Of a stretch of DNA of 64,000 bases, positions 1-64,000 are shown in pieces. Position 1 is the stretch's first letter. Every line of letters starts with the position of its first letter. Source of the stretch: Prorocentrum cordatum (Eukaryota > Sar > Dinophyceae > Prorocentrales > Prorocentraceae). Below the pieces are notes generated by a model that saw only the letters and a list, made by a program, of their open reading frames with translations, had not been told where the DNA came from and did no database searches. The stretch spans positions 52,856 through 116,855 of the forward strand of contig CAUYUJ010000208.1 in NCBI GenBank assembly GCA_963575745.1, written 5' to 3'. A program made the position numbers and the translations under genes.

Positions 1-593
1 TTCCTGCGAACGCGCCGCGCGGGGCCACGCGAGCCCGAGATCGCGTCGAGATCGCTTGCGCCTCGCTGGTGCCCGTCTTGAGCGCGGCCAAGAGGGCGGC
101 CGCGTTCTCCGCCGCCGAGGGCGCTGGAGGGGCGGCCGCCGCCGAGCCCCCAGCCACCGGCGCCGGCGTGCTCGCCGCGGCGATCCCCGCGCGCACGAGG
201 CGCTTCTGCGCGGCGCCGAGTTCCTTGTCGGCAAAAGAGAAATCCTCGAATGCCGCGCCTTCTAAATCGGCGATCGTCGCCACACCTTGGCCCTTGAGCG
301 CGGTCACCGCGGCTTCGAGCCAACTGGCCTCGTGCGCCGACGCGCCGTCCAAGGCGCCAAGAAAACTGCCGAGGTCGCCCATCGCGAAGAGCGGTGCCGC
401 GCGGCGCGAGACAGCTTGGGCGCCCGAACTCGGCGAGCTGCCGGGGCGAGCGCGCACAGGACGGAGACTGCGCGGGACCCCAAGAGGTGGCGACCAGGCC
501 TGCGCCCCTCACGAGAGGGGGAAGACCAGGGGCCTGCGCCCAACCCAAGAGAAGGCTCGGGAGCACCCAAGAAGAAGCCAGAGCCCAGCCAGA

Positions 594-1245
594 CGGGGTC
601 TTGGGGCCTGCGCCCTACCCGACACAGGGATCAACGGGATGCGCCCTCCCCCTTTGCACAAATTGGTTCTGGGGCCTGCGCCCGACCCAAGACAGGGATC
701 TACGGGATGCGCTCTCCCCCTTTCGCACGATTGGGTCCTGGGGCCTGCGCCCCACCCAAGACACGGTACCGGGGGCCAGCGCCCTCCCCCACGCAAGACG
801 AGGAGCCAGAAGCCAGCGCCCTGCCCGAGACAAGGCCCGCGGGCCGACCCACGAGGAGAGCGGCGCCCAGCAAGACGGGGTCCAGGGGCTTGCGCCCTAC
901 CCAAGACAGGGATCAACGGGATGCGCCCTCCCCCTTTCGCACAGTTGGGTCCTGGGGCCTGCGCCCTACCCGACACGCAGGGATCAGCGGGATGCGCCCT
1001 CCCCCTTTCGCACCGCTGGGTCCTGGGGCCTGCGCCCTACCCAAGACAGGGATCTACGGGATGCGCCCCCCCCCCCCTTCGCACCGTCGGGTCCTGGGGC
1101 CAGCGCCCTACCCGAGACAGGGATCAACGGGATGCGCCCTCCCCCTCACGCACGATCGGGTCCTGGGGCCAGCGCCCGACCCAAAACGCAGGGATCCTGA
1201 AGCCAGCGCCCTCCCCCGCACGAAACTTGGCCCTGGGGCCTGCGC
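594..1245. repeat. Tandem repeat, about 70-bp unit
   Basis: About eight imperfect units, each containing GGGGCCTGCGCCC followed by a GATGCGCCCTCCCCC block, recur every 68-72 bp. Two middle units (about 770-890) are diverged. Because the period is often a multiple of three and stop codons are rare, long open frames cross the array on both strands. These look like a by-product of composition, not a gene. Bases 1-593 upstream are GC-rich with no recognisable gene. Confidence 0.85.
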
Positions 1246-2035
1246 CTTGCCCGAGACCAGGGGCGCCCTTGCCGCGAGCCTGGCACACAGCCTGGCCGAA
1301 AGGCCAAGGCGACGCGAGCGAGGTGCCCACAGGGCCCGCGCCAGCGAGTGCCTGCGCCCAAGAGAGACGAGCCACCGGCAAAACGACGAGGGAGCAGGCA
1401 GGCAAGCAGGCAACCGCCAGGCACGAAGGCAGAAGCAGCAAGGCAGGCGCCAAGCGGCAGGCGGCGGAAGGGAAAGCAAAGGGGGCACGCAGGGGCGACG
1501 GCGACGGGAAAAGCGAGGCAACGCGACGCCGAGCGAGCGAGCAAGCACGCCGACAAGCACAAGCCAGGACGACCCCACGCGAGGCAACAGCGACAGCCGA
1601 ACGCGAGGGCGACAAGGCGACGACAAAGGCGGACGCGAAAAAGGACGCGGCGACGAGCAAACACAAGGGCGCGCAGGCGAGCGAAGAGCAGGGGCAGCCA
1701 CGGCGCACGAGCAGGGCACGAGGGGCAACGAGCACAAGCGAGCAGCGGGGGAGCGAACAGGCCACGAGGGACGAGCACGGAGGGCAGGCAAGCAGGAGAG
1801 AGCGAGAGAGAGACGAGGCGACCCGCGAGGAGAGGAGGAGAGGAGGAGCCCGCGAACGACGGCGGCGGCGCGCGCGCGCGCGGCGCGCCCCACGCTCAAA
1901 TCCCGAGCGCGGGGCGCGGCCCAATTCCTGCCTGCGGCCAATCTGCGGGGCAGAGGGGGAGAGGGACCTGCGCGAGAGGGAGGGCGGCCCGCCGATGGAG
2001 CGGCGGCGGCGCGAGCGCGCGCGCGGCGCGCGCGC
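1246..2035. other. Low-complexity purine/GC-rich DNA, no gene seen
   Basis: The stretch is rich in GGCA, GCGA and AGCA words and is open in several frames at once. The translations are Arg/Ala/Gly-rich with no domain. I see no coding evidence. Confidence 0.6.
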
Positions 2036-2047
2036 ACACACACACAA

Positions 2048-2080
<33 letters not shown>

Positions 2081-2252
2081 CCCATACACACACCCACACC
2101 CACACCCACACCCACACCCACACCCACACCCACACCCACACCCACACCCACACCACCCACACACACCCACACACACACACGCACACACACACGCACACGC
2201 ACACGCACACGCACACGCACACGCACACGCACACGCACACGCACACACACAC
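2036..2252. repeat. CA-type microsatellite (CA, CACCCA, CACGCA units)
   Basis: An uninterrupted series of CA dinucleotides with embedded ACCCAC and ACGCAC hexamers runs directly into the assembly gap, so its true length is unknown. Confidence 0.95.
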
Positions 2253-2352
2253 NNNNNNNNNNNNNNNNNNNNNNNNNNNNNNNNNNNNNNNNNNNNNNNN
2301 NNNNNNNNNNNNNNNNNNNNNNNNNNNNNNNNNNNNNNNNNNNNNNNNNNNN
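2253..2352. other. Assembly gap (100 N)
   Basis: Exactly 100 N, the usual placeholder for a gap of unknown size. It lies between two microsatellites, which probably caused the break. Confidence 0.99.
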
Positions 2353-2482
2353 TATCATAGCTTAGCATAGCTTAGCATATATCAGCATACCAGAACATAG
2401 CATAGCGCAGCATAGCATAGCATACCACATCATAGCATAGCATCGCCTAGCGCAGCACCGCATAGCATAGCATATCATAGCA
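2353..2482. repeat. Pentanucleotide microsatellite (TAGCA)n
   Basis: Degenerate TAGCA/CATAG units with occasional TAGCT, CAGCG and TATCA variants. It starts immediately after the gap. Confidence 0.9.
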
Positions 2483-2645
2483 ACGAATGTTGCTTTCCTA
2501 GGGACTCCAATTTCTAGGTCGGGTCGCACTGGTGTAGTTGTAATATATACACCCTTCCCAGTGTGGCCTGCGTGGTGCTGGGCGCCCGCCTTGTCGAGCT
2601 TGTTCTCTGGTCTTTCAGTCTCGCGCTCCCGGGCGGTCGACGCAG

Positions 2646-4774
2646 TTGGCAATGGCCGCCACCGCCTCGCCAAGGTTAAGCCGTCCTCGTGCGTTTGACG
2701 TGAAGTCAGGGGAGCGCGTCGTTGTACCTCAGGTGGACGTGTTCAGCGCCGGCTTCACCTGCACCACGCAGTCGAATTTGAACAGCAAAACGCGCGGGCA
2801 GAGACTCTCCCCGGTGCAAACGGGGGAGGGGGATACGGGACTTGCGCGGCGCATGCCGGCCGATTACATTCAGAAGGCGCGTCCTCCGATTGTCATTCTC
2901 GAGAACCTCACAGCGCTCATGAACGAGGCGGAGCCTGGTGTTTGCGCAGACTCGGTGGCGATATGCGAGTTCCTGCGGTCCTGTGGGTACTCCGCCCGCG
3001 CCGCGACCTCGGGGGTGGTGCGCGCGCGCGATGTGGGATCGTCGTTCCCGCCGTCAGGATCGCAGTGGCCCGCGCTGAAGAGCAGGGGGGGGGGGGAGTG
3101 CGCTGGGCGCGATGAAGAGCTGCAGCTTCAGGGGGAGGCGGAGGACGAGAAGGAGGAGCAGCATGGGCGGACAAGGAAGGAGGGCGAGTCAGAAGGAAGG
3201 GGACATGCGACCCATGAGCTGATCTTGATTTCGGGGGGGGGGGGGGGGGGGGCAGATCTCGAGGGCGTCGCGACCCCTTGCCTATCAGGTCGCCCCTGTG
3301 CAATGTATCCGCCCTTGCCTGCGCCATTTCTGCCCCTACCTGGCTGCCCGCCCACCGCTCCGGCGTCTCATCGTCTCTCCCCTTCGTCTTGCGATTTGCC
3401 TTGCCGTTTCCAAACCCTCCATCGCTCCCCCCCCCCCATCCGCGTGTCGAGCGCTGAGGCCATGCGCGTCAGAGCGCAGGAGTATGGCTCCGCGTTGGCC
3501 CGCATCCGCATGGCCGTGGTTGCGTTGCTCGACGATCCTGTGTGAGTTGGCATGTCTGTGGTTGCATCTGCATTGCCTGCGCTGAAGGTCGCCCAGTTGC
3601 CAATCGAGGCGTTCTTAGCGTGGGAGGACGCGCCTTTATTCGACGGTGTCGAGCCCCCGAAACTCAAGAGGCTCAAGGGCACCAGCGAGGTGCACATGGA
3701 GTACTACAACGACGCCGGGCTCCAGTACCCGCCCGAGATTCAGCGCTACGACGACGAGCTCCAGGTTATCCTGAGCCCGCTGACCAACGCGCAGATCGAG
3801 GTGCCCCTGGCGGCGCCTTAAATTGCACATCCCGTTGCGGGTGATGAGGGGGGCGATGGGTCAGGAGGAGGCGAATGAGGAGCAGGGGTAGAACGCGTCG
3901 GAGGATGAAAGGGGAGGAGAATGCTGAAGGGGAGTCGTATGAGGAGCACGAGAGGGGACGGCGAGGATGAGGTGGACAGGGAGGAGCAACCTCTTCGGGT
4001 GGGTGTTTTGGAGACAGCTGGGCTGATGTCAGCAGGGGTTAAACATAGCATATTACACGCGCGCCCATGTATATCGATCACAGGTGGTGATCTACGGCGA
4101 GGAGTGCGACCCATGGCCCGCTCAGGCGGGACAGGCGCAGTGGGCGGACATCAACCTGAGTTTGCGCTTCAGCTTGGGGCCCGACGGAGGGGGGTCTGTG
4201 TTCAAAGACAGCATGCCCACGCTTACGACGAAGAGCGTGCTCATGATGAGGATCATGAAATCGGACGGGTCGCGCCACTGGAGGCGCTGTTCCTCTTCTT
4301 TGTGATTGTAGCAACCATTTCGTTCATAGTCTGATGCTGATCGTCCTCGTCCTGATTGTAGCACCCCTTTCGTCGGGATCGTCTTAGTTCAAGTGTCAGG
4401 CCCCTCGTCCTGGCTGTAGCCCCCCTGTCGTTCATGCTGTGATGTGCCGTTGCCAAGTCATCTGATCTCCGTTCAGTGAGACACCTGCCTTTTCATTTCA
4501 CTTCCGCCCCTACCCCCTCTTGCGGCGCGTCCTGCCCCTGCCATCCCGCCCCCCATCTCTCGTGCATTGCGTCGTCCTGCGAAGTGTCGTCCAGTGTCGC
4601 CCGTGCAGCCTGAGGCTCATCACGGGCGAGCTGCTCCTGAGGCTGATCGGCTTCTTTGGCGCTGGCTCCACGGACGATGCCACCGCGAGGCCTCTTGTCG
4701 GCAACGCGTGCAGTGGCTTCCCGTTCGCGGCTGTGGCCCTTGCCGCGTTCGCGGGATTCGGGCGGCGTCGTTGA
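2646..4774 (+). CDS. C5 cytosine-specific DNA methyltransferase-like gene, multi-exon
   Basis: Seen: five blocks on one strand match the order of C5-methyltransferase motifs. The block at 2,731-2,990 contains FSAGFTCTTQS (motif IV, with the catalytic Cys) and then RPPIVILENL (motif VI, the ENV-type Glu). Blocks near 3,430-3,540 and 3,589-3,780 (acidic helix, then EAFLAWEDAPLFDG and YPPEI) resemble the variable region. The block from about 4,083 holds KDSMPTLTTKSVLMM, and the last at about 4,608-4,774 holds PLVGNACSGF (motif X-like), followed by a stop. Acceptor-like CAG or AAG sites precede the later blocks (CTGAAG at 3,588, ATCACAG at 4,082, GTGCAG at 4,608). The activity expected of the family is transfer of a methyl group from S-adenosylmethionine to cytosine C5 in DNA. 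Odd: the motif IV PC pair reads TC. The N-terminal SAM-binding motif I is not visible and may lie in or beyond the gap. DNMTs carried by retrotransposons are known in dinoflagellates, so this could be a host or an element gene. Exon ends are approximate. Confidence 0.72.
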
Positions 4775-5650
4775 GGCGTTGTCGCGAATGGCCGCAGATG
4801 GCTGTCATCGGACGGGGGGGGCGGATGAGGATAGATTCACAGGCGGGAGGAGACCGAATGAGGATGAGGATGGAGGTACAGGATGGTGACTGTAGGGAGA
4901 GTTGCGGAGGATGGGGAAGGGGGGTGGGGTGACCGGGGGAGGGAGCGGGGTGCGGGTGGAGGTTGAGGACGAGGAGGGGGAGGTCATCACTGCGGCACAG
5001 GCACGTCTTGCTGCGATTTTCCCGCTGCGTCGCGCTGGGATGACCCAGGTCCTGGCCTCGTCGCGGGTGCGCATGGCTGGATTCCGCCAGCCGCTCCCCC
5101 CTCCAGTGAAGCGAGCGCAGCTTCGCTTCGAGCGCGGGTTGGCCTGGGGGGGGGGGGGTAGGGCTCTGGCGCGCGCCATAGTGTTTGGCAAGCGTCGGAT
5201 ACATCTGTTCGTGATCGGCATCGCCCGTCGTCGGCAGGTCCCATCTTAGTTTTGTCACGCGTCGTCGAGTCGCCCTGCCACCCATGGCGCGGTATTCGGT
5301 TAGCCAGTCCGAGAGCCCAAGCCCCCGCCGCCTCTCGTGCAGCTCGCCCAGCCCGCCCGACTGCAACTCCCCGCCTACCAACCCAATTGAACGAGCCAGG
5401 ATCTCGACTCACACCCGACGTGAGGACCTAGTAGCACCCACCTCGAATGCACCCTCTAGCCCAAGCTTTCCCGGGGTCCGTGGTTTCATAGATGGCGGGC
5501 GACCTCGACCCCCGCCCCCGCCCCTGCATCCGTTTCCCAGGGGGGGTCGTCAATGCTGAGCACCGTTTGCAGCTCGACTGCTCGAGTGCCTGGAGATCGC
5601 CACCAGCCCCCCCCCCCCCCCCCCGAACGACCCGCTCCACTGCGGCCGCA
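4775..5650. other. Intergenic stretch without a supported gene
   Basis: GC-rich with G-runs and C-runs (for example about 5,148-5,158 and 5,607-5,624) but no conserved domain in any frame. The C-run just before 5,651 could be the pyrimidine tract of an acceptor site for the next gene. Confidence 0.5.
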
Positions 5651-6095
5651 ATGAGCGACAATGGAGCTAACGTGCCCAACGTTGAGGAGCCGCCCGACCT
5701 TGTGCATGGCCGCGGTGACCCTTCGAGAGCCCGATTCGGACGCTGGGGCCCAGATAACATTGACAAGGAGATGACTTTGCAGACCTTCGAGCAAGGCACG
5801 ATTGAGGTCACGCGTCCTTCTCCGTCGTCGTATCCTCGCGTCGTCGTCTTCGTCGTGTCCTCGCCCCCGTGACGAGGTCATGCTGGACGGTCGGGTCTGC
5901 GGGTTGTGCGCGCGGAAGGACACCGAGTTGGACCACGTGTTTACCGACGAGTGCATGCAATGGGGGATCAAGCCGATGAGCTCCAGGAGCAGGGGTAACT
6001 TCTGCTCTTACTGTATTCGTACGCACGCAGGCACTGCGGGTAAAACTAGAGATGGCATGACATTGGCTAACCTCCGCTTCCTCGACAACCCCCCT
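5651..6095 (+). CDS. Putative small zinc-binding (CxxC...CxxC) protein, partial
   Basis: Not assigned to a known family. The chosen start at 5,651 gives MSDNGANVPNVEEPPDLV, a normal-looking acidic N-terminus. A likely GT-AG intron lies at about 5,806-5,875 (GAG|GTCACG...GACGAG|GTC). The second exon encodes VCGLC, then a Trp-containing linker (ECMQWG), then NFCSYCIRTHAG, giving two CxxC pairs about 36 residues apart, as in small zinc-binding domains. After LANLRFLDN near 6,090 the sequence becomes pyrimidine-rich, so the gene probably continues beyond an intron that I cannot place. It lies on the same strand as the methyltransferase-like gene, about 0.9 kb downstream, which fits head-to-tail gene order. 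Cys spacing and composition support coding; function is unknown. Confidence 0.5.
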
Positions 6096-6512
6096 TCCCC
6101 CTCCTCCGCTTTGCCCTCCTCCTCTCCCCGTTCCGCTCAATTCTTCCGTTTTAATCTGCCTGTTGGTTCTCTTACCCCAAGCCCGATCGTGCACGTGCTC
6201 GTTCATGCACCGCAGCCGCGCCCCCGCGCCCAGCGGGGTGCCACTTCTGACCTGGCGACCCGCATTGGGCCGCAGTTCAGATTGGGCGGGGGCAGCACGG
6301 GGGAGGGGGGGGCCTCGACCCTCGATCCTTTCGGGTTGAGAGCCGCCCCCGTGCCCTTCCCCAGGGGCCGCCCCGTGGAGGCTGGACATGGCTCCCTGGG
6401 TTTCCGAGCGGATATGGCCGCCCCGTCGCGCGGTCACTCCGCGGCGCGCTCGAGCGCCACGGAGCCAGCGCGGCGGGGCGACCACGGCCGCCCAGAAGCC
6501 CCCCTCCCCCGG

Positions 6513-6877
6513 GAGCCTCTCGCCGAGGAGCTCCCGGAGGAAGGCGCAGCTGCGCCTCGTCGACGCGGCCTTCGCGCGCCGCGTCGCGGGGAGCGCGCTC
6601 GCCGAGCAACGAGCTATTCCTCGCGCGTCGCGTCGAGCTGGGTTCTTCGCGCGCGCACGCGTCGCATCGCACATGCATCGGCCTTCGCGCGCCGCGTCGC
6701 GGGCAGCGATCTCGCCCAGCAGCGAATTATTCCGCGCGCCTCGCGTCGAGCTGGTTTATGCATCGCCAAGGCGTCGGTAAGTTTTTGCGGGGGTGGGGGT
6801 GGGGGGGTGGGGCTACTCGTTGTGGCGCCGCGCGTGCGCGCATCGCATCGCTCTTGCATCGGCCTCCGCGCGCCGTG
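6513..6877. repeat. Direct repeat, copy 1
   Basis: This stretch matches 7,275-7,628 almost base for base, apart from small substitutions and a shorter G-run in the second copy. It contains the dispersed word TGCATCGCCAAGGCGTCGG. It is open in several frames, but the peptides are Arg/Ala-rich without a domain. Confidence 0.88.
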
Positions 6878-6949
6878 GCGCGCGGCCGCATCGCCGTTGC
6901 AGCCGCGTCCCAGGTGTCTTTGCGCGGCCGCGTCGTCGTCGTTCTGAAA

Positions 6950-7210
6950 ATTATTCACTGCGTGAATGTCTAGGCGCAAGAGCTTTCGAACCCCATCTTA
7001 GGATATGGGGAATAACTTACGTGTGTGTCTGAGTGATGGGTGTGGTGTTATGTCTTGTTATGTGTCCTTCCGGCGCGGTCCGCCAATAACAAGAACCCCA
7101 TCTTTGGATATGGGGAATAACAATTATTCACTGCGTGGAGCTCCCCATATGTGCATCTACTCGCATGGGCCTGTCCGCCGTGAATGTCCAGGCGCAAGAG
7201 CTTTCGAATA
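6950..7210. repeat. Short AT-richer duplications with CCCCAT...ATGGGG palindrome
   Basis: The words ATTATTCACTGCGTG, GGCGCAAGAGCTTTCGAA and GGATATGGGGAATAAC each occur twice here. CCCCATCTTTGGATATGGGG can fold as a short hairpin. The base composition is lower in GC than the flanking direct repeats. Confidence 0.7.
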
Positions 7211-7274
7211 TTAACGGGCTTCAGTTGTGACGGTCTGGACATCAATCTAACTGCGAATGAATTGGAGTGTGAAT

Positions 7275-7628
7275 GAGCCTCTCGCCGAGAAGCTCCCGGA
7301 GGAAGGCGCAGCTGCGCCTCGTCGACGCGGCCTTCGCGCGCCGCGTCGCGGGGAGCGCGCTCGCCGAGCAACGAATTATTCCTCGAGTATCGCGTCGAGC
7401 TGGGTTCTTCGCGCGCGCACGCGTCGCATCGCCCATGCATCGGCCTTCGCGCGCCGCGTCGCGGGCCGCGATCTCGCCCCGCAACGAATTATTCCGCGCG
7501 CCTCGCGTCGATCTGGTTTATGCATCGCCAAGGCGTCGGTAAGTTTCTGCGGGGGTGGTGGGGCTACTCGTTGTGGCGCCGCGCGTGCGCGCATCGCATC
7601 GCTCTTGCATCGGCCTCCGCGCGCCGTG
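7275..7628. repeat. Direct repeat, copy 2
   Basis: Second copy of 6,513-6,877, in the same orientation and about 760 bp downstream. Like copy 1 it ends at a GGCCTCCGCGCGCCGTG word, after which the two diverge. Confidence 0.88.
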
Positions 7629-7654
7629 CCGCGGTGCTAAGGCTCGGCCGAGCG

Positions 7655-8030
7655 CAGGCGACGCGGGGGGGGGACCACGCCCCCGCCCGCCCCCTGCGGT
7701 GCTCTCCCAGCCCCGCCCAGCGCGTGCGCGCTGGGCATGGCGGCCAGGGAAGCATCCGGCGGGTGGCGCGGGGGGGCGTCGCTTCCTCCCGCTTCGCGCG
7801 CGCCCGGGCGAACGCGAGAGGGCGACGCATGGGCGAGGGCGGAGGGCTCGACCAAGCGCCAGCGACGGCGAGTGAAGACAACGCCCCCCGCAACCCCCCT
7901 GGCGCTCTCCCAGCCCTGTCCCGCGCGATCCCGCGCGCGCTGGGCATGGAGGCCAGGAAGGCGTCTGGGGAGGTGGCGCGAGGGCGTCGCCTCCCTTCGC
8001 CGCGCGAGCGCTTGGGCGAGCAGAAGAGGG
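7655..8030. repeat. Two-unit direct repeat, about 190 bp each
   Basis: Units at about 7,655-7,815 and 7,846-8,030 share GCTCTCCCAGCCC, GCGCGCTGGGCATGG and GGTGGCGCG in the same order and spacing. No coding evidence. It lies just beyond the 3' end of the minus-strand Helitron-type gene. Confidence 0.65.
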
Positions 8031-8087
8031 GATCGATTACGATGATGCACTTTTTGGGTTCCCCCAGGATACCGAGCCCATCCTGGC

Positions 8088-11000
8088 CTAAAGTCCCGCC
8101 TCCGACGCCCAGTAGTGCCGGGTGGGCGCCACCGGGGCCCACGCGCCGGCCGCGTCGTCCCAGCCCAGCGCCAAGCCGGGCTCTGGTGGCGACGCCGGGC
8201 GCCCCTCGGCCGGCTCGGGCGCAGGGCAGTCGGCGACCAAGGGCGATGGCGGTGGCGACGCGGCGCCGCTGCAGCCGCCGTCTGAGTCGCTGCCCGCGCT
8301 GGCCACGGCGGCGTCGGGCGCGGGCGGCTCCGTGGCGTCGATTACCAGGGGCCACCCGACGGAGTTCAGCGCCTTCGCGGGGTCGACGCTCTCTTCGTCC
8401 GAGGACCAGACCAGACTGCCGCCCAAGGCGGGATCCACGCTCTCCGAGTGCGCGTCGGAGCTCCAGTCCGAGAAGCAACCCAGAGCGGGGTCCACGCTGT
8501 CCGAGCGCGCGTCGGAACAGCAGGCAGAATCGGTGTCCAGGCCGCCGCCGCCCGATGCCGCGTCCTCTTCGGGGCGCCCACTGTCCTCCTCCGAGGCCTC
8601 TGACTCCGCGCCCACATCGTCTTCGCTGGCGTCGGAGTCGCTGAGGAAGCCTGGGCAGGTCTGCTCCGCGCTGGGGTCCCCGCCGACGGGCAGCCAGTCC
8701 GTCGCGCGGATGCGCCCCAGCAAGAAGACCGAGTCTCGCGTTCGAAACCGCGACAGCGCGACGTACGCGTAGCCTCGGTCCGGCCGCTTCCTTGGGGGGG
8801 GGGGGGGGGGGTCGACCGTGGGCCTGAGCGACCAGGGGTCGAGGACCGACGCGCTTGGTCTAAGCGGCGGCGGACGCGGGCCGCCGCGCCGATCCTGGGC
8901 CCTGGACAGGCATGCCCGCGTCGCCTGCCCGCGGTTGGCGCCCTCCGCGTCCTGTCGAAGCAGATGGCGCCCATGTCCAGCGTGCTGCCCTGGGAGCGGC
9001 GGATCGTCATCGCCTAGCCGTACGTGCACGGCATGAACTTCTGCCCGTCCGCGAATACGTAGTGGACGAGCAGCCGCGTGTTCTCCGTGGTGCGGAGCAC
9101 GAGCACGGGCGGCTGGACCGAGAGGACCTCCTCGACGTGGCCGAGGCATCCGTTCACGAAGCCCCGGTCCTTGTCGATGTTGCGTGTCAGCCGCAAGCGC
9201 ATGCCCTTCCGGAAGATCATGCGGCCCCCGCCGGCGCCAGGGTCGCCGGGCACGCCGTGGGCGCCCAGCTCCTCCTCGTCGATGCCGAACTCCATCCGGA
9301 GGCGAAGGAGATTCAGGGCGCGCGCCGCGGCGTTCGTGACGGTCAGGAACGTGAAGTGCTTGCCCGCGCGGTCCTTCTCCATGGCCATCGCGTGCTGGAC
9401 GGCCTGGGCCCCGCCCCGGCGCAGGCGGCGGCCCTGGAAGAAGTGCGCAAGCATGCCCCGCGTCGGCTGGCGCTCCCGCGCGTAGGACAAGAAGTCGGGC
9501 ATCGGCGCGTCAGTGCATCGGGCGAAGGGGTGCTGCTGCAGTTCCACGTGCCGCATATTCCCCTGCCGGGCCTGCGCGAGGAGCGAGCTCTGCATGACCG
9601 AGGCGCCGTGGATGGGCTGCAGCTGGTGGAAGTCCCCGACGAAGACCACGAAGGGCCCGGGGCTCAGCTCGCGCAGCGCCGTCCGCATCTCCCGCCACAC
9701 GCGGTCCTCCGGCTGCGAGCATTCGTCGAACACCAGGAGGTCGAAGTGCCGCAGCCTGCCGGGTGGGACGTATTGCGCGTCGGCCTTCCGCGTGATCTTG
9801 AAGCTGCTGTGGATCGTCCCCGCAACAATGTCAAGGCCGGGCGGGAGCTGCTGCCGGTACACGCTCACCAGCGCGCCGATGGGGCAAGCGATCAGGACCC
9901 GGCAGCCCGTCGACGCGGCGTCGATGGCGCACTGCAGCACCACGGACGTCTTGCCGGTCCCAGGCCCGCCGGTGACCAGCAGGAAGCGCGACATCGGCGC
10001 TACGTTGGCGTCCGCCACCTCGACGCCAGCCCTCACCGCGTCGAGGACCTGGTTCTGCTCGGGGGACCAGATGAGCTTCTCCACCCGGCGCTCCTTCCTG
10101 AGGTCCCACGCCGCCACGGCTCTCCGGCGCGCGTCCACGTCCTCCACGGCGTCGATCCGGCGGATCAGGAGCCGACAGGCGCGCAGCCTCGCCACGAACG
10201 TGCGGATGCGAGCGGTCTTGAGGCCGCGCAGCACCATGTCCTTGACCACTTCCTGCAGCAACCCCGGGTTTGCCGCGTCGTCGTTGTCGAAGTTGTCCTG
10301 CGCCGCCACCAGGGCCGCCTTGAGGCGCCGCGTGCCGGCCGCTGCGTCGTCCGCGGGCCACAGGGCTTTCGCAGGCAGAACGGGCACGCCCTCGCTCATG
10401 GCAGCCCGTAGCGCGTCCGAGTCGGCCGCGCGCGGGAGGAACATCGCGCACCAGGCGCCGACGAAGTTGTCCAGGAGTTCGAACGGGAATCGCACGGCCA
10501 GCGCCTGCATAGACTTGTCGGCGCCCCTGCCCCGGCGCGGCTGCGACGGCGCCGCGCGCCCATTGTGAATCTTCCGCTCCCTGGCCCACTGGATGTATGA
10601 GAGCTCCTGGCTGGGCCGCGCGTCGCCGATGGCCAGGGCCACTTCCTCGCGGAGGTCGCGCTCCAAGTACGCCCTGTGCAACAGGTCGCCGTCGTTTACG
10701 CGCGACGCGTCTGGTGCCGTCCTGTCGCGCGGGAGCGGCGCGTACAGGTGCCTCCCGCGGTAGCTGGCAAGCATGAGTGGCTTCGTGGCGAACTCCACCG
10801 TCATCTCAGGCTCCAGAGGGGCCTTCTTGCAGAGCAAGCGATAGGTCTGCCGCCAGGCGCCGCAGTGCTCCGCCTCGCTCTCGCGCGATTGGAATTGCAG
10901 GGCGTCCGAGCCCTTCATCTCGTAGCTTGTGACATAGTTCAAGAAGTTGTGGTGGCCATTGTTGCACTGCGCGTCCGCGGATCCAGTGAAGAGTTTCTCC

Positions 11001-12994
11001 AGGAAGCGCAGCGGGCGAGGGTCCTCGGGCACAATGCCAGGGTCCGTGCCCCCCGGGGGGCGCCCGGCCATGCTGGGAGCGTACCCGAAGATGTTCGCCT
11101 TTGTATCGAACTCGACCCACGCCAGCACGTGCACGCGCAGCGTGCCCCGCCCCTGGAACTCGATGCGGAGAACGTATTGGAAGACGCGCTCGAAGCCGCA
11201 CTCGGACGGGCTCGCGAGAACGACCTTTTCAAACAGCGTCGTGATGGTGTGGCACAAGTGCAGCGTCAGGGCGGGCTGCAGCTCAGTCAAGTCAGAGGCC
11301 TCGCGCACGCGCGCAAACATACCGTCGTGTAGCAAAGCCTTCCACTCGGCTGGGGCAATCGTCATGAAGACGTTCGGGAGCCCACGCTTCCACTCGGACT
11401 CCACGTCGCGGGCAGCTCCCGGCCCTTGAAACGAGGCCACGTACTCCGGGTGCTCCGCCATCTGCCTGCAGACGTCCTCCAACTTCTCCCGCTCCCACTG
11501 CCAGAAGCCCGAGAAGTTCTGCATCTCCCTGGCCGGCTCGTCCGGGGCAATGCGCTGCTGCTTGGCAATCGCGACCAGGGAGGACAGCTGCCGCGCCAGC
11601 GCGATATCGTAGAGCAGCGCGAACAGAGGGAAGTCCGTCTGGTAGGCCACGCACCGGCTGCACAGCTTCCGCATGAAGCTCGCCTTGATGCTCGGCTTCC
11701 CGTTCTCTGCGGCGAGGTTCAGGGCGCGCAGGCGCGGGCGCAGATCGGAATCGCCAAAGGCGGACGTCGGGTACAGGACGGGCCGAGCCGCCGCCTCGAC
11801 CCCGGGCATCCGGAGGAGGAGCTCCGCGGTGTAGATCCAGCGCGCCCCCTCGCCCGCTTCCTGCAGGGCTGCGAGCTTCTGCAGGTGCATCTCGTAGTAG
11901 CGCCGGTAGGCGTCCGAGTGCTCCATGAGCCGCGCGAAGGCTGCCCGCGCTCGCGGGGTGGGCAGGCCCGCCTGGACATCGCGCGCGCGCGCCACCGGGC
12001 CCGGACCACGCTGGTCTTCTTCTTGCAGGCCGTCGGCGCGCGGCCGCCCCGCACAGAGGTGTAGTCGCACTGCAAGTTAATGATAGGCAGCGACGCGGCC
12101 TCCTCCTCCGTCAGCTCAAAAACGCATCGCTGGGCCGCTCCCTCGTCGCCCGCCGCCGCGCGGAACGTCCCGGCTCTCGCGTCGTAGACGGGCCAGTCGC
12201 TCGCGGCCGGCGTCACGTAGTACTTCGCGTTGCCGGAGCGAGGCTGCGCCGCGGCGGCCCTGCAGCTGGCGCACGCGCCGCAGTGCACCACGCGGCCGGA
12301 CTCGCTGGCGCCCGGGGGCGTCGACGGGCTTGCCCCAGTGCCAAACGCCGCTGCACTGCGTGCACGCGACCCATTCCGCCCCGGCCACCGCCGCTGCCCA
12401 CTCACCGGCGTCCACGCACGCAGACCGAGGTGCCAGGCGCCGGGGGGCGGCGCGCTCCATCGCCGACGGCGGCAGGTCGCGCCCGCCGGGGCAGGCCGCG
12501 GCGGCGGTCTCGACAGAGAGCCCGTGGCCGCCCACGGCCCAGTCGCGCTGCGGCGGCCGCAACGAGGGCAGAACGTCCAGGACCCGAGTGCCATCCAGCG
12601 CCGGCCTCGGCGAATGCCGTCGGGCGCCTCAGCATCCTCCGCGGGGCCTCCGCTCAGCTCCTCCACCGGCCTCGGCGGGCGTCCAGCGCCCACAGCGAAG
12701 CAGCGGTTCGATTCGGTCAGCCAAGTCGAGGCGGCGTCGGCGCGGCGCGCCCGACGCGGTGCCCGCGATCGCCATCGGCGCGGCCCCCTCGGCATTGCAC
12801 TGGAGGCGCAACTCCCGCGCCCGGCGCGCGCTCAAGCCGAAGTCCCTCCTCAGATCGCTCGGGCCAGCTCCGTCCCGTACCGCTTCGGCGACGCGTGCGT
12901 GGTCAGCAGCGCTGAGCGTGGCCCTGGTCGCGCCGGCTCGCACCGCTTGGGCGACGCGCGCGGTCAGTCGGTCTGGGGTCAGTGGCGCGGCGCA
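8088..12994 (-). pseudogene. Helitron-type Rep/PIF1-like helicase gene, 3' part, interrupted and mutated
   Basis: Minus strand, continuing from 23,641-24,154 after the inserted retroelement. In order of translation: one helix-turn-helix-like unit (about 12,920-12,790), Cys-rich segments (FCPRCGRR near 12,570, CTQCSGVWHW near 12,355, HCGACASC near 12,270), a Rep-like region and a PIF1-like helicase. The Rep region has EFQGRGTLRVHVLAW at about 11,120-11,165 and NYVTSYEMKGSDAL near 10,920, the expected position of the two catalytic Tyr. Helicase motifs seen: GGPGTGKTS (about 9,960), LLVFDECSQ, FVGDFHQLQP, MTIRRSQGSTLDM and YVALSRFRTRD. The family nicks and moves single-stranded DNA for rolling-circle transposition. 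Defects: the first His of the HUH motif is Arg (codon at 11,135-11,137); TAG at 9,014-9,016 stands where a Tyr is usual, just before motif V. The frame change between motifs V and VI fits a GC-AG intron at about 8,787-8,941 with an 18-C tract. Frame changes at 12,070-12,700 are further introns or breaks. It ends at a stop at 8,088. Confidence 0.82.
8787..8941 (-). other. Putative GC-AG intron in the helicase gene
   Basis: On the minus strand the interval begins GCGCCAAC and ends with about 18 C followed by AAGGAAG. Removing these 155 nt joins the helicase text ending CFDRTRR to RPDRGYAYVALSR and corrects the frame. The homopolymer would act as the pyrimidine tract. The ends are inferred from family conservation, not proven. 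Confidence 0.5.
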
Positions 12995-13385
12995 CTGTGG
13001 TGAGCGAACAGCCGAGGCACGAATGCTGTCTCGCGGGCACAGCAGCGAGGACGCGATGCGCGTGCGTCCGCGCGCCCCGCAGCGAGCGCGTGAGGTTGCG
13101 AGGGGCGCTTCGCCGCGAGGCGACGACACGCGAAACGCGAGAAAGATGGAGCCGCGGTTTTGTCGGATGCGCCGCGGCTAGGTCGCCGCGGAGGGAGCGC
13201 ACGCGAGCGTTCACCGCGGCACCGGCCAGCCTTGCCGCGCACAGGAACAGTCATGCGTGGCGGCTAGGCCGCCGCGGAGGGAGCGCGCGCGACCCGTCCG
13301 CGGCGCCGACCAGCCTTGCCGCTCGCAGGTTCCATAATTGTTTGCGGCAGGCGGGGCGCCCATCTTCCTGTGGGCGCGTTTCGCC
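12995..13385 (+). repeat. Split direct repeat A1 of YR element 1
   Basis: It starts at the core CTGTG followed by GTGAGCGAACAG and ends with GCGCGTTTCGCC. It matches 23,078-23,468 over its full 391 bp as far as I can read. It is the left end of the element. The base before it belongs to the interrupted Helitron gene. Confidence 0.93.
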
Positions 13386-14934
13386 TGCCGTTTCGGGCCC
13401 TGGCCCCGCGGCGTTTCGCTCTGGCCCCGTGTCCCTGGCCCTTTCTCTCTCGCCCTTCTGTCCTTCGGTGTCCTCCCGCCCCCTCTCGCGCCTGGCCCTT
13501 TCCCCTCTGCTGCGCTCCGCTCTCGCCCCGGCCCGCCTCTTGCCTCTCGCCCCGCGGCCCGCCGCCGGCCCTGTTCTCGGCCCCTCGGCCTCCCGTTCTG
13601 TCCCGCCGTCGGTCCCTTCGCTCGGTCTCTCGGTCCTGCCGTCCTCCCGCGCGCCGGTCTCCGCGCCGTCCGCCCCGCCGCGCGTCGGCGGGTCGCTCGC
13701 CCTCCGCTTCGCCCGCCGCGCGCGCAGGTTCCTCCTCCTTCTCCCGCGCGCGCGCAGGACAACCGCGGCCCCGCCGAGGCGGGCGGGCCGCGTTGGCTCA
13801 GCGCGCGCAAGACCAATCGCGGCCCCGCCGAGGCGGGCGGGCCGCGCTCTCGCGCGCGTGCAGATTGATTTCGACCCGCCGAGGTGGGCGGGCCGCGCGA
13901 TGCGCCCAGGCCGAAGGGCGCCCCGTTCTGGCCCCGTCGCCGCGTCGTCGTGTCGTCGTTGGCGCGTCGCGCCGCCGCCGCCGCCGCTGCTGCCGCTGCG
14001 CCGTCGCGTCCGTGTCGCGTCGGCTCGTCGTGCTCTGTCGCGTCGTCGTCGGGGCGTCGTGCTGCCGCTCGCCGCTGCCGCCGGTGTGTCGCTGCGGCCG
14101 TCGCCGTCGTGCCCGCCGCCGCCGCTGCGGTGGCCGCCGCCGCCGCCGCCGCTTCGTGTCCCGCTTCCGCTTTGGCCCCGGCGGGGCCTGCCCCGGCTCC
14201 GGTGGGGCCCGCTCCGGCCCTGGTGGCGTCCCGGTCCCTCCCTGGGCGCGGTGCTCCGCTCCTTCGTCGCCTCTGCTGGACGCGGCTCGTTTCGCGGCGG
14301 GCGCGCTGGGTCCCGGGCCGGCGCCCCGCCCGCTCCTCGTCGTTTTGCTTGGCTCGAAAGTTCTTTTCTGCCCATGGTCGGGCATCTGCGCAAGTGTGCG
14401 CACGGGGCTCGTGGACTCGCGGCAGGAGATCTGGGTTGTTGTGACACCCAGACTACCTGCTGCAAGTCCGCGAGTACCCACCCCGGCGCCTCGCGCCCGC
14501 AACTGGCGGGCAGGCGGACCGCCGGGGACATCCGTACCTGCGTTCGGCTCGTGTCGGTCGGCCCGGATCGGCCCTGGTGCCAGGCCGGCCCGTCCGGACT
14601 CCTGCAGAGACGGCGACTCGCGTTGCCCGTGCAGTCCCGGTCGAGCGCGCCAGACGCAGCGCGCGCGCGACCAGGTCGATGTTAAAGTCGCGGCGCCAGC
14701 GAGCCCGTTTCCCGCAGTGGCAGATCTCGTGGAGGTTGGGCTCGCAGCGCGCCCCAGCAGCGGCCGCGGCGGTGCGCGGTAGGACATGGAAAAGGATTTA
14801 GACGGCTTGCGCCAACCAGGCAAGGGAGATGTGGAGTGTGATCGGGCCCATCGGGGATCACGCTGACTCCACTAGCGTCGGCCCACTGAGGCCAGGACAC
14901 GGCACGACCAGGCAAGGTGGCGATGCCCGGATCA
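13386..14934 (+). other. Element 1 leader region, no gene recognised
   Basis: A CT- and GC-rich stretch between A1 and the satellite. It contains three roughly 50-bp units with GCCGAGGCGGGCGGGCCGCG (about 13,757-13,905). Open frames cross it on both strands, but the products are Arg/Pro/Ser-rich without domains. It is probably an untranslated leader. Confidence 0.6.
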
Positions 14935-15560
14935 TCATCTCCGGGGGGCGCTCGGCCCACTGGGGCCCCGCCCGCACCGGCACGTTCGATTGAACGTGAC
15001 CGGTGGGTCCACTGGGACCCCTTCAGGGAGCAGCGTGCACGCCCATGTTGGCTTTGCCCGTACCGGCGCGCTCACTGGACGCGACCGGTGGTCCACTGGG
15101 ACCCCTCTCCCTCCGCTCAAGGGCTGCAGGCAGGCCCACTGGGGCCCTGCCTGCACCGGCGCGATCGATTGGACGTGTCCGGTGGGTCCACTGGGACCCC
15201 ATCAGGGAGAAGCGAGCAAGCCCACGTTGGCTTGCCCGTACCGGCGCGCTCACTGGACGCGACCGGTGGTCCACTGGGACCCCTCTCCCTCCGCTCAAGG
15301 GCTGCACGCAGGCCCACTGGGGCCCTGCCTGCACCGGCACGATCGTTGGACGTGACCGGTAGGTCCACTGGGACCCCTTCAGGGAGCAGCGAGCAAGCCC
15401 ATGTTGGCTTTGCCCGTACCGGCGCGCTCACTGGACGCGACCGGTGGTCCACTGGGACCCCTCTCCCCCCCGCTCAAGGGCTGCAGGCAGGCCCACTGGG
15501 GCCCTGCCTACACCGGCACGATCGTTGGACGTGACCGGTTGGTCCACTGGGACCCGCTAG
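14935..15560 (+). repeat. Tandem repeat, about 178-bp unit, about 3.4 copies
   Basis: The word GGTCCACTGGGACCCC recurs at about 15,006, 15,089, 15,185, 15,268, 15,362, 15,446 and 15,540, two per unit. Units alternate CAGGCCCACTGGGGCCCTGC and GTACCGGCGCGCTCACTGGA. It sits in the leader of the YR element, upstream of the Gag-like ORF. Confidence 0.9.
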
Positions 15561-16091
15561 CCCTATGTTCTCCCAGGACGGCCTTTTGGTGGCCCCGCTC
15601 CTGGGTGACAGTGACGCGCCAAGGCCTGGCGCCCCGTTCGGGGCAGCGGACACCCGGCGCGAGCTGCGGGAGCAAGCGGCACCGACAGCTGAGAACGACG
15701 GACGGCCGGCGGCTCCGGCGGACGGTCCGGGCGGGGCGGTCCGGCTCGCTTACGAGGCTCCGCCATCCCGCCCGCCCCCCCCGCTCTCCGGGGCCCGCGT
15801 GTCGGGATTCGTGGCGCATGCGTGATCTCGCGCGCAGGCGGACTCGGGCCCCGTTACCGTTCCCGTCGCCGGTCGCACGTCGGTTTCTCCGAGGCTTGCA
15901 TTCGATCGTGCTTCGTGGCGGCTTCGCCGTGTCGGCCTCGGCCTCGTCTTTCCCGAGGCTCTCGCCCACCCGCCGACCCGCCAGTCCCGGTACCTCGTGT
16001 TCCGCGAACGTGCGACAGAGCGAGCCGCGCCGCGCGGACAGTGCAGCGGACTCCAGGTTTCCCTTCGTTCGCCGCGCAAACAATTGCCGCC

Positions 16092-17610
16092 ATGGAGGCG
16101 GCCGCTGCCTTGCGTTTCTTTCTCAAGAAGCATGCGATGGCGACAGGGGCTCCAGACCCGGACACATGGCTGAATGACATGGTCGCGATTCTCGACCGAG
16201 CGGAGGCACGTGTCCGCCGCCCGCGCGCGCGCTCCCGCTCCCGCCCGCGCGTCCGTGCGCGCGATCCGGCCGTCCCGCGCGGCCACCCGCGCGAGCGTCC
16301 CGTGCAACAGGTGTACACCCCGCAGGCACTCGTGTACGTCAACACAAAGAAGATTGAGATCTCGCCTGGAAAGGCTCACGCCCTCGACCAGGCTATACAG
16401 GCAAGCGCGCGCCCAGAACCGCCGCGACGGTCGCCCTGCGACCGCCGCCGTTCAGGCGGCGAAGAAGGAGTTCGCACCTGCTGGGACCACCGCGCCTGCC
16501 GGGCCAGCGGCACCCGCAGCGGACCCGCTGGCGGAGCTCACCCGCATCCTCACCAAGGATGACGCCCCGACGGTTCACGTCGACTTCCAGGCGCAGCTGA
16601 ACGCCATCACCCTGGCCAACTTGCCCACCGCGGCGTGGCCCAGGCGCGCCCCCCCCCCTCCCAGCCTGTTTCGCCGGTCCGCGGCCGCCCGTCCGGCCGC
16701 GTCGCGTCAGGACCGTGCGCGTCGATTCCCTCGCATCCGAGGTCGACCGCCTACAGAAGAAGAAAGGGCTTGCCGCCCCTTTTGTCAACGTCGACTTGCG
16801 CCTGTGGCTTCCCACGGGCGCGTCCGCCGTCGGCCGCCCACATGACGACGATGCCACCCAGGCGGGCGCGGGCGGCGGGGCCAAGCCTCGCCTGATGAAT
16901 TGGACCGAGTGGCACCTCGCCTTCGACCAGTACCTCGCTGTCCCGCCCGCCGACCGTACTCGCGGACCCTCCTCGGCGGCGCAGGTACGCTCTGGCCGCT
17001 GCCGCAACGAAGCAGCTCGACTTCGCCGCGGCACTCGCACACAAGCAGATCTGCCTCCTGGCATCTTGCCGCGCGCGCCCGCGCGCCCTCCGGCCAGCGG
17101 ATTCCCCGCTCGCTTCGCAGGTAGCGGCCCACGCCCAGCTCAAGGGCCGCAAAGCCCACCTGGGCGTGTTCTACGACCAGGTCGCCCGCCGCTCCTGGGC
17201 CGAGAAGGCCGCCGCTGGCGTCACAGGTTTCCAGGCCCGCCACCCCGCTCCGCCGCGCGCGCCCGCGCCCCGCCCCCCCGCCGCGGACCTCGGCATCGCA
17301 GGTGAGTCAGGCGGCCCTCGCCCTCGACGAGGTGCTGCTCCGCCAGGCGGAGCGGGAATACGATTTTGACGAGAAGAGCCTCGGCAGCGCCCCCGCCGCC
17401 ACGAAGCAGGAGGGAGCCGGTCCGGCCCGAGGCCCGGCGACGCCCAAGCGCAGCCAGGCCCACCGTGCGGGCCATGGCCTGACCGCCCAGCAGAGTCAGC
17501 AGAGTCAGCAGGGCAAGCGCAGGGCCGACACCGGGGCCAAGACCGGCTCCTGGAAGAGCTGGAACAACAAGAGCAACGGCGGGGGCGGCGGCAAATGGCA
17601 GCGCCGCTGA
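16092..17610 (+). CDS. Gag-like ORF1 of YR element 1, with six putative short introns
   Basis: The chosen start gives MEAAAALRFFLKK. Frame changes disappear if these intervals are removed: 16,206-16,310 (105 nt, least certain), 16,401-16,455 (55), 16,644-16,710 (67), 16,945-16,984 (40), 17,061-17,120 (60) and 17,235-17,301 (67). All six start GC and end AG. The joined exons total 1,125 nt, an exact multiple of three, or about 374 residues. Visible in the product: a coiled-coil-like stretch (DSLASEVDRLQKKK), a WTEWHLAFDQYL segment, FYDQVARRSWAEKA, and a Gln/Gly/Lys-rich tail (QQSQQSQQGKRR, then SWNNKSNGGGGGKWQRR) suited to nucleic-acid binding. Position before RT and this composition suggest Gag, the structural protein that packages element RNA. 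There is no CCHC knuckle. No sequence family is recognised with certainty. Confidence 0.65.
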
Positions 17611-17843
17611 TCAGCGACAGCGCGCGCCTGACGGGCACAGCCGTCAGCACGGCGCGCGGAATTTTGGGCTTGCTGCTAATTAGAGCGTCCGACGCGGTAA
17701 AGGGTCCGAGGCGCACCAGGAATGCGCGGGCCCCGCCCTCCCTCCTGCGCCCTCCACGGCGCCCCCCTCGCCCTCCACGGCGCGCCCCTCGCCTTGGCGC
17801 CCCCCTCGCCCTCCGCGGCGCGTGCGTTCAGCTTGCTTTCGCC

Positions 17844-20483
17844 ATGAAGCGCTTTCGCGAGCACGCGAGCCCGGACGAGCCGGCTCCCAAACGGTCTGTG
17901 TCTGATGCTCGCAAGTTGTCTTTCGCCGAAGCGGCCGCCCTCGAAGGCGATGCCGGCTTCGAGCCGGGCTGCAAGCTTTCGCAGGACACTTTGGCGGCGC
18001 TTGAATGGATGGCATCGAGGCCACCCGAAGAGGCGCCCAGGTGCGCGCGCAAGGCGACCGCGCGCCACGACCGAGCGCAGGTAAGGGAGGAGCGTGAAGG
18101 GGCTGTTCTGCGGGTCCTCTCCATGGCACATCAGTTCAGGACGGCCGGATTCGTCGAAATCTGGGGTCGCGGCGCGGACCCGGGCGTCGCCAACGTAGCA
18201 TCCGGCGTCAACGGCCCGCTCTTCGAACGCCTGGTCGCCGATGTGGACTTCCACGACCCGAAATGCGTTGACTTCTTCCGTGAGGTGCAACGCGCGAGGG
18301 GCGGCTCTGCTTCTCGCGCCCGACGGAGCGCGGCCGGCGAAGGGTGCACCGCTGATTGGGACACTCGAAAAATCCGGCACGGGGACGGAGATGGCGCATA
18401 AGCCGCTGATATCAGCGGAAGAGATCCTTCGAGGCCGGCGCGCGCGCGCGTCGGCAGGGGCCCGGCTTCTCCTCCCTGGCCCCCCGCCCCGCCGCGCGCC
18501 AGCCAATGCACGGGACAGAAAAGCATTGTTCAAAAGGACACGGCCAAGCCCGTGCGACGAAGCGCTGCACGAGGGCGCACTCGCCGACGCGAGCGCGGGG
18601 CGATTGACGACGCCCCGGCGACTGAGCCCCGACGACGTGCCCCCGGATGCCGCGGTAATCCCCCGCTTCGGCGTGGAGCAGGGGACGCGGCCGGACGGCA
18701 CCGCTAAGGTACCCCGACGGCCGCCCGCGCCGCTCATTCGCGGACCGCCGCCCGCGCGCCAGGTGCGCGCCGTAGACGACTGCAGCGCGGCCCACCTCAA
18801 CAAGGGTACGGAGCCGCAGGAACGGATGAAGCATGACACTGTCGACGCGCTGTTTGACGCGTGTCGGAAATTGGCGCGACGCGTTTCTCGGGCCCCGACG
18901 CCGCGTGCGCTCTGCCCTGTTCAGGCACCCCTGGGGCCCTTGGAGCTCTTCAAGGCCGATATTGATTCCGCCTTCCGCAGAATCCCCTTGCGCCCGGAGC
19001 ACCGACGCTTCGCTTGGGTCATCTATTGCTTCGCCGGCGTCACCTGGGGAGCCCAGCACGTTGCCCTCCCGTTCGGAGCAGGCCCGCGCGGGCCATCCCG
19101 CCCCACCCGCCGCCCCGCCGCGCGTCGCGGCGCAGTCAGCAGCGTACACAACTGGGAGAGAATCGGCGCGGCCCTAGTGGCCATCTGCAGGCGCCTCTTG
19201 CGGATCCCAATCCTGAGGTACGTCGACGATCTGTTCGGCGTCGAGCGCTCCGGGGAGGCCCGTCTCGCTCTGTCCCCTCCCCCCCTTCCGTCGCACCCGG
19301 TCGACCCTCTCCGCGCTCGCGCAAAGGCCCAGCACGCCCTCTCGTGCGTGGTCCGGGTGATCAGGTGCATCCTGGGCCCTACGTCGGTGGCCGATAAGAA
19401 AACTGAGTCGGGCCCGTCGCTCGTGATTCTCGGACTAGCCATCTCGGTGCACCGCGCGCGACGCGTTCGCGAATGGGGGGCTAGGGCACTGTGCGTGCGG
19501 TGTCGCAGACCTCACGCAAAGGGCTGATTGCGCGCCCGTCCAAGGACAAGGTCGACAAATGGACGAACCGAATCAGGACGGCGCTTGACGACGGTTCGAT
19601 GACCGCAGGCGCGCGCGTGATCGCGCGCCGCGCGCGCCGGGGGCGACACCTTTCTTTGCACAGGTGGGGCCGCCAAGCTCGCGGGCGCGTTGTCGTGGGC
19701 GGCGTCGTGGCAATTCCGCAAACTAGGCCGTGCGATGCTGCGGCCCTTGTTCGCCCACGCACACTCGGGGCGTCCGTTTCTACCGCGCCCCGCCCTGCGC
19801 AGCCTGGCGTGGTGGTTGGAAGTGTTGCAGAGAAGCGTTGCAGAGACAAGGGAATGGGAGCCCGCGGACACCCGCCCGCCGGTCCTTGCCTTCGCTGACG
19901 CCCGGGGCGAGCCCCCACGAGCGGCCGCCGTCCTCTGGATCGACGGACGTTGGGAATACACAGACCAGATGCCGCCGGCCTGGCTAACGAGGCCCCGATC
20001 GCGCGCCGGCGACCGATCGATGCAATTCGGCCTGCGCGCAGGCAATTCCAGCAGCGGAGCGACGATCAGATCGCCGGACTCGAGATGCTCGCTTCGGCCT
20101 TGGCGATCTCCACCTGGCAGAAGGAGCTCCGGGGCCGCAAGGTTCGCCTCTTTAGCGACAACACGATCGCCGAATGGTCGTTCCGAAAGGGATCAGCGAA
20201 GTGCTGCGACCACGGGGCCATCGTCCACCACTTCTGGTCGGTGATCGGGCTGCTCCAGATCAACCTCCGGATCGACCGTGTCCCTTCCGGCGGGCCCGCG
20301 CGTTATCTCTGTCAGGTCGGGTCCCACTCCCGCGGCGCGCCAGTTGATAACATTTCTGACCTGCCCAGTCGGGAGGATTATGATCTCATGACACGCATTG
20401 GGGCCACCTGGAGGCGCCCGTGGCTGCGGCCAGAATTCTGGGACCTCCAGCTGCCATGCCAGCTCGCGGCCCGTCCCGTCTGA
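17844..20483 (+). CDS. RT-RNase H ORF2 of YR element 1, with about 12 putative short introns
   Basis: The gene copies element RNA into DNA. Key residues: KADIDSAFRRIP (RT motif A), PFGA...VSSVHNWERIG (motif B), RYVDD at about 19,217 (catalytic motif C), and RNase H segments VRLFSDNTIAEW and VDNISDLPSRE. Aligned to the uninterrupted copies at 35,356 and 47,147, the extra segments are 18,033-18,080 (48), 18,285-18,342 (58), 18,434-18,502 (69), 18,709-18,762 (54), one ending 18,924, 19,082-19,135 (54), 19,258-19,326 (69), 19,447-19,508 (62), 19,615-19,663 (49), 19,992-20,041 (50) and 20,290-20,343 (54). They start GC or GT and end AG. Removing them repairs every frame change and gives gap-free alignment at most joins (for example FFRE|GAPLIG beside FRRGAPLVG). 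The insertion ending at 18,924 could be 33, 42 or 54 nt. The spliced length is about 2,031 nt (676 residues). Confidence 0.85.
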
Positions 20484-20572
20484 GCGCTCTCGCGGCCTCG
20501 CCAGTGCTCTCCTTCCCCCCGCTCCTGCTCTCCCGCCCACCCGTCACCCCGCGCTCGCTCGCGCGTAGCGTC

Positions 20573-21055
20573 ATGCGGCAAGTCTGCCCCCGCCCCGAGG
20601 GCATTTTCAACGTATCCATGGCGCGCGATCGAACACCGCCGCGGAGGTGCTGTTACGTTCGGCTGATCCAGCGAGCGCACACCGCAAGTCATCTCGCGAA
20701 GGTCGCGGCGCATTCCCTTTTCAGGAGCGAGATGCGGCAGCGCGACACGGACGCGGCGGCCTCGTGGCTGCGGGGCCGCGGGATCCGCTCGTGGTTCCAG
20801 CTCGGGCGGCTTCCCGCGGATTCAGTGCCGTCCCTGGGCTTGGCTAGGGACGCGCGCGCGACGATCCTCCGGGCCATCCAGCTGGCCATCGAATGCCGAC
20901 TGGACGAAGCACTCTGCACCTTCGGCACGGAACTCGAACCGGAGTCCAGCTGCTCAAGCAGCGAATCTGATACCATCGACTATCGCACGACGATGGTGGG
21001 CGCGCCGCAGGGCGCGGACGTCGATGACGACCCAATCGAAACGACGTCGCCTTAG
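20573..21055 (+). CDS. Small ORF3 of YR element 1
   Basis: 160 residues from ATG at 20,573. It sits between RT-RNase H and the recombinase. The N-terminal half reads as helices (HTASHLAKVAAHSL...), followed by a GIRSWFQLGRLPADSV segment and ARDARATILRAIQLAIE. The tail is Ser/Glu/Asp-rich. The helical part resembles the N-terminal part of the recombinase ORF in the second element (37,112 onwards), in which an equivalent domain is fused to the recombinase. It may be a SAM- or HhH-like interaction domain, which is inference. No catalytic motif is seen. Confidence 0.5.
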   Translation: MRQVCPRPEGIFNVSMARDRTPPRRCCYVRLIQRAHTASHLAKVAAHSLFRSEMRQRDTDAAASWLRGRGIRSWFQLGRLPADSVPSLGLARDARATILRAIQLAIECRLDEALCTFGTELEPESSCSSSESDTIDYRTTMVGAPQGADVDDDPIETTSP

Positions 21056-21250
21056 CCGCGCCGTCACCGGCCAGCGCCGGTCGCTCCCGCTCGACCCCGC
21101 GCAAGGCTCGCATCAGAGAAAGAGACGCGAGCGCCGCCCGGGAAGGCGCGTCAGTAACGCGGCACGAACGCTCTCACACGCGAAGGGGGCTATCGAGAGG
21201 CGCGCAGGGCGCGGGGCGACCTCTCTCAACGCGCCCCTCGGCGCGCCAGA

Positions 21251-22822
21251 ATGAAGCTCGCCGACCAGATCGCCGTTGCGACCCCGTGGGCGTCACCCAC
21301 GGTCGTTGAGGAAGTCGCCAAGTTTCTGGTTTCTTGCGATGTGTTCGCGATCTCATCTGTGCGGGCGGTTGGCGCACCGGAAAACTGGAGCGGCTACGTG
21401 AATCTGTCGCCCGACGCGCAGCGCGCGATCGCGCTCTTCGCGCGAGCAAAGCCGCCGCCGGGCCCGCCACCTGCGGCGGCGTTCGTGAGTGACGAGGTGC
21501 CTGCGGCGCCCGTGTGCGCTCAGCCGTGTGTCTCCTCCGCCGCTGGCTCCTCCTCTTCCTCCTCGTCCTCCTCCTCCTCCTCGTCCTCCTCGCCCCCCCC
21601 GCGGGCGGGTGGTAGGAGTCCAGCCGCGCAGGCACCCGCACGCCCGCAACAGGAGGGCGTACTCTCGCAGCGGCTGCAATTAGCGCGGGCGACGGCCGCG
21701 CTGAAAGCGTCGCCCCTGGGCTCGAGAAGAGGAGGCCCGCGCGCCGCAATTCGACGCCTGGCCGTTGCGCCGAGCGACCCCGAATTCAGGAAGCGCGCCT
21801 TATTCGGGGCCCGGTGCGCCGCCGTCCTCAACGGTGCCCCGCGCTCCATCGGCACGTGGACAGCCGGCCTGAGGTGCTGGTTCCGTTTCGCCAAATCGCA
21901 GCTCGGAAAAGGGGACAGCCCCCTCCCGCCAACTGCGGACGAGCTATGTCTTTGGGCTTTGTGCTTCTCGAACCCCGGCACTTTTGCCAATTACAAAGCC
22001 CAGGTCGACAAGGCCTGCACGCTGCTGGGCCTCGACCGCTCAGCGTTCAGCAGCCCCGCCGTTTCGCGCGCAAAGGCCGCGATCAAGCACCGTGCGCCCC
22101 AGCCTGACCCGCGACCTCCCCCTGTCACGCGGAAGGCGTTAGTCGCGATGTTGCCGCACGTGCCTGACCCTCAGGTGCGAGCGCTGTTCGTAGTCGCCTT
22201 CGCACTGGCCTTGAGGCTTCCCTCGGAGGCGCTGTTGATCAGCATAGGCGACCCAGCACGGGCGGCCAACTTCCGGTTCACGCAGGAGGAACTGGACCGC
22301 CCAGTGCCGACCATCGTGCTTTTCAACACGAGCGAGGCGGTCGTACTCCACCTCTCGAGGCGAAAGCATAAGCCCAGGCCTAGCGAAGTCAGGCGCTCGT
22401 GCTGGTGCAGCATCTGCACCGCGACCTGCCCAGTGCACGCCCCGCGCGCCCTACTGGGCGACCTCGCGCCGGGTGCGTCTCCTTTTGCCCACCTGGCAAA
22501 GCCGACCAGAGCCGGGCGCGTGCTCCCCGTGCCAGCAATTACCCGCAACCTGCGCAGGTCGGCGCAAGCGGCGGGCCTCCCCAATGCCGCCCGCATCACC
22601 TCGAAGTGCCTGCGGCGCGGCCACACGGAGACTCTCCGCCAAAGCGGGGGGAGCCTCGCCACCATCTTGAGAGCCGGCAACTGGAGGTCCGGCGCATTTA
22701 AGGCCTACCTGGACCAGCCTGCCCTGGAAGACGCGGCGACGGGCGAGGGCATGGCCCTCTCCGCCAGCGCGGGCCCTGAGGCCGCGGGCCATGACCCCGC
22801 AGGCGCTGCATCTCAGCCGTAA
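21251..22822 (+). CDS. Tyrosine recombinase (integrase) ORF4 of YR element 1
   Basis: 523 residues, uninterrupted. An N-terminal helical domain (about 1-65) is followed by a low-complexity Ser run (about 98-112), a core-binding domain with GTFANYKAQVDKAC (about 238-251), and the catalytic domain. The expected catalytic residues are present: Arg in ALRLPSEAL (about residue 323), the second Arg box in CLRRGHTETLRQSGG (about 455-469, with Lys in the H/K position), and GNWRSGAFKAYLD with the nucleophilic Tyr at about 485. The SCWCSICTATCPVH Cys cluster is shared with the second element. The enzyme should recombine the CTGTG core of the circular intermediate with the target. Plus strand, 195 bp after ORF3, and just upstream of B1. 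Confidence 0.9.
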   Translation: MKLADQIAVATPWASPTVVEEVAKFLVSCDVFAISSVRAVGAPENWSGYVNLSPDAQRAIALFARAKPPPGPPPAAAFVSDEVPAAPVCAQPCVSSAAGSSSSSSSSSSSSSSSPPPRAGGRSPAAQAPARPQQEGVLSQRLQLARATAALKASPLGSRRGGPRAAIRRLAVAPSDPEFRKRALFGARCAAVLNGAPRSIGTWTAGLRCWFRFAKSQLGKGDSPLPPTADELCLWALCFSNPGTFANYKAQVDKACTLLGLDRSAFSSPAVSRAKAAIKHRAPQPDPRPPPVTRKALVAMLPHVPDPQVRALFVVAFALALRLPSEALLISIGDPARAANFRFTQEELDRPVPTIVLFNTSEAVVLHLSRRKHKPRPSEVRRSCWCSICTATCPVHAPRALLGDLAPGASPFAHLAKPTRAGRVLPVPAITRNLRRSAQAAGLPNAARITSKCLRRGHTETLRQSGGSLATILRAGNWRSGAFKAYLDQPALEDAATGEGMALSASAGPEAAGHDPAGAASQP

Positions 22823-22927
22823 TGCGCGCTCGTCGCGCCCTTCATCCCGCACGCGGTAAGAAACGTCGCGACGTTGGCAGTGGGGGCGCGCGCACACGAC
22901 GGCTGACGCCGGCCTGCTGTTGCATTG

Positions 22928-23082
22928 GGTTGTAGCAGCCAGGCGTCGCCGTCGAGGCGCGCGCCGCCACCGCCTTGTGCTCGGCGGGGGCGGCGCCGCC
23001 CGACGCGCCGCCGCACCCATCGCAGGATGGTTGCTGCGACCGCGTGGCGGACGCCGCAGAGCGCCGCGCCCGCAGCGCTGTG
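22928..23082 (+). repeat. Split direct repeat B1 of YR element 1
   Basis: It begins GGGTTGTAGCAGCCAGG and ends CGCAGCGCTGTG. It matches 23,485-23,640. Its last five bases (CTGTG) are also the first five of A2. Confidence 0.92.
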
Positions 23083-23468
23083 GTGAGCGAACAGCCGAGG
23101 CACGAATGCTGTCTCGCGGGCACAGCAGCGAGGACGCGATGCGCGTGCGTCCGCGCGCCCCGCAGCGAGCGCGTGAGGTTGCGAGGGGCGCTTCGCCGCG
23201 AGGCGACGACACGCGAAACGCGAGAAAGATGGAGCCGCGGTTTTGTCGGATGCGCCGCGGCTAGGTCGCCGCGGAGGGAGCGCACGCGAGCGTTCACCGC
23301 GGCACCGGCCAGCCTTGCCGCGCACAGGAACAGTCATGCGTGGCGGCTAGGCCGCCGCGGAGGGAGCGCGCGCGACCCGTCCGCGGCGCCGACCAGCCTT
23401 GCCGCTCGCAGGTTCCATAATTGTTTGCGGCAGGCGGGGCGCCCATCTTCCTGTGGGCGCGTTTCGCC
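23078..23468 (+). repeat. Split direct repeat A2 of YR element 1
   Basis: Second copy of A (12,995-13,385), overlapping B1 by the CTGTG core. It is separated from B2 by 16 unique bases (23,469-23,484). Confidence 0.92.
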
Positions 23469-23484
23469 CCACCCACATCCGCCC

Positions 23485-23640
23485 GGGTTGTAGCAGCCAG
23501 GCGTCGCCGTCGAGGCGCGCGCCGCCACCGCCTTGTGCTCGGCGGGGGCGGCGCCGCCCGACGCGCCGCCGCACCCATCGCAGGATGGTTGCTGCGACCG
23601 CGTGGCGGACGCCGCAGAGCGCCGCGCCCGCAGCGCTGTG
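23485..23640 (+). repeat. Split direct repeat B2 of YR element 1
   Basis: Second copy of B, ending with the core CTGTG at 23,636-23,640. The next base (23,641) resumes the interrupted Helitron gene, so this is the right end of the element. Confidence 0.92.
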
Positions 23641-24154
23641 CTCCGTACAAGGCGCGCAAAGCCTTCGCCCGGCTTTTGCTCAAGCCGTAATCCTTCGCGA
23701 GGTCGCCCGTCCGCGTGCCGCCCCGCACTGCCTCCGCGATCCGCGCGTGCTCCGCGGCTCCCAGCGTCGCTCGGCTCCGCGACCGTCCTCGCGCAGCTGC
23801 TGCCGCCGCCTGCTTGCCACGCGCGCGGCGCGCGGCCCGCGGTGGCGGCGCAGCGGCCCTTGGGGCCCGATTCGGCGTCAGTGGCGCCGCGCCCTGGCAG
23901 CCGCACTGGCTGCGCAACGCCCGCCCGCGTCGCTTGCTCACCCCGACGTCCCTGATGAGGTCGCCCACTGTCGCGCCGCCCCGCACCGCCTCCGCGATGC
24001 GCGCGTGCTCCGCGGGCCCGAGAGTCACTCGGCGCGGGGCCTGCGCAGGACCAGCCGCCGCGACCCGCCGACGCCGGCGAAGACCGCCGGCTGCGCCAGA
24101 GGACGCGGGCGCCTCGATGGCCGCCGCTGGGCGCTTGCGAACCAGGCGAGCCAT
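23641..24154 (-). pseudogene. Helitron-type gene, 5' part, with helix-turn-helix-like repeats
   Basis: Minus strand. The chosen start at 24,154 gives MARLVRKRPAAAIEAP, a basic N-terminus. Two units then follow, each with the pattern LGxAEHARIAEAVRGG...DL..D.G.SK.R.RALR; in the first unit they continue into Q(C)...GAAPLTP. The second unit is cut by the YR element right after the codons GGA GCA CAG. A third unit and the start of another lie on the far side (12,994 downwards). The repeated unit looks like a helix-turn-helix DNA-binding module by length and by the DL..D.G.S helix pair; this is inferred. The piece belongs with 8,088-12,994; together they encode the N-terminal repeats, Cys-rich fingers, Rep-like domain and helicase. 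Confidence 0.75.
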
Positions 24155-24417
24155 GTCGGCGCGCCCGCGAGGCGGGTCCAGTGGGTAAGGTTCGCGTGAG
24201 CAATCCTCTACAGCCCCAATGGCTACGGAGAGAAGAGAGCCAGGGGGGCGGTGCTCTGTCCCACCAAGGACGCGCTTGGGAGCCTCAGCCCGTTGGGGGG
24301 CCCAAGGCGGTGCTAGGCTGACCCAGGAGGCTACCAAGACGGTGCTCGGGGAGGGGGGGCTCGTTGGGGCGCGCTGGCCTCTCATGGCCCGCCTCCACAG
24401 AGACGGGCCGCGCTGCG

Positions 24418-24900
24418 TTATGCATCGCCAAGGCGTCGACCAGGCGCTGCGGGAAGATGCCCGTTTTGTCCTCGTGCACGCGTCGCATCGCCTTTGCATC
24501 GACCTGCGCGTGCCGCGTCGCAGTTCCAACGATGCAAACGGGCCCCCCCCCCCCTCAGGGATGCAACGGGCCACCCCGTGCGCTTCGCGTCTGGCTGGTC
24601 TATGCATCGCCAACGCATCGGCAAGGTGCCGCGCGATGCCGCCCGTTTTGTCGCTCCGCGCGCGCGCGTCGCATCGCCTTTGCATCGGCCTTCGCGCGCC
24701 GCGTCGCGGTGCGACGCAAACAAACTTGGGGGCTCTGCCCCCAAGCCAAGAACCGTCTCGCGCGCCCCGTGTCAAGCTGGGGTTTGCATCGCCAAGGCAT
24801 CGGTGCTGCGCTTCGCGTACGCGCATCGCATCGCCCTTGCATCGGCCATCGCGCTCCTCGGCGCGGTGTCGAGGAAGCCCATGCGGACCTCTCGCCTCGA
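24418..24900. repeat. Three units of a dispersed TGCATCGCCAA...CATCGCCTTTGCATCG repeat
   Basis: Units start near 24,418, 24,598 and 24,782. Each has TGCATCGCCAAGGCGTCG (or close) and, 60-80 bp later, CGCATCGCCTTTGCATCGGCC. The same pair of words occurs inside the direct repeats at about 6,757 and 7,519. No coding evidence. Confidence 0.75.
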
Positions 24901-26229
24901 AGCAACGAACTATTCCGCGCGTGCGACGCTCCGCAATTCCATGAGAATTAACCGCCGCTGGGCGGTGTCCCTGCGACGCACAGGGACTCGCGTCTATTTA
25001 CGTTATTATTCAAATCGCGTCTACAATCTGCTGCCAAGCAAAGAAACGCGGCCCTGTCGGCGTGCTGCGCCCGCGCGCGCGCCATCCACATCCTGTGCGC
25101 CTCTCAAATCGCCTGCGGCGGCGAAAGAAAATCGCGACCCGCCCGTCGCGGAAGCGCGCGGCAGAAGGAGCCAGCGTGCCCGCGCGATCGCACCCAAATC
25201 TTTACACGTACAAGCGACGCGCAAACAGCGCGCGAAAACGGTCGCGGCCCCTCAACGTGACGCGCCGTCCCTCTCTGGCAGCGCGCTTGCCGCAGGGGGC
25301 ATTCGGTGGGTAAGGGCGTCGCGTTTGGCAAAGACCGTCGCCCACTCGCGCGAAGCTGGGAGACCGCGGAACCGATTTGCGCATCGCCGATGTCACCGCG
25401 CACGCGCGTCCGTTGAAAGGGGGCCCGATGCCGAGGCTGCATCGCCGATGCGTCCCGGCCGCGAAGATCCATATTGCTAACATGCGACGCGCATCGCCGA
25501 TGCCATCGTGCGTCGTGTCGGATGACGGAGCGCAGCGCTGCAGAAGCATTTGAGAAGTGAGTCGTACACAGAATTGAAAATCCTCATAATTGCAGTTTTA
25601 CTTAGTTTTTTGTTCTTTTTTTTTCTTGGTCTCCTTTGGGCGCTCTTTGGGTTCGTGGGCCCGCGGCTCATCCTAAAGCGCGCCTGGTTTGTGGGCCAGA
25701 GGCGTCTTCGAAGCGTGGTGGTCTCTCGGGATGCATATGGGACGTTTACTTGGGTGTCTGCTTGTACGTCAGGGCTCTTCAGGATTCATCTGCCTTCCTC
25801 AGGATGTATCAGTTTTCGGTTTTTAGGGACTGACCCAGGTGTTCTTAGTTTTCCTTTCAACTTCTTCAGGATTCCAGGATGTCTAAATATTCAATCGGAT
25901 TCTGCATGTTTTCCTCATCCTCGTCAAGATAAATTTTCAGGTTGCCTTTGGGTTCCTCGGGATCCCACAGGGATATGCAGGACTTTCAAGGTTCAGTCGC
26001 ACGTGCTCAGGACGTCCAGTTTCTTTGGGATATCGTTGGGTTGTTGAAACTATTGGGGGTTAGTCGGGGTGTTCCTGGTGCGCCGAGGATATAATTTGGT
26101 TTTCTTCGGCGTGGGGGGGCCATGCTATTCAGAATAGAACTCACGATGCGTTTAAATCTTCGGGCAACTTTGACCATAAAAAGAAAAATAGCCATGCGTA
26201 GAGGATGCAGGATCTGATACATTACGCTA
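24901..26229. other. No gene recognised; AT-richer patch 25,550-26,100
   Basis: GC content falls sharply after 25,540, with T-runs and CAGGA/TTTCAGG words. GCATCGCCGATG occurs three times at about 25,380-25,505. I find no domain or convincing exon in either strand. Confidence 0.5.
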
Positions 26230-27470
26230 CTCTAATACATTACAACACGCGAACACAATATACTAATACACTGCACACCTACCCCGTACTAATACACGAC
26301 GCGACTACATTAATCCACGCTATCACGCTGTGCGCGTGACATTTACGTCGGAACCATTCATACGCGACGTTCAACGCTCGATCTTTATCGCGCGACACTT
26401 ATCCACGAATCCACTTCATTAGCACACCGCGCAAATGCATCGCTCGAACACACTACTCCACACTAGCACACTCTACGCGGCACGTAACGCGGGACTTTTC
26501 GTACGCGATACTCAGCGCGCAACGCTTGGCGCGCGGCACATGTTACGAGACATTGTCAATTGTTTTAAACAGCGAACTGCATAGCACTTAATGCGCGATA
26601 ATACGCGGCATTTAATGCGCGACGCTTTCATTCATGCGCGACACTGAAGCACAACGCGTTCTACATTACAGCCCGTGCGCTACACATAATACACGATAGT
26701 ATATATATAGGACATTTCAACCACGGCAATGGGTAGTGTATTACGACTGCGCATGACTAAGACTGAGCACGCGATAATTAGCGCACGGCGCTCGGCCCAT
26801 TACACATATCGGCATCGCGCGACATCCCGCGCGCGACAATTACACAGTATACGCGACACTTTGCACACGACGTTTTGCGCGCGCCACTCAAGACACGACA
26901 CCTAGGACACTACGCTTAATACGCGACACTAAAAGGCACGACGCGTAAGGCACAACAATTTAAACGCGATGGGCAACCCACTACAGCTAACGCACTACAT
27001 TTTCCACGCGAGACCTGGTACACTACGGCTCTTACGCTACACTAAATACGCTACAATTGCTACAATGCATCAGGCGTGCGGCACTGAAGATGAGGCGCGA
27101 ATGTTTTTGCATTACAGATCGCACACGAGCTTATATTAAGTTGAAGGCACGACATAAGCTGCACTAAATGTAATACGACAGATACGACGCTAAATCTGCC
27201 ACTACAGTACGCGCCAAACGAATACACTACATTACAACACGATGCGAATACACTACGCTAACACGCTAATATAGTACACAATACAACTGCACGGCGCCAA
27301 TGCACTACACGAACCTATTGCGTAATCAACCTGCGCTACTACACGACGCGCCGGCCCTACGTTATTACGGCAGCTAATGGTACACCGCTACGCGACACTT
27401 ACTTAATGCGCGACACTGAGCACGCGATGTTTAGTACGCGACACTTTACGACGCGCTGCCTAGTCCACGA
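26230..27470. repeat. Degenerate satellite of ACACTA / CGCGACACT words
   Basis: About 1.2 kb built of variants of ATACACTAC, CGCGACACTT, TACACGAC and GCACGCGATA, without a fixed period. No open frame of note. The reverse-complement vocabulary appears at 27,720-27,960. Confidence 0.75.
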
Positions 27471-27474
27471 CGCT

Positions 27475-27715
27475 GGTGCCGTCTTGGGGCAATCTGGGGC
27501 CTCTCGCGGGGCTCTCTTTGGCCACCCCCAGGCCTTCTTGAGGCATTGGCAAGCTGACGGGGGCGAAACGGCGGGAAGGCAACAAACATTGAGTGCCTTT
27601 ATGGTTGCGATGGGTTATGGCTTCTCGGAGGCTCACATTTGAAAGCTTCGCGGCTCGAAAAATGACTTCTTGGGCTCTCTGAAGGCCCCCCTGGAACCAT
27701 GCAACAACACGAATC
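27475..27715. repeat. Fragment of the dispersed CTTGGGG/GGCCTTCTTGAGG family
   Basis: This is an island of GC-rich sequence (CTTGGGGCAATCTGGGGCC, GGCCTTCTTGAGGCATTGGC, TTCTTGGGCTCTCTGAAGG) inside the degenerate satellite. It is related in vocabulary to 30,790-30,935, 31,225-31,740 and 41,720-42,110. Confidence 0.55.
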
Positions 27716-27719
27716 ATAA

Positions 27720-27960
27720 TTGTTGATGTCGTGGCATGAATTGGCGTAGCACGTCCGTGTCGCGTATTCGCGTAGCGTTGTCGTGCAGTGTCTTCGTAGA
27801 GCGCATGAGTGAAGGGTAGTATTGTAGTGTATGTGTGTAGTGCATTAGCGCAGGGTGTTCGCGTAGTATCAGGTGTTAGTGTATTCGTGTAATACGTTGT
27901 TATAATGTTTTGGTGTAGTGCGTTCGCGTGGTGTACTAAGTCGCGCATGCGTGTTTTATT
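27720..27960. repeat. Degenerate satellite, inverted relative to 26,230-27,470
   Basis: Words such as GTGTAGTGC, GTGTATTCG and GTAATACGTTG are reverse complements of those left of the island, so the satellite changes strand across 27,475-27,715. Confidence 0.65.
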
Positions 27961-28189
27961 GAGAATTCGGTGTGGCTGCAGCGCACTCCCATGCATGTCA
28001 GTGAATATATTGTTGGGGTTTGGTTATGCTGGGTTCTTTTGGGCGTGGGCCCCTCTGGAACCCCCAAAGCCCCTCATGAACCCCCTGGGTTTCGCGTGGC
28101 CACCCCCCAGGATCCACAGGGACCCTCTGTGATTCCCCAGGTTTCCTCATGGCTTCCCAGAGAACGGTTACTTACGGGCCCCTACTGTC

Positions 28190-28470
28190 CAGTCTGTTTT
28201 CTGATGCCCTCTACGTCCCCATACGGTCCCCAGTTGCTCCCTGCTGCCCCTCGCGGACCCCTACGGTCCCCTCTGTCTTATGCGGCCCCGTCGGTCCCCT
28301 ACGGCCTCCCGCTGTCCCCTGCGGTCCACTGCGGGCCCCTACGGACCCCGACGGTTCCTTGCGGTCCCCTGCGGCCCCCTGCGGTCCCCTACGGTGCCCT
28401 ATTGTCGCTTTGGTCGTCTGCGGTCCCCTACGGCCCCCTACGGTCCCCATCTGTCCCTTACTGTTCCCCG
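28190..28470. repeat. Minisatellite of CCCCTACGGTCCC / CCCTGCGGTCC units
   Basis: Units of roughly 10-20 bp ending CGGTCCCC or CGGCCCCC are repeated across about 280 bp. Long open frames here are Pro/Thr/Ser-rich and non-coding in appearance. 28,471-29,050 is pyrimidine-rich, then GCATT-rich, without a gene. Confidence 0.8.
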
Positions 28471-29142
28471 CGACCATCGTCATCGTCGCCGCCGCCGTCG
28501 CCAGCCCGTCTCTTTATACGTATGCCCTCGCCCTCATGCTTCTCGCCCCCTCACCCCCCCCGTTCAGCCCCCCCCCCCCCGCGACCTCGACTCCGCCGCT
28601 CCCTTCACCCCTCCGCCTGGTGTGCAAGTATGCATCCGCTTTCCCGCATCTTGCCCCCTCGCCGTGCCATCCTCAACCTTGCCCTCGACAGACCAGGTTG
28701 CTCTGCCGTGTGTGTACAATTACTATCTTGCCCCCGCGTCCCCTGCCCTGCCACATCCTGGTGAATTGATACGCCTTGCCCTCGTCATTCCGTTCACAGC
28801 AAGAGGGGGTGCGCATATGTGCAGCGCGCGGTTGTGCCTGTACGGTTGGGCCCAGCGTCGGCGAACATTCATACACGATCTGCGCCCGTTGCATGTACTT
28901 GCATTGTGCATTGCATTGTGAGACTGACATTGCATGGCGGTGCATTCATGTGATGTGGTATGTGTTGCGTAGGCTTGCATTGCCCACGCAATCAGTGCAT
29001 GTCCTGCGTTGCCTGAAGTGCATTGCGATGCGCGTCAGTGCAGGGATGCATCATGATCCGCATTGCTTGTTTGGCTCAGCAGCTAAACCTGCACGTCTTC
29101 GCCGCGCACGGGGCTGTCCGCATACCGAACACAGGACAGACG

Positions 29143-29745
29143 ATGGGCAAAAAGCGTAGCAAATCGAGCAGTGGCCCAGATCACATTCAGAGCTTGTTGA
29201 CTTCTGGCATGAAGGCGTATTATGGTAAAAGTGATGATATTAAAAAAGAAAGGGCTCAGATTCAGACGACGAGTCTGATGATTACATATATGAGGCAGAG
29301 ATCGAGCTTCGATCACGCCACCGCAAGTACGACACACTAACGATCAAACAGGTAGAGTATATTATCCTGAATTTGAAAGGTGTCGGAATGACAGCAGAGG
29401 ATCTCGGTGAGCTTGGATCCAAGAGTTCGTTTCACATGAGGCAGGTTCGAGGGACCATGATCAATCGTTACACAGACAGGAACAAAGCAAAAGAGCATAG
29501 CGAAGCATTGGCAAACTTTCGGACGACCCAGGGCTCAAATTACAAACAACGGTGCCTCAAGCTTTTATGTTGTGCTCTGAACGTTCCAGCTTCAAAGCAA
29601 TTCAGGGCAGATAAAGACACTACGATGGGGCACCAGATGACCGTGTGGCAAGAGCAGTGGAACAAGCGCAAGAATGACCGACCCTTTTTTGCTTGCACTG
29701 CCGCGTGCATTAGCGCAAATGCCCTCCCTCCCCTCAGGTCCCAGT
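29143..29745 (+). CDS. Unrecognised gene, Lys/acidic-rich, broken near 29,245
   Basis: No family recognised. The start at 29,143 gives MGKKRSKSSSGPDHIQSLL. The frame changes near the A-run and ATT at 29,235-29,265. The continuing frame reads DSDDESDDYIYEAEIELRS, then QVEYIILNLKGVGM, TAEDLGELGSKSSF and MTVWQEQWNKRKND, and stops at 29,745. Composition is unlike the surrounding repeats: lower GC, mixed polar and hydrophobic residues, a Ser/Asp acidic patch, then helices. This is what supports coding. The frame change could be a small intron, a sequencing error at the A-run or a real break. A nuclear protein is possible from the basic N-terminus and acidic patch, but that is only a guess. Confidence 0.45.
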
Positions 29746-29884
29746 AAATGATGTGGTGCTGCGTTCATTGTAGTGCGTTGCGTTGCGTTGCATTGTCGAG
29801 TGCGTTGCGTAAGCGTTCGCTACCCTGGGAAGTGCTGTGCGCACTGCGCCGCGCGAATGAACGTGCACTCGGCGATCAACACAC

Positions 29885-30425
29885 TCAAACCGATAGTAAG
29901 ATCGATAGTGATATTAGGAATGAGATCGATAATGAAACCGGTGATTCTACCACTTGCATGGTCGATGGTATCGATAGTGGGATCGCTCGCATTGCCCTCT
30001 GCGTGTCGCTCAACGTCCACACCCCTCACCCGTTTGAGCAATCGTGGCTAGGTCTTGTCAGAAATGTGGGCATGCGGGGGGGGCAGAGGGGAGCAGGAAG
30101 TGAATGAGGGTGATGATGTGGATGAGGATGGTGAGGAGCTGGTGCCGTGGCCCGCAAACGTCAAATACGGGCCCTCGGCGGTCGATTGAGAACTTCAGTC
30201 CTCTGTCCTCGGCTCGATTCCCGCACTTTGGCCTCGGATCCTCGACCCCCGAGTCTCGACCCTCAGCCTCCGATGCTCATTCACAGTGCATCGGCCCTCG
30301 CACTTCAATCATCGGTCATTTTGCTATGAGCCACGGGGTCCCGCAACCAATCGCACTATCGATCCCAGTGCCGATCTCACTGTCAATCTGATAATCTCAC
30401 TATCGATCCCACTATCGATTAGCAA
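29885..30425. repeat. Clusters of ATCGATAGTGATC / CACTATCGATC words
   Basis: GATCGATAGTGATATTAGG-type words at about 29,895-29,985 and CACTATCGATCCCA-type words at about 30,353-30,420 face each other in opposite orientation. The second vocabulary recurs at 52,370-52,510 and 57,770-57,935. Confidence 0.6.
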
Positions 30426-30426
30426 C

Positions 30427-30654
30427 ATGATCAGCACCATTCTCGCCGTAGTCGTCGTCGTCGCCGTCGTCCTCGGCGCCCCCGTTTCGCCATGCCAATG
30501 TCTGGCCGCCGAGGAGGGCGTCCGCGAGGTGAAAGACATGTACGAGTCATTGAAGAGGCAGGCTGATGAGGACGTGGAGGGAGGGAAGGGGAGGGAAGAG
30601 GCAGCGGCTGAAAAGAGGAGCGTGCAAGGGGAATGGGAGGGGAGCGTCATGTAG
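30427..30654 (+). CDS. Short ORF with signal-peptide-like N-terminus
   Basis: 75 residues from ATG at 30,427. The first about 18 residues (MISTILAVVVVVAVVLGA) form a hydrophobic core, followed by PVSPCQCLAAEEG, a plausible cleavage region. The next 25 residues are a charged helix (VREVKDMYESLKRQADEDVE). The remainder is Gly/Glu/Arg-rich and may be intron read-through. It could be the first exon of a secreted or membrane-targeted protein. No family is recognised and no partner exon is identified. Confidence 0.4.
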   Translation: MISTILAVVVVVAVVLGAPVSPCQCLAAEEGVREVKDMYESLKRQADEDVEGGKGREEAAAEKRSVQGEWEGSVM

Positions 30655-30789
30655 GATTGTATCGAAGACGCCTACGGCGAATCATCGCCGCCCCCTGCAA
30701 TTGTGGAAGCGCCTATGTGGCCGAACGTTGAGGCCAGACCTGCCAAGCTATCGGACCACGTGGCCCCCGAATCGGTTTGAAAAGCCTTC

Positions 30790-30935
30790 GGGGAACACGT
30801 GGGCATCTTGAAGGTCATCCTGGCAGCCTGGAGGCCATTTTGATCCTTTTCGGGCCTTCTTGGAGGACGTCTTGGGGGGCTCTTGGGCCGTCTTGGAGGC
30901 CATCTTCAGCATCTTGGAGTTCAGGGCAGGGGGCA
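30790..30935. repeat. Dispersed CTTGGAGGxC(C)xTCTTGGGG family member
   Basis: It contains TCTTGGAGGACGTCTTGGGG, then TCTTGGGCCGTCTTGGAGGCC. It has the same vocabulary as 27,475-27,715 and 41,720-42,110, and is the reverse complement of 31,225-31,740. Confidence 0.6.
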
Positions 30936-31224
30936 TCAGAAGCATGGGGGTAACTCCACTTCGTGCCTCGTGGCGCCGTGGTGGGCATTGCAGAGTTGAA
31001 AGTAGGTTGGCATAGGGTGCACTAGAGTACGTGGTGGAATGCCTAGGGGAAGCGTTATCTAGCATGGAGTTGCGTAAATAACAGGTGTAGCATGTAGGTC
31101 AGAGTAGAGTAGTTCGAGCCTGAGTTGCGCGCGCAGCACAGGGTTAAGCTGAGGTGAGTAGACCAGCAAAGCAGCGCTTCGTGTAGATTGGGCGAGGTGG
31201 TCTAGACATGAGCACACCGTCGTG

Positions 31225-31740
31225 CATGCGCGCTGCCCAAGAGGGCCCGATAAGTCTCCAAGGCGGCCCGAGAGCGCCCAATATAAACGCCCAGTGGCCC
31301 CAAGAGGGCCCAATAGACCTCCAAGAAGCCACAGGGGCGCTCTACGAGGCCACCCGAGAAGGTGCCAAGATGTCAAACCATTGATTTTTATTCAGGGTTC
31401 CTATGTGATTGGGATTCTCGCTTCTTCGTGCCTCGACGCTCCATGCCGGACATCGAGGCTCCGAACAGCGCCCTAAGGCGGACCAGGCAACCCCTAAGAG
31501 GGCCCCAACGCGGCCTAAGAGGGCCCCAGAGCGGCCCCTGAGGCCCACCAGACGGCCCCCAGAGGCCCACCCCAAGAGAAAGCCAAAAGGGGGAGCACAA
31601 AGCGACAGTGCAAGACACCCGCCAAACCGATGCCCCCAGGAGGCCACAGGAGGCGCCCAGGAGACTCCAAAAGACTTCCAGAAGCCCACGAGGCCCCCAA
31701 GAGGCCCACAAAGAAACCCCTGGAAACGTCAAAACTGCCA
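31225..31740. repeat. Dispersed CCAAGAGGGCCC family member, interrupted by AT-rich spacer
   Basis: CCCAAGAGGGCCC-type words recur at about 31,228-31,360 and again at 31,485-31,735. Between them (31,380-31,470) is a non-repetitive stretch. Long frames across it are Pro/Arg-rich. Confidence 0.65.
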
Positions 31741-31763
31741 CCGAGAGGCGGCGCGCCCGCCAG

Positions 31764-32522
31764 CCCGCGCAGGAGCTCGCCAAGATGAAGTGCCAGCACC
31801 CGTGGTTGAAGAGTGCGCTCGCGGCCATGGAGAAGGCCAAGGCTAGCGACAACTCAGACATGAGCGACAGCGATCAGAACTCAGACGACATGTCGGACTC
31901 AGCTTGCAATGACGTGATCGGCTCGGCCGAGACGAAGAAGATGAAGATGAGGAAGGAGAAAGAGGACGGCTCTGTCGGCAAGAGCGACAAGCAGGATCAG
32001 ACCCTTGTCGAAGGCCATCGTCGAAGCGAGCTGTCAGTGAAGGCTTGCAGCAAGGGCGAGAAGCACAATATCGACATTGGCGACAGGCTCAAGAAGGGCA
32101 ACGACAGCAGGAGGGAGAAGAGCGGCGGCCAGAAGCGCGAGAAGGGCCACACCAGCAACATGAGGGAGAAGAAGCGCTGTCGCTCGGACTCGCGGCCGCG
32201 GTCAGCCTTTAAGCAGAACTTGAAGCAGCGGCAGCCGCTGCAGGCGGCCTCGGACGACGACGACGACAGCGACGACGCCGACGACAGCGCGGACAGCGAC
32301 GACTCCGACGACAGCATGAAGCACAACGGCCGCCCACTCGGGAAGTACGCCAGCGAGCTTGGCGATGACACGAAGATACCAAAATGGATTGCCACCATCC
32401 AGGGCCTGAAGAAGCCCGACCAGCGTGCGCTGCAGCACCTTGCGGAGCATGAGTACATCGAGAACATGGATGGGGCGGGGCGGGCGAGAGAGCGGAGCAT
32501 GTGCACAAGGAGACAGACTTGA
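31764..32522 (+). CDS. Putative basic/acidic nuclear-type protein, 5' exon(s)
   Basis: A candidate acceptor CGCGCAG precedes 31,764 (GAG CTC GCC AAG ATG); an ATG in frame lies at 31,785. The product has MKCQHPWLKSALAAMEKAKAS, a Ser/Asp stretch, Lys/Arg/Glu-rich helices, an Asp/Ser tract (SDDDDDSDDADDSADSDDSD, about 32,247-32,310), and then ELGDDTKIPKWIATIQGLKKPDQRALQHLAEHEY. The last segment is globular in composition, which argues for real coding. Translation after EHEYIE is probably intron. It is likely continuous with 33,001-33,628, about 0.5 kb downstream. Function is not recognised; the alternating basic and acidic blocks are typical of nuclear proteins. Confidence 0.5.
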   Translation, partial: PAQELAKMKCQHPWLKSALAAMEKAKASDNSDMSDSDQNSDDMSDSACNDVIGSAETKKMKMRKEKEDGSVGKSDKQDQTLVEGHRRSELSVKACSKGEKHNIDIGDRLKKGNDSRREKSGGQKREKGHTSNMREKKRCRSDSRPRSAFKQNLKQRQPLQAASDDDDDSDDADDSADSDDSDDSMKHNGRPLGKYASELGDDTKIPKWIATIQGLKKPDQRALQHLAEHEYIENMDGAGRARERSMCTRRQT

Positions 32523-33000
32523 GGATCAGGACGAGGACGCGAGGGTGGCGGAGGAAGAGGGAGAGAAGGAGGAGGAGGAGGAAGAGGAGGAGAAGGAGGA
32601 GAGTGGACAGAACGGAAGAGCAAGGGGAGAGATGGAGGAGGAAGTCGAGGGTCTCTGCGGACTCGCGTCTTTTCGACCCGATCCAGGATCGGGTCGGAAC
32701 GACGCGAGTCCGCGAATACCCTTGCCCCGATCCTTTGCATCGTTGTTCGTTTGGCTGCTCGCGTCGGTTGGTCGTTCCAAGGGTGCTCAAAAGGGCGTCG
32801 GATGCCTCCGTGGCGCGTGGTCAGGTGAAGTTGCGTGCGCTTCACGCGCGCGCGGCTTCACCTGCGGCGTGCATTTCGTGGCTTCTTGGTTGTCCCATGT
32901 GGTCACGTGTGTTGGACAGGTGGCGCTGGTCTTGCATTTGTATGGTTGCCCTGTGGTGTTTAGCATGTCTCCTCGTGCGTTTTTTTGGGGGTGCGTGCAG

Positions 33001-33628
33001 CGCTCGTTGGGGGTGGGGCGGGGACCAGGCGGAGTTTCACAGCTTGCTGGCCGTCTCGAAGTGGGACCCGACGAAGACCGCGAGCTACGCGCTCTTCACT
33101 ACGTTGGGGAAGGAGTGGCTCGAGGAGCAGTGGTGAGCGAGGAGAAGCATCTCAGAGGGGCTCCACAGACAGGTTCAGGAGTCGAGGACGCAGGAGATCG
33201 AAGCGATTCGAGCACAGGAGCAGGCCATCAGGGCCCGAGAGCAGAAGAACGCAAAGGATGAGGCTGACAAGTTGAGGAAGCAGTTGCGCGCTGCAGAGGC
33301 GCGGGAGATGGCAGCGACGAAGCAGGCGTCACCAGAGGAGGCGGCCGACGGCACCAAGAAGGGCAAGAAAGGCAAGCCGAAGGCGGCAAAGCCAGGAGCA
33401 GGAGGAGGAGAGGAGCGCAAGCCTGAGCTGACGGGCGACGGCGGCCAGAAGAAAGCAAAGCACAAACACATCCAGGATACCCCATTGCCGTCGCTTGCTC
33501 CTGACGCCCGCGATGATGACGATGATGTTGAGAAGCATGGCGCTGAGAAGGATGACACTGAGGCTGAGTTGCTTCCCTGTTTTGTTGATTTGCATCTCTC
33601 GTGCGTTCAGGCAGGCGCATGGTCCTAG
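33001..33628 (+). CDS. Putative downstream exon: helical plus coiled-coil, with an in-frame TGA
   Basis: It follows an acceptor-like GTGCGTGCAG at 33,000. The reading frame gives DQAEFHSLLAVSKWDPTKTA, then SYALFTTLGKEWLEEQW, a TGA at 33,134-33,136, and then in the same frame a long coiled coil (EIEAIRAQEQAIRAREQKNA, KDEADKLRKQLRAAEAREMA), a Lys-rich tail and a stop at 33,626-33,628. Amino-acid character is consistent on both sides of the TGA, so it is either a nonsense change or lies in a very short intron (a 40-nt GTGAGC...GACAG option exists but breaks the frame). Probably part of the gene starting at 31,764. Confidence 0.5.
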
Positions 33629-34125
33629 ATAACAGTGGTTACGATTTAGCGTGTTGCCACCAGCACATCCAGAAACGATGCATTGACAAGTTGGGGTGAT
33701 CAGGGAAGTGGCTTAAACCACGTTCTCGCCCAGCCCCTCCCTCCTTCGAGGAAAGTAACACCCTCGCCCTACCCCGCTCCCCTGGACCTGGAGACTGGTC
33801 TGCTAGGTTGAAGCGTCCAAGGTTTCCCGCAACGGCTCCAAAACGACATCGGACTGCAACTGGGCCTCCAAGATGGCCAACTACAACGCGCGCACGCCCG
33901 AGCTGCTTACAATATGCCCTAAGAGCCCCCAAGACCGCCCCCCCAGACGGCCACAAATGGTCAAAGAGCACCCCGCTGGAGGGCCATCAAGAGGCCCACG
34001 GTTTCATCAAAACCCAAATGGTTATCAATGCGTTGTGTCGCGTTGCCTTTTTGTTTGCGGTGACCCCTCCCGAGGCTTCAAGACGGACCCAAAGCTGCAC
34101 GAGATAACCCCAACAGATGCCCCAG

Positions 34126-34177
<52 letters not shown>
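34126..34177 (+). repeat. Poly(A) tract, 52 bases
   Basis: 52 consecutive A preceded by GATGCCCCAG and followed by CGAGACTGGCCC. The flanks belong to the CAAGAGGCCC family (33,860-34,000 and 34,190-34,240). No target-site duplication was recognised around it. 33,640-34,690 otherwise has no supported gene. Confidence 0.95.
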
Positions 34178-34178
<1 letters not shown>

Positions 34179-34692
34179 GAGACTGGCCCGCGAGCGCCCA
34201 GAAGCGCACCAAGAGCGCCCCGAGAGCTACCCAAGAGGTGCGCGTGGTTCTGGCTCCGATTGGGGGATGTGCGAAGGGGGGAGGCGGGGCGGGGGAGGGG
34301 GGTTGCAACGGGGGTGGGAATTGCAACCCTCCCCTCTCTCGGCCGATGTCCTCCCCTCACCCGTGTCAGCATCATCCTTCTACTCATGGTCCGTCCCATC
34401 CTCCTCATGCGACTCATCGTCCGTCTCCCAGCTCCCTCATGCATGCGTCCAGTCTCGTCCTTCGCTTCCCTCATTTGCTCGGTGTGGCCGTCCCCTCATA
34501 TGCCGCCCTGAAGAGTTGGTGAGACTTGTCATCAACGTGTCCGCCGTTGCTGTGTTGCTAGTGTGCAATGTTCGCTTGATTTGCATTGTGCGACGGTGGT
34601 TTGTGAGTTGCCGAGTGGTTGCAACGATTGCGTCCAGTGCATGTCTTGTGCCTACGATCGTCGTGAGCGCCTTGTCTCCCGCTGCGTTGTCG

Positions 34693-34929
34693 CAGGCTGC
34701 GGGCCGCTCCGATCGCCCTGCTGCTGGCGGGCGCGACGGCGGCGGTCGCGAGGCTGCCCGCGCCGCGCCCGAGCAGATCACCATAGGGGACGAGAAGGGC
34801 ATCGGCGGCCTTGGCGTCGAGGCCCTCCAGAGCGAGCGTGACGGCGCAGATGATGAGGACGAAGAAGATGAAGATGAGGAGGGTGGCGGCCCAGAGGACG
34901 ATCAGACAGGTGCAAAGCAGCCTAAGTGA
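34693..34929 (+). CDS. Putative C-terminal exon with acidic tail
   Basis: After an acceptor-like TGTCGCAG the frame reads AAGRSDRPAAGGRDGGGREA, then QITIGDEKGIGGLGVEALQS, an acidic run (DDEDEEDEDEEGGG) and PEDDQTGAKQPK, stopping at 34,929. Acidic tails of this type occur in many nuclear and ribosomal-stalk proteins. The upstream exons are not identified. Confidence 0.35.
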   Translation, partial: QAAGRSDRPAAGGRDGGGREAARAAPEQITIGDEKGIGGLGVEALQSERDGADDEDEEDEDEEGGGPEDDQTGAKQPK

Positions 34930-35303
34930 TGAGTGAACAATCGCCAGATATGTAGGTAGGACGTTAATGCTTGCAGCCAGTCCGTCTCATGGTGGGCAGA
35001 GGTTCTGGGGTTGCTCGCGCGCGAGGCCGCACGCACTTGTTGTGATGAGTACGGCGCATAGCTCAGAACCGCACCGCTGACCCCGAACACCCCATCCAGA
35101 ACCGATGCTCGCGAGATAGTCTTTGGCCACTCCTTGCTGGGGCCACTTTGGGCGCTGCCACAGCGTGCCCCCCCAGGTAGGTGGAGTGAGGAGGAACATC
35201 ACGTACAGAAAGGGTAGAAGGTGTGTGATGCAAGCGTTGGCCCAGAGGCCACTTTGGCCCAGAGGACTGGCAATTTAACCATCGCGTGCATTTTGCTCGC
35301 GAC

Positions 35304-35360
35304 GGGATCTCGTGCCGCCAAGGGAGTGGAGCCTCGCTGCGCGATGTGGCGCGTGCTGGT
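35304..35360 (+). mobile_element. 57-bp 5'-end fragment of the 6-kb repeat unit
   Basis: It begins GGGATCTCGTGCCGCC and ends GCGCGTGCTGGT, identical to the first 57 bases at 48,728 and 60,775. It is joined to the RT-RNase H ORF within the 5-bp overlap CTGGT (35,356-35,360). The sequence to its left is unrelated. Confidence 0.85.
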
Positions 35361-37093
35361 TCGCGGGCTGCGATGCCCATGTGCGCACAATCGCAGGGTC
35401 GATCAACGGCCCTCTTCTCGTCGAACTGCTCGACGAAATCGGTTACGAGGACGCGGCCTGCGTGGAAGTCTTTCGGCGCGGCGCGCCTCTCGTGGGCCCT
35501 CTCCCGTGCACGGGGAACGGGCGTCCGGAATCTTTCCCTGTACCGCTCAGCCTGCCGGACTTGGCCGCGGGCGCGGAGCGAGGCAACGCCGCGCTGCTCG
35601 GCACGCTCAAGGAGTCTAGCGACTCCGCCGTGATTCTCACCAAAACTATCGCCGAAGCGGAGCTCGGCCGAATGAGCCATCCCGCGCCGCTCAGCGCGGT
35701 CGAGCTCGACGGTGCGGTTTTGTCGCCGCGGTTCGGCGTCCGGCAGTCGAGAGAGGACGGGTCCGAGAAGCTGCGGCTCGTAGATGATATGTCGCGCTCT
35801 CGTATCAACGCGGCGTCGCAGCCGACGGAGCGTCTCGGCCATGAAGCCATCGACGCTCTGTTTGGCACTTGCAAGGCATTTGTGACGCGCGTGGGCGAAG
35901 CGCCCGGGCTCTGGAAGGCGGACATAGACGCCGCGTTCCGGCGCGTGCCGCTGTTGCCGGAACATCGCGCCCTCGCATGGGTCGCGTTCCTCGTGGGCAC
36001 ATGCGTCTACGTGGCTCAGCACTTCGCCGCCCCATTCGGAGCGACTTCCTCCGTTCACAGCTGGGAGCGCATCGGCGCGATGCTGTCAGCGCTGGGCCGC
36101 AGGCTCATTTTCGTCCCCGTCCTCAGATATGTGGACGACTTCTTCTGCCCCGAACGTAAGAAAGGGCTGCGCGACGCAATGCGACAGTTCGCCGAACTGG
36201 TAAGAATCATTCTGGGCCCGAGCGCTGTGGCCGACGGTAAGCTGCTGTTCGGCAATCCGCTCGGGGTCCTGGGCTTGTCTGTGGCGATTGACGAGCGTGG
36301 CCTCGTGTGCTGGCCGCTGCCGGAGAAGCGCGCCCGGTGGCGCGCCGAGATCGCTGCTGCTCTTCAAGAGGGCGCGCTCGAGCGCGGGCGCGCGTCCAAG
36401 TTGGCAGGCCGCTTCTGTTGGGCTGCCTCCCACACCTTCGGGCGGTTCGGGCGCGCGCTGCTCCCGCCGTTGTTTGAGCACGCAAGGGCGCGCCATCCTA
36501 GTATCCCGGCGCACCTGCGAGTCTGCCTGCAATGGTGGCACGAAGCGCTCGCCAGAAATTTCACCACGACGCGGGAGTGGCAGGCGCCAGACACCAGGTC
36601 TGTCCAATTGCTCTCCGACGCGCGGGGGAATCCAGCTAGAGTGGCCGCGGTTCTTTTCATTGACGGGCGCATTGTCTTCACCGATGTCGCCCCGCCTGAG
36701 CCTCTGCTTCGGCTCTTCAGGGAAAGGCGCGACAATCAAATCGGCGGTCTGGAGGTGCTCAGCATCGCGCTGGGCCTGGCCACCTTTGAGCCGCTCCTGT
36801 CGGGCCGATGCGTGAACATCTTTTCGGATAATTCAGGCAGCGAGTGGGCCGTCCGGTCCGGTGCGGCGAAGCAGTTTGACCACAATTGCCTGGTCCACTC
36901 AATCTGGCGCATGGCGCTGGATGCGAATTGCAATCTGCACGTTCAGCGTGTGGCGTCGGTGGACAACATCGCCGACCTGCCGTCGCGCGAGTCATATTCC
37001 CTGCTGTATCGCTTGGGGGCGGAGTGGATTCCTCCGGTGCTGGACGATGCCTGGTTCGATCCGAGCGCGTGGCTTCCTCATCGCCGGCCATGA
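35356..37093 (+). CDS. RT-RNase H ORF of YR element 2, 5'-truncated
   Basis: It is open from an ATG at 35,312, but the first 15 or so codons belong to the fused fragment; element sequence starts at about 35,356 with WFAGCDAHVRTIAGSINGPLL. It is identical, as far as I can see, to 47,348-48,648. Motifs: KADIDAAFRRVP (about residue 203 counted from 35,312), PFGATSSVHSWERIG (about 240), RYVDDFF (about 270), RNase H segments CVNIFSDNSGSEW (about 500) and VDNIADLPSRESY (about 549). No intron-like insertions at the positions where element 1 has them. About 65 N-terminal residues known from the third copy (47,147) are missing. It stops at 37,093, 18 bp before the recombinase ATG. Confidence 0.9.
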
Positions 37094-37111
37094 CCGGCTC
37101 GGGCGCTGGGC

Positions 37112-38905
37112 GTGCGTGCAATGGATCTGGCCTTCACTCATCGGTCAGGGTGCGCCCGCCAGGTCGGGCAGGGGTTGGCGTCCTCCCTCGCGCACGTCGC
37201 GGTCGCGCTTCGCCTGTGGGCGCGCGAGGGCATCTCTGGTTTGTCGGCGCACCTGGAGAATGTCATCGGTGTTCGCGCGATGGCGCTGGCTGGATTGCTC
37301 GCTCAGCTTCGCGCGGTTTGCCCTGAGGCACGCCCTCTTCCTGTGTTCGCCGCTGCCGAGCTGCTTGCCGATAACGGCGCCGACGCCGTGAGCGATTTGG
37401 TTGGCGTCACCCTGGCAGACTTCAGGGGCGCCGCGGCATTATCTTGCGACGCCCGCGAGGTGGTCCGCGCGGCTATCGCGGCAGCCCAGCGCGGCGGCGC
37501 GCCAGCCGCACTGGGCAGGGGCAGCGCGGGCGCTTCTCCTGCGCCCGCCCCGTCGCCCGGGATTGCCCCCAGGTCTGCTTGCGCGTTCCGCGTTCGTCGC
37601 GGGCCCCCCCCTTGTCGGCCGTCGCAGGACCGACATCGCGACGCGGTCGCCCTCGAGCGTATCCGTCTCGTCATCCTCCACGGTGCGCGCGCGAATTTGC
37701 GGCATGTCGCTCGCAGCGCTAAACGCGGGCGCCAGGACAGCGGCAGGGCGCATGCAGCTCCCCCGGAGGACCCCGTGTCCGCGGTCCGGTGGGCGCTCTC
37801 AGTCGCTGGGCGCGAGGGTCGGCGTGACATGCGCGGGCCGCGGGCCGAAGCTGCTCGGGCCAGAGCCCTCATCACCTCCTCGGCGGCCGGTAAAGCGTGG
37901 GCGCGCAGGGCCCGGGTGAGCGCTCTCCTGGGCGCATGCCCGCGCTCATTGCCCGCGCTCAGCAGCGGGTTCGAGTGCTGGGTTACATTCGCAAGGGGCG
38001 TCTTAAAGCGACGGGGGAAGGAACTGCCGCCCACCCTGGAGGGGCTGCTTCTGTGGTCCACGACCTTCAGGTGCGCCGGGACCTTCAGCAATTATGTGAC
38101 TTACGTGAAGAAGGCGTGCCTCGTGGCATGCCGGCGCGCGCCCGCCTCTCATCTTCCGGCAACGCGCGCGTCCGCCCGCGGCGGCAGTTGGCGCGCAAGG
38201 CCCGTGGAAGTCTTCAGGCACCCGGCGGTTCGCGCCGCTAAGAACGCCATCGAGAAGCGTTCGGGCTGGCAGGCGAAGGCGCGCATGGCCCTTCAGGGCC
38301 GCGACGTCGCCCGTCTGGTGTCGCACCTGCGCGTCAGTGACGAGGGTCGCCGTTTCGCCATGTTGTGCCTGGCGGCCTACGCATTCCTCCTTCGGCTACC
38401 CTCGGAGGCCCTGCCCGCGGTGCGGGTTGAAGATGGCGCGGCCGCGGCTTGCGTGGCCTCCGCGTTCGTCGTCGGCGATCAAAAGATCGAGCTGCACCTC
38501 TCCAGGAGAAAGAACCGCGAGAGCCGCTCGGTGATGGCACGGCAGTGCTGGTGCGACGAGTGCGCGGTCACCTGTCCCGTACACGTTCTTGGGGCCTGGC
38601 TAGTTGGCGAGCCAGCTCATCAGCCCATCTGGGCTGCGTGGTCCCCAGGCGCGGCACGTGCTCGGCTGCGCCGCGCGCTGGGCGAAATGGGGCGCCACGA
38701 CGCGGAATCATTCGGCACTCACGCGTTCAGGCGCGGGCACGCGCAGGACATCGCTGCCAGGGGCGGACCGGTCACCGACCTTCTTCGCGCGGGCGGCTGG
38801 CATCAGCCCGCGTGGATGAAATACCTTAACGTTTCCCGGCTCGAGCGGCAGTCGGTCGCGGAAGCCCATTTGGCAGAGTCGTCCAGCGACGATGGCGATG
38901 GCTGA
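37112..38905 (+). CDS. Tyrosine recombinase ORF of YR element 2
   Basis: 597 codons from ATG at 37,112. The N-terminal helical domain (about 1-130) is related to ORF3 and the ORF4 N-terminus of element 1. A Pro/Ala/Arg linker follows, then a core-binding domain (CAGTFSNYVTYVKKAC, about 325-340) and the catalytic domain. Catalytic positions: Arg in FLLRLPSEAL (about 427), HAFRRGHA with the His and second Arg (about 536-543), and GGWHQPAWMKYL with Tyr at about 571. The QCWCDECAVTCPVHV Cys cluster is conserved with element 1. The region 38,134-38,187 is 54 nt, begins GC, ends AG and is extra relative to element 1, so it may be an intron. It ends in an acidic SSSDDGDG tail. It should integrate the circular DNA. 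Confidence 0.9.
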   Translation: MRAMDLAFTHRSGCARQVGQGLASSLAHVAVALRLWAREGISGLSAHLENVIGVRAMALAGLLAQLRAVCPEARPLPVFAAAELLADNGADAVSDLVGVTLADFRGAAALSCDAREVVRAAIAAAQRGGAPAALGRGSAGASPAPAPSPGIAPRSACAFRVRRGPPPCRPSQDRHRDAVALERIRLVILHGARANLRHVARSAKRGRQDSGRAHAAPPEDPVSAVRWALSVAGREGRRDMRGPRAEAARARALITSSAAGKAWARRARVSALLGACPRSLPALSSGFECWVTFARGVLKRRGKELPPTLEGLLLWSTTFRCAGTFSNYVTYVKKACLVACRRAPASHLPATRASARGGSWRARPVEVFRHPAVRAAKNAIEKRSGWQAKARMALQGRDVARLVSHLRVSDEGRRFAMLCLAAYAFLLRLPSEALPAVRVEDGAAAACVASAFVVGDQKIELHLSRRKNRESRSVMARQCWCDECAVTCPVHVLGAWLVGEPAHQPIWAAWSPGAARARLRRALGEMGRHDAESFGTHAFRRGHAQDIAARGGPVTDLLRAGGWHQPAWMKYLNVSRLERQSVAEAHLAESSSDDGDG

Positions 38906-39020
38906 GCACCCCGCGCAGTCTGGTGGTCGTGTCTGCACGGCACACACGTGGGCGCACCCCCGGCACGCGGGGGCAGTGGGTGGCAGCGCCGGGCGTGGCC
39001 CGCGGGAGCGCCGTTGCAGT

Positions 39021-39106
39021 GGGTGGTGCTCCCCCACGGGCCCGACCGGCGTCTGCCCGCTTGGCCTCGGAGAGGCCGCGCGCTGCGGGGCAGATGGGTC
39101 GGGTCC
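39021..39106 (+). repeat. Direct repeat, probable B1 of YR element 2
   Basis: 86 bp beginning GGGTGGTGCTCCCCCACGGG and ending GATGGGTCGGGTCC, repeated at 39,584-39,669. It starts 115 bp after the recombinase stop. Confidence 0.8.
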
Positions 39107-39583
39107 GCACCCTCCGCTCCTGGGGGAGGCTTCCTCCTCCCCCCCCCCCAGGGCCGTGCGAGGCGAGTGCAAGCGCCAGGATTTGTGGGGTCGGAATAAC
39201 GAAGTTATTGCTTGGCACAAATCCGCCCGCGCTGTGAACGACCCCGCGGCTGGCCGCGGGGGCGCCCTCGCTCGGCTGGTCGGCCGCGCGCTGGTCGACC
39301 CTCTTCCGCCTCCCGCTCGCGTCGTGTGGTGCAGTGCCGTGCCGTGCTTCCTCCGCCTGGCACTGGGGCGGGATATAAATACCGTGCCGTGTGTCGGGTT
39401 TCGGCCCTCCGCCCTCTGGGGGCTTCGCTCGGCCCATAGTGGCTTCCTTGCGGCCCATAGTGGCTTCGTTGCGGCCCATAGCGGCCTGCTGCGTTCACGT
39501 GCCCAATGGGGCCCTCTCTTCTGGTCCATAGTGACCACGAGCTGTCGTTGGCCCGCCCTACCCGCCCTGGGGGTGTGGGGGGG
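39107..39583 (+). repeat. Probable A2 region of YR element 2, with TATA-like box
   Basis: It lies between the two copies of the 86-bp repeat. It holds the 53-bp module shared with 48,649-48,701 (39,188-39,240), a GGGCGGGATATAAATA sequence at about 39,366-39,381 that resembles a GC-box plus TATA-box, and a short tandem GGCCCATAGTGGCTTC array (39,432-39,490). Assignment as A2 is by position only, because the matching A1 has been lost. Confidence 0.5.
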
Positions 39584-39669
39584 GGGTGGTGCTCCCCCAC
39601 GGGCCCGACCGGCGTCTGCCCGCTTGGCCTCGGAGAGGCCGCGCGCTGCGGGGCAGATGGGTCGGGTCC
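39584..39669 (+). repeat. Direct repeat, probable B2 of YR element 2
   Basis: Second copy of 39,021-39,106, likely the right end of the element. The following 39,670-40,330 has no gene that I recognise. Confidence 0.75.
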
Positions 39670-40326
39670 CAGCGACGTTGGGGCCTGGGCGCAGGTTTGA
39701 TTTGCGCAAATCTGCGCGCGGGCTTGCTGCGTCGCCGCGGCGCCAGGGCTCTCGCCGCGCGACGGGGCCGCCGCGCGGGCGCTTCTCCGCCAGGGCGACC
39801 GCGCTGCTCGCCAGCGGGCGCGCGGACGCCGTTGACGAGCGCGGGCAGTAGCTGGGGCGCGGGGCGACGATGCCAGCGACAGGCTGCCCGCGACGCAGCT
39901 CGCGAATGCAATTGCAGGGGCTCGCGGCTCCCCCGCGAGGCGCGCCGACCCGTCGCCCTGGGGCGAGCTTGCACGGGCGAGCCAAGCAAACCGCGGCGCT
40001 TGCGATGGGCGAGCGAAGCCGAACACTGCAAATCCACAGCGCGGAGGCATGTTCCTGCGCGGCGGTGGCTTGATCTTCCGTCGATGGTCAACGTCAACGC
40101 ATATCGCTCGTGTGCAATATTGCCATTGCCCTGCTGCTACCGCATATGATTGTGTTCGCGCTCGGGCGCGCGCTTTGCTCGAACTTAGTGCTGGCATGTC
40201 GCATGATCGCGGGCGTCGGAATAGCATTGCGCGTGTTCCAGGGCAGGTGGGCCACGCGTGCGGCGCGCCCAGAGCAAGCGCAGCTCTGCCGACGCACGTG
40301 GAAGCACGAATCTGGGAACATGTCGA

Positions 40327-40330
<4 letters not shown>

Positions 40331-40372
<42 letters not shown>
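40331..40372. repeat. (TA)n microsatellite, left border of inverted structure
   Basis: About 20 TA units with no interruption. They are followed directly by GAGAGAGCGTG, the left inverted-repeat arm. Confidence 0.95.
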
Positions 40373-40379
<7 letters not shown>

Positions 40380-40601
40380 CGTGATCCACCGCCGCTTTAC
40401 TGTGGAAAATTGCCAACCTTTTCCTCCGGAACCCGGGGGTCCCCCCCCCCCCTCCGAAAATCCCCCCCCCCTGCTGGAACCCCTCCCCCCCCCCCCCCCC
40501 CCCTTCCCTCCCGGCAAAACCCCCCCCCTCCCTAACCCCTCCCCCCCCCCCCCCCCCCCCTCCTCTCGAAAACCGGGGGGGGTCACTACCGTTCGAACCC
40601 C

Positions 40602-40637
<36 letters not shown>

Positions 40638-41640
40638 GATCCGGAAAACCGGGGGGGGTCAACCGAACTCCCGTACTCACCGCCAGCAAACGACTCCCGG
40701 TCCCCACCACCGTCCGCATCACATCCCCCACTGGTGTTCCCAGCACCACTGTCCTCACCACCGCTGTCCCCACTGGTTCCACCACCGCCCCTACTGTCCC
40801 CACCAGTGGCCCCACCACTGTCGCACTGTCCCCGCTGTCCCCAGAACTGTTCCCACCACGGTTCCACTCTCCCCACTGTCTCCACGGCCCCAACCACTGC
40901 CCGACTATCCCCACTGTCCCACTGTCCCACTGACTCCTCCGCTGTCCCACTGAGCTGTCCCACTGTTCCCACCACTGTCCCCACTGTCCCCACCACTGTC
41001 CCCACTGTACCTCTGTCCCATTGTCCCACCGCCGTCCTCGCCACCGCCTTCACCACTGTCCCCACCACCATTGTACCCTCCACTGTGCCACTGTTTCCAC
41101 CTCATTCCCATTGTCCCCACACCACTGTCCCCACCACCACCGTCACCACCACTGTCCACTGTCCCCCCCTGTTCCCACCATTGTCCCCACCACTGTCCCC
41201 ACCACTACCGTCCCCACCACTGTCCCACTGTCCCACTGTCCCCACCATTGTCCCCACCACTGTCCCCACCACTACCCTCCCCACCGCTGTCCCACTGTCC
41301 CCCCACTGTCCCCACCACTGTCCCGCTGTCCCCTCACCACTGTCCCCACCAACACCGTCCCCACCACTGTCCGCACCCCCACTCGGTTTTCGAGGGGGGG
41401 GGGGGTTCGAACCGTAGTGACCCCCCCTCCGGGGAGGGGGGGGGGGGGGGGGGGGGGGTTCGAACCGGTAGTGACCCCCCCCCCTTTTCATGATGAGCAG
41501 GGGGGGGGGGGGGGGGGGAGGGGGTTCGAACCGGTAGTGACCCCCCCCCGTTTTCCGAGGGGGGGGGGGGGGGGGGAGGGGTTCGAACCGGTAGTGACCC
41601 CCCCCGGTTTTTCCGCCGCAGCGGTAGAACACGCTCTTTC
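40373..41640. mobile_element. Inverted-repeat structure with C-run/G-run arms and central minisatellite
   Basis: The left end (GAGAGAGCGTGATCCACCGC...) and the reverse complement of the right end (GAAAGAGCGTGTTCTACCGC) match over about 40 bp, so these are terminal inverted repeats. Left-arm units (CGGGGGGGTCACTACC, GTTCGAACCCCTCCCC; 40,430-40,680) appear as reverse complements on the right (GGTTCGAACCGGTAGTGACC; 41,400-41,610, four units). The centre (about 40,690-41,390) is a CCCCACCACTGTCC minisatellite. No transposase. It could be a non-autonomous element or an amplified hairpin. Homopolymer lengths may be unreliable. Confidence 0.7.
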
Positions 41641-41650
41641 ATATATATAT

Positions 41651-41701
<51 letters not shown>
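41641..41701. repeat. (TA)n microsatellite, right border of inverted structure
   Basis: About 30 TA units with one phase slip (TAATAT) near 41,661. It mirrors the array at 40,331-40,372. Confidence 0.95.
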
Positions 41702-41704
<3 letters not shown>

Positions 41705-41719
41705 TCCGCAATCACTCCG

Positions 41720-42110
41720 CACTGGGGCCGTCTCGGGGCCCTCGTGGGTCATCTCGGGAGCTTCTGGGGGCATGCTGGGCCGTCTCGAGGCGATGTCGGA
41801 GGCCTCCTGGGCAGTCTTGGGGCGTCGGAGGGCCGAGGGCGCGAGAACGCAGAACGCGTGTTATTTGAACATGAGTGATCCTGGCTTCTTGGAGCACTCT
41901 TGGAGGTCCCCTCGGAGCGCCCTTGGGGCCGCTTGGGGCGTCTTGGGCCATCGCGCGTGCAACTTGAGGGGCCCGGGGCGCTCGCGGGCCGCTTGGGTGG
42001 CATCTCGGACCCTCTCGGGCGCATCTCGGGGCCCTGGCCTTTGGGGCAGTCGCGCGACGCAGCCCGGGGGCGCGCGGGGGCGCTTGGTGCGTTCGAGCAT
42101 TTAGGGCCCC
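41720..42110. repeat. Dispersed CTTGGGGC / CTCGGGGCC family member
   Basis: It contains GTCTCGGGGCCCTCGTGGG, CTTGGGGCGTC, CTTGGAGCACTCTTGGAGG and CTTGGGCCATC. Same family as 30,790-30,935. Non-coding in appearance. Confidence 0.6.
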
Positions 42111-42179
42111 AGCCGCGCGGGGAACGCGGGGGCATTGAGGTCGGTGCATTTCGCGCCCGGGGCTAGGTGGCAGATATAT

Positions 42180-43228
42180 AACGCGCATGGCGCTACCCGC
42201 GGACACCCGCCTGCCTTGTCTGCGGGCGAGTCGCGAGAAAGTATCGAGTGGGGGCCCTTCCCTGTGAGGCTCTCACATCATGTCATTAATTAGAGCGGGT
42301 CAGTCGAATCCTGCGCTTGTCGCCACTTCTACAGTCTTCAGCGCTGAACCGGGATGAAGTCTCTAGTGGGGCCGCGCGGGGGGGCGGGGTGGATGAGGGG
42401 GGCGGGGTCGCGAGGAGGCGGGGGCGCAGAAACCGCGAGGATGGGGGTGGGGGGCGACGACGACGACGACGACGAGGCATGAATATCAGGGAGGGGGGGG
42501 GCGGCGCAAAGGAGGCAGGGGGAGGGGCGGGGGAAGAGGGGCGGCCAGGAGGAATCAGGGCGACGACGCTGAGGGCGAGGTGGGAGAGGAGGAGGTTCGA
42601 GGAAGATTCGCGCGGAGGGGGAGCTCGGGCAGGAAGGGGCGCAGGGGAGAAGGCCAGAGGAGGAGGGAGGGGGGGAGGAGGAACGACGGAGGAGTCCGTG
42701 TCGAACTCGCCGGGGTCGTCGTCGCTATATTCGCCATCGTCGTCGGCGGGGTGGCGCGCGCTGCCCGACCTTGCTGTCTCGGCCGCGGCGCGCCCCAGCG
42801 CGGGCCGTGGTTCAGCTTCGGCAGCCTCAGCGCGGCCGCCGCTGCATCTCTGGCGGCGCCCCGGGTGCACTTTGGCGCGCGCGCTGCGCGCGTTGTTCGG
42901 CGCCGCATTTTCGCGCCGCCAGCGTCGACAAGCAGTTTTTGCGGCGGCGACTGCGTGGCCAGGGCGCCCCGCTGCAGGGGTCGTTCGGCCGCCCGCGCCA
43001 GGGCGCCCAATTCCGCGAACGGAACTGCCCTGCCGATTTCAAAACTGACGGGAAGCCCTCCTCCCCCCCCCCTTCCGCTGCAGCCAGCCAGGGGGGGGGG
43101 GGGTAGGAAGGCGAGGAGGGGGGGAGGGGCGGTGGGAAGGGAGGGGGGGGGGAGGACGGGGGGGCGCGAAGAGCGAGTGGGGGGGGGGAGGGGGAAGGGG
43201 AGGGGGAGAAGCAGCAGCATCAGCAGCA
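42180..43228. other. GGA/GGC-rich low-complexity DNA, no gene recognised
   Basis: Long open frames occur on both strands at the same place and are Gly/Arg or Pro/Ser/Ala-rich, as expected from skewed composition. No domain seen. Confidence 0.55.
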
Positions 43229-44110
43229 GTGGTAGGGCAGGTGGATCGAGGGTCGAAGTTCGATCGGAGATCGAAGATAGAGGGGGGATCGCAGATGGGG
43301 GGTTGGTCAGGGGTAAAGGGGGCCGAGGACCGAAGGACTCTCGAGGATCGATCGGAATTTAAAACAGAGGGACCGAGGGGGATTGGATCGGGCAGGATCA
43401 AGGGTGGAGGATCGAGGATCGAGGGGGGTCGTCCTCCCCCTGATATCTCCATTAATTATCGGTCCTCCTTCTTCTTCCTTCTTCTCGTCTTGGCGCTCGT
43501 CTCGGTTCCTCTTTCTTCTTCCTTAATCATCGCGCTTATTTTGCCCCTGCTCTTGGTCCTCCTTCTTCTTCCTCCCCCTCGTCTTGCCCTCTTCCCCTTT
43601 TCTCCAGCCTGCCCCCGTCGACAGGCTGTTTCCGATCGGCTGACCTCATAGGGCGCCCGACGGCGCGCCCTTCCCCCATTGCTCGCGCCCAAGAGCTGCC
43701 CCCATAGCCTGCTCCAGCAGGTCGCCCTCGCACCCCCCCCCCACCCCACCCCACCGCGCGCGCAAGCTGCCCCCATCCATGGGGAGCCCGCGCCGAGTGC
43801 TTTCATAAGCTGCCCTGATTGGTTGCCCTCAGTGGCTGCGCTCTTATCGCGCGTTCTCATGGGCTGCGCCCGTCCGCGGGCTGCCCCCATCCATGAGCTG
43901 CCTTCGCAGGCTGCCTCCGCGCGCTGCCCCCGCGCTGGGGCGCCCTCGTGAAATATTCTGCATGGTGCTCCCATGGGCCCCCCAGCTCCATGGGCTGCGC
44001 CCATGGGCTGCCCCCGCAGGCCGCGCCCCCAGGCTGCCCGCGTACATATGTTGCACTTGCCGGCGCTCCCGCCGGCTGCCCCGCAGGCTGCGCCCGTAGG
44101 CTGCGCCCAT
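43229..44110. repeat. Composite repeat: GATCGAGG block, CTTCTTCCT block, GGCTGCCCCCAT minisatellite (copy 1)
   Basis: It starts with GATCGA-type words (43,240-43,440), then CCCCCTGAT...ATTAATTATCG, a CTTCTTCCTTCTTC tract, GACAGGCTGTTTCCGATCGG (43,619), and an array of about 18-bp GGCTGCCCCCATxxGC units to 44,110. The order is the same as in 44,735-45,370. Confidence 0.75.
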
Positions 44111-44734
44111 GTTCATCGTTTGCAAATCTGGGACATCTGGAAACGTCCACCCCAGCTGCTATTAATGTGCTTCGTTGGGTTAAATGTGTTGCAATGCGCG
44201 CGCGTCTGCTTTTCGTGGTGCCGTTGTGCTCGGGAGCTGGTGTTTTGGGTCGTATATCCGCTCGGTGTCTCGATGGCTACCCCGCGGGGGGCGGTGCCCC
44301 TTTTTCTCCGCTTCCGCGCGGCAGCGCGCCTTTCTTGGGAAGTCGGCCGAATCAGCCAATAGCCCCCGATTGCAAACCTACACTCTCGAATTCTTCATGG
44401 CGTCTCCATGGCGACCGCGCAAGATTTGAGGCCTTGGCTCATTTGCAGCGCTACTCCGACCGCCCACAAGCACCAAGCGATGCTAAGTGAAGCTAACAGA
44501 GGCCCCAATCACCCCAACTGACAGCACAGGCTTGCAGAACAAGAATTCGCTGCTGTATTACAAATATGTTAAGCTTGTTTCAACCTCGAACTTTTCTGGG
44601 TGCACATGTGCCCGCTGCGTCCGCGCGCTCGGGCGATTTTTTCGTCCATGACGCAATCGCTTGGGATCTCGAAGCAGATCGCTCGGGACCCCCATCGAGG
44701 TCGTGGAAAACAGCACCCCCCAAAAGGTAAAGAT
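44111..44734. other. No gene recognised
   Basis: Mixed-composition sequence between two composite repeats. Short frames only. Confidence 0.5.
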
Positions 44735-45370
44735 CGGGCAGGGTCGAGGATGGGGGATCGAGGATCGAGGGGGATTGTTATCCCCCTGATCCCCTGCTTA
44801 ATTATCGTCGTTATGCTCGAATTGGTTATGTTCCAGCTCTCGTTCCTCCTTCATCCTCCGCCCCCCTCGCCTTGCCCTTCATCATTTTTCTCCAGGTCGC
44901 CTCCTTCTACCTCCTGATCCTCTTGATATCCTCCGTTTCCAATGTTTGGCTTCCTGCGGGCGTCTTCCTGCGCGCGGCTTCCATGGGTTGCCCCCGTCCA
45001 TAGGCCGCTTCCCGGGCTGCCCCCATGGGAGGCACCCGCAGGCTGCCTCCACAGGCTGCCCTCGCCCGTGAACAGCCCGCATCGGGCGCGCCCACGCGCT
45101 GCCCCCATCGACTGCCCCCATCGACAGGCTGTTTCCGATCGGCTGCCCTCGCGGGGCGCCCCCGCAGGCTGCGCCCACAGGCTGCCCCCCGCAGGCTGCC
45201 CCCACGGGCTGCTCCCATAGCTTGCTCCGGCAGGTTGCCCGCGTCGGCTGCCCCCCCGCGAGCTGCCCCCACCCATGGGCTGCTCGCGTCGGATGCTCTC
45301 ATAGGCTGCCCGGGTTGGCTGCCATCATTGGCTGCGCTCTTATCGTTTGTTCCCATGAGGTGCACCCATC
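44735..45370. repeat. Composite repeat, copy 2
   Basis: GGATCGAGGATCGAGGGGG (44,756 onwards), TATCCCCCTGATCCCC, TTAATTATCG, GACAGGCTGTTTCCGATCGG (45,122) and GGCTGCCCCC units occur in the same order as at 43,229-44,110, but the spacing is shorter. Confidence 0.75.
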
Positions 45371-45604
45371 CACTGGCTGCCTTCCGCCACGCGGTGCCGC
45401 CGCTGGCGCCCCCCCCTCCCCCGGCGTTATCCGTTTTCCTTTCGGGCATGTAAATCATATATGATTCTGACCGCATGCCCATCCTAAATATGAATTAACA
45501 ATATCTCAGAGGTACCAGGATCGGTCCCCCTGAGGTTCCCTTGTGAAAACCAATACGCGGGGACATAGATTCTCATGACATAGCACTTGTTTGCGAATCC
45601 CTTG

Positions 45605-45965
45605 TTAAAAAACGGGGCGAAGTGCGCGCGCGCGCGTCGTCGCGCGCGCATGCCGAAATCCTTCAAAAACCTTCGGTGTCGGAAGGATTTCGCAATCGAT
45701 TTCGCAACGCTGATTTGCTAAAACAGCTTACGCGCAAGCTCTTGCGTAACCTTCAGAAACAATAGGTTTCCCAAGATGGCCACAACATGCTACCAAACGT
45801 ATTTCGCGCGCGCATGTCGGAATCTGTCGAACGCCCTTGCGCGCGCGCCGTCGCGAGAATCCTTTTTGGGAAAAACGAGACGAAGTGCAGACGCGCGCGT
45901 CGTCGCGCCCGCATGCCGAAATCCTTCAAAACCCATCGATTTCGGAAGGATTACACAATCGCGTG
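45605..45965. repeat. Pair of about 93-bp direct repeats each with a GAAATCCTTC...GAAGGATTTC hairpin
   Basis: Copies at about 45,608-45,700 and 45,875-45,962 share CGAAGTGC, GCGCGTCGTCGCGC, CATGCCGAAATCCTTCAAAA and GGAAGGATT. In copy 1 GAAATCCTTC and GAAGGATTTC form a perfect 10-bp stem; in copy 2 the stem is slightly shorter. Confidence 0.75.
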
Positions 45966-46026
45966 CCTTTATATATAAAAAAGTTTCGCAACGCGGATGT
46001 TGTTCAACAAAAGCGCGCGCGCGCTC

Positions 46027-46775
46027 TTGCGTCGTCGTCGTCGTCGTCGTCGCCGTCCTCCCTCCTCCCGCGTCGGCGTCGTCGACGCCTACGTCGTCCT
46101 TTGTATTTCCTCGTTCGTTGTCGTCCTCTTTGGCGTCGTCGTCGTTTCCGTCGTCGTTGTCGCCGTGGTCGTCCTTCCTCCTCCCTCGTCGTCGTCGTCG
46201 TCCGTCGTCGGCGCCTGGTCGTCGTGCCTCCTACTTCGTTTCCGTCGTCGTCGTTGTCGCCGTCGTCGTCGTCGTCTTCCTTCCTCCCTCGTCGTTGTCG
46301 TCGTCGGCGTCGCCGTCCTTCCTCCTTCCTCGTCGTTTGCGTTGTCGCCGTCCTCCCTCCTCCCTCGTCGTCGTCGTCGTTGTCGTCGTTGTCGTCCTTC
46401 CTCCCCCCTCTTCGTCTTCGTTGGCGACGTCGTCGTCGTCTTCGTCGTCGTCGTCGGCGTCGGCGTCGTCGTCGTCTTCGTCGTCGTCGACGGCGTCGTC
46501 GTCGTCGCCGCCGTCGTCGGCGTCGGCGTCGGCGTCGTTGACGTCGTCGTCGTCGTCGGCGTCGTCGGCGTCGTGAACATCGTCGTCGTTGTCATCGTCG
46601 TCGTCGGCGTCGGCGTCGGCGTCGTCGTCGTCGTCGGCGTCGGCGTCGTCGTCGTCGTCGTTGTCGGCGTCGTCGAAGTCGTTGGAGACGTCGTCGGTGT
46701 CGTCGTAGTCGGCGTCGGCGGCGTCGTCGTCGTCGTCGTCGTCGCTGTCGTCGTCGGCGTCGCTGTCGTTGCCAA
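46027..46775. repeat. GTC trinucleotide satellite, about 750 bp
   Basis: Nearly pure GTC/GTT with some GGC and CCTCC inserts. It codes for Val, Ser or Arg runs in the three plus frames and Asp/Thr runs on minus, so the long open frames are artefacts of the repeat. Confidence 0.92.
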
Positions 46776-46969
46776 GTGCAATTTGGTGCCCACCGCCACG
46801 GTCATAAGTCATTTTGCAAACCAAGTTGCGGGTGGGTGGGTGGGATGTTTGCGCGAGCAGTGGATGCGGTCAAGCGCGGTGCAGGGTAGTCAACTGCACC
46901 GTAGGTTGCCCCCTCGTAGCCAGCCCTCGTAGGCCGCGCGCGCGCTGCCCCCCATCCATAGATTCTCTC

Positions 46970-47106
46970 GCATTAAAGATCGCCCCCCTCCCCCTGCCCC
47001 ACCCGCGCGCGCGCGCCCCGCCCGCCCCCCCTCCACCCCAACCCCCGCCCCGCCCCCGCCCCCCCCCTCCTCCCCCCGCGCTGATTTAAAGACCCCCCCC
47101 TGGGAA

Positions 47107-47139
<33 letters not shown>

Positions 47140-47146
47140 TATATAT
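46970..47146. repeat. C-rich tract and (TA)n next to RT fragment
   Basis: 46,980-47,100 is C-rich with few other bases. A (TA)n run at about 47,109-47,136 follows. The third RT fragment begins immediately after. Confidence 0.8.
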
Positions 47147-48648
47147 GTGTATACTTTCTCCCGTTCTCACTCCTTCGAGGACAAAGAGGCCTTTGAAAAG
47201 GCCGTGGTGGTGCCCGGCGATGTTTTGGCGGCGATCGATTGGATTGCTGCGCGCTCGGAGCGGCAGGTGTGCCGTGAGCGGCGAGCGACTCTCGAGCGAA
47301 TTCGGGCCAGGGACGCCGAGCTACGCGCCTCTGGAGCGACGGCGGCCTGGTTCGCGGGCTGCGATGCCCATGTGCGCACAATCGCAGGGTCGATCAACGG
47401 CCCTCTTCTCGTCGAACTGCTCGACGAAATCGGTTACGAGGACGCGGCCTGCGTGGAAGTCTTTCGGCGCGGCGCGCCTCTCGTGGGCCCTCTCCCGTGC
47501 ACGGGGAACGGGCGTCCGGAATCTTTCCCTGTACCGCTCAGCCTGCCGGACTTGGCCGCGGGCGCGGAGCGAGGCAACGCCGCGCTGCTCGGCACGCTCA
47601 AGGAGTCTAGCGACTCCGCCGTGATTCTCACCAAAACTATCGCCGAAGCGGAGCTCGGCCGAATGAGCCATCCCGCGCCGCTCAGCGCGGTCGAGCTCGA
47701 CGGTGCGGTTTTGTCGCCGCGGTTCGGCGTCCGGCAGTCGAGAGAGGACGGGTCCGAGAAGCTGCGGCTCGTAGATGATATGTCGCGCTCTCGTATCAAC
47801 GCGGCGTCGCAGCCGACGGAGCGTCTCGGCCATGAAGCCATCGACGCTCTGTTTGGCACTTGCAAGGCATTTGTGACGCGCGTGGGCGAAGCGCCCGGGC
47901 TCTGGAAGGCGGACATAGACGCCGCGTTCCGGCGCGTGCCGCTGTTGCCGGAACATCGCGCCCTCGCATGGGTCGCGTTCCTCGTGGGCACATGCGTCTA
48001 CGTGGCTCAGCACTTCGCCGCCCCATTCGGAGCGACTTCCTCCGTTCACAGCTGGGAGCGCATCGGCGCGATGCTGTCAGCGCTGGGCCGCAGGCTCATT
48101 TTCGTCCCCGTCCTCAGATATGTGGACGACTTCTTCTGCCCCGAACGTAAGAAAGGGCTGCGCGACGCAATGCGACAGTTCGCCGAACTGGTAAGAATCA
48201 TTCTGGGCCCGAGCGCTGTGGCCGACGGTAAGCTGCTGTTCGGCAATCCGCTCGGGGTCCTGGGCTTGTCTGTGGCGATTGACGAGCGTGGCCTCGTGTG
48301 CTGGCCGCTGCCGGAGAAGCGCGCCCGGTGGCGCGCCGAGATCGCTGCTGCTCTTCAAGAGGGCGCGCTCGAGCGCGGGCGCGCGTCCAAGTTGGCAGGC
48401 CGCTTCTGTTGGGCTGCCTCCCACACCTTCGGGCGGTTCGGGCGCGCGCTGCTCCCGCCGTTGTTTGAGCACGCAAGGGCGCGCCATCCTAGTATCCCGG
48501 CGCACCTGCGAGTCTGCCTGCAATGGTGGCACGAAGCGCTCGCCAGAAATTTCACCACGACGCGGGAGTGGCAGGCGCCAGACACCAGGTCTGTCCAATT
48601 GCTCTCCGACGCGCGGGGGAATCCAGCTAGAGTGGCCGCGGTTCTTTT
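47147..48648 (+). pseudogene. YR-element RT-RNase H fragment (third copy), 3'-truncated
   Basis: The open frame starts MYTFSRSHSFEDKEAFEKAV, then GDVLAAIDWIAARSERQ, aligning with the element 1 N-terminus. This is the part missing from element 2. From 47,348 it appears identical to 35,356-36,658, including KADIDAAF, PFGATSSVHSW and RYVDDFF. It stops matching after GCGGTTCTTTT (48,648), inside the linker to RNase H, so RNase H and the recombinase are lost. The frame continues by chance through the fused module and repeat unit to 49,147. Confidence 0.9.
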
Positions 48649-48701
48649 GGGTCGGAATAACGAAGTTATTGCTTGGCACAAATCCGCCCGCGCTGTGAAC
48701 G
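48649..48701 (+). mobile_element. 53-bp module shared with 39,188-39,240
   Basis: GGGTCGGAATAACGAAGTT... to ...CGCTGTGAACG. It carries the 15-bp interrupted palindrome AATAACGAAGTTATT (48,656-48,670). Flanks differ on both sides between the two loci apart from one or two bases, so the module behaves as a unit. It separates the RT fragment from the 6-kb repeat unit. Confidence 0.85.
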
Positions 48702-48767
48702 AGGGCCAGTCTGCGACCGCTCGCATTGGGATCTCGTGCCGCCAAGGGAGTGGAGCCTCGCTGCGCG

Positions 48768-49379
48768 ATGTGGCGCGTGCTGGTGGCACGCGCGGAGCGG
48801 CGCGGCCGCGCCGCCTCGGCGAGGGCCTCGGTGCGCGATTTTCGCGCGGTGGCCTCGCTGCGCGAGCGGCAAGGCGCCGGGGCTCTCAGCGCGGCGTTGG
48901 AGTGGTTGTCGAGAAGGGCGCATCGAGCTGCGCGCGGTTGCCAGCTTGGTATGCTCACTGCAGCGCGCGCAATGGCTTGCGCCCTGCTGGCGGGCGCAGC
49001 CACCGCGCAGCCTGTTTTCCCCGATGGGGCAGGTGCGATTATTGGCGGCGTGGCAGCCCAGCAGCGCGCGACGCCCGCGCTGGTCGCCGACGACCGCGCC
49101 ACGGTGCAACGCCTCGGGCGGGCCGCCGCTGCTCGTCTCGAGCATGACCTCGCGGCGTCGATATTGCGGGAAGAATTGAACGAGGACGGGCGGAGGAGCG
49201 CGCGCTGGTCTCGTGGCCGGCCGCGCGACGCAGGCGGCGTACACAATGGCCCACGTCCGAATTTTGCAGCGAGTCTTCGCTGGAGGGTGCCCCCGCGACG
49301 TTACCAAGTGCACCGCTCCCTTGGGTTTTCGGCACCTGTTTTCGCGCGTCGCGGACGACGCTGCCAGTGGCTGGCGTGA
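48768..49379 (+). CDS. Unrecognised Ala/Arg-rich ORF at the start of repeat copy A
   Basis: From ATG at 48,768: MWRVLVARAERRGRAASARA, then VASLRERQGAGALSAALEWL, an Ala-rich helix (AARAMACALLAGAATAQPVF), VADDRATVQRLGRAAAARLE and ILREELNEDGR. The segment to about 49,200 looks protein-like. The copy at 60,815 is open over the same length with only a few amino-acid changes. No catalytic motif. It may be a Gag-like or scaffold protein, but this is not supported by any motif. Confidence 0.35.
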   Translation: MWRVLVARAERRGRAASARASVRDFRAVASLRERQGAGALSAALEWLSRRAHRAARGCQLGMLTAARAMACALLAGAATAQPVFPDGAGAIIGGVAAQQRATPALVADDRATVQRLGRAAAARLEHDLAASILREELNEDGRRSARWSRGRPRDAGGVHNGPRPNFAASLRWRVPPRRYQVHRSLGFSAPVFARRGRRCQWLA

Positions 49380-50226
49380 CCTGCTGAACGCTGCCGCCGG
49401 TCACCCTTGCAGTCCAGGTGCCCGCGCGAATGGGATCGAACCGCGGCGCTCGGCAGCGTCCGTTGAGCACGGTGGCCTGCTCCGCTCGGCGACTTGCAGT
49501 CGGGGGCGTGCTCTCCGCCGTCGGATTACGATGGCGCGACTGCATATTGAGCAGGTGCGCCCCCTAGCGCGCTCGCGCGCGGCCTGCGCAGGATGGTGCG
49601 GCGACGTTGACGCGCGCGACATGTCGCCTGCAGAGATCGAGGCGCGCGCCGCTGGATGGGAGGCGCGGCTGTTTGCGTTGCCCCGTGGCAGTTTTGAGCA
49701 GGCATTTTCGTGGAAGTGCAAGGCATCGTGGCCGTGCGCAGCCCCGTGTAAGCTGGATTTCGGATCATGTCCAGTGGCTGGGCGGCGCGGTAGCTCATCG
49801 GCGCGCGGCCGCGCGGGGTCGTGTATTTCGCAGGCGTGGAGGAGTCAAGGCAGCGGCGCGTGCGCGGCGCCCGCGGAATACAACGGCATGTGCAGGCGTT
49901 CGCGGCGGCGCGTGGCGCGCCGGCCGCGGTGGGCCCGCAGTTTCGCGCGCAGACGCGCCGCTGATTTTTCGAACCAGACTGCGTCGCAGAAGGCGTCGTG
50001 GGCGGCGATGTGCGACGTCGCGTGGCTTGCCTTCGCCCTCGGGGCCAGTCGCTCGCGAATCGCGATTAGGATGCGTTGCTTCGCAGGCCGTGCGCGTGAG
50101 GACATTTTCCGCGTGGCTCGCCGCGACGAGCGCTGCCTCGCGGAGCTGGCGGAGGCGCGGGGCGGGGCGGGGCTGAACGCGCGAGCAGCGCTTACGAGGG
50201 ACACGATGAATGACGCGCGGACTTAG
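49213..50226 (+). CDS. Unrecognised Ala/Arg-rich ORF, repeat copy A
   Basis: 337 codons, overlapping the preceding ORF in another frame. An internal ATG at 49,531 starts MARLHIEQVRPLARSRAACA, followed by DARDMSPAEIEARAAGWEAR and CKASWPCAAPC. In copy C the same frame has a TAG (61,260-62,039), so it is not maintained there. Coding status is doubtful. Confidence 0.3.
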   Translation: MAGRATQAAYTMAHVRILQRVFAGGCPRDVTKCTAPLGFRHLFSRVADDAASGWRDLLNAAAGHPCSPGARANGIEPRRSAASVEHGGLLRSATCSRGRALRRRITMARLHIEQVRPLARSRAACAGWCGDVDARDMSPAEIEARAAGWEARLFALPRGSFEQAFSWKCKASWPCAAPCKLDFGSCPVAGRRGSSSARGRAGSCISQAWRSQGSGACAAPAEYNGMCRRSRRRVARRPRWARSFARRRAADFSNQTASQKASWAAMCDVAWLAFALGASRSRIAIRMRCFAGRAREDIFRVARRDERCLAELAEARGGAGLNARAALTRDTMNDART

Positions 50227-52355
50227 GCAGGTTGATTAACGATTTGTCGTTGGCACAATACATAAAGCACATAGTGATATATCCGAAAAGCGAAACACAT
50301 GTTTAGTACATTCGCCCGCTCTGGTCACGGCCCTGCGGCGGGCTTGCCAACGCGCGGGCCTTCTCGCGCGGCTGGTCGGCCGCGCGCTGTCCGACTTGCT
50401 TCTTCGCTAATCGTCGCTGCTAACCCATGCGCAAGGCGTTGGAATCAATGGGGAACGGACGGCATGCATCAACTAGCGCTTCGGCCCGGGCACCGAACAA
50501 ACACGATGATGCTGTGCTCGATGGCGACTGGGGTTCTTTTCGTTGGTCCATGGAACGCGGCCCCGTCTGTTTGTCTGAGCGGGGGCCGGGAGGGCATGAG
50601 TCGATCGCCTAGCGCAGCTGGCCTCACCCGCGACATCTGCATAGGGAAATGCACGCGGTTAACTATTCAGGCGCGCGCAGGCGGCGCGTGGCCGCGACCG
50701 CAGCAGGGATTGGACACGCCCACATAACGCCCGAAGCACGGGGCGCCGATCGCAGCCGACCGCGACGCAAGTGCAGCGCGCCCGGAATCTGACGACATCG
50801 CCATGCCTTGCCGCCGCGGGGTGGATGTGCCGACCGACAGAGTACCCTGACGGTAGTTGCCTTCAGATTTCGGATATTGTTGTGGCATCTTCAAATTCTG
50901 AAGTCGTGCCTGGCTCAAGATCTGCACCTTTCACCAGGGCGGGCCGTTTCTCTCCCTTCCGCCACGGGTCTGAAGTCGCGCCGAACTGTTGCAGGGTCAG
51001 CGAGCTGAAGCTGAGCCCCCTCGGCGGCCTGGCGGGGTCGCCCCTGCCCCCCCTTCCAGCCCCCTTCCTTGTATATGCGAAACACGCGCGCCAAAAAAAA
51101 CTATTGGAAACCAATACTAATACATTTATATAAAAAAAGAAGCAGCCCGCGCGAGCCAGCGGGCCCAATCCTATGTGCAAAACCAAAATGAAACCATTCC
51201 GACGACAACAAAAAACTAACGCGGCATCTCCCGCCGAAGTTTTGCCCCGAACGCGTCTTCAACAAAATCAATCGCGCGTCGCGCGCGCCGCGCCCCATTC
51301 CCGCTTCGCGAGTGCCACTGTCGGAACGCTTTGCTTCCGCGCGGTGGCTCTTGTTTTCCACGGGCCAGCTGCGCAGCGCTCGACTTTCCGACGCGCCGGG
51401 TCCCGCAGGGAGGAAGCGCGCTATATGAATTGCATGGATTTCTCGCCAGACGCCCGCGCGACGCTGCGCTAATGCGCGCAGCTTTCGCGGCGTGCCAAGC
51501 GGGCTGCGAGGGCCGCCGCGCCTTTGAAGTGCGGCGCGGACGCTCGACGTGAAAACCCGCGCCCGCCCGCGCCAGCCGCCTGGGCGCCAGCCGCCCGGGC
51601 GCCGGCGCACCTCCATGCCCCTTCGGAGGTGCGCCGTCACACCGCCGACTTGCAACAGTTCGTTGCGCGCCTGACACATCAGCGCCGTGGCCCCACTCGC
51701 CCATTGCCCGCTGGCCTTCGCGCCGCCTCCTTGGCGCATGCCGCCCCACCTGTGGGCCCACTGGTGGGGCGTCCTCCTCCCAGTTCGCCCCCTGCCACCC
51801 GCTGGCCTTCGCGCCGCCCCCCTGGCGCATGCCGCCCCACCTGTGGGCCCGCTGGCGGGGCGTCCTCCCCCCTGTTCGCCGCCTCCCTCTCGCTCGCCCC
51901 CCCTCGCTCCGCGCCGCCATGGCGCTGCCGGCCCCGCTGACGCCGCCAGCTGCCGACGCCCGCGCCGGCCCCGGGCCCAGTCCTGCCGCTCGCCGCTGGC
52001 GCCGTGGCCCCGTGGCTCCCAACGGGCCCGCGATGGGGTTGAGCAGCCTCGGATTGAACCCGTCACGCACTCGTCACCCGAGACTTGTTTTTCCGCGCTG
52101 GGCCCCGCCGCCCCGGGCCCAGTTGTGCAGCGGCCGCCGCGCGCCGAGCGGCGGGCCCAGCCGACCCCCCCCCCCCCCCCTCTTGCATGGCGGCGCAATT
52201 CGCTCCGCCCATGCGTTTCATCGCCAGCGCAGTCGCCTAATGCCCAGCCGCCGACGCAACAGTTTTGTGCATGTATATACATGTATGATTATAAATATAC
52301 ACACACGTATACCTATACGACCATCCTTCGGGCGATGAGGAGGTTCGGGGGCGGG
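50227..52355. other. Repeat copy A, middle part without a recognised gene
   Basis: GC-rich sequence with an internal roughly 85-bp duplication (GCATGCCGCCCCACCTGTGG twice, 51,735-51,890) and a hairpin GCCCGCGCGAGCCAGCGGGC near 51,148. Matching copies are at 56,131-57,760 and 62,281-64,000. Confidence 0.6.
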
Positions 52356-52359
52356 GGGG

Positions 52360-53172
52360 CAGTGTCTCACTATCGATCGGTCTCACTATCGGTCTCGCTC
52401 GATCGATCTCACTCGATCGATCTCACAATCGATCTCACTCGATCTATTGCATTCGTTCGATCTCACAATCGATCTGACTATTCACGATCGATCTCACATT
52501 CTGTCTCACTATCGCTATCACAGTCGATCTCACAATCAACGTCAACACCACCATCATCAACATCAACGTCATCAACAGCATCATCACCGGGACACCAGCA
52601 TCATCATCATCATCGGGACACCATCATCGTCACCATCAGCATCATCAACATCATCCTCATCGGGACACCGTCATCATCATCAGCATCGGAACACCACCAC
52701 CATCATCATGAACAACATGATCAGCAACATCATCATCGGGACACGATCATGATCGTCTCCATCATCACCATCACCATCATCATCATCGGGGCACCGTCAT
52801 AATCATCAACAACAGCATCATCATCGGGCCACCATCATCACAATCATCATATTCACCTCATCATCAACATCACCATGATCGGGACACCATCATCGTCAAC
52901 AGCATCATCAGCACAATCACAATCCTCATCGTGACACTATCGGCATCATCAGCACCATAATCATCAACATCATCATCATCAATCCCATCATCACCATCAT
53001 CATCGGGAGACCATCCTTATCATCTTCCATCGCCATCACCATCGGGACATCAATCATCAGCAACATCAGCATCATCAGCATCATCATCACCGGGACACCA
53101 TCATCAGCACCACCAGCATCATCATCAGCATCGTCAACATCATCATCATCATCACCATCGGGACACCATCAT

Positions 53173-53204
<32 letters not shown>

Positions 53205-53224
53205 TCATCAACAGCATCGACATC

Positions 53225-53255
<31 letters not shown>

Positions 53256-53262
53256 TCGGGAC
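52360..53262. repeat. CTCACTATCGATC cluster and (CAT)n CGGGACACC minisatellite, copy A
   Basis: 52,370-52,510 has TCTCACTATCGATCGG-type words. From about 52,545 CAT triplets are punctuated by CATCGGGACACC roughly every 40-60 bp, to 53,262. It recurs with indels at 57,770-58,680. Confidence 0.9.
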
Positions 53263-53871
53263 ACCGGCGGGGCACCGCGCGGCACCAGACGCCCGAAGGG
53301 AATCATTTGGCCCGGCCGCGCCTCTGCCAGAGGCGGGACGCCGGCGGCGCACCGCGCGGCACCAGTTGCCGGAAGGGGATTATTTGGTTTGGCCACGCCT
53401 CAGCCACAGGAGACTTTCCTTTCGCCCGCCCACGCAGCTTCGCGCACGGCACGCACGAACACGAAACCGAAACCGATTTCCCGGCAGGGGGGCTCTCCGT
53501 TACACTTCGATCTCACCCCCTCACCTCCGATTTTCACGCCGTCTCCCAGCCATGCAGCTGCCCTCTGCCCGCGCGCGCACCTCGGGGCGGGGCCGGGTGG
53601 GCGCGGCGGTCAAGACAAATATTGTGACCTTTCTTATTTGTATTGTGCTTTGTTGTAACATTAGGCGGCGTGCACGTTGCATCCTAGCCTTGCCAGGGGC
53701 GGCAGTGGTGGGCGGACAGTTATGCCGACTCCTGCTCCTAGCTATTATGCGGCGGGGTCTTTTTGCGGCGGGGTGTAGGGGTGGAACCCTCGAGCTTTAG
53801 TCTCGCGCAGCGGGGCGGCGGATGGGGGCACAGGCGTCATTTGTATGATCGATCCAATCCCCTTCCTATGT

Positions 53872-54601
53872 TCACTTTACTGGCCCAGGGAGTCGTGAAC
53901 TCATTGCCGCGGCGAGCCGCTTCGATCGACACCTCGAGGTCCTCGAGGGGCTGGAGCGTCGCCATCGTGCGTGCCAATTTTTATTCGGGCCCGTCTTGAT
54001 GTCGTGGTAGCCTGCAATCGCCTTGATCATGCTCAGCTTGAGGTTCCCCGCGGTCTTGGACCCCTTGTCCAGGTCCATGCTGGCATGCATCGCAGCCTGG
54101 GCATCCTTGGCCGTCACCTCTAGCCTCTGCCTGAGCGTCTTCTAACCTGCAGCCACCGTTTAGGCGAGCTTTTTCTCGCCGTCCGCGCCCGCGATGCAGC
54201 CCTGTTTCCGATCGCTGCCACATTCGGTTGCTCTGGCCGCCTGGGCGCATCCCCCCCACCAGTCGGCGGCGTCGGCGCAGGGGTTGCCGGGGCCGCAGGC
54301 GCCTCGAAGTCGGCAGTGTCGATCATGCGGCTGAAGTCGTCGAAGCCGCCCTCGAGGTGCATGAGCTCGACCCTCTTGGCCATGGCATTGCACTTCATGA
54401 ACGGCTGGTTGCCAGTGCGCTTCCTGCTTTGTGCGGCGCCAGGCAGCCCTTGGCGATATTTTCCCCCGTGACGTAAGCGTCGGCATCGCCGCCTTCTCGT
54501 CGACTACGATCTTTCCGAACGGCTTGTAGCGCCCCCCTGGATCGTCGATCGGTTCGCGTGCCCCTCCTTTTTGCGCTTCTTCTGTTGGTGCTTCTCCACA
54601 T
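53872..54601 (-). pseudogene. Minus-strand gene remnant in repeat copy A
   Basis: Equivalent of 59,254-60,036. It reads FMKCNAMAKRVELMHLEGGF, DDFSRMIDTADFEAP, and in another frame VTAKDAQAAMHASMDLDKGS and LSMIKAIAGYHDIKTGP. Differences from copy B include one more C near 54,465 and a base change near 54,143 that creates a stop after MAAG. The protein is not recognised. Confidence 0.5.
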
Positions 54602-54706
54602 CCCCCGCCGCCCGTTTCAAGCGCGGCTCTTCTATCGCCCCATAGTTCTTAGCATTGTCATATTATTCCTTGCGCGGCCTCCGACGCCATCATTCACATG
54701 AAGGGA

Positions 54707-54950
54707 TCGGCTCGGTTCGGTTCGGTCCGGTTCTGCAGCCGGGTCGGTTTTGCTTGGCCGGTTCGGTTTGGCATCGGTCCGGTTTCGGCCGGTTCGGCTT
54801 GGGCCTGCCGCCGGTTCGGTTCGGTTCCGGTTTTCGCGCGGTTGGGTCCGACCGGTTCGGTTCGGTTCGAGTGGCCGCTCTGGTTCGGTTCGGCCCGACT
54901 GGTCAGGTGCGACGTTGGGCGCCCCGTCTGCGTAAGCGACGACCCAGTTT
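54707..54950. repeat. Degenerate (CGGTT)n repeat
   Basis: GGTTCGGTTCGG, GGTCCGGTTC and CCGGTTCGGC units cover the stretch just after the end of repeat copy A. Confidence 0.8.
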
Positions 54951-54954
54951 GAAA

Positions 54955-55105
54955 AAAAGGGAGGAGGAGGAGGAGGAGGAGGAGGAGGAGGAGGAGGAGG
55001 AGGAGGAGGAGGAGGAGGAGGGGGAGGAGGCGGAGGCGGAGGCGGAGGAGGGAGGAGGAGGACGACGAGGAGGAGAAGGAGGAGGAGGAGCAGGAGGAGA
55101 AACGT
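54955..55105. repeat. (GGA)n trinucleotide tract
   Basis: About 22 uninterrupted GGA triplets, followed by GGAGGC variants and further GGA. Strong purine bias. Confidence 0.95.
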
Positions 55106-55149
55106 GGAGGCGTGGAGGCGCGAGGCCCTCCAGCGACGTGCCCCGACGG

Positions 55150-55940
55150 GGGTCGCAGCCCCGAGGGGGGTCGCAGCCCCGGGAGGGTCGCAGCCCCGAG
55201 GGGGGTCGCGCCCGCCAGGGGTGGCACCCGCCAGGGGGGTTGCACCCGCCAGGGGGGTTGCACCCGCCAGGGGGGTTGCACCCGCCAGGGGGGGTGCACC
55301 CGCCAGGGGGGTGGCACCCGCCAGGGGGGTGGCACCCGCCAGGGGGGTGGCACCCGCCAGGGGGGTGGCACCCGCCAGGGGGGTGGCACCCGCCAGGGGG
55401 GTGGCACCCCGCCAGGGGGGTGGCACCCGCCAGGGGGGTGGCACCCGCCAGGGGGGTGGCACCCGCCAGGGGGGTTGCACCCGCCAGGGGGGTTTGCACC
55501 CGCCAGGGGGGTGGCACCCGCCAGGGGGGTGGCGCCGCCAGGGGTGGACCCCCAGGGGGTGGCACCCGCCATGGGGGGTGGCAACCCGCCAGGGGGGTGG
55601 CACCCGCCAGGGGGGTGGCACCCGCCAGGGGGGGGCACCCGCCAGGGGGGTGCAACCCGCCAGGGGGGTGGCACCCGCCAGGGGGGTTGCACCCGCCAGG
55701 GGGGTTGCGCCCGCCAGGGGGGTTGCGCCCGCCAGGGGGGGTGGCACCCGCCAGGGGGGTGGCACCCGCCAGGGGGGTGGCGCCCGCCAGGGGGGTGGCG
55801 CCCGCCAGGGGGGGGGCACCCGCCAGGGGGGTGGCACCCGCCAGGGGGGTGGCACCCGCCAGGGGGGTGGCACCCGCCAGGGGGGTGCACCCGCCAGGGG
55901 GGTTGCACCCGCCAGGGGGGTGCACCCGCCAGGGGGGTCA
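55150..55940. repeat. 18-bp G-rich minisatellite (CACCCGCCAGGGGGGTGG)n
   Basis: More than 40 units, mostly 18 bp, each with a run of about six G and an ACCCGCCA spacer. Variants replace GTGG by GTTG or lose one base. Because 18 is a multiple of three, all frames stay open for long distances. 55,945-56,100 continues as GTCGCC and GACGAC repeats. Confidence 0.95.
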
Positions 55941-56091
55941 CGCCAAAGTCGCTGTCGCTGTCGCCGCCGCCGCCGCCGCCGCCACCGTCGCCGCCGCCGT
56001 CGCCGTCGCCGTCGCGGGTCGCCAGGGGGGTCGCCAGGGGGGCTGCCAGGAGGGTCGCCAGGGGCCCCCCCGGGGCTCCCCCGCGGCCCCC

Positions 56092-56123
<32 letters not shown>

Positions 56124-57769
56124 GACGCTTGCAGCAGGGACTGGACACGCCCACATAACGCCCGAAGCACGGGGCGCCGATCGCAGCCGACCGCGACGCA
56201 AGTGCAGCGCGCCCGGAATCTGACGACATCGCCATGCCTTCCGCCGCGGGGTAGATGTGCCGACCGACAGAGTACCCTGACGGTAGTTGCCTTCAGATTT
56301 CGGATATTGTTGTGGCATCTTCAAATTCTGAAGTCGTGCCTGGCTCAAGATCTGCACCTTTCACCAGGGCGGGCCGTTTCTCTCCCTTCCGCCACGGGTC
56401 TGAAGTCGCGCCGAACTGTTGCAGGGTCAGCGAGCTGAAGCTGAGCCCCCTCGGCGGCCTGGCGGGGTCGCCCCTGCCCCCCCTTCCAGCCCCCTTCCTT
56501 GTATATGCGAAACACGCGCTTATATAAAAAAAGAAGCAGCCCGCGCGAGCCAGCGGGCCCAATCCTATGTGCAAAACCAAAATGAAACCATTCGATGACA
56601 ACAAAAAACTAACGCGGCATCTCCCGCCGAAGTTTTGCCCCGAACGCGTCTTCAACAAAATCAATCGCGCGTCGCGCGCGCCGCGCCCCATTCCCGCTGC
56701 GCGAGTGCCACTGTCGGAACGCTTTGCTTCCGCGCGGTGGCTTTTGTTTTCCACGAGTCAGCTGCGCAGCGCTCGACTTTCCGACGCGCCGGGTCCCGCA
56801 GGGAGGAAGCGCGCTATATGAATTGCATGGATTTCTCGCAAGGCGCCCGCGCGACGCTGCACTAATGCGCGCAGCTTTCGCGGCGTGCCAAGCGGGCTGC
56901 GAGGGCCGCCGCGCCTCTAAAAAACGGCGCGGACGCTCGACGTGAAAACCCGCGCCCGCCCGCGCCGCCTTGGCGCCCCAGCCGCGCCAGCCGCCCGGGC
57001 GCCGGCGCACCTCCATGCCCCTTCGGAGGCGCGCCGTCACACCACCGACTTGCAACAGTTCGTTGCGCGCCTGACCCATCAGCGCCGTGGCCCCACTCGC
57101 CAATTACCCGCTGGCCTTCGCGCCGCATCCTTGGGCGCATGCCAGCCCCCCTGTGGGCCCACTGGTGGGGCGTCCTCCTCCCAGTTCGCCCCCTCCCACC
57201 CGCTGGCCTTCGCGCCGCCCCCCTGGCGCATGCCGCCCCACCTGTGGGCCCGCTGGCGGGGCGTCCTCCCCCCTGTTCGCCACCTCCCTCTCGCTCGCCC
57301 CCCCTCGCTCCGCGCCGCCAAGGCGCTGCCGGCCCCGCTGACGCCGCCAGCTGCCGACGCCCGCGCCGGCCCCGGGCCCAGTCCTGCCGCTCGCCGCTGG
57401 CGCCGTGGCCCCGTGGCTCCCAACGGGCCCGCGATGGGGTTGAGCAGCCTCGGATTTGAACCCGTCACGCACTCGTCACCCGAGACTTGTTTTTCCGCGC
57501 TGGGCCCCGCCGCCCCGGGCCCAGTTGTGCAGCGGCCGCCGCGCGCCGTGCGGCGGGCCCAGCCGACCCCCCCCCCCCCCTCTTGCATGGCGGCGCAATT
57601 CGCTCCGCCCATGCGTTTCATCGCCAGCGCAGTCGCCTACTGCCCAGCCGCCGACGCAACAGTTTTGTGCATGTATATACATGTATGCTTATAAATATAC
57701 ACACACGTATACCTATACGACCACCCTTCGGGCGATGAGGAGGTTCGGGGGCGGGGGGGCAGTGTCTCA

Positions 57770-58643
57770 CTCGATCGGTCTCACTATCGATCTCACTATC
57801 GGTCTCGCTCGATCGATCTCACTCGATCGATCTCACAGTCGATCTCACTCGATCTATTGCATTCGTTCGATCTCACAATCGATCTGACTATTCACGATCG
57901 ATCTCACATTCGGTCTCACTATCGCTATCACAGTCGATCTCACAATCAACGTCAACACCACCATCATCAACATCAACGTCATCAACAGCATCATCACCGG
58001 GACACCAGCATCATCATCATCATCGGGACACCATCATCGTCACCATCAGCATCATCAACATCATCCTCATCGGGACACCGTCATCATCATCAGCATCGGA
58101 ACACCACCACCATCATCATGAACAACATGATCAGCAACATCATCATCGGGACACGATCATGATCGTCTCCATCATCACCATCACCATCATCATCATCGGG
58201 GCACCGTCATAATCATCAACAACAGCATCATCATCGGGCCACCATCATCACAATCATCATATTCACCTCATCATCAACATCACCATGATCGGGACACCAT
58301 CATCGTCAACAGCATCATCAGCACAATCACAATCCTCATCGTGACACTATCGGCATCATCAGCACCATAAGCATCAACATCATCATCATCAATCCCATCA
58401 TCACCATCATCATCGGGAGACCATCATTATCATCTTCCATCGCCATCACCATCGGGACATCAATCATCAGCAACATCAGCATCATCAGCATCATCATCAC
58501 CGGGACACCATCATCAGCACCACCAGCATCATCATCAGCATCGTCGTCAACAACATCATCATCATCACCATCGGGACACCATCATCACCACCACCACCAT
58601 CATCACCACCACCATCATCATCATCATCAACAGCATCGACATC

Positions 58644-58674
<31 letters not shown>

Positions 58675-58680
58675 TCGGGA
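57770..58680. repeat. CTCACTATCGATC cluster and (CAT)n CGGGACACC minisatellite, copy B
   Basis: Matches 52,360-53,262 with small triplet-length differences. Confidence 0.9.
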
Positions 58681-59253
58681 CACCGGCGGGGCACCGCGCG
58701 GCACCAGACGCCCGAAGGGAATCATTTGGCCCGGCCGCGCCTCTGCCAGAGGCGGGACGCCGGCGGCGCACCGCGCGGCACCAGTTGCCGGAAGGGGATT
58801 ATTTGGTTTGGCCACGCCTCAGCCACAGGAGACTTTCCTTTCGCCCGCCCACGCAGCTTCGCGCACGGCACGCACGAACACGAAACCGAAACCGATTTCC
58901 CGGCAGGGGGGCTCTCCGTTACACTTCGATCTCACCCCCTCACTTCCGATTTTCACGCCGTCTCCCAGCCATGCAGCTGCCCTCTGCCCGCGCGCGCACC
59001 TCGGGGCGGGGCCGGGTGGGCGCGGCGGTCAAGACAAATATTGTGACCTTTCTTATTTGTATTGTGCTTTGTTGTAACATTAGGCGGCGTGCACGTTGCA
59101 TCCTAACCTTGCCAGGGGCGGCAGTGGTGGGCGGACAGTTATGCCGACTCCTGCTCCTAGCTATTCTGCGGCGGGGTCTTTGCGGCGGGGTGTAGGGGTG
59201 GAACCCTCGAGCTTTAGTCTCGCGCAGCGGGGCGGCGGATGGGGGCACAGGCG

Positions 59254-60036
59254 TCATTTGCATGATCGATCCAATCCCCTTCCTATGTTCACTTTACTGG
59301 CCCAGGGAGTCGTGCACTCATTGCCGCGGCGAGCCGCCTCGATCGACACCTCGAGGTCCCACGAGGGGCTGGAGCGTCGCCATCGTGCGTGCCAATTTTT
59401 TTTCGGGCCCGTCTTGATGTCGTGGTAGCCTGCAATCGCCTTGATCATGCTCAGCTTGAGGTTCCCCGCGGTCTTGGACCCCTTGCCCAGGTCCATGCTG
59501 GCATGCACCGCAGCCTGGGCATCCTTGGCCGTCACCTCTAGCCTCTGCCTGAGCGTCTTCTTACCTGCAGCCACCGTTTAGGCGAGCTTTTTCTCGCCGT
59601 CCGCGCCCGCGATGCAGCCCTGTTTCCGATCGCTGCCACATTCGGTTGCTCTGGCCGCCTGGGCGCATCCCCCCCGCCAGTCGGCGGCGTCGGCGCAGGG
59701 GTTGCCAGGGCCGCAGGCGCCTCGAAGTCGGCAGTGTCGATCATGCGGCTGAACTCGTCGAAGCCGCCCTCGAGGTGCATGAGCTCGACCCTCTTGGCCA
59801 TGGCATTGCACTTCATGAACGGCTGGTTGCCAGTGCGCTTCCTGCTTTGTGCGGCGCCAGGCAGCCCTTGGCGATATTTTCCCCGTGACGTAAGCGTCGG
59901 CATCGCCGCCTTCTCGTCGACTACGATCTTTCCGAACGGCTTGTAGCGCCCCCCGGATCGTCGATCGGTTCGCGTGCCCCTCCTTTTTGCGCTTCTTCTG
60001 TTGGTGCTTCTCCACATCCCCCGCCGCCCGTTTCAA
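59254..60036 (-). CDS. Unrecognised minus-strand gene in repeat copy B, multi-frame
   Basis: From 60,036: MKRAAGDVEKHQQKKRKKEG, a lysine-rich start. In the next frame GGRYKPFGKIVVDEKAAM (60,017-59,538 frame), NQPFMKCNAMAKRVELMHLE, GGFDEFSRMIDTADFEAP, a Pro/Thr linker and RARTARKSS. In a third frame (59,574-59,254) MAAGKKTLRQRLEVTAKDAQ, MDLGKGSKTAGNLKLSMIKA, IAGYHDIKTG. The text is protein-like, and the three frames follow in order, so at least two introns or breaks are needed; a canonical-looking CAG|GTAAG lies at about 59,560. The protein family is not recognised. Confidence 0.45.
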
Positions 60037-60153
60037 GCGCGGTTATTATATCGCCCCATAGTTCTTAGCATTGTCATATTATTCCTTCGTCCCCCCGTCG
60101 ATATTCAGCATGTTGTCGCGCTGCTTTGGCGCGGCCTCCGACGCCATCATTCA

Positions 60154-60774
60154 TGTTTAACGGCAGCTTCCTGGATGAAGCGCCATTGGCGCGCCCTCGC
60201 GGGGTTTGGCACCCCGCCCCATGTCGGAACTGCCGCAGGGGGATCGCCGAGGACGGGGCCTGCTAGACCTCTCGCGGGAGAAGTGAAAGAACGTTGCCCG
60301 CGCTTCGCCCCCCTCAACACGACTCAGAATGCCATCCCGCTCAAGGGCCAGCAAGCAGTTTGTTTCCAGGTGCATTTGCGCGCCCGCGCCCCTCTGGGCA
60401 GCACCCCGTCAGTTTCATTCCTCATTGTTTGCGGCGCCGGTCCCCTTGAGATTCTGCAGGTGTCCTTGCGATTCCTTTCGACCCTCCAGAGTTCCATGAC
60501 ATGCTTGGAGTTCCTTCTGATTCGCCCGCTGCTGTTGGTCTCCTGGCGGTTGTGCGGGGTTTTCCGTGGTCCCCGCAGAAGTCGCGGCGGCTCCGCAGCA
60601 TTGAACGGGATTCCGTTGCAACCATCCCGCGGAGCACCCCCTCGGGCGGCGCGCCAGGGGGCCGGGGGGGCATTTGTTGGTGGGGGCGGTAGAGGCTCCG
60701 CGCAGATCGGCGCGCGCGGGGACAGCGCGTCTGCGTCGCGCCTAGCGGGGGCTTCGGAAAGCAGTTTTCGCTTT
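60154..60774. other. Spacer between repeat copies B and C, no gene recognised
   Basis: Not present between the other copies. Short open frames only. Confidence 0.5.
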
Positions 60775-63700
60775 GGGATCTCGTGCCGCCAAGGGAGTGG
60801 AGCCTCGCTGCGCGATGTGGCGCGTGCTGGTGGCACGCGCGGAGCGGCGCGGCCGCGCCGCCTCGGCGAGGGCCTCGGTGCGCGATTTTCGCGCGGTGGC
60901 CTCGCTCCGCGAGCGGCAAGTCGCCGGGGCTCTCAGCGCGGCATTGGAGTGGTTGTCGAGAAGGGCGCATCGAGCTGCGCGGGGTTGCCAGCTTGGTATG
61001 CTCACTGCAGCGCGCGCAATGGCTTGCGCCCTGCTGGCGGGCGCAGCCACCGCGCAGCCTGTTTTCCCCGATGGGGCAGGTGCGATTATTGGCGGCGTGG
61101 CAGCCCAGCAGCGCGCGACGCCCGCGCTGGTCGCCGACGCCCGCGCCACGGTGCAACGCCTCGGGCGGGCCGCCGCTGCTCGTCTCGAGCATGACCTCGC
61201 GGCGTCGATATTGCGGGAAGAATTGAACGAGGACGGGCGGAGGGGCGCGCGCTGGTCTCGTGGCCGGCCGCGCGACGCAGGCGGCGTACACAATGGCCCA
61301 CGTCCGAATTTTGCAGCGAGTCTTCGCTGGAGGGGGCCCCCGCGACGTTACCAAGTGCACCGCTCCCTTGGGTTTTCGGCGCCTGTTTTCGCGCGTCGCG
61401 GACGACGCTGCCGGTGGCTGGCGTGACATGCTGAACGCTGCCGCCAGTCACCCTTGCAGTCCAGGTGCCCGCGCGAATGGGATCGAACCGCGGCGCTCGG
61501 CAGCGTCCGTTGAGCACGGTGGCCTGCTCCGCTCGGCGACTTGCAGTCGGGGGCGTGCTCTCCGCCGTCGGATTACGATGGCGCGACTGCATTTTGAGCA
61601 GGTGCGCCCCCTAGCGCGCTCGCGCGCGGCCTGCGCAGGATGGTGCGGCGACGTCGACGCGCGCGACATGTCGCCTGCAGAGATCGAGGCGCGCGCCGCT
61701 GGATGGGAGGCGCGGCTGTTTGCGTTGCCCCGTGGCAGTTTTGCGCAGGCATTTTCGTGGAAGTGCAAGGCATCGTGGCCGTGCGCAGCCCCGTGTAAGC
61801 TGGATTTCGGATCATGTCCAGTGGCTGGGCGGCGCGGTAGCTCATCGGCGCGCGGCCGCGCGGGGTCGTGTATTTCGCAGGCGTGGAGGAGTCTAGGCAG
61901 CGGCGCGTGCGCGGCGCCCGCGGAATACAACGGCATGTGCAGGCGTTCGCGGCGGCGCGTGGCGCGCCGGCCGCGGTGGGCCCGCAGTTGCGCGCGCAGC
62001 CGCGCCGCTGATTTTTCGAACCAGACTGCGTCGCAGTAGGCGTCGTGGGCGGCGATGTGCGACGTCGCGTGGCTTGCCTTCGCCCTCGGGGCCAGTCGCT
62101 CGCGAATCGCGATTAGGATGCGTTGCTTCGCAGGCCGTGCGCGTGATGACATTTTCCGCGTGGCTCGCCGCGACGAGCGCTGCCTCGCGGAGCTGGCGGA
62201 GGCGCGGGGCGGGGCGGGGCTGAACGCGCGAGCAGCGCTTACGAGGGACACGATGAATGACGCGCTACTTAGGCAGTTTGATTTAACGATTTGTCGTTGT
62301 GCACTAATACATAAAGCACATGGGTAGTGGATATATCCGAAAAAGCGAACACATGTTTTAGTGACTATTGGCCCTGCTCTGGTCACGGCCAGCAGGAGGG
62401 CTTGCCACGCGCGGGCCTTCTCGCGCCGGCCTTGGTCGCCCGCGCGCATGTCCGACTTTGCTTTCTTCGCTAATCGTCCGCTGCTAACCCATGCGCAAGG
62501 CTTTGGGAATCAATGGGGAACGGACGGCATGCATCAACTAGCGCTTCGGCCCGGGCACCGAACAAACCCGATGATGCTGTGCTCGATGGCGACTGGGGTT
62601 CTTTTCGTTGGTCCATGGAACGCGGCCCCGCTTGTTTGCCTGAGCGGGGGCCGGGAGGGCATGGGTCGATCGCCCAGCGCAGCTGGCCTCGCCCGCGACA
62701 TCTGCATAGGGAAATGCACGCGGGTAACTATTCAGGCGCGCGCAGGCGGCGCGTGGCCGCGACCGCAGCAGGGATTGGACACGCCCACATAACGCCCGAA
62801 GCACGGGGCGCCGATCGCAGCCGACCGCGACGCAAGTGCAGCGCGCCCGGAATCTTACGACATCGCCATGCCTTGCCGCCGCGGGGTGGATGTGCCGACC
62901 GACAGAGTACCCTGACGGTAGTTGCCTTCAGATTTCGGATATTGTTGTGGCATCTTCAAATTCTGAAGTCGTGCCTGGCTCAAGATCTGCACCTTTCACC
63001 AGGGCGGGCCGTCTCTCTCCCTTCCGCCACGGGTCTGAAGTCGCGCCGAACTGTTGCAGGGTCAGCGAGCTGAAGCTGAGCCCCCTCGGCGGCCTGGCGG
63101 GGTCGCCCCTGCCGCAGGGCCCCTGCCCCCCCTTCCAGCCCCCTTCCTTGTATATGCGAAACACGCGCGCCCCCCCCAAAAACAAATATTGGAAATCAAT
63201 AGTAATACATTTGTATGAAAAAAGAAGCAGCCCGCGCGAGCCAGCGGGCCCAATCCTATGTGCAAAACCAAAATGAAACCATTCCGACGACAAAAAACTA
63301 ACGCGGCATCTCCCGCCGAAGTTTTGCCCCGAACGCGTCTTCAACACAATCAATCGCGCGTCGCGCGCGCCGCGCCCCATTCCCGCTGCGCGAGTGCCAC
63401 TGTCGGAACGCTTTGCTTCCGCGCGGTGGCTCTTGTTTTCCACGGGCCAGCTGCGCAGCGCTCGTCTTTCCGACGCGCCGGGTCCCGCAGGGAGGAAGCG
63501 CGCTGTATGAATTGCATGGATTTCTCGCCAGACGCCCGCGCGACGCTGCACTAATGCGCGCAGCTTTCGCGGCGTGCCACGCGGGCTGCGAGGGCCGCCG
63601 CGCCTTTAAGATGCGGCGCGGACGCTCGACGTGAAAACCCGCGCCCGCCCGCGCCAGCCGCCCGGGCGCCGGCCGCCCGGGCGCCGGCGCACCTTCATGC

Positions 63701-64000
63701 CCCTTCGGAGGTGCGCCGTCACACCACCGACTTGCAACAGTTCGTTGCGCGCCTGACACATCAGCGCCGTGACCCCACTCGCCAATTACCCGCTGGCCTT
63801 CGCGCCGCCCCCCTGGCGCATGCCGCCCCACCTGTGGGCCCACTGGTGGGGCGTCCTCCTCCCTGTTCGCCCCCTCCCACCCGCTGGCCTTCGCGCCGCC
63901 CTCCTGGCGCATGCCGCCCCACCTGTGGGCCCGCTGGCGGGGCGTCCTCCTCCCTGATCGCCCCCTCCCTCTCGCTCGCCGCCCCTCGCTCCGCGCCGCC
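60775..64000 (+). mobile_element. Repeat unit, copy C (runs off the window)
   Basis: It begins GGGATCTCGTGCCGCC and is collinear with copy A from 48,728. It is cut by the end of the window at the position equivalent to about 51,910 in copy A. The first ORF (60,815-61,426) is intact; the second (61,260-62,039) is shortened by a TAG at 62,037-62,039. Confidence 0.9.
60815..61426 (+). CDS. Unrecognised Ala/Arg-rich ORF, repeat copy C
   Basis: Counterpart of 48,768-49,379, same length and frame, with scattered substitutions (for example RQGAG to RQVAG and DDRATV to DARATV). Preservation of the frame between copies is weak evidence for coding. Confidence 0.35.
   Translation: MWRVLVARAERRGRAASARASVRDFRAVASLRERQVAGALSAALEWLSRRAHRAARGCQLGMLTAARAMACALLAGAATAQPVFPDGAGAIIGGVAAQQRATPALVADARATVQRLGRAAAARLEHDLAASILREELNEDGRRGARWSRGRPRDAGGVHNGPRPNFAASLRWRGPPRRYQVHRSLGFSAPVFARRGRRCRWLA

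Follow-up and report, generated by a model that had tools for sequence, protein, structure and literature searches.

Copying through RNA should erase introns, and both the standard retrotransposition test and the recognition of retrogenes are based on this expectation. Among the described tyrosine-recombinase elements, the Ngaro element (DIRS order) of Cafeteria burkhardae has the layout A1-[ORFs]-B1A2B2 and encodes a Gag-like protein, RT-RNase H and a tyrosine recombinase (PMC8547959), and SymbioDIRS from the dinoflagellate Symbiodinium combines A-coding-B-A-B repeats with an RT and a recombinase (PMC5890265). Penelope-like elements are said to keep introns through retrotransposition (PMC3846280), and in dinoflagellates introners are described as a source of numerous introns whose ends are unusual, for example GC/GA-AG (PMC7789003, PMC11453091, PMC9860276). 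A search by title and start of the abstract, mainly in the open literature and outside the older founding papers, returned no DIRS-order element with many introns, and the word 'intron' is absent from PMC3783388 and PMC3266345. Here we describe an element from Prorocentrum cordatum, located in a stretch of 64,000 nucleotides (the window), which judging from its sequence seems to retain the very pieces that copying of spliced RNA should erase.

This element, named element 1 (Table 1), is a tyrosine-recombinase retrotransposon of the DIRS order and Ngaro/PAT/kangaroo-like, these three types being taken together. It encodes RT and RNase H and a Cre-like tyrosine recombinase, not a DDE integrase, shows the A1-body-B1A2B2 arrangement (in full A1-Gag-RT/RH-YR-B1-A2-B2, bounded by CTGTG) and lacks a target-site duplication, with CTGTG marking either end as well as the B1-A2 boundary. 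A neighbouring repeat unit (23874–24033), which is a paralogous reference and not a true empty allele, aligns with the joined flanks at 73.75% over 160 bp, with no gap across the junction. Split direct repeats are re-made from a single copy in each reverse-transcription cycle. Because both repeat pairs of element 1 are 100% identical (391 and 156 bp), the element, which is apparently intact, was apparently inserted recently; therefore its last cycle of reverse transcription would also be recent and the introns would have passed through it. Gene conversion or assembly collapse could be an alternative source of this identity. No GIY-YIG endonuclease was matched by Pfam in the scanned RT and YR ORFs, the DNA examined contained no dinoflagellate spliced leader, Rfam family or tRNA (0 matches each), and the PDB sequence search gave unrelated matches only. 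The first-pass annotation had covered only the middle of the element, and its full span, the repeats and the recombinase were newly recognised.

Table 1: Features of element 1 and of the related element A in the window.
Feature	Position	Strand	Remarks
Element 1, whole	12995..23640	+	10.6 kb; tyrosine-recombinase retrotransposon; split direct repeats
CTGTG core, left end	12995..12999	+	recurs at 23078-23082 and 23636-23640 (sequence comparison)
Repeat A1	12995..13385	+	= 23078-23468, 391 bp, 0 mismatches
Minisatellite, ~178-nt units	14954..15555	+	leader 5' of Gag
Gag-like gene	16092..17610	+	five or six predicted introns; ab initio model only, without homologue
Gag intron 1	16206..16310	+	105 nt, predicted; both models agree on borders
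Gag intron 2	16401..16455	+	55 nt, predicted; independent model starts 16407
Gag intron 3	16623..16710	+	88 nt, predicted; both models agree on borders
Gag intron 4	16945..16984	+	40 nt, predicted; independent model starts 16930
Gag intron 5	17061..17120	+	60 nt, predicted; independent model: laxest setting only
Gag intron 6	17211..17301	+	91 nt, predicted; independent model ends 17310
RT-RNase H gene	17844..20483	+	12 exons; 2028 nt after splicing, 675 aa
RT intron 1	18033..18080	+	48 nt
RT intron 2	18285..18342	+	58 nt, frame-changing
RT intron 3	18450..18518	+	69 nt, placement weak
RT intron 4	18709..18762	+	54 nt; site common to P0075, missing in P0048
RT intron 5	18907..18945	+	39 nt, placement weak (free alignment 18897-18941, 45 nt); missing in P0047, P0048, P0049, P0075
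RT intron 6	19082..19135	+	54 nt; site common to P0047, P0048, P0049, P0075
RT intron 7	19258..19326	+	69 nt; site common to P0047, P0049, probably P0048
RT intron 8	19447..19508	+	62 nt, frame-changing; possibly common to P0047, P0049
RT intron 9	19609..19663	+	55 nt, frame-changing
RT intron 10	19992..20041	+	50 nt, frame-changing
RT intron 11	20290..20343	+	54 nt
Tyrosine recombinase gene	21251..22822	+	523 aa, single open frame
Repeat B1	22927..23082	+	= 23485-23640, 156 bp, 0 mismatches
Repeat A2	23078..23468	+	shares CTGTG core with B1 (overlap)
Repeat B2	23485..23640	+	copy of B1
Element A (5'-truncated), RT-RNase H gene without introns	35356..37090	+	related to element 1 RT
Element A, recombinase gene	37112..38905	+	single open frame; weak Phage_integrase match E 0.24; hhalign

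A profile made from 17 RT homologues served to call the introns of the RT-RNase H gene, by spliced alignment in which no splice sites were favoured. The score rose from 303.5 bits without introns to 671.8 bits with 11 introns, the alignment covered nearly the full RT-RH profile, and removal of the 11 segments left a single frame of 675 aa with one terminal stop; that taking such segments out repairs every frame change had been claimed from the sequence alone. When GT/GC...AG ends were imposed, 11 introns were still obtained at a cost of 14.6 bits, whereas the same requirement cost 119.7 ± 14.6 bits (minimum 77.1) once the letters of each intron had been shuffled, with none of 100 shuffles being as low. 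This control took the place of a dinucleotide-pair scan, rejected as too weak a proof of the splice sites: GC...AG ranked 3rd and GT...AG 40th of 256 pairs, since GC-rich borders can slide. A retrotransposon with Gag and RT cut by tiny GC-AG/GT-AG introns, as first described, is borne out; about 12 RT segments of 33–69 nt had been listed, and of these the segments stand with a corrected count of 11 and lengths of 39–69 nt, none measuring 33 nt.

Seven of these introns start with GC and four with GT, AG ends the preceding exon in 7/11 and G opens the following exon in 6/11 cases, and no extended consensus among the 5' splice sites was visible by eye. Four change the frame; the other seven have lengths divisible by three (P = 0.039 for as many as this), and for them splicing is less compelled. 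In our judgement two of the 11, introns 3 and 5, are poorly placed. A homology-free gene finder with independent training recovered 9/11 introns by overlap (2 exactly) with the two laxest of four settings, and 6/11 and then 4/11 with the two stricter ones. The motifs FKADID, YVDDL, ADARG and FSDN, which we take to be those of RT and RNase H, are intact in the spliced product. Pfam matches to the RT are weak in general, with RVT_1 found at E ≤ 0.01 in 10/17 RT homologues and RT_RNaseH in one exon ORF at E 0.021, below its cut-off. The same spliced alignment called no intron in the RT of element A (35300–37150), whose full-length twin P0001 was included in the profile, and the earlier description of the RT at 35,356 as uninterrupted proved right.

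For the Gag-like gene, the finder trained on element 1 itself gave six introns (40–105 nt) with all four settings, matching the six of this size proposed before, and independent models gave 6, 5, 5 and 5 with partly different borders. As control, false introns called by the self-trained finder numbered 2, 2, 2 and 0 for the recombinase ORF and 2, 1, 0 and 0 for the intronless RT, and the independent finder called one with each setting in the recombinase ORF and none in the intronless RT. Because of these false calls and the varying independent models the Gag count is softer than that of the RT; GC-AG was 5th of 256 in the Gag dinucleotide-pair scan. Together, element 1 would have about 17 introns and not about 18, 11 of them supported by homology and five or six predicted from the nucleotide sequence.

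In both RT protein searches the best 7999–8000 candidates were scored, all homologue counts referring to the matches listed. At least 73 RT homologues came from public assemblies, 20 of these 73 bearing inserts of at least 12 aa (32 inserts, median 60 nt), as counted from position 60 onwards, outside positions 244–249 and apart from the window's own copy. The inserts at profile positions 244–249 in 19 other RTs were not regarded as introns, as they resemble a real basic protein segment. No relatives were found in viral contigs or in the genome contigs scanned.

Relatives with 44–48% protein identity carry segments at the sites of element 1 which are unrelated in sequence and length and partly frame-shifting, and gains and losses of introns are visible between them and element 1. 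From the in-frame inserts of P0047, P0048 and P0049, 5/7 lie within one residue of an element 1 site (expected 0.81, p 0.0002), where a match by either of two placements was accepted and the seven inserts represent three sites in related proteins and are not independent. In 15 other homologous proteins 3/22 insert sites did so, which corresponds to chance (expected 1.92, p 0.30); this test leaves aside P0004, P0012, P0018, P0075 (where two sites merge in one block), a 46-aa block in P0022 and the 244–249 inserts. In P0075 a conserved exon lies frame-shifted between two such sites (score 80; mean 44.6 and maximum 55 in 60 shuffles) and a further one follows the next site (75 vs maximum 59 in 40 shuffles), so the segments of this protein are not protein insertions there. 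More modest are the tails of P0049 (59 vs maximum 54 in 30), P0047 (62 vs 56 in 30), both as frame-shifted exons, and P0048 (62 vs 53 in 40), as well as P0022 (105 vs 91 in 6). The lineage has probably carried introns for a long time, gaining and losing them singly.

We consider it probable that element 1 is a recent tyrosine-recombinase retrotransposon with about 17 long-carried tiny spliceosomal introns, the spliced RNA being translated and the unspliced RNA being copied. Since identical repeats mark a recent insertion, the introns appear to have arrived together with the element. A single transcript would then have two fates, with fully spliced molecules serving the translation of Gag and RT and unspliced full-length molecules being reverse transcribed, after which the recombinase would put a presumably circular cDNA into a short CTGTG core, and partly spliced templates would lead to occasional deletion of an intron. 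Support for this model comes from element A with its intronless RT and one-frame recombinase in the same window. Among the three accounts offered with the first-pass annotation, escape of the genomic RNA from splicing is the most likely one left, and splicing as expression control is possible.

An antisense transcript as template, in which the introns would be unrecognisable, has been proposed for Penelope-like elements, another intron-keeping retroelement (PMC3846280), and would account for the joint survival of many introns; we regard it as unlikely, as gain and loss at single sites agrees no less well with partly spliced sense templates. Quite unlikely is also movement as DNA only, by which the recombinase would cut out the DNA between the outer CTGTG cores as a circle and re-insert it, so that the introns never meet splicing. 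Cryptons, which are DNA transposons without RT, are thought to move in this way, and the position of the cores, at either end and where B1 meets A2, together with the open Cre-like ORF would permit excision of a complete circle, but A1/A2 and B1/B2 should then diverge and not be identical, and the RT motifs kept here, with relatives among the at least 73 public homologues, suggest that the RT is needed. That the segments are decay of a frameshifted pseudogene or additional low-complexity protein could be read from the seven multiples of three and from a 428-aa ORF running through several of them, but is very improbable given eleven precise removals leading to one frame, GT/GC...AG ends far exceeding the shuffled controls, frame-changing lengths at the same sites in a relative, and identical repeats. 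Introner-like invasion of this copy after insertion, also put forward at first, is hardly tenable even though recent introner activity is reported for dinoflagellates (PMC11453091), as the 0 differences in the repeats give about 17 independent gains no time to occur, the sites are common to relatives at 44–48% identity, and the introns have no common sequence beyond short GC-rich stretches. A comparison in search of similar introns, as expected of introners, gave only such short matches among the 11 RT introns and, elsewhere in the window, one match of 24 nt at two places.

Keeping about 17 introns over long evolution would mean that the genomic RNA is shielded from splicing, as in the preferred two-fate model, or that the template is not sense RNA, and either would offer a testable route to the sorting of spliced and unspliced RNA in intron-rich protists. 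With belief and doubt about evenly balanced, we further propose that such elements are widespread in protists and inherit dense tiny introns as permanent parts, fully spliced RNA giving Gag and RT and fully unspliced RNA the genome, a retrovirus-like splicing switch acting on about 17 introns together. Automatic annotation would fragment and undercount them.

Compared with known systems, Cryptons share the tyrosine recombinase with element 1 (PMC3212892). Introners form families of similar introns that spread through the genes of their hosts, whereas the introns of element 1 are mutually unlike and would be inherited with the retroelement. Penelope-like elements have another type of RT and endonuclease, and their case concerns a Pen5 copy with one intron, and an intron-containing gene of the host (PMC3846280), in contrast to the about 17 introns here. 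The DNMT genes of SymbioDIRS are reported as intronless, whereas the Pfam scan of the element 1 ORFs examined gave no methyltransferase; its RT is said to align poorly with Pfam seeds (PMC5890265), and the Pfam RT matches of element 1 are likewise weak. The Ngaro element of Cafeteria burkhardae has the same repeat layout and gene order as element 1, and while the covered text of PMC8547959 does not mention introns, Gag and RT of element 1 appear to hold about 17.

The RT-RNase H gene of element 1, a split-repeat tyrosine-recombinase (YR, DIRS-order) retrotransposon, is cut by eleven tiny introns. The region 17700–20560 was aligned, with introns of any type allowed at a fixed opening cost, against a profile built from 17 reverse transcriptase homologues; the score was 303.5 bits without introns and 671.8 bits with eleven. 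When GT/GC...AG ends were imposed all eleven were kept at 657.2 bits, a loss of 14.6 bits, whereas 100 control sets with the introns shuffled in place lost 119.7 ± 14.6 bits under the same constraint (minimum 77.1; 0/100 as low as the real loss). Removing the introns from 17844–20483 leaves 2028 nt or 675 aa with one stop, the terminal one, and four of the eleven (58, 62, 55 and 50 nt) change the frame. We could therefore confirm the first-pass annotation, which had described tiny GC-AG/GT-AG introns here whose removal repairs the frame. Donors are GC in seven introns and GT in four, the preceding exon ends in AG in 7/11, the following exon starts with G in 6/11, and the C content is 43% in introns versus 32% in exons (the exon set being shifted one base at its start). 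The same method applied to the uninterrupted RT at 35.3–37.1 kb found no introns; the profile of 17 includes the twin of this RT, P0001. An ab initio gene finder using neither homology nor training on this gene recovered nine of the eleven by overlap (two exactly) at the two laxest of four settings, and six and four at the stricter ones.

For the upstream Gag gene, introns were called by gene finder without a homologue, at four settings each. Models trained on element 1 returned an identical set of six at every setting (105, 55, 88, 40, 60 and 91 nt), as proposed before (six of 40–105 nt), but independent models gave 6, 5, 5 and 5, three with one differing border. In the recombinase ORF the trained models made 2, 2, 2 and 0 false calls over the four settings and the independent ones one at each; in the intronless RT the figures were 2, 1, 0 and 0, and zero at each. 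Because the Gag calls have no homologue and the finder gives false calls, we count about 17 introns in all, 11 of them backed by homology and the other 5 or 6, in Gag, inferred.

In elements of the split-repeat kind the end repeats are, according to the model, re-made during reverse transcription. Both repeat pairs of element 1 are identical, and therefore a recent cycle is indicated; for about 17 introns to have been gained one by one after it, while all 391 + 156 repeat positions stayed free of substitutions, is not credible. A search with a 428-aa frame reading through several introns gave 40 proteins among the matches listed, one being the window's own. P0047, P0048 and P0049 (48, 44 and 47% identity to element 1) carry extra segments where element 1 has RT intron 6, and P0047 and P0049 also where it has intron 7; the segments differ in length and are unrelated in sequence, and 5/7 of the inserts in these three proteins lie within one residue of element-1 sites (0.81 expected, p 0.0002, counting a match to either of two placements per site in proteins related to each other). 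One further insert is common to P0047 and P0048 and missing in element 1, P0048 lacks intron 4, and intron 5 is missing in these three and in P0075. In P0075 the exon after the intron-4 site lies in another frame (score 80 versus a shuffle mean of 44.6 and maximum of 55, 60 shuffles), as does that after the intron-6 site (75 versus a maximum of 59, 40 shuffles), so the segments there are not extra protein. Given the shared positions and these frame shifts, sequence comparison places the shared sites before the split of element 1 and these four lineages, with single introns gained and lost individually. Invasion after insertion, an earlier option, is contradicted for this copy by the unsubstituted repeats together with the sites common to relatives.

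Among 73 RT homologues (best matches of two protein searches), 20 carry inserts of at least 12 aa (32 inserts, median 60 nt), counted beyond profile position 60, outside 244–249 and with the window's own copy left out; only stop-free inserts are visible in ORF collections, which biases this count, and some inserts may be protein. In 15 proteins outside the close subfamily, 3/22 insert sites fall within one residue of element-1 sites (p 0.30), and as this is no more than chance it suggests independent gains. This group of RTs may often carry tiny introns. Inserts of 18–23 aa, many Cys/Leu/Val-rich and of intron-like length, occur at varied sites in P0032, P0052, P0070, P0071, P0077 and P0078. 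An often basic insert of 12–21 aa at profile 245–248, between RT motifs, in 19 homologues (e.g. P0031, P0032, P0035, P0040, P0052, P0065) seems to be a genuine protein feature.

The simplest and most likely account of how the introns are kept would be that, as in retroviruses, a single transcript is used in two ways: spliced for RT and Gag, at minimum at every frame-changing intron, and unspliced as the copied template, which would have to retain all introns. A live rival is an antisense transcript as template, as proposed for Penelope elements (PMC3846280). Movement as DNA only, by the recombinase, is a further live rival, against which the identical repeats and the intact RT motifs speak.

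Element 1 sits inside a tandem array whose minus-strand frames show, by eye, repeated helix-turn-helix-like segments. The adjoining uninterrupted ORF is, from its domain matches, likely a Helitron. Of the related elements, A is truncated at the 5' side and B at the 3' side, and their junction pieces match; this and the identity of their RTs reflect either recombination or assembly collapse. The CPW_WPC domain, named by Pfam after Plasmodium, occurs in alveolates; together with the GC donors it would fit an alveolate host, perhaps a dinoflagellate.

Features in the neighbourhood of element 1
Feature	Position	Strand	Remark
ORF, 1018 aa	9017–12070	−	Helitron_like_N match just below cut-off; AAA/PIF1 helicase matches
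Tandem array	12700–12990 and 23650–24100		
Elements A / B	35295–39241 / 47347–48784		RT identical over 1302 bp
Large duplications	50700–54671 / 56131–60087 and 48721–51918 / 60768–64000		96–97% identical
CPW_WPC domain	49213–50223	+	E 7.2e-8

The dinoflagellate spliced-leader motif was not found in the 64-kb window. A literature search by title and abstract start, with key older papers outside its reach, found no DIRS-order element with many introns. Split-repeat YR elements are already known, and so are retroelements that keep introns, namely Penelope elements (PMC3846280). GC donors, together with GA, are reported at a high share in Symbiodiniaceae introns (PMC7789003, PMC11453091). Dinoflagellate introns average 335–893 bp in the same reports, far longer than those of element 1.
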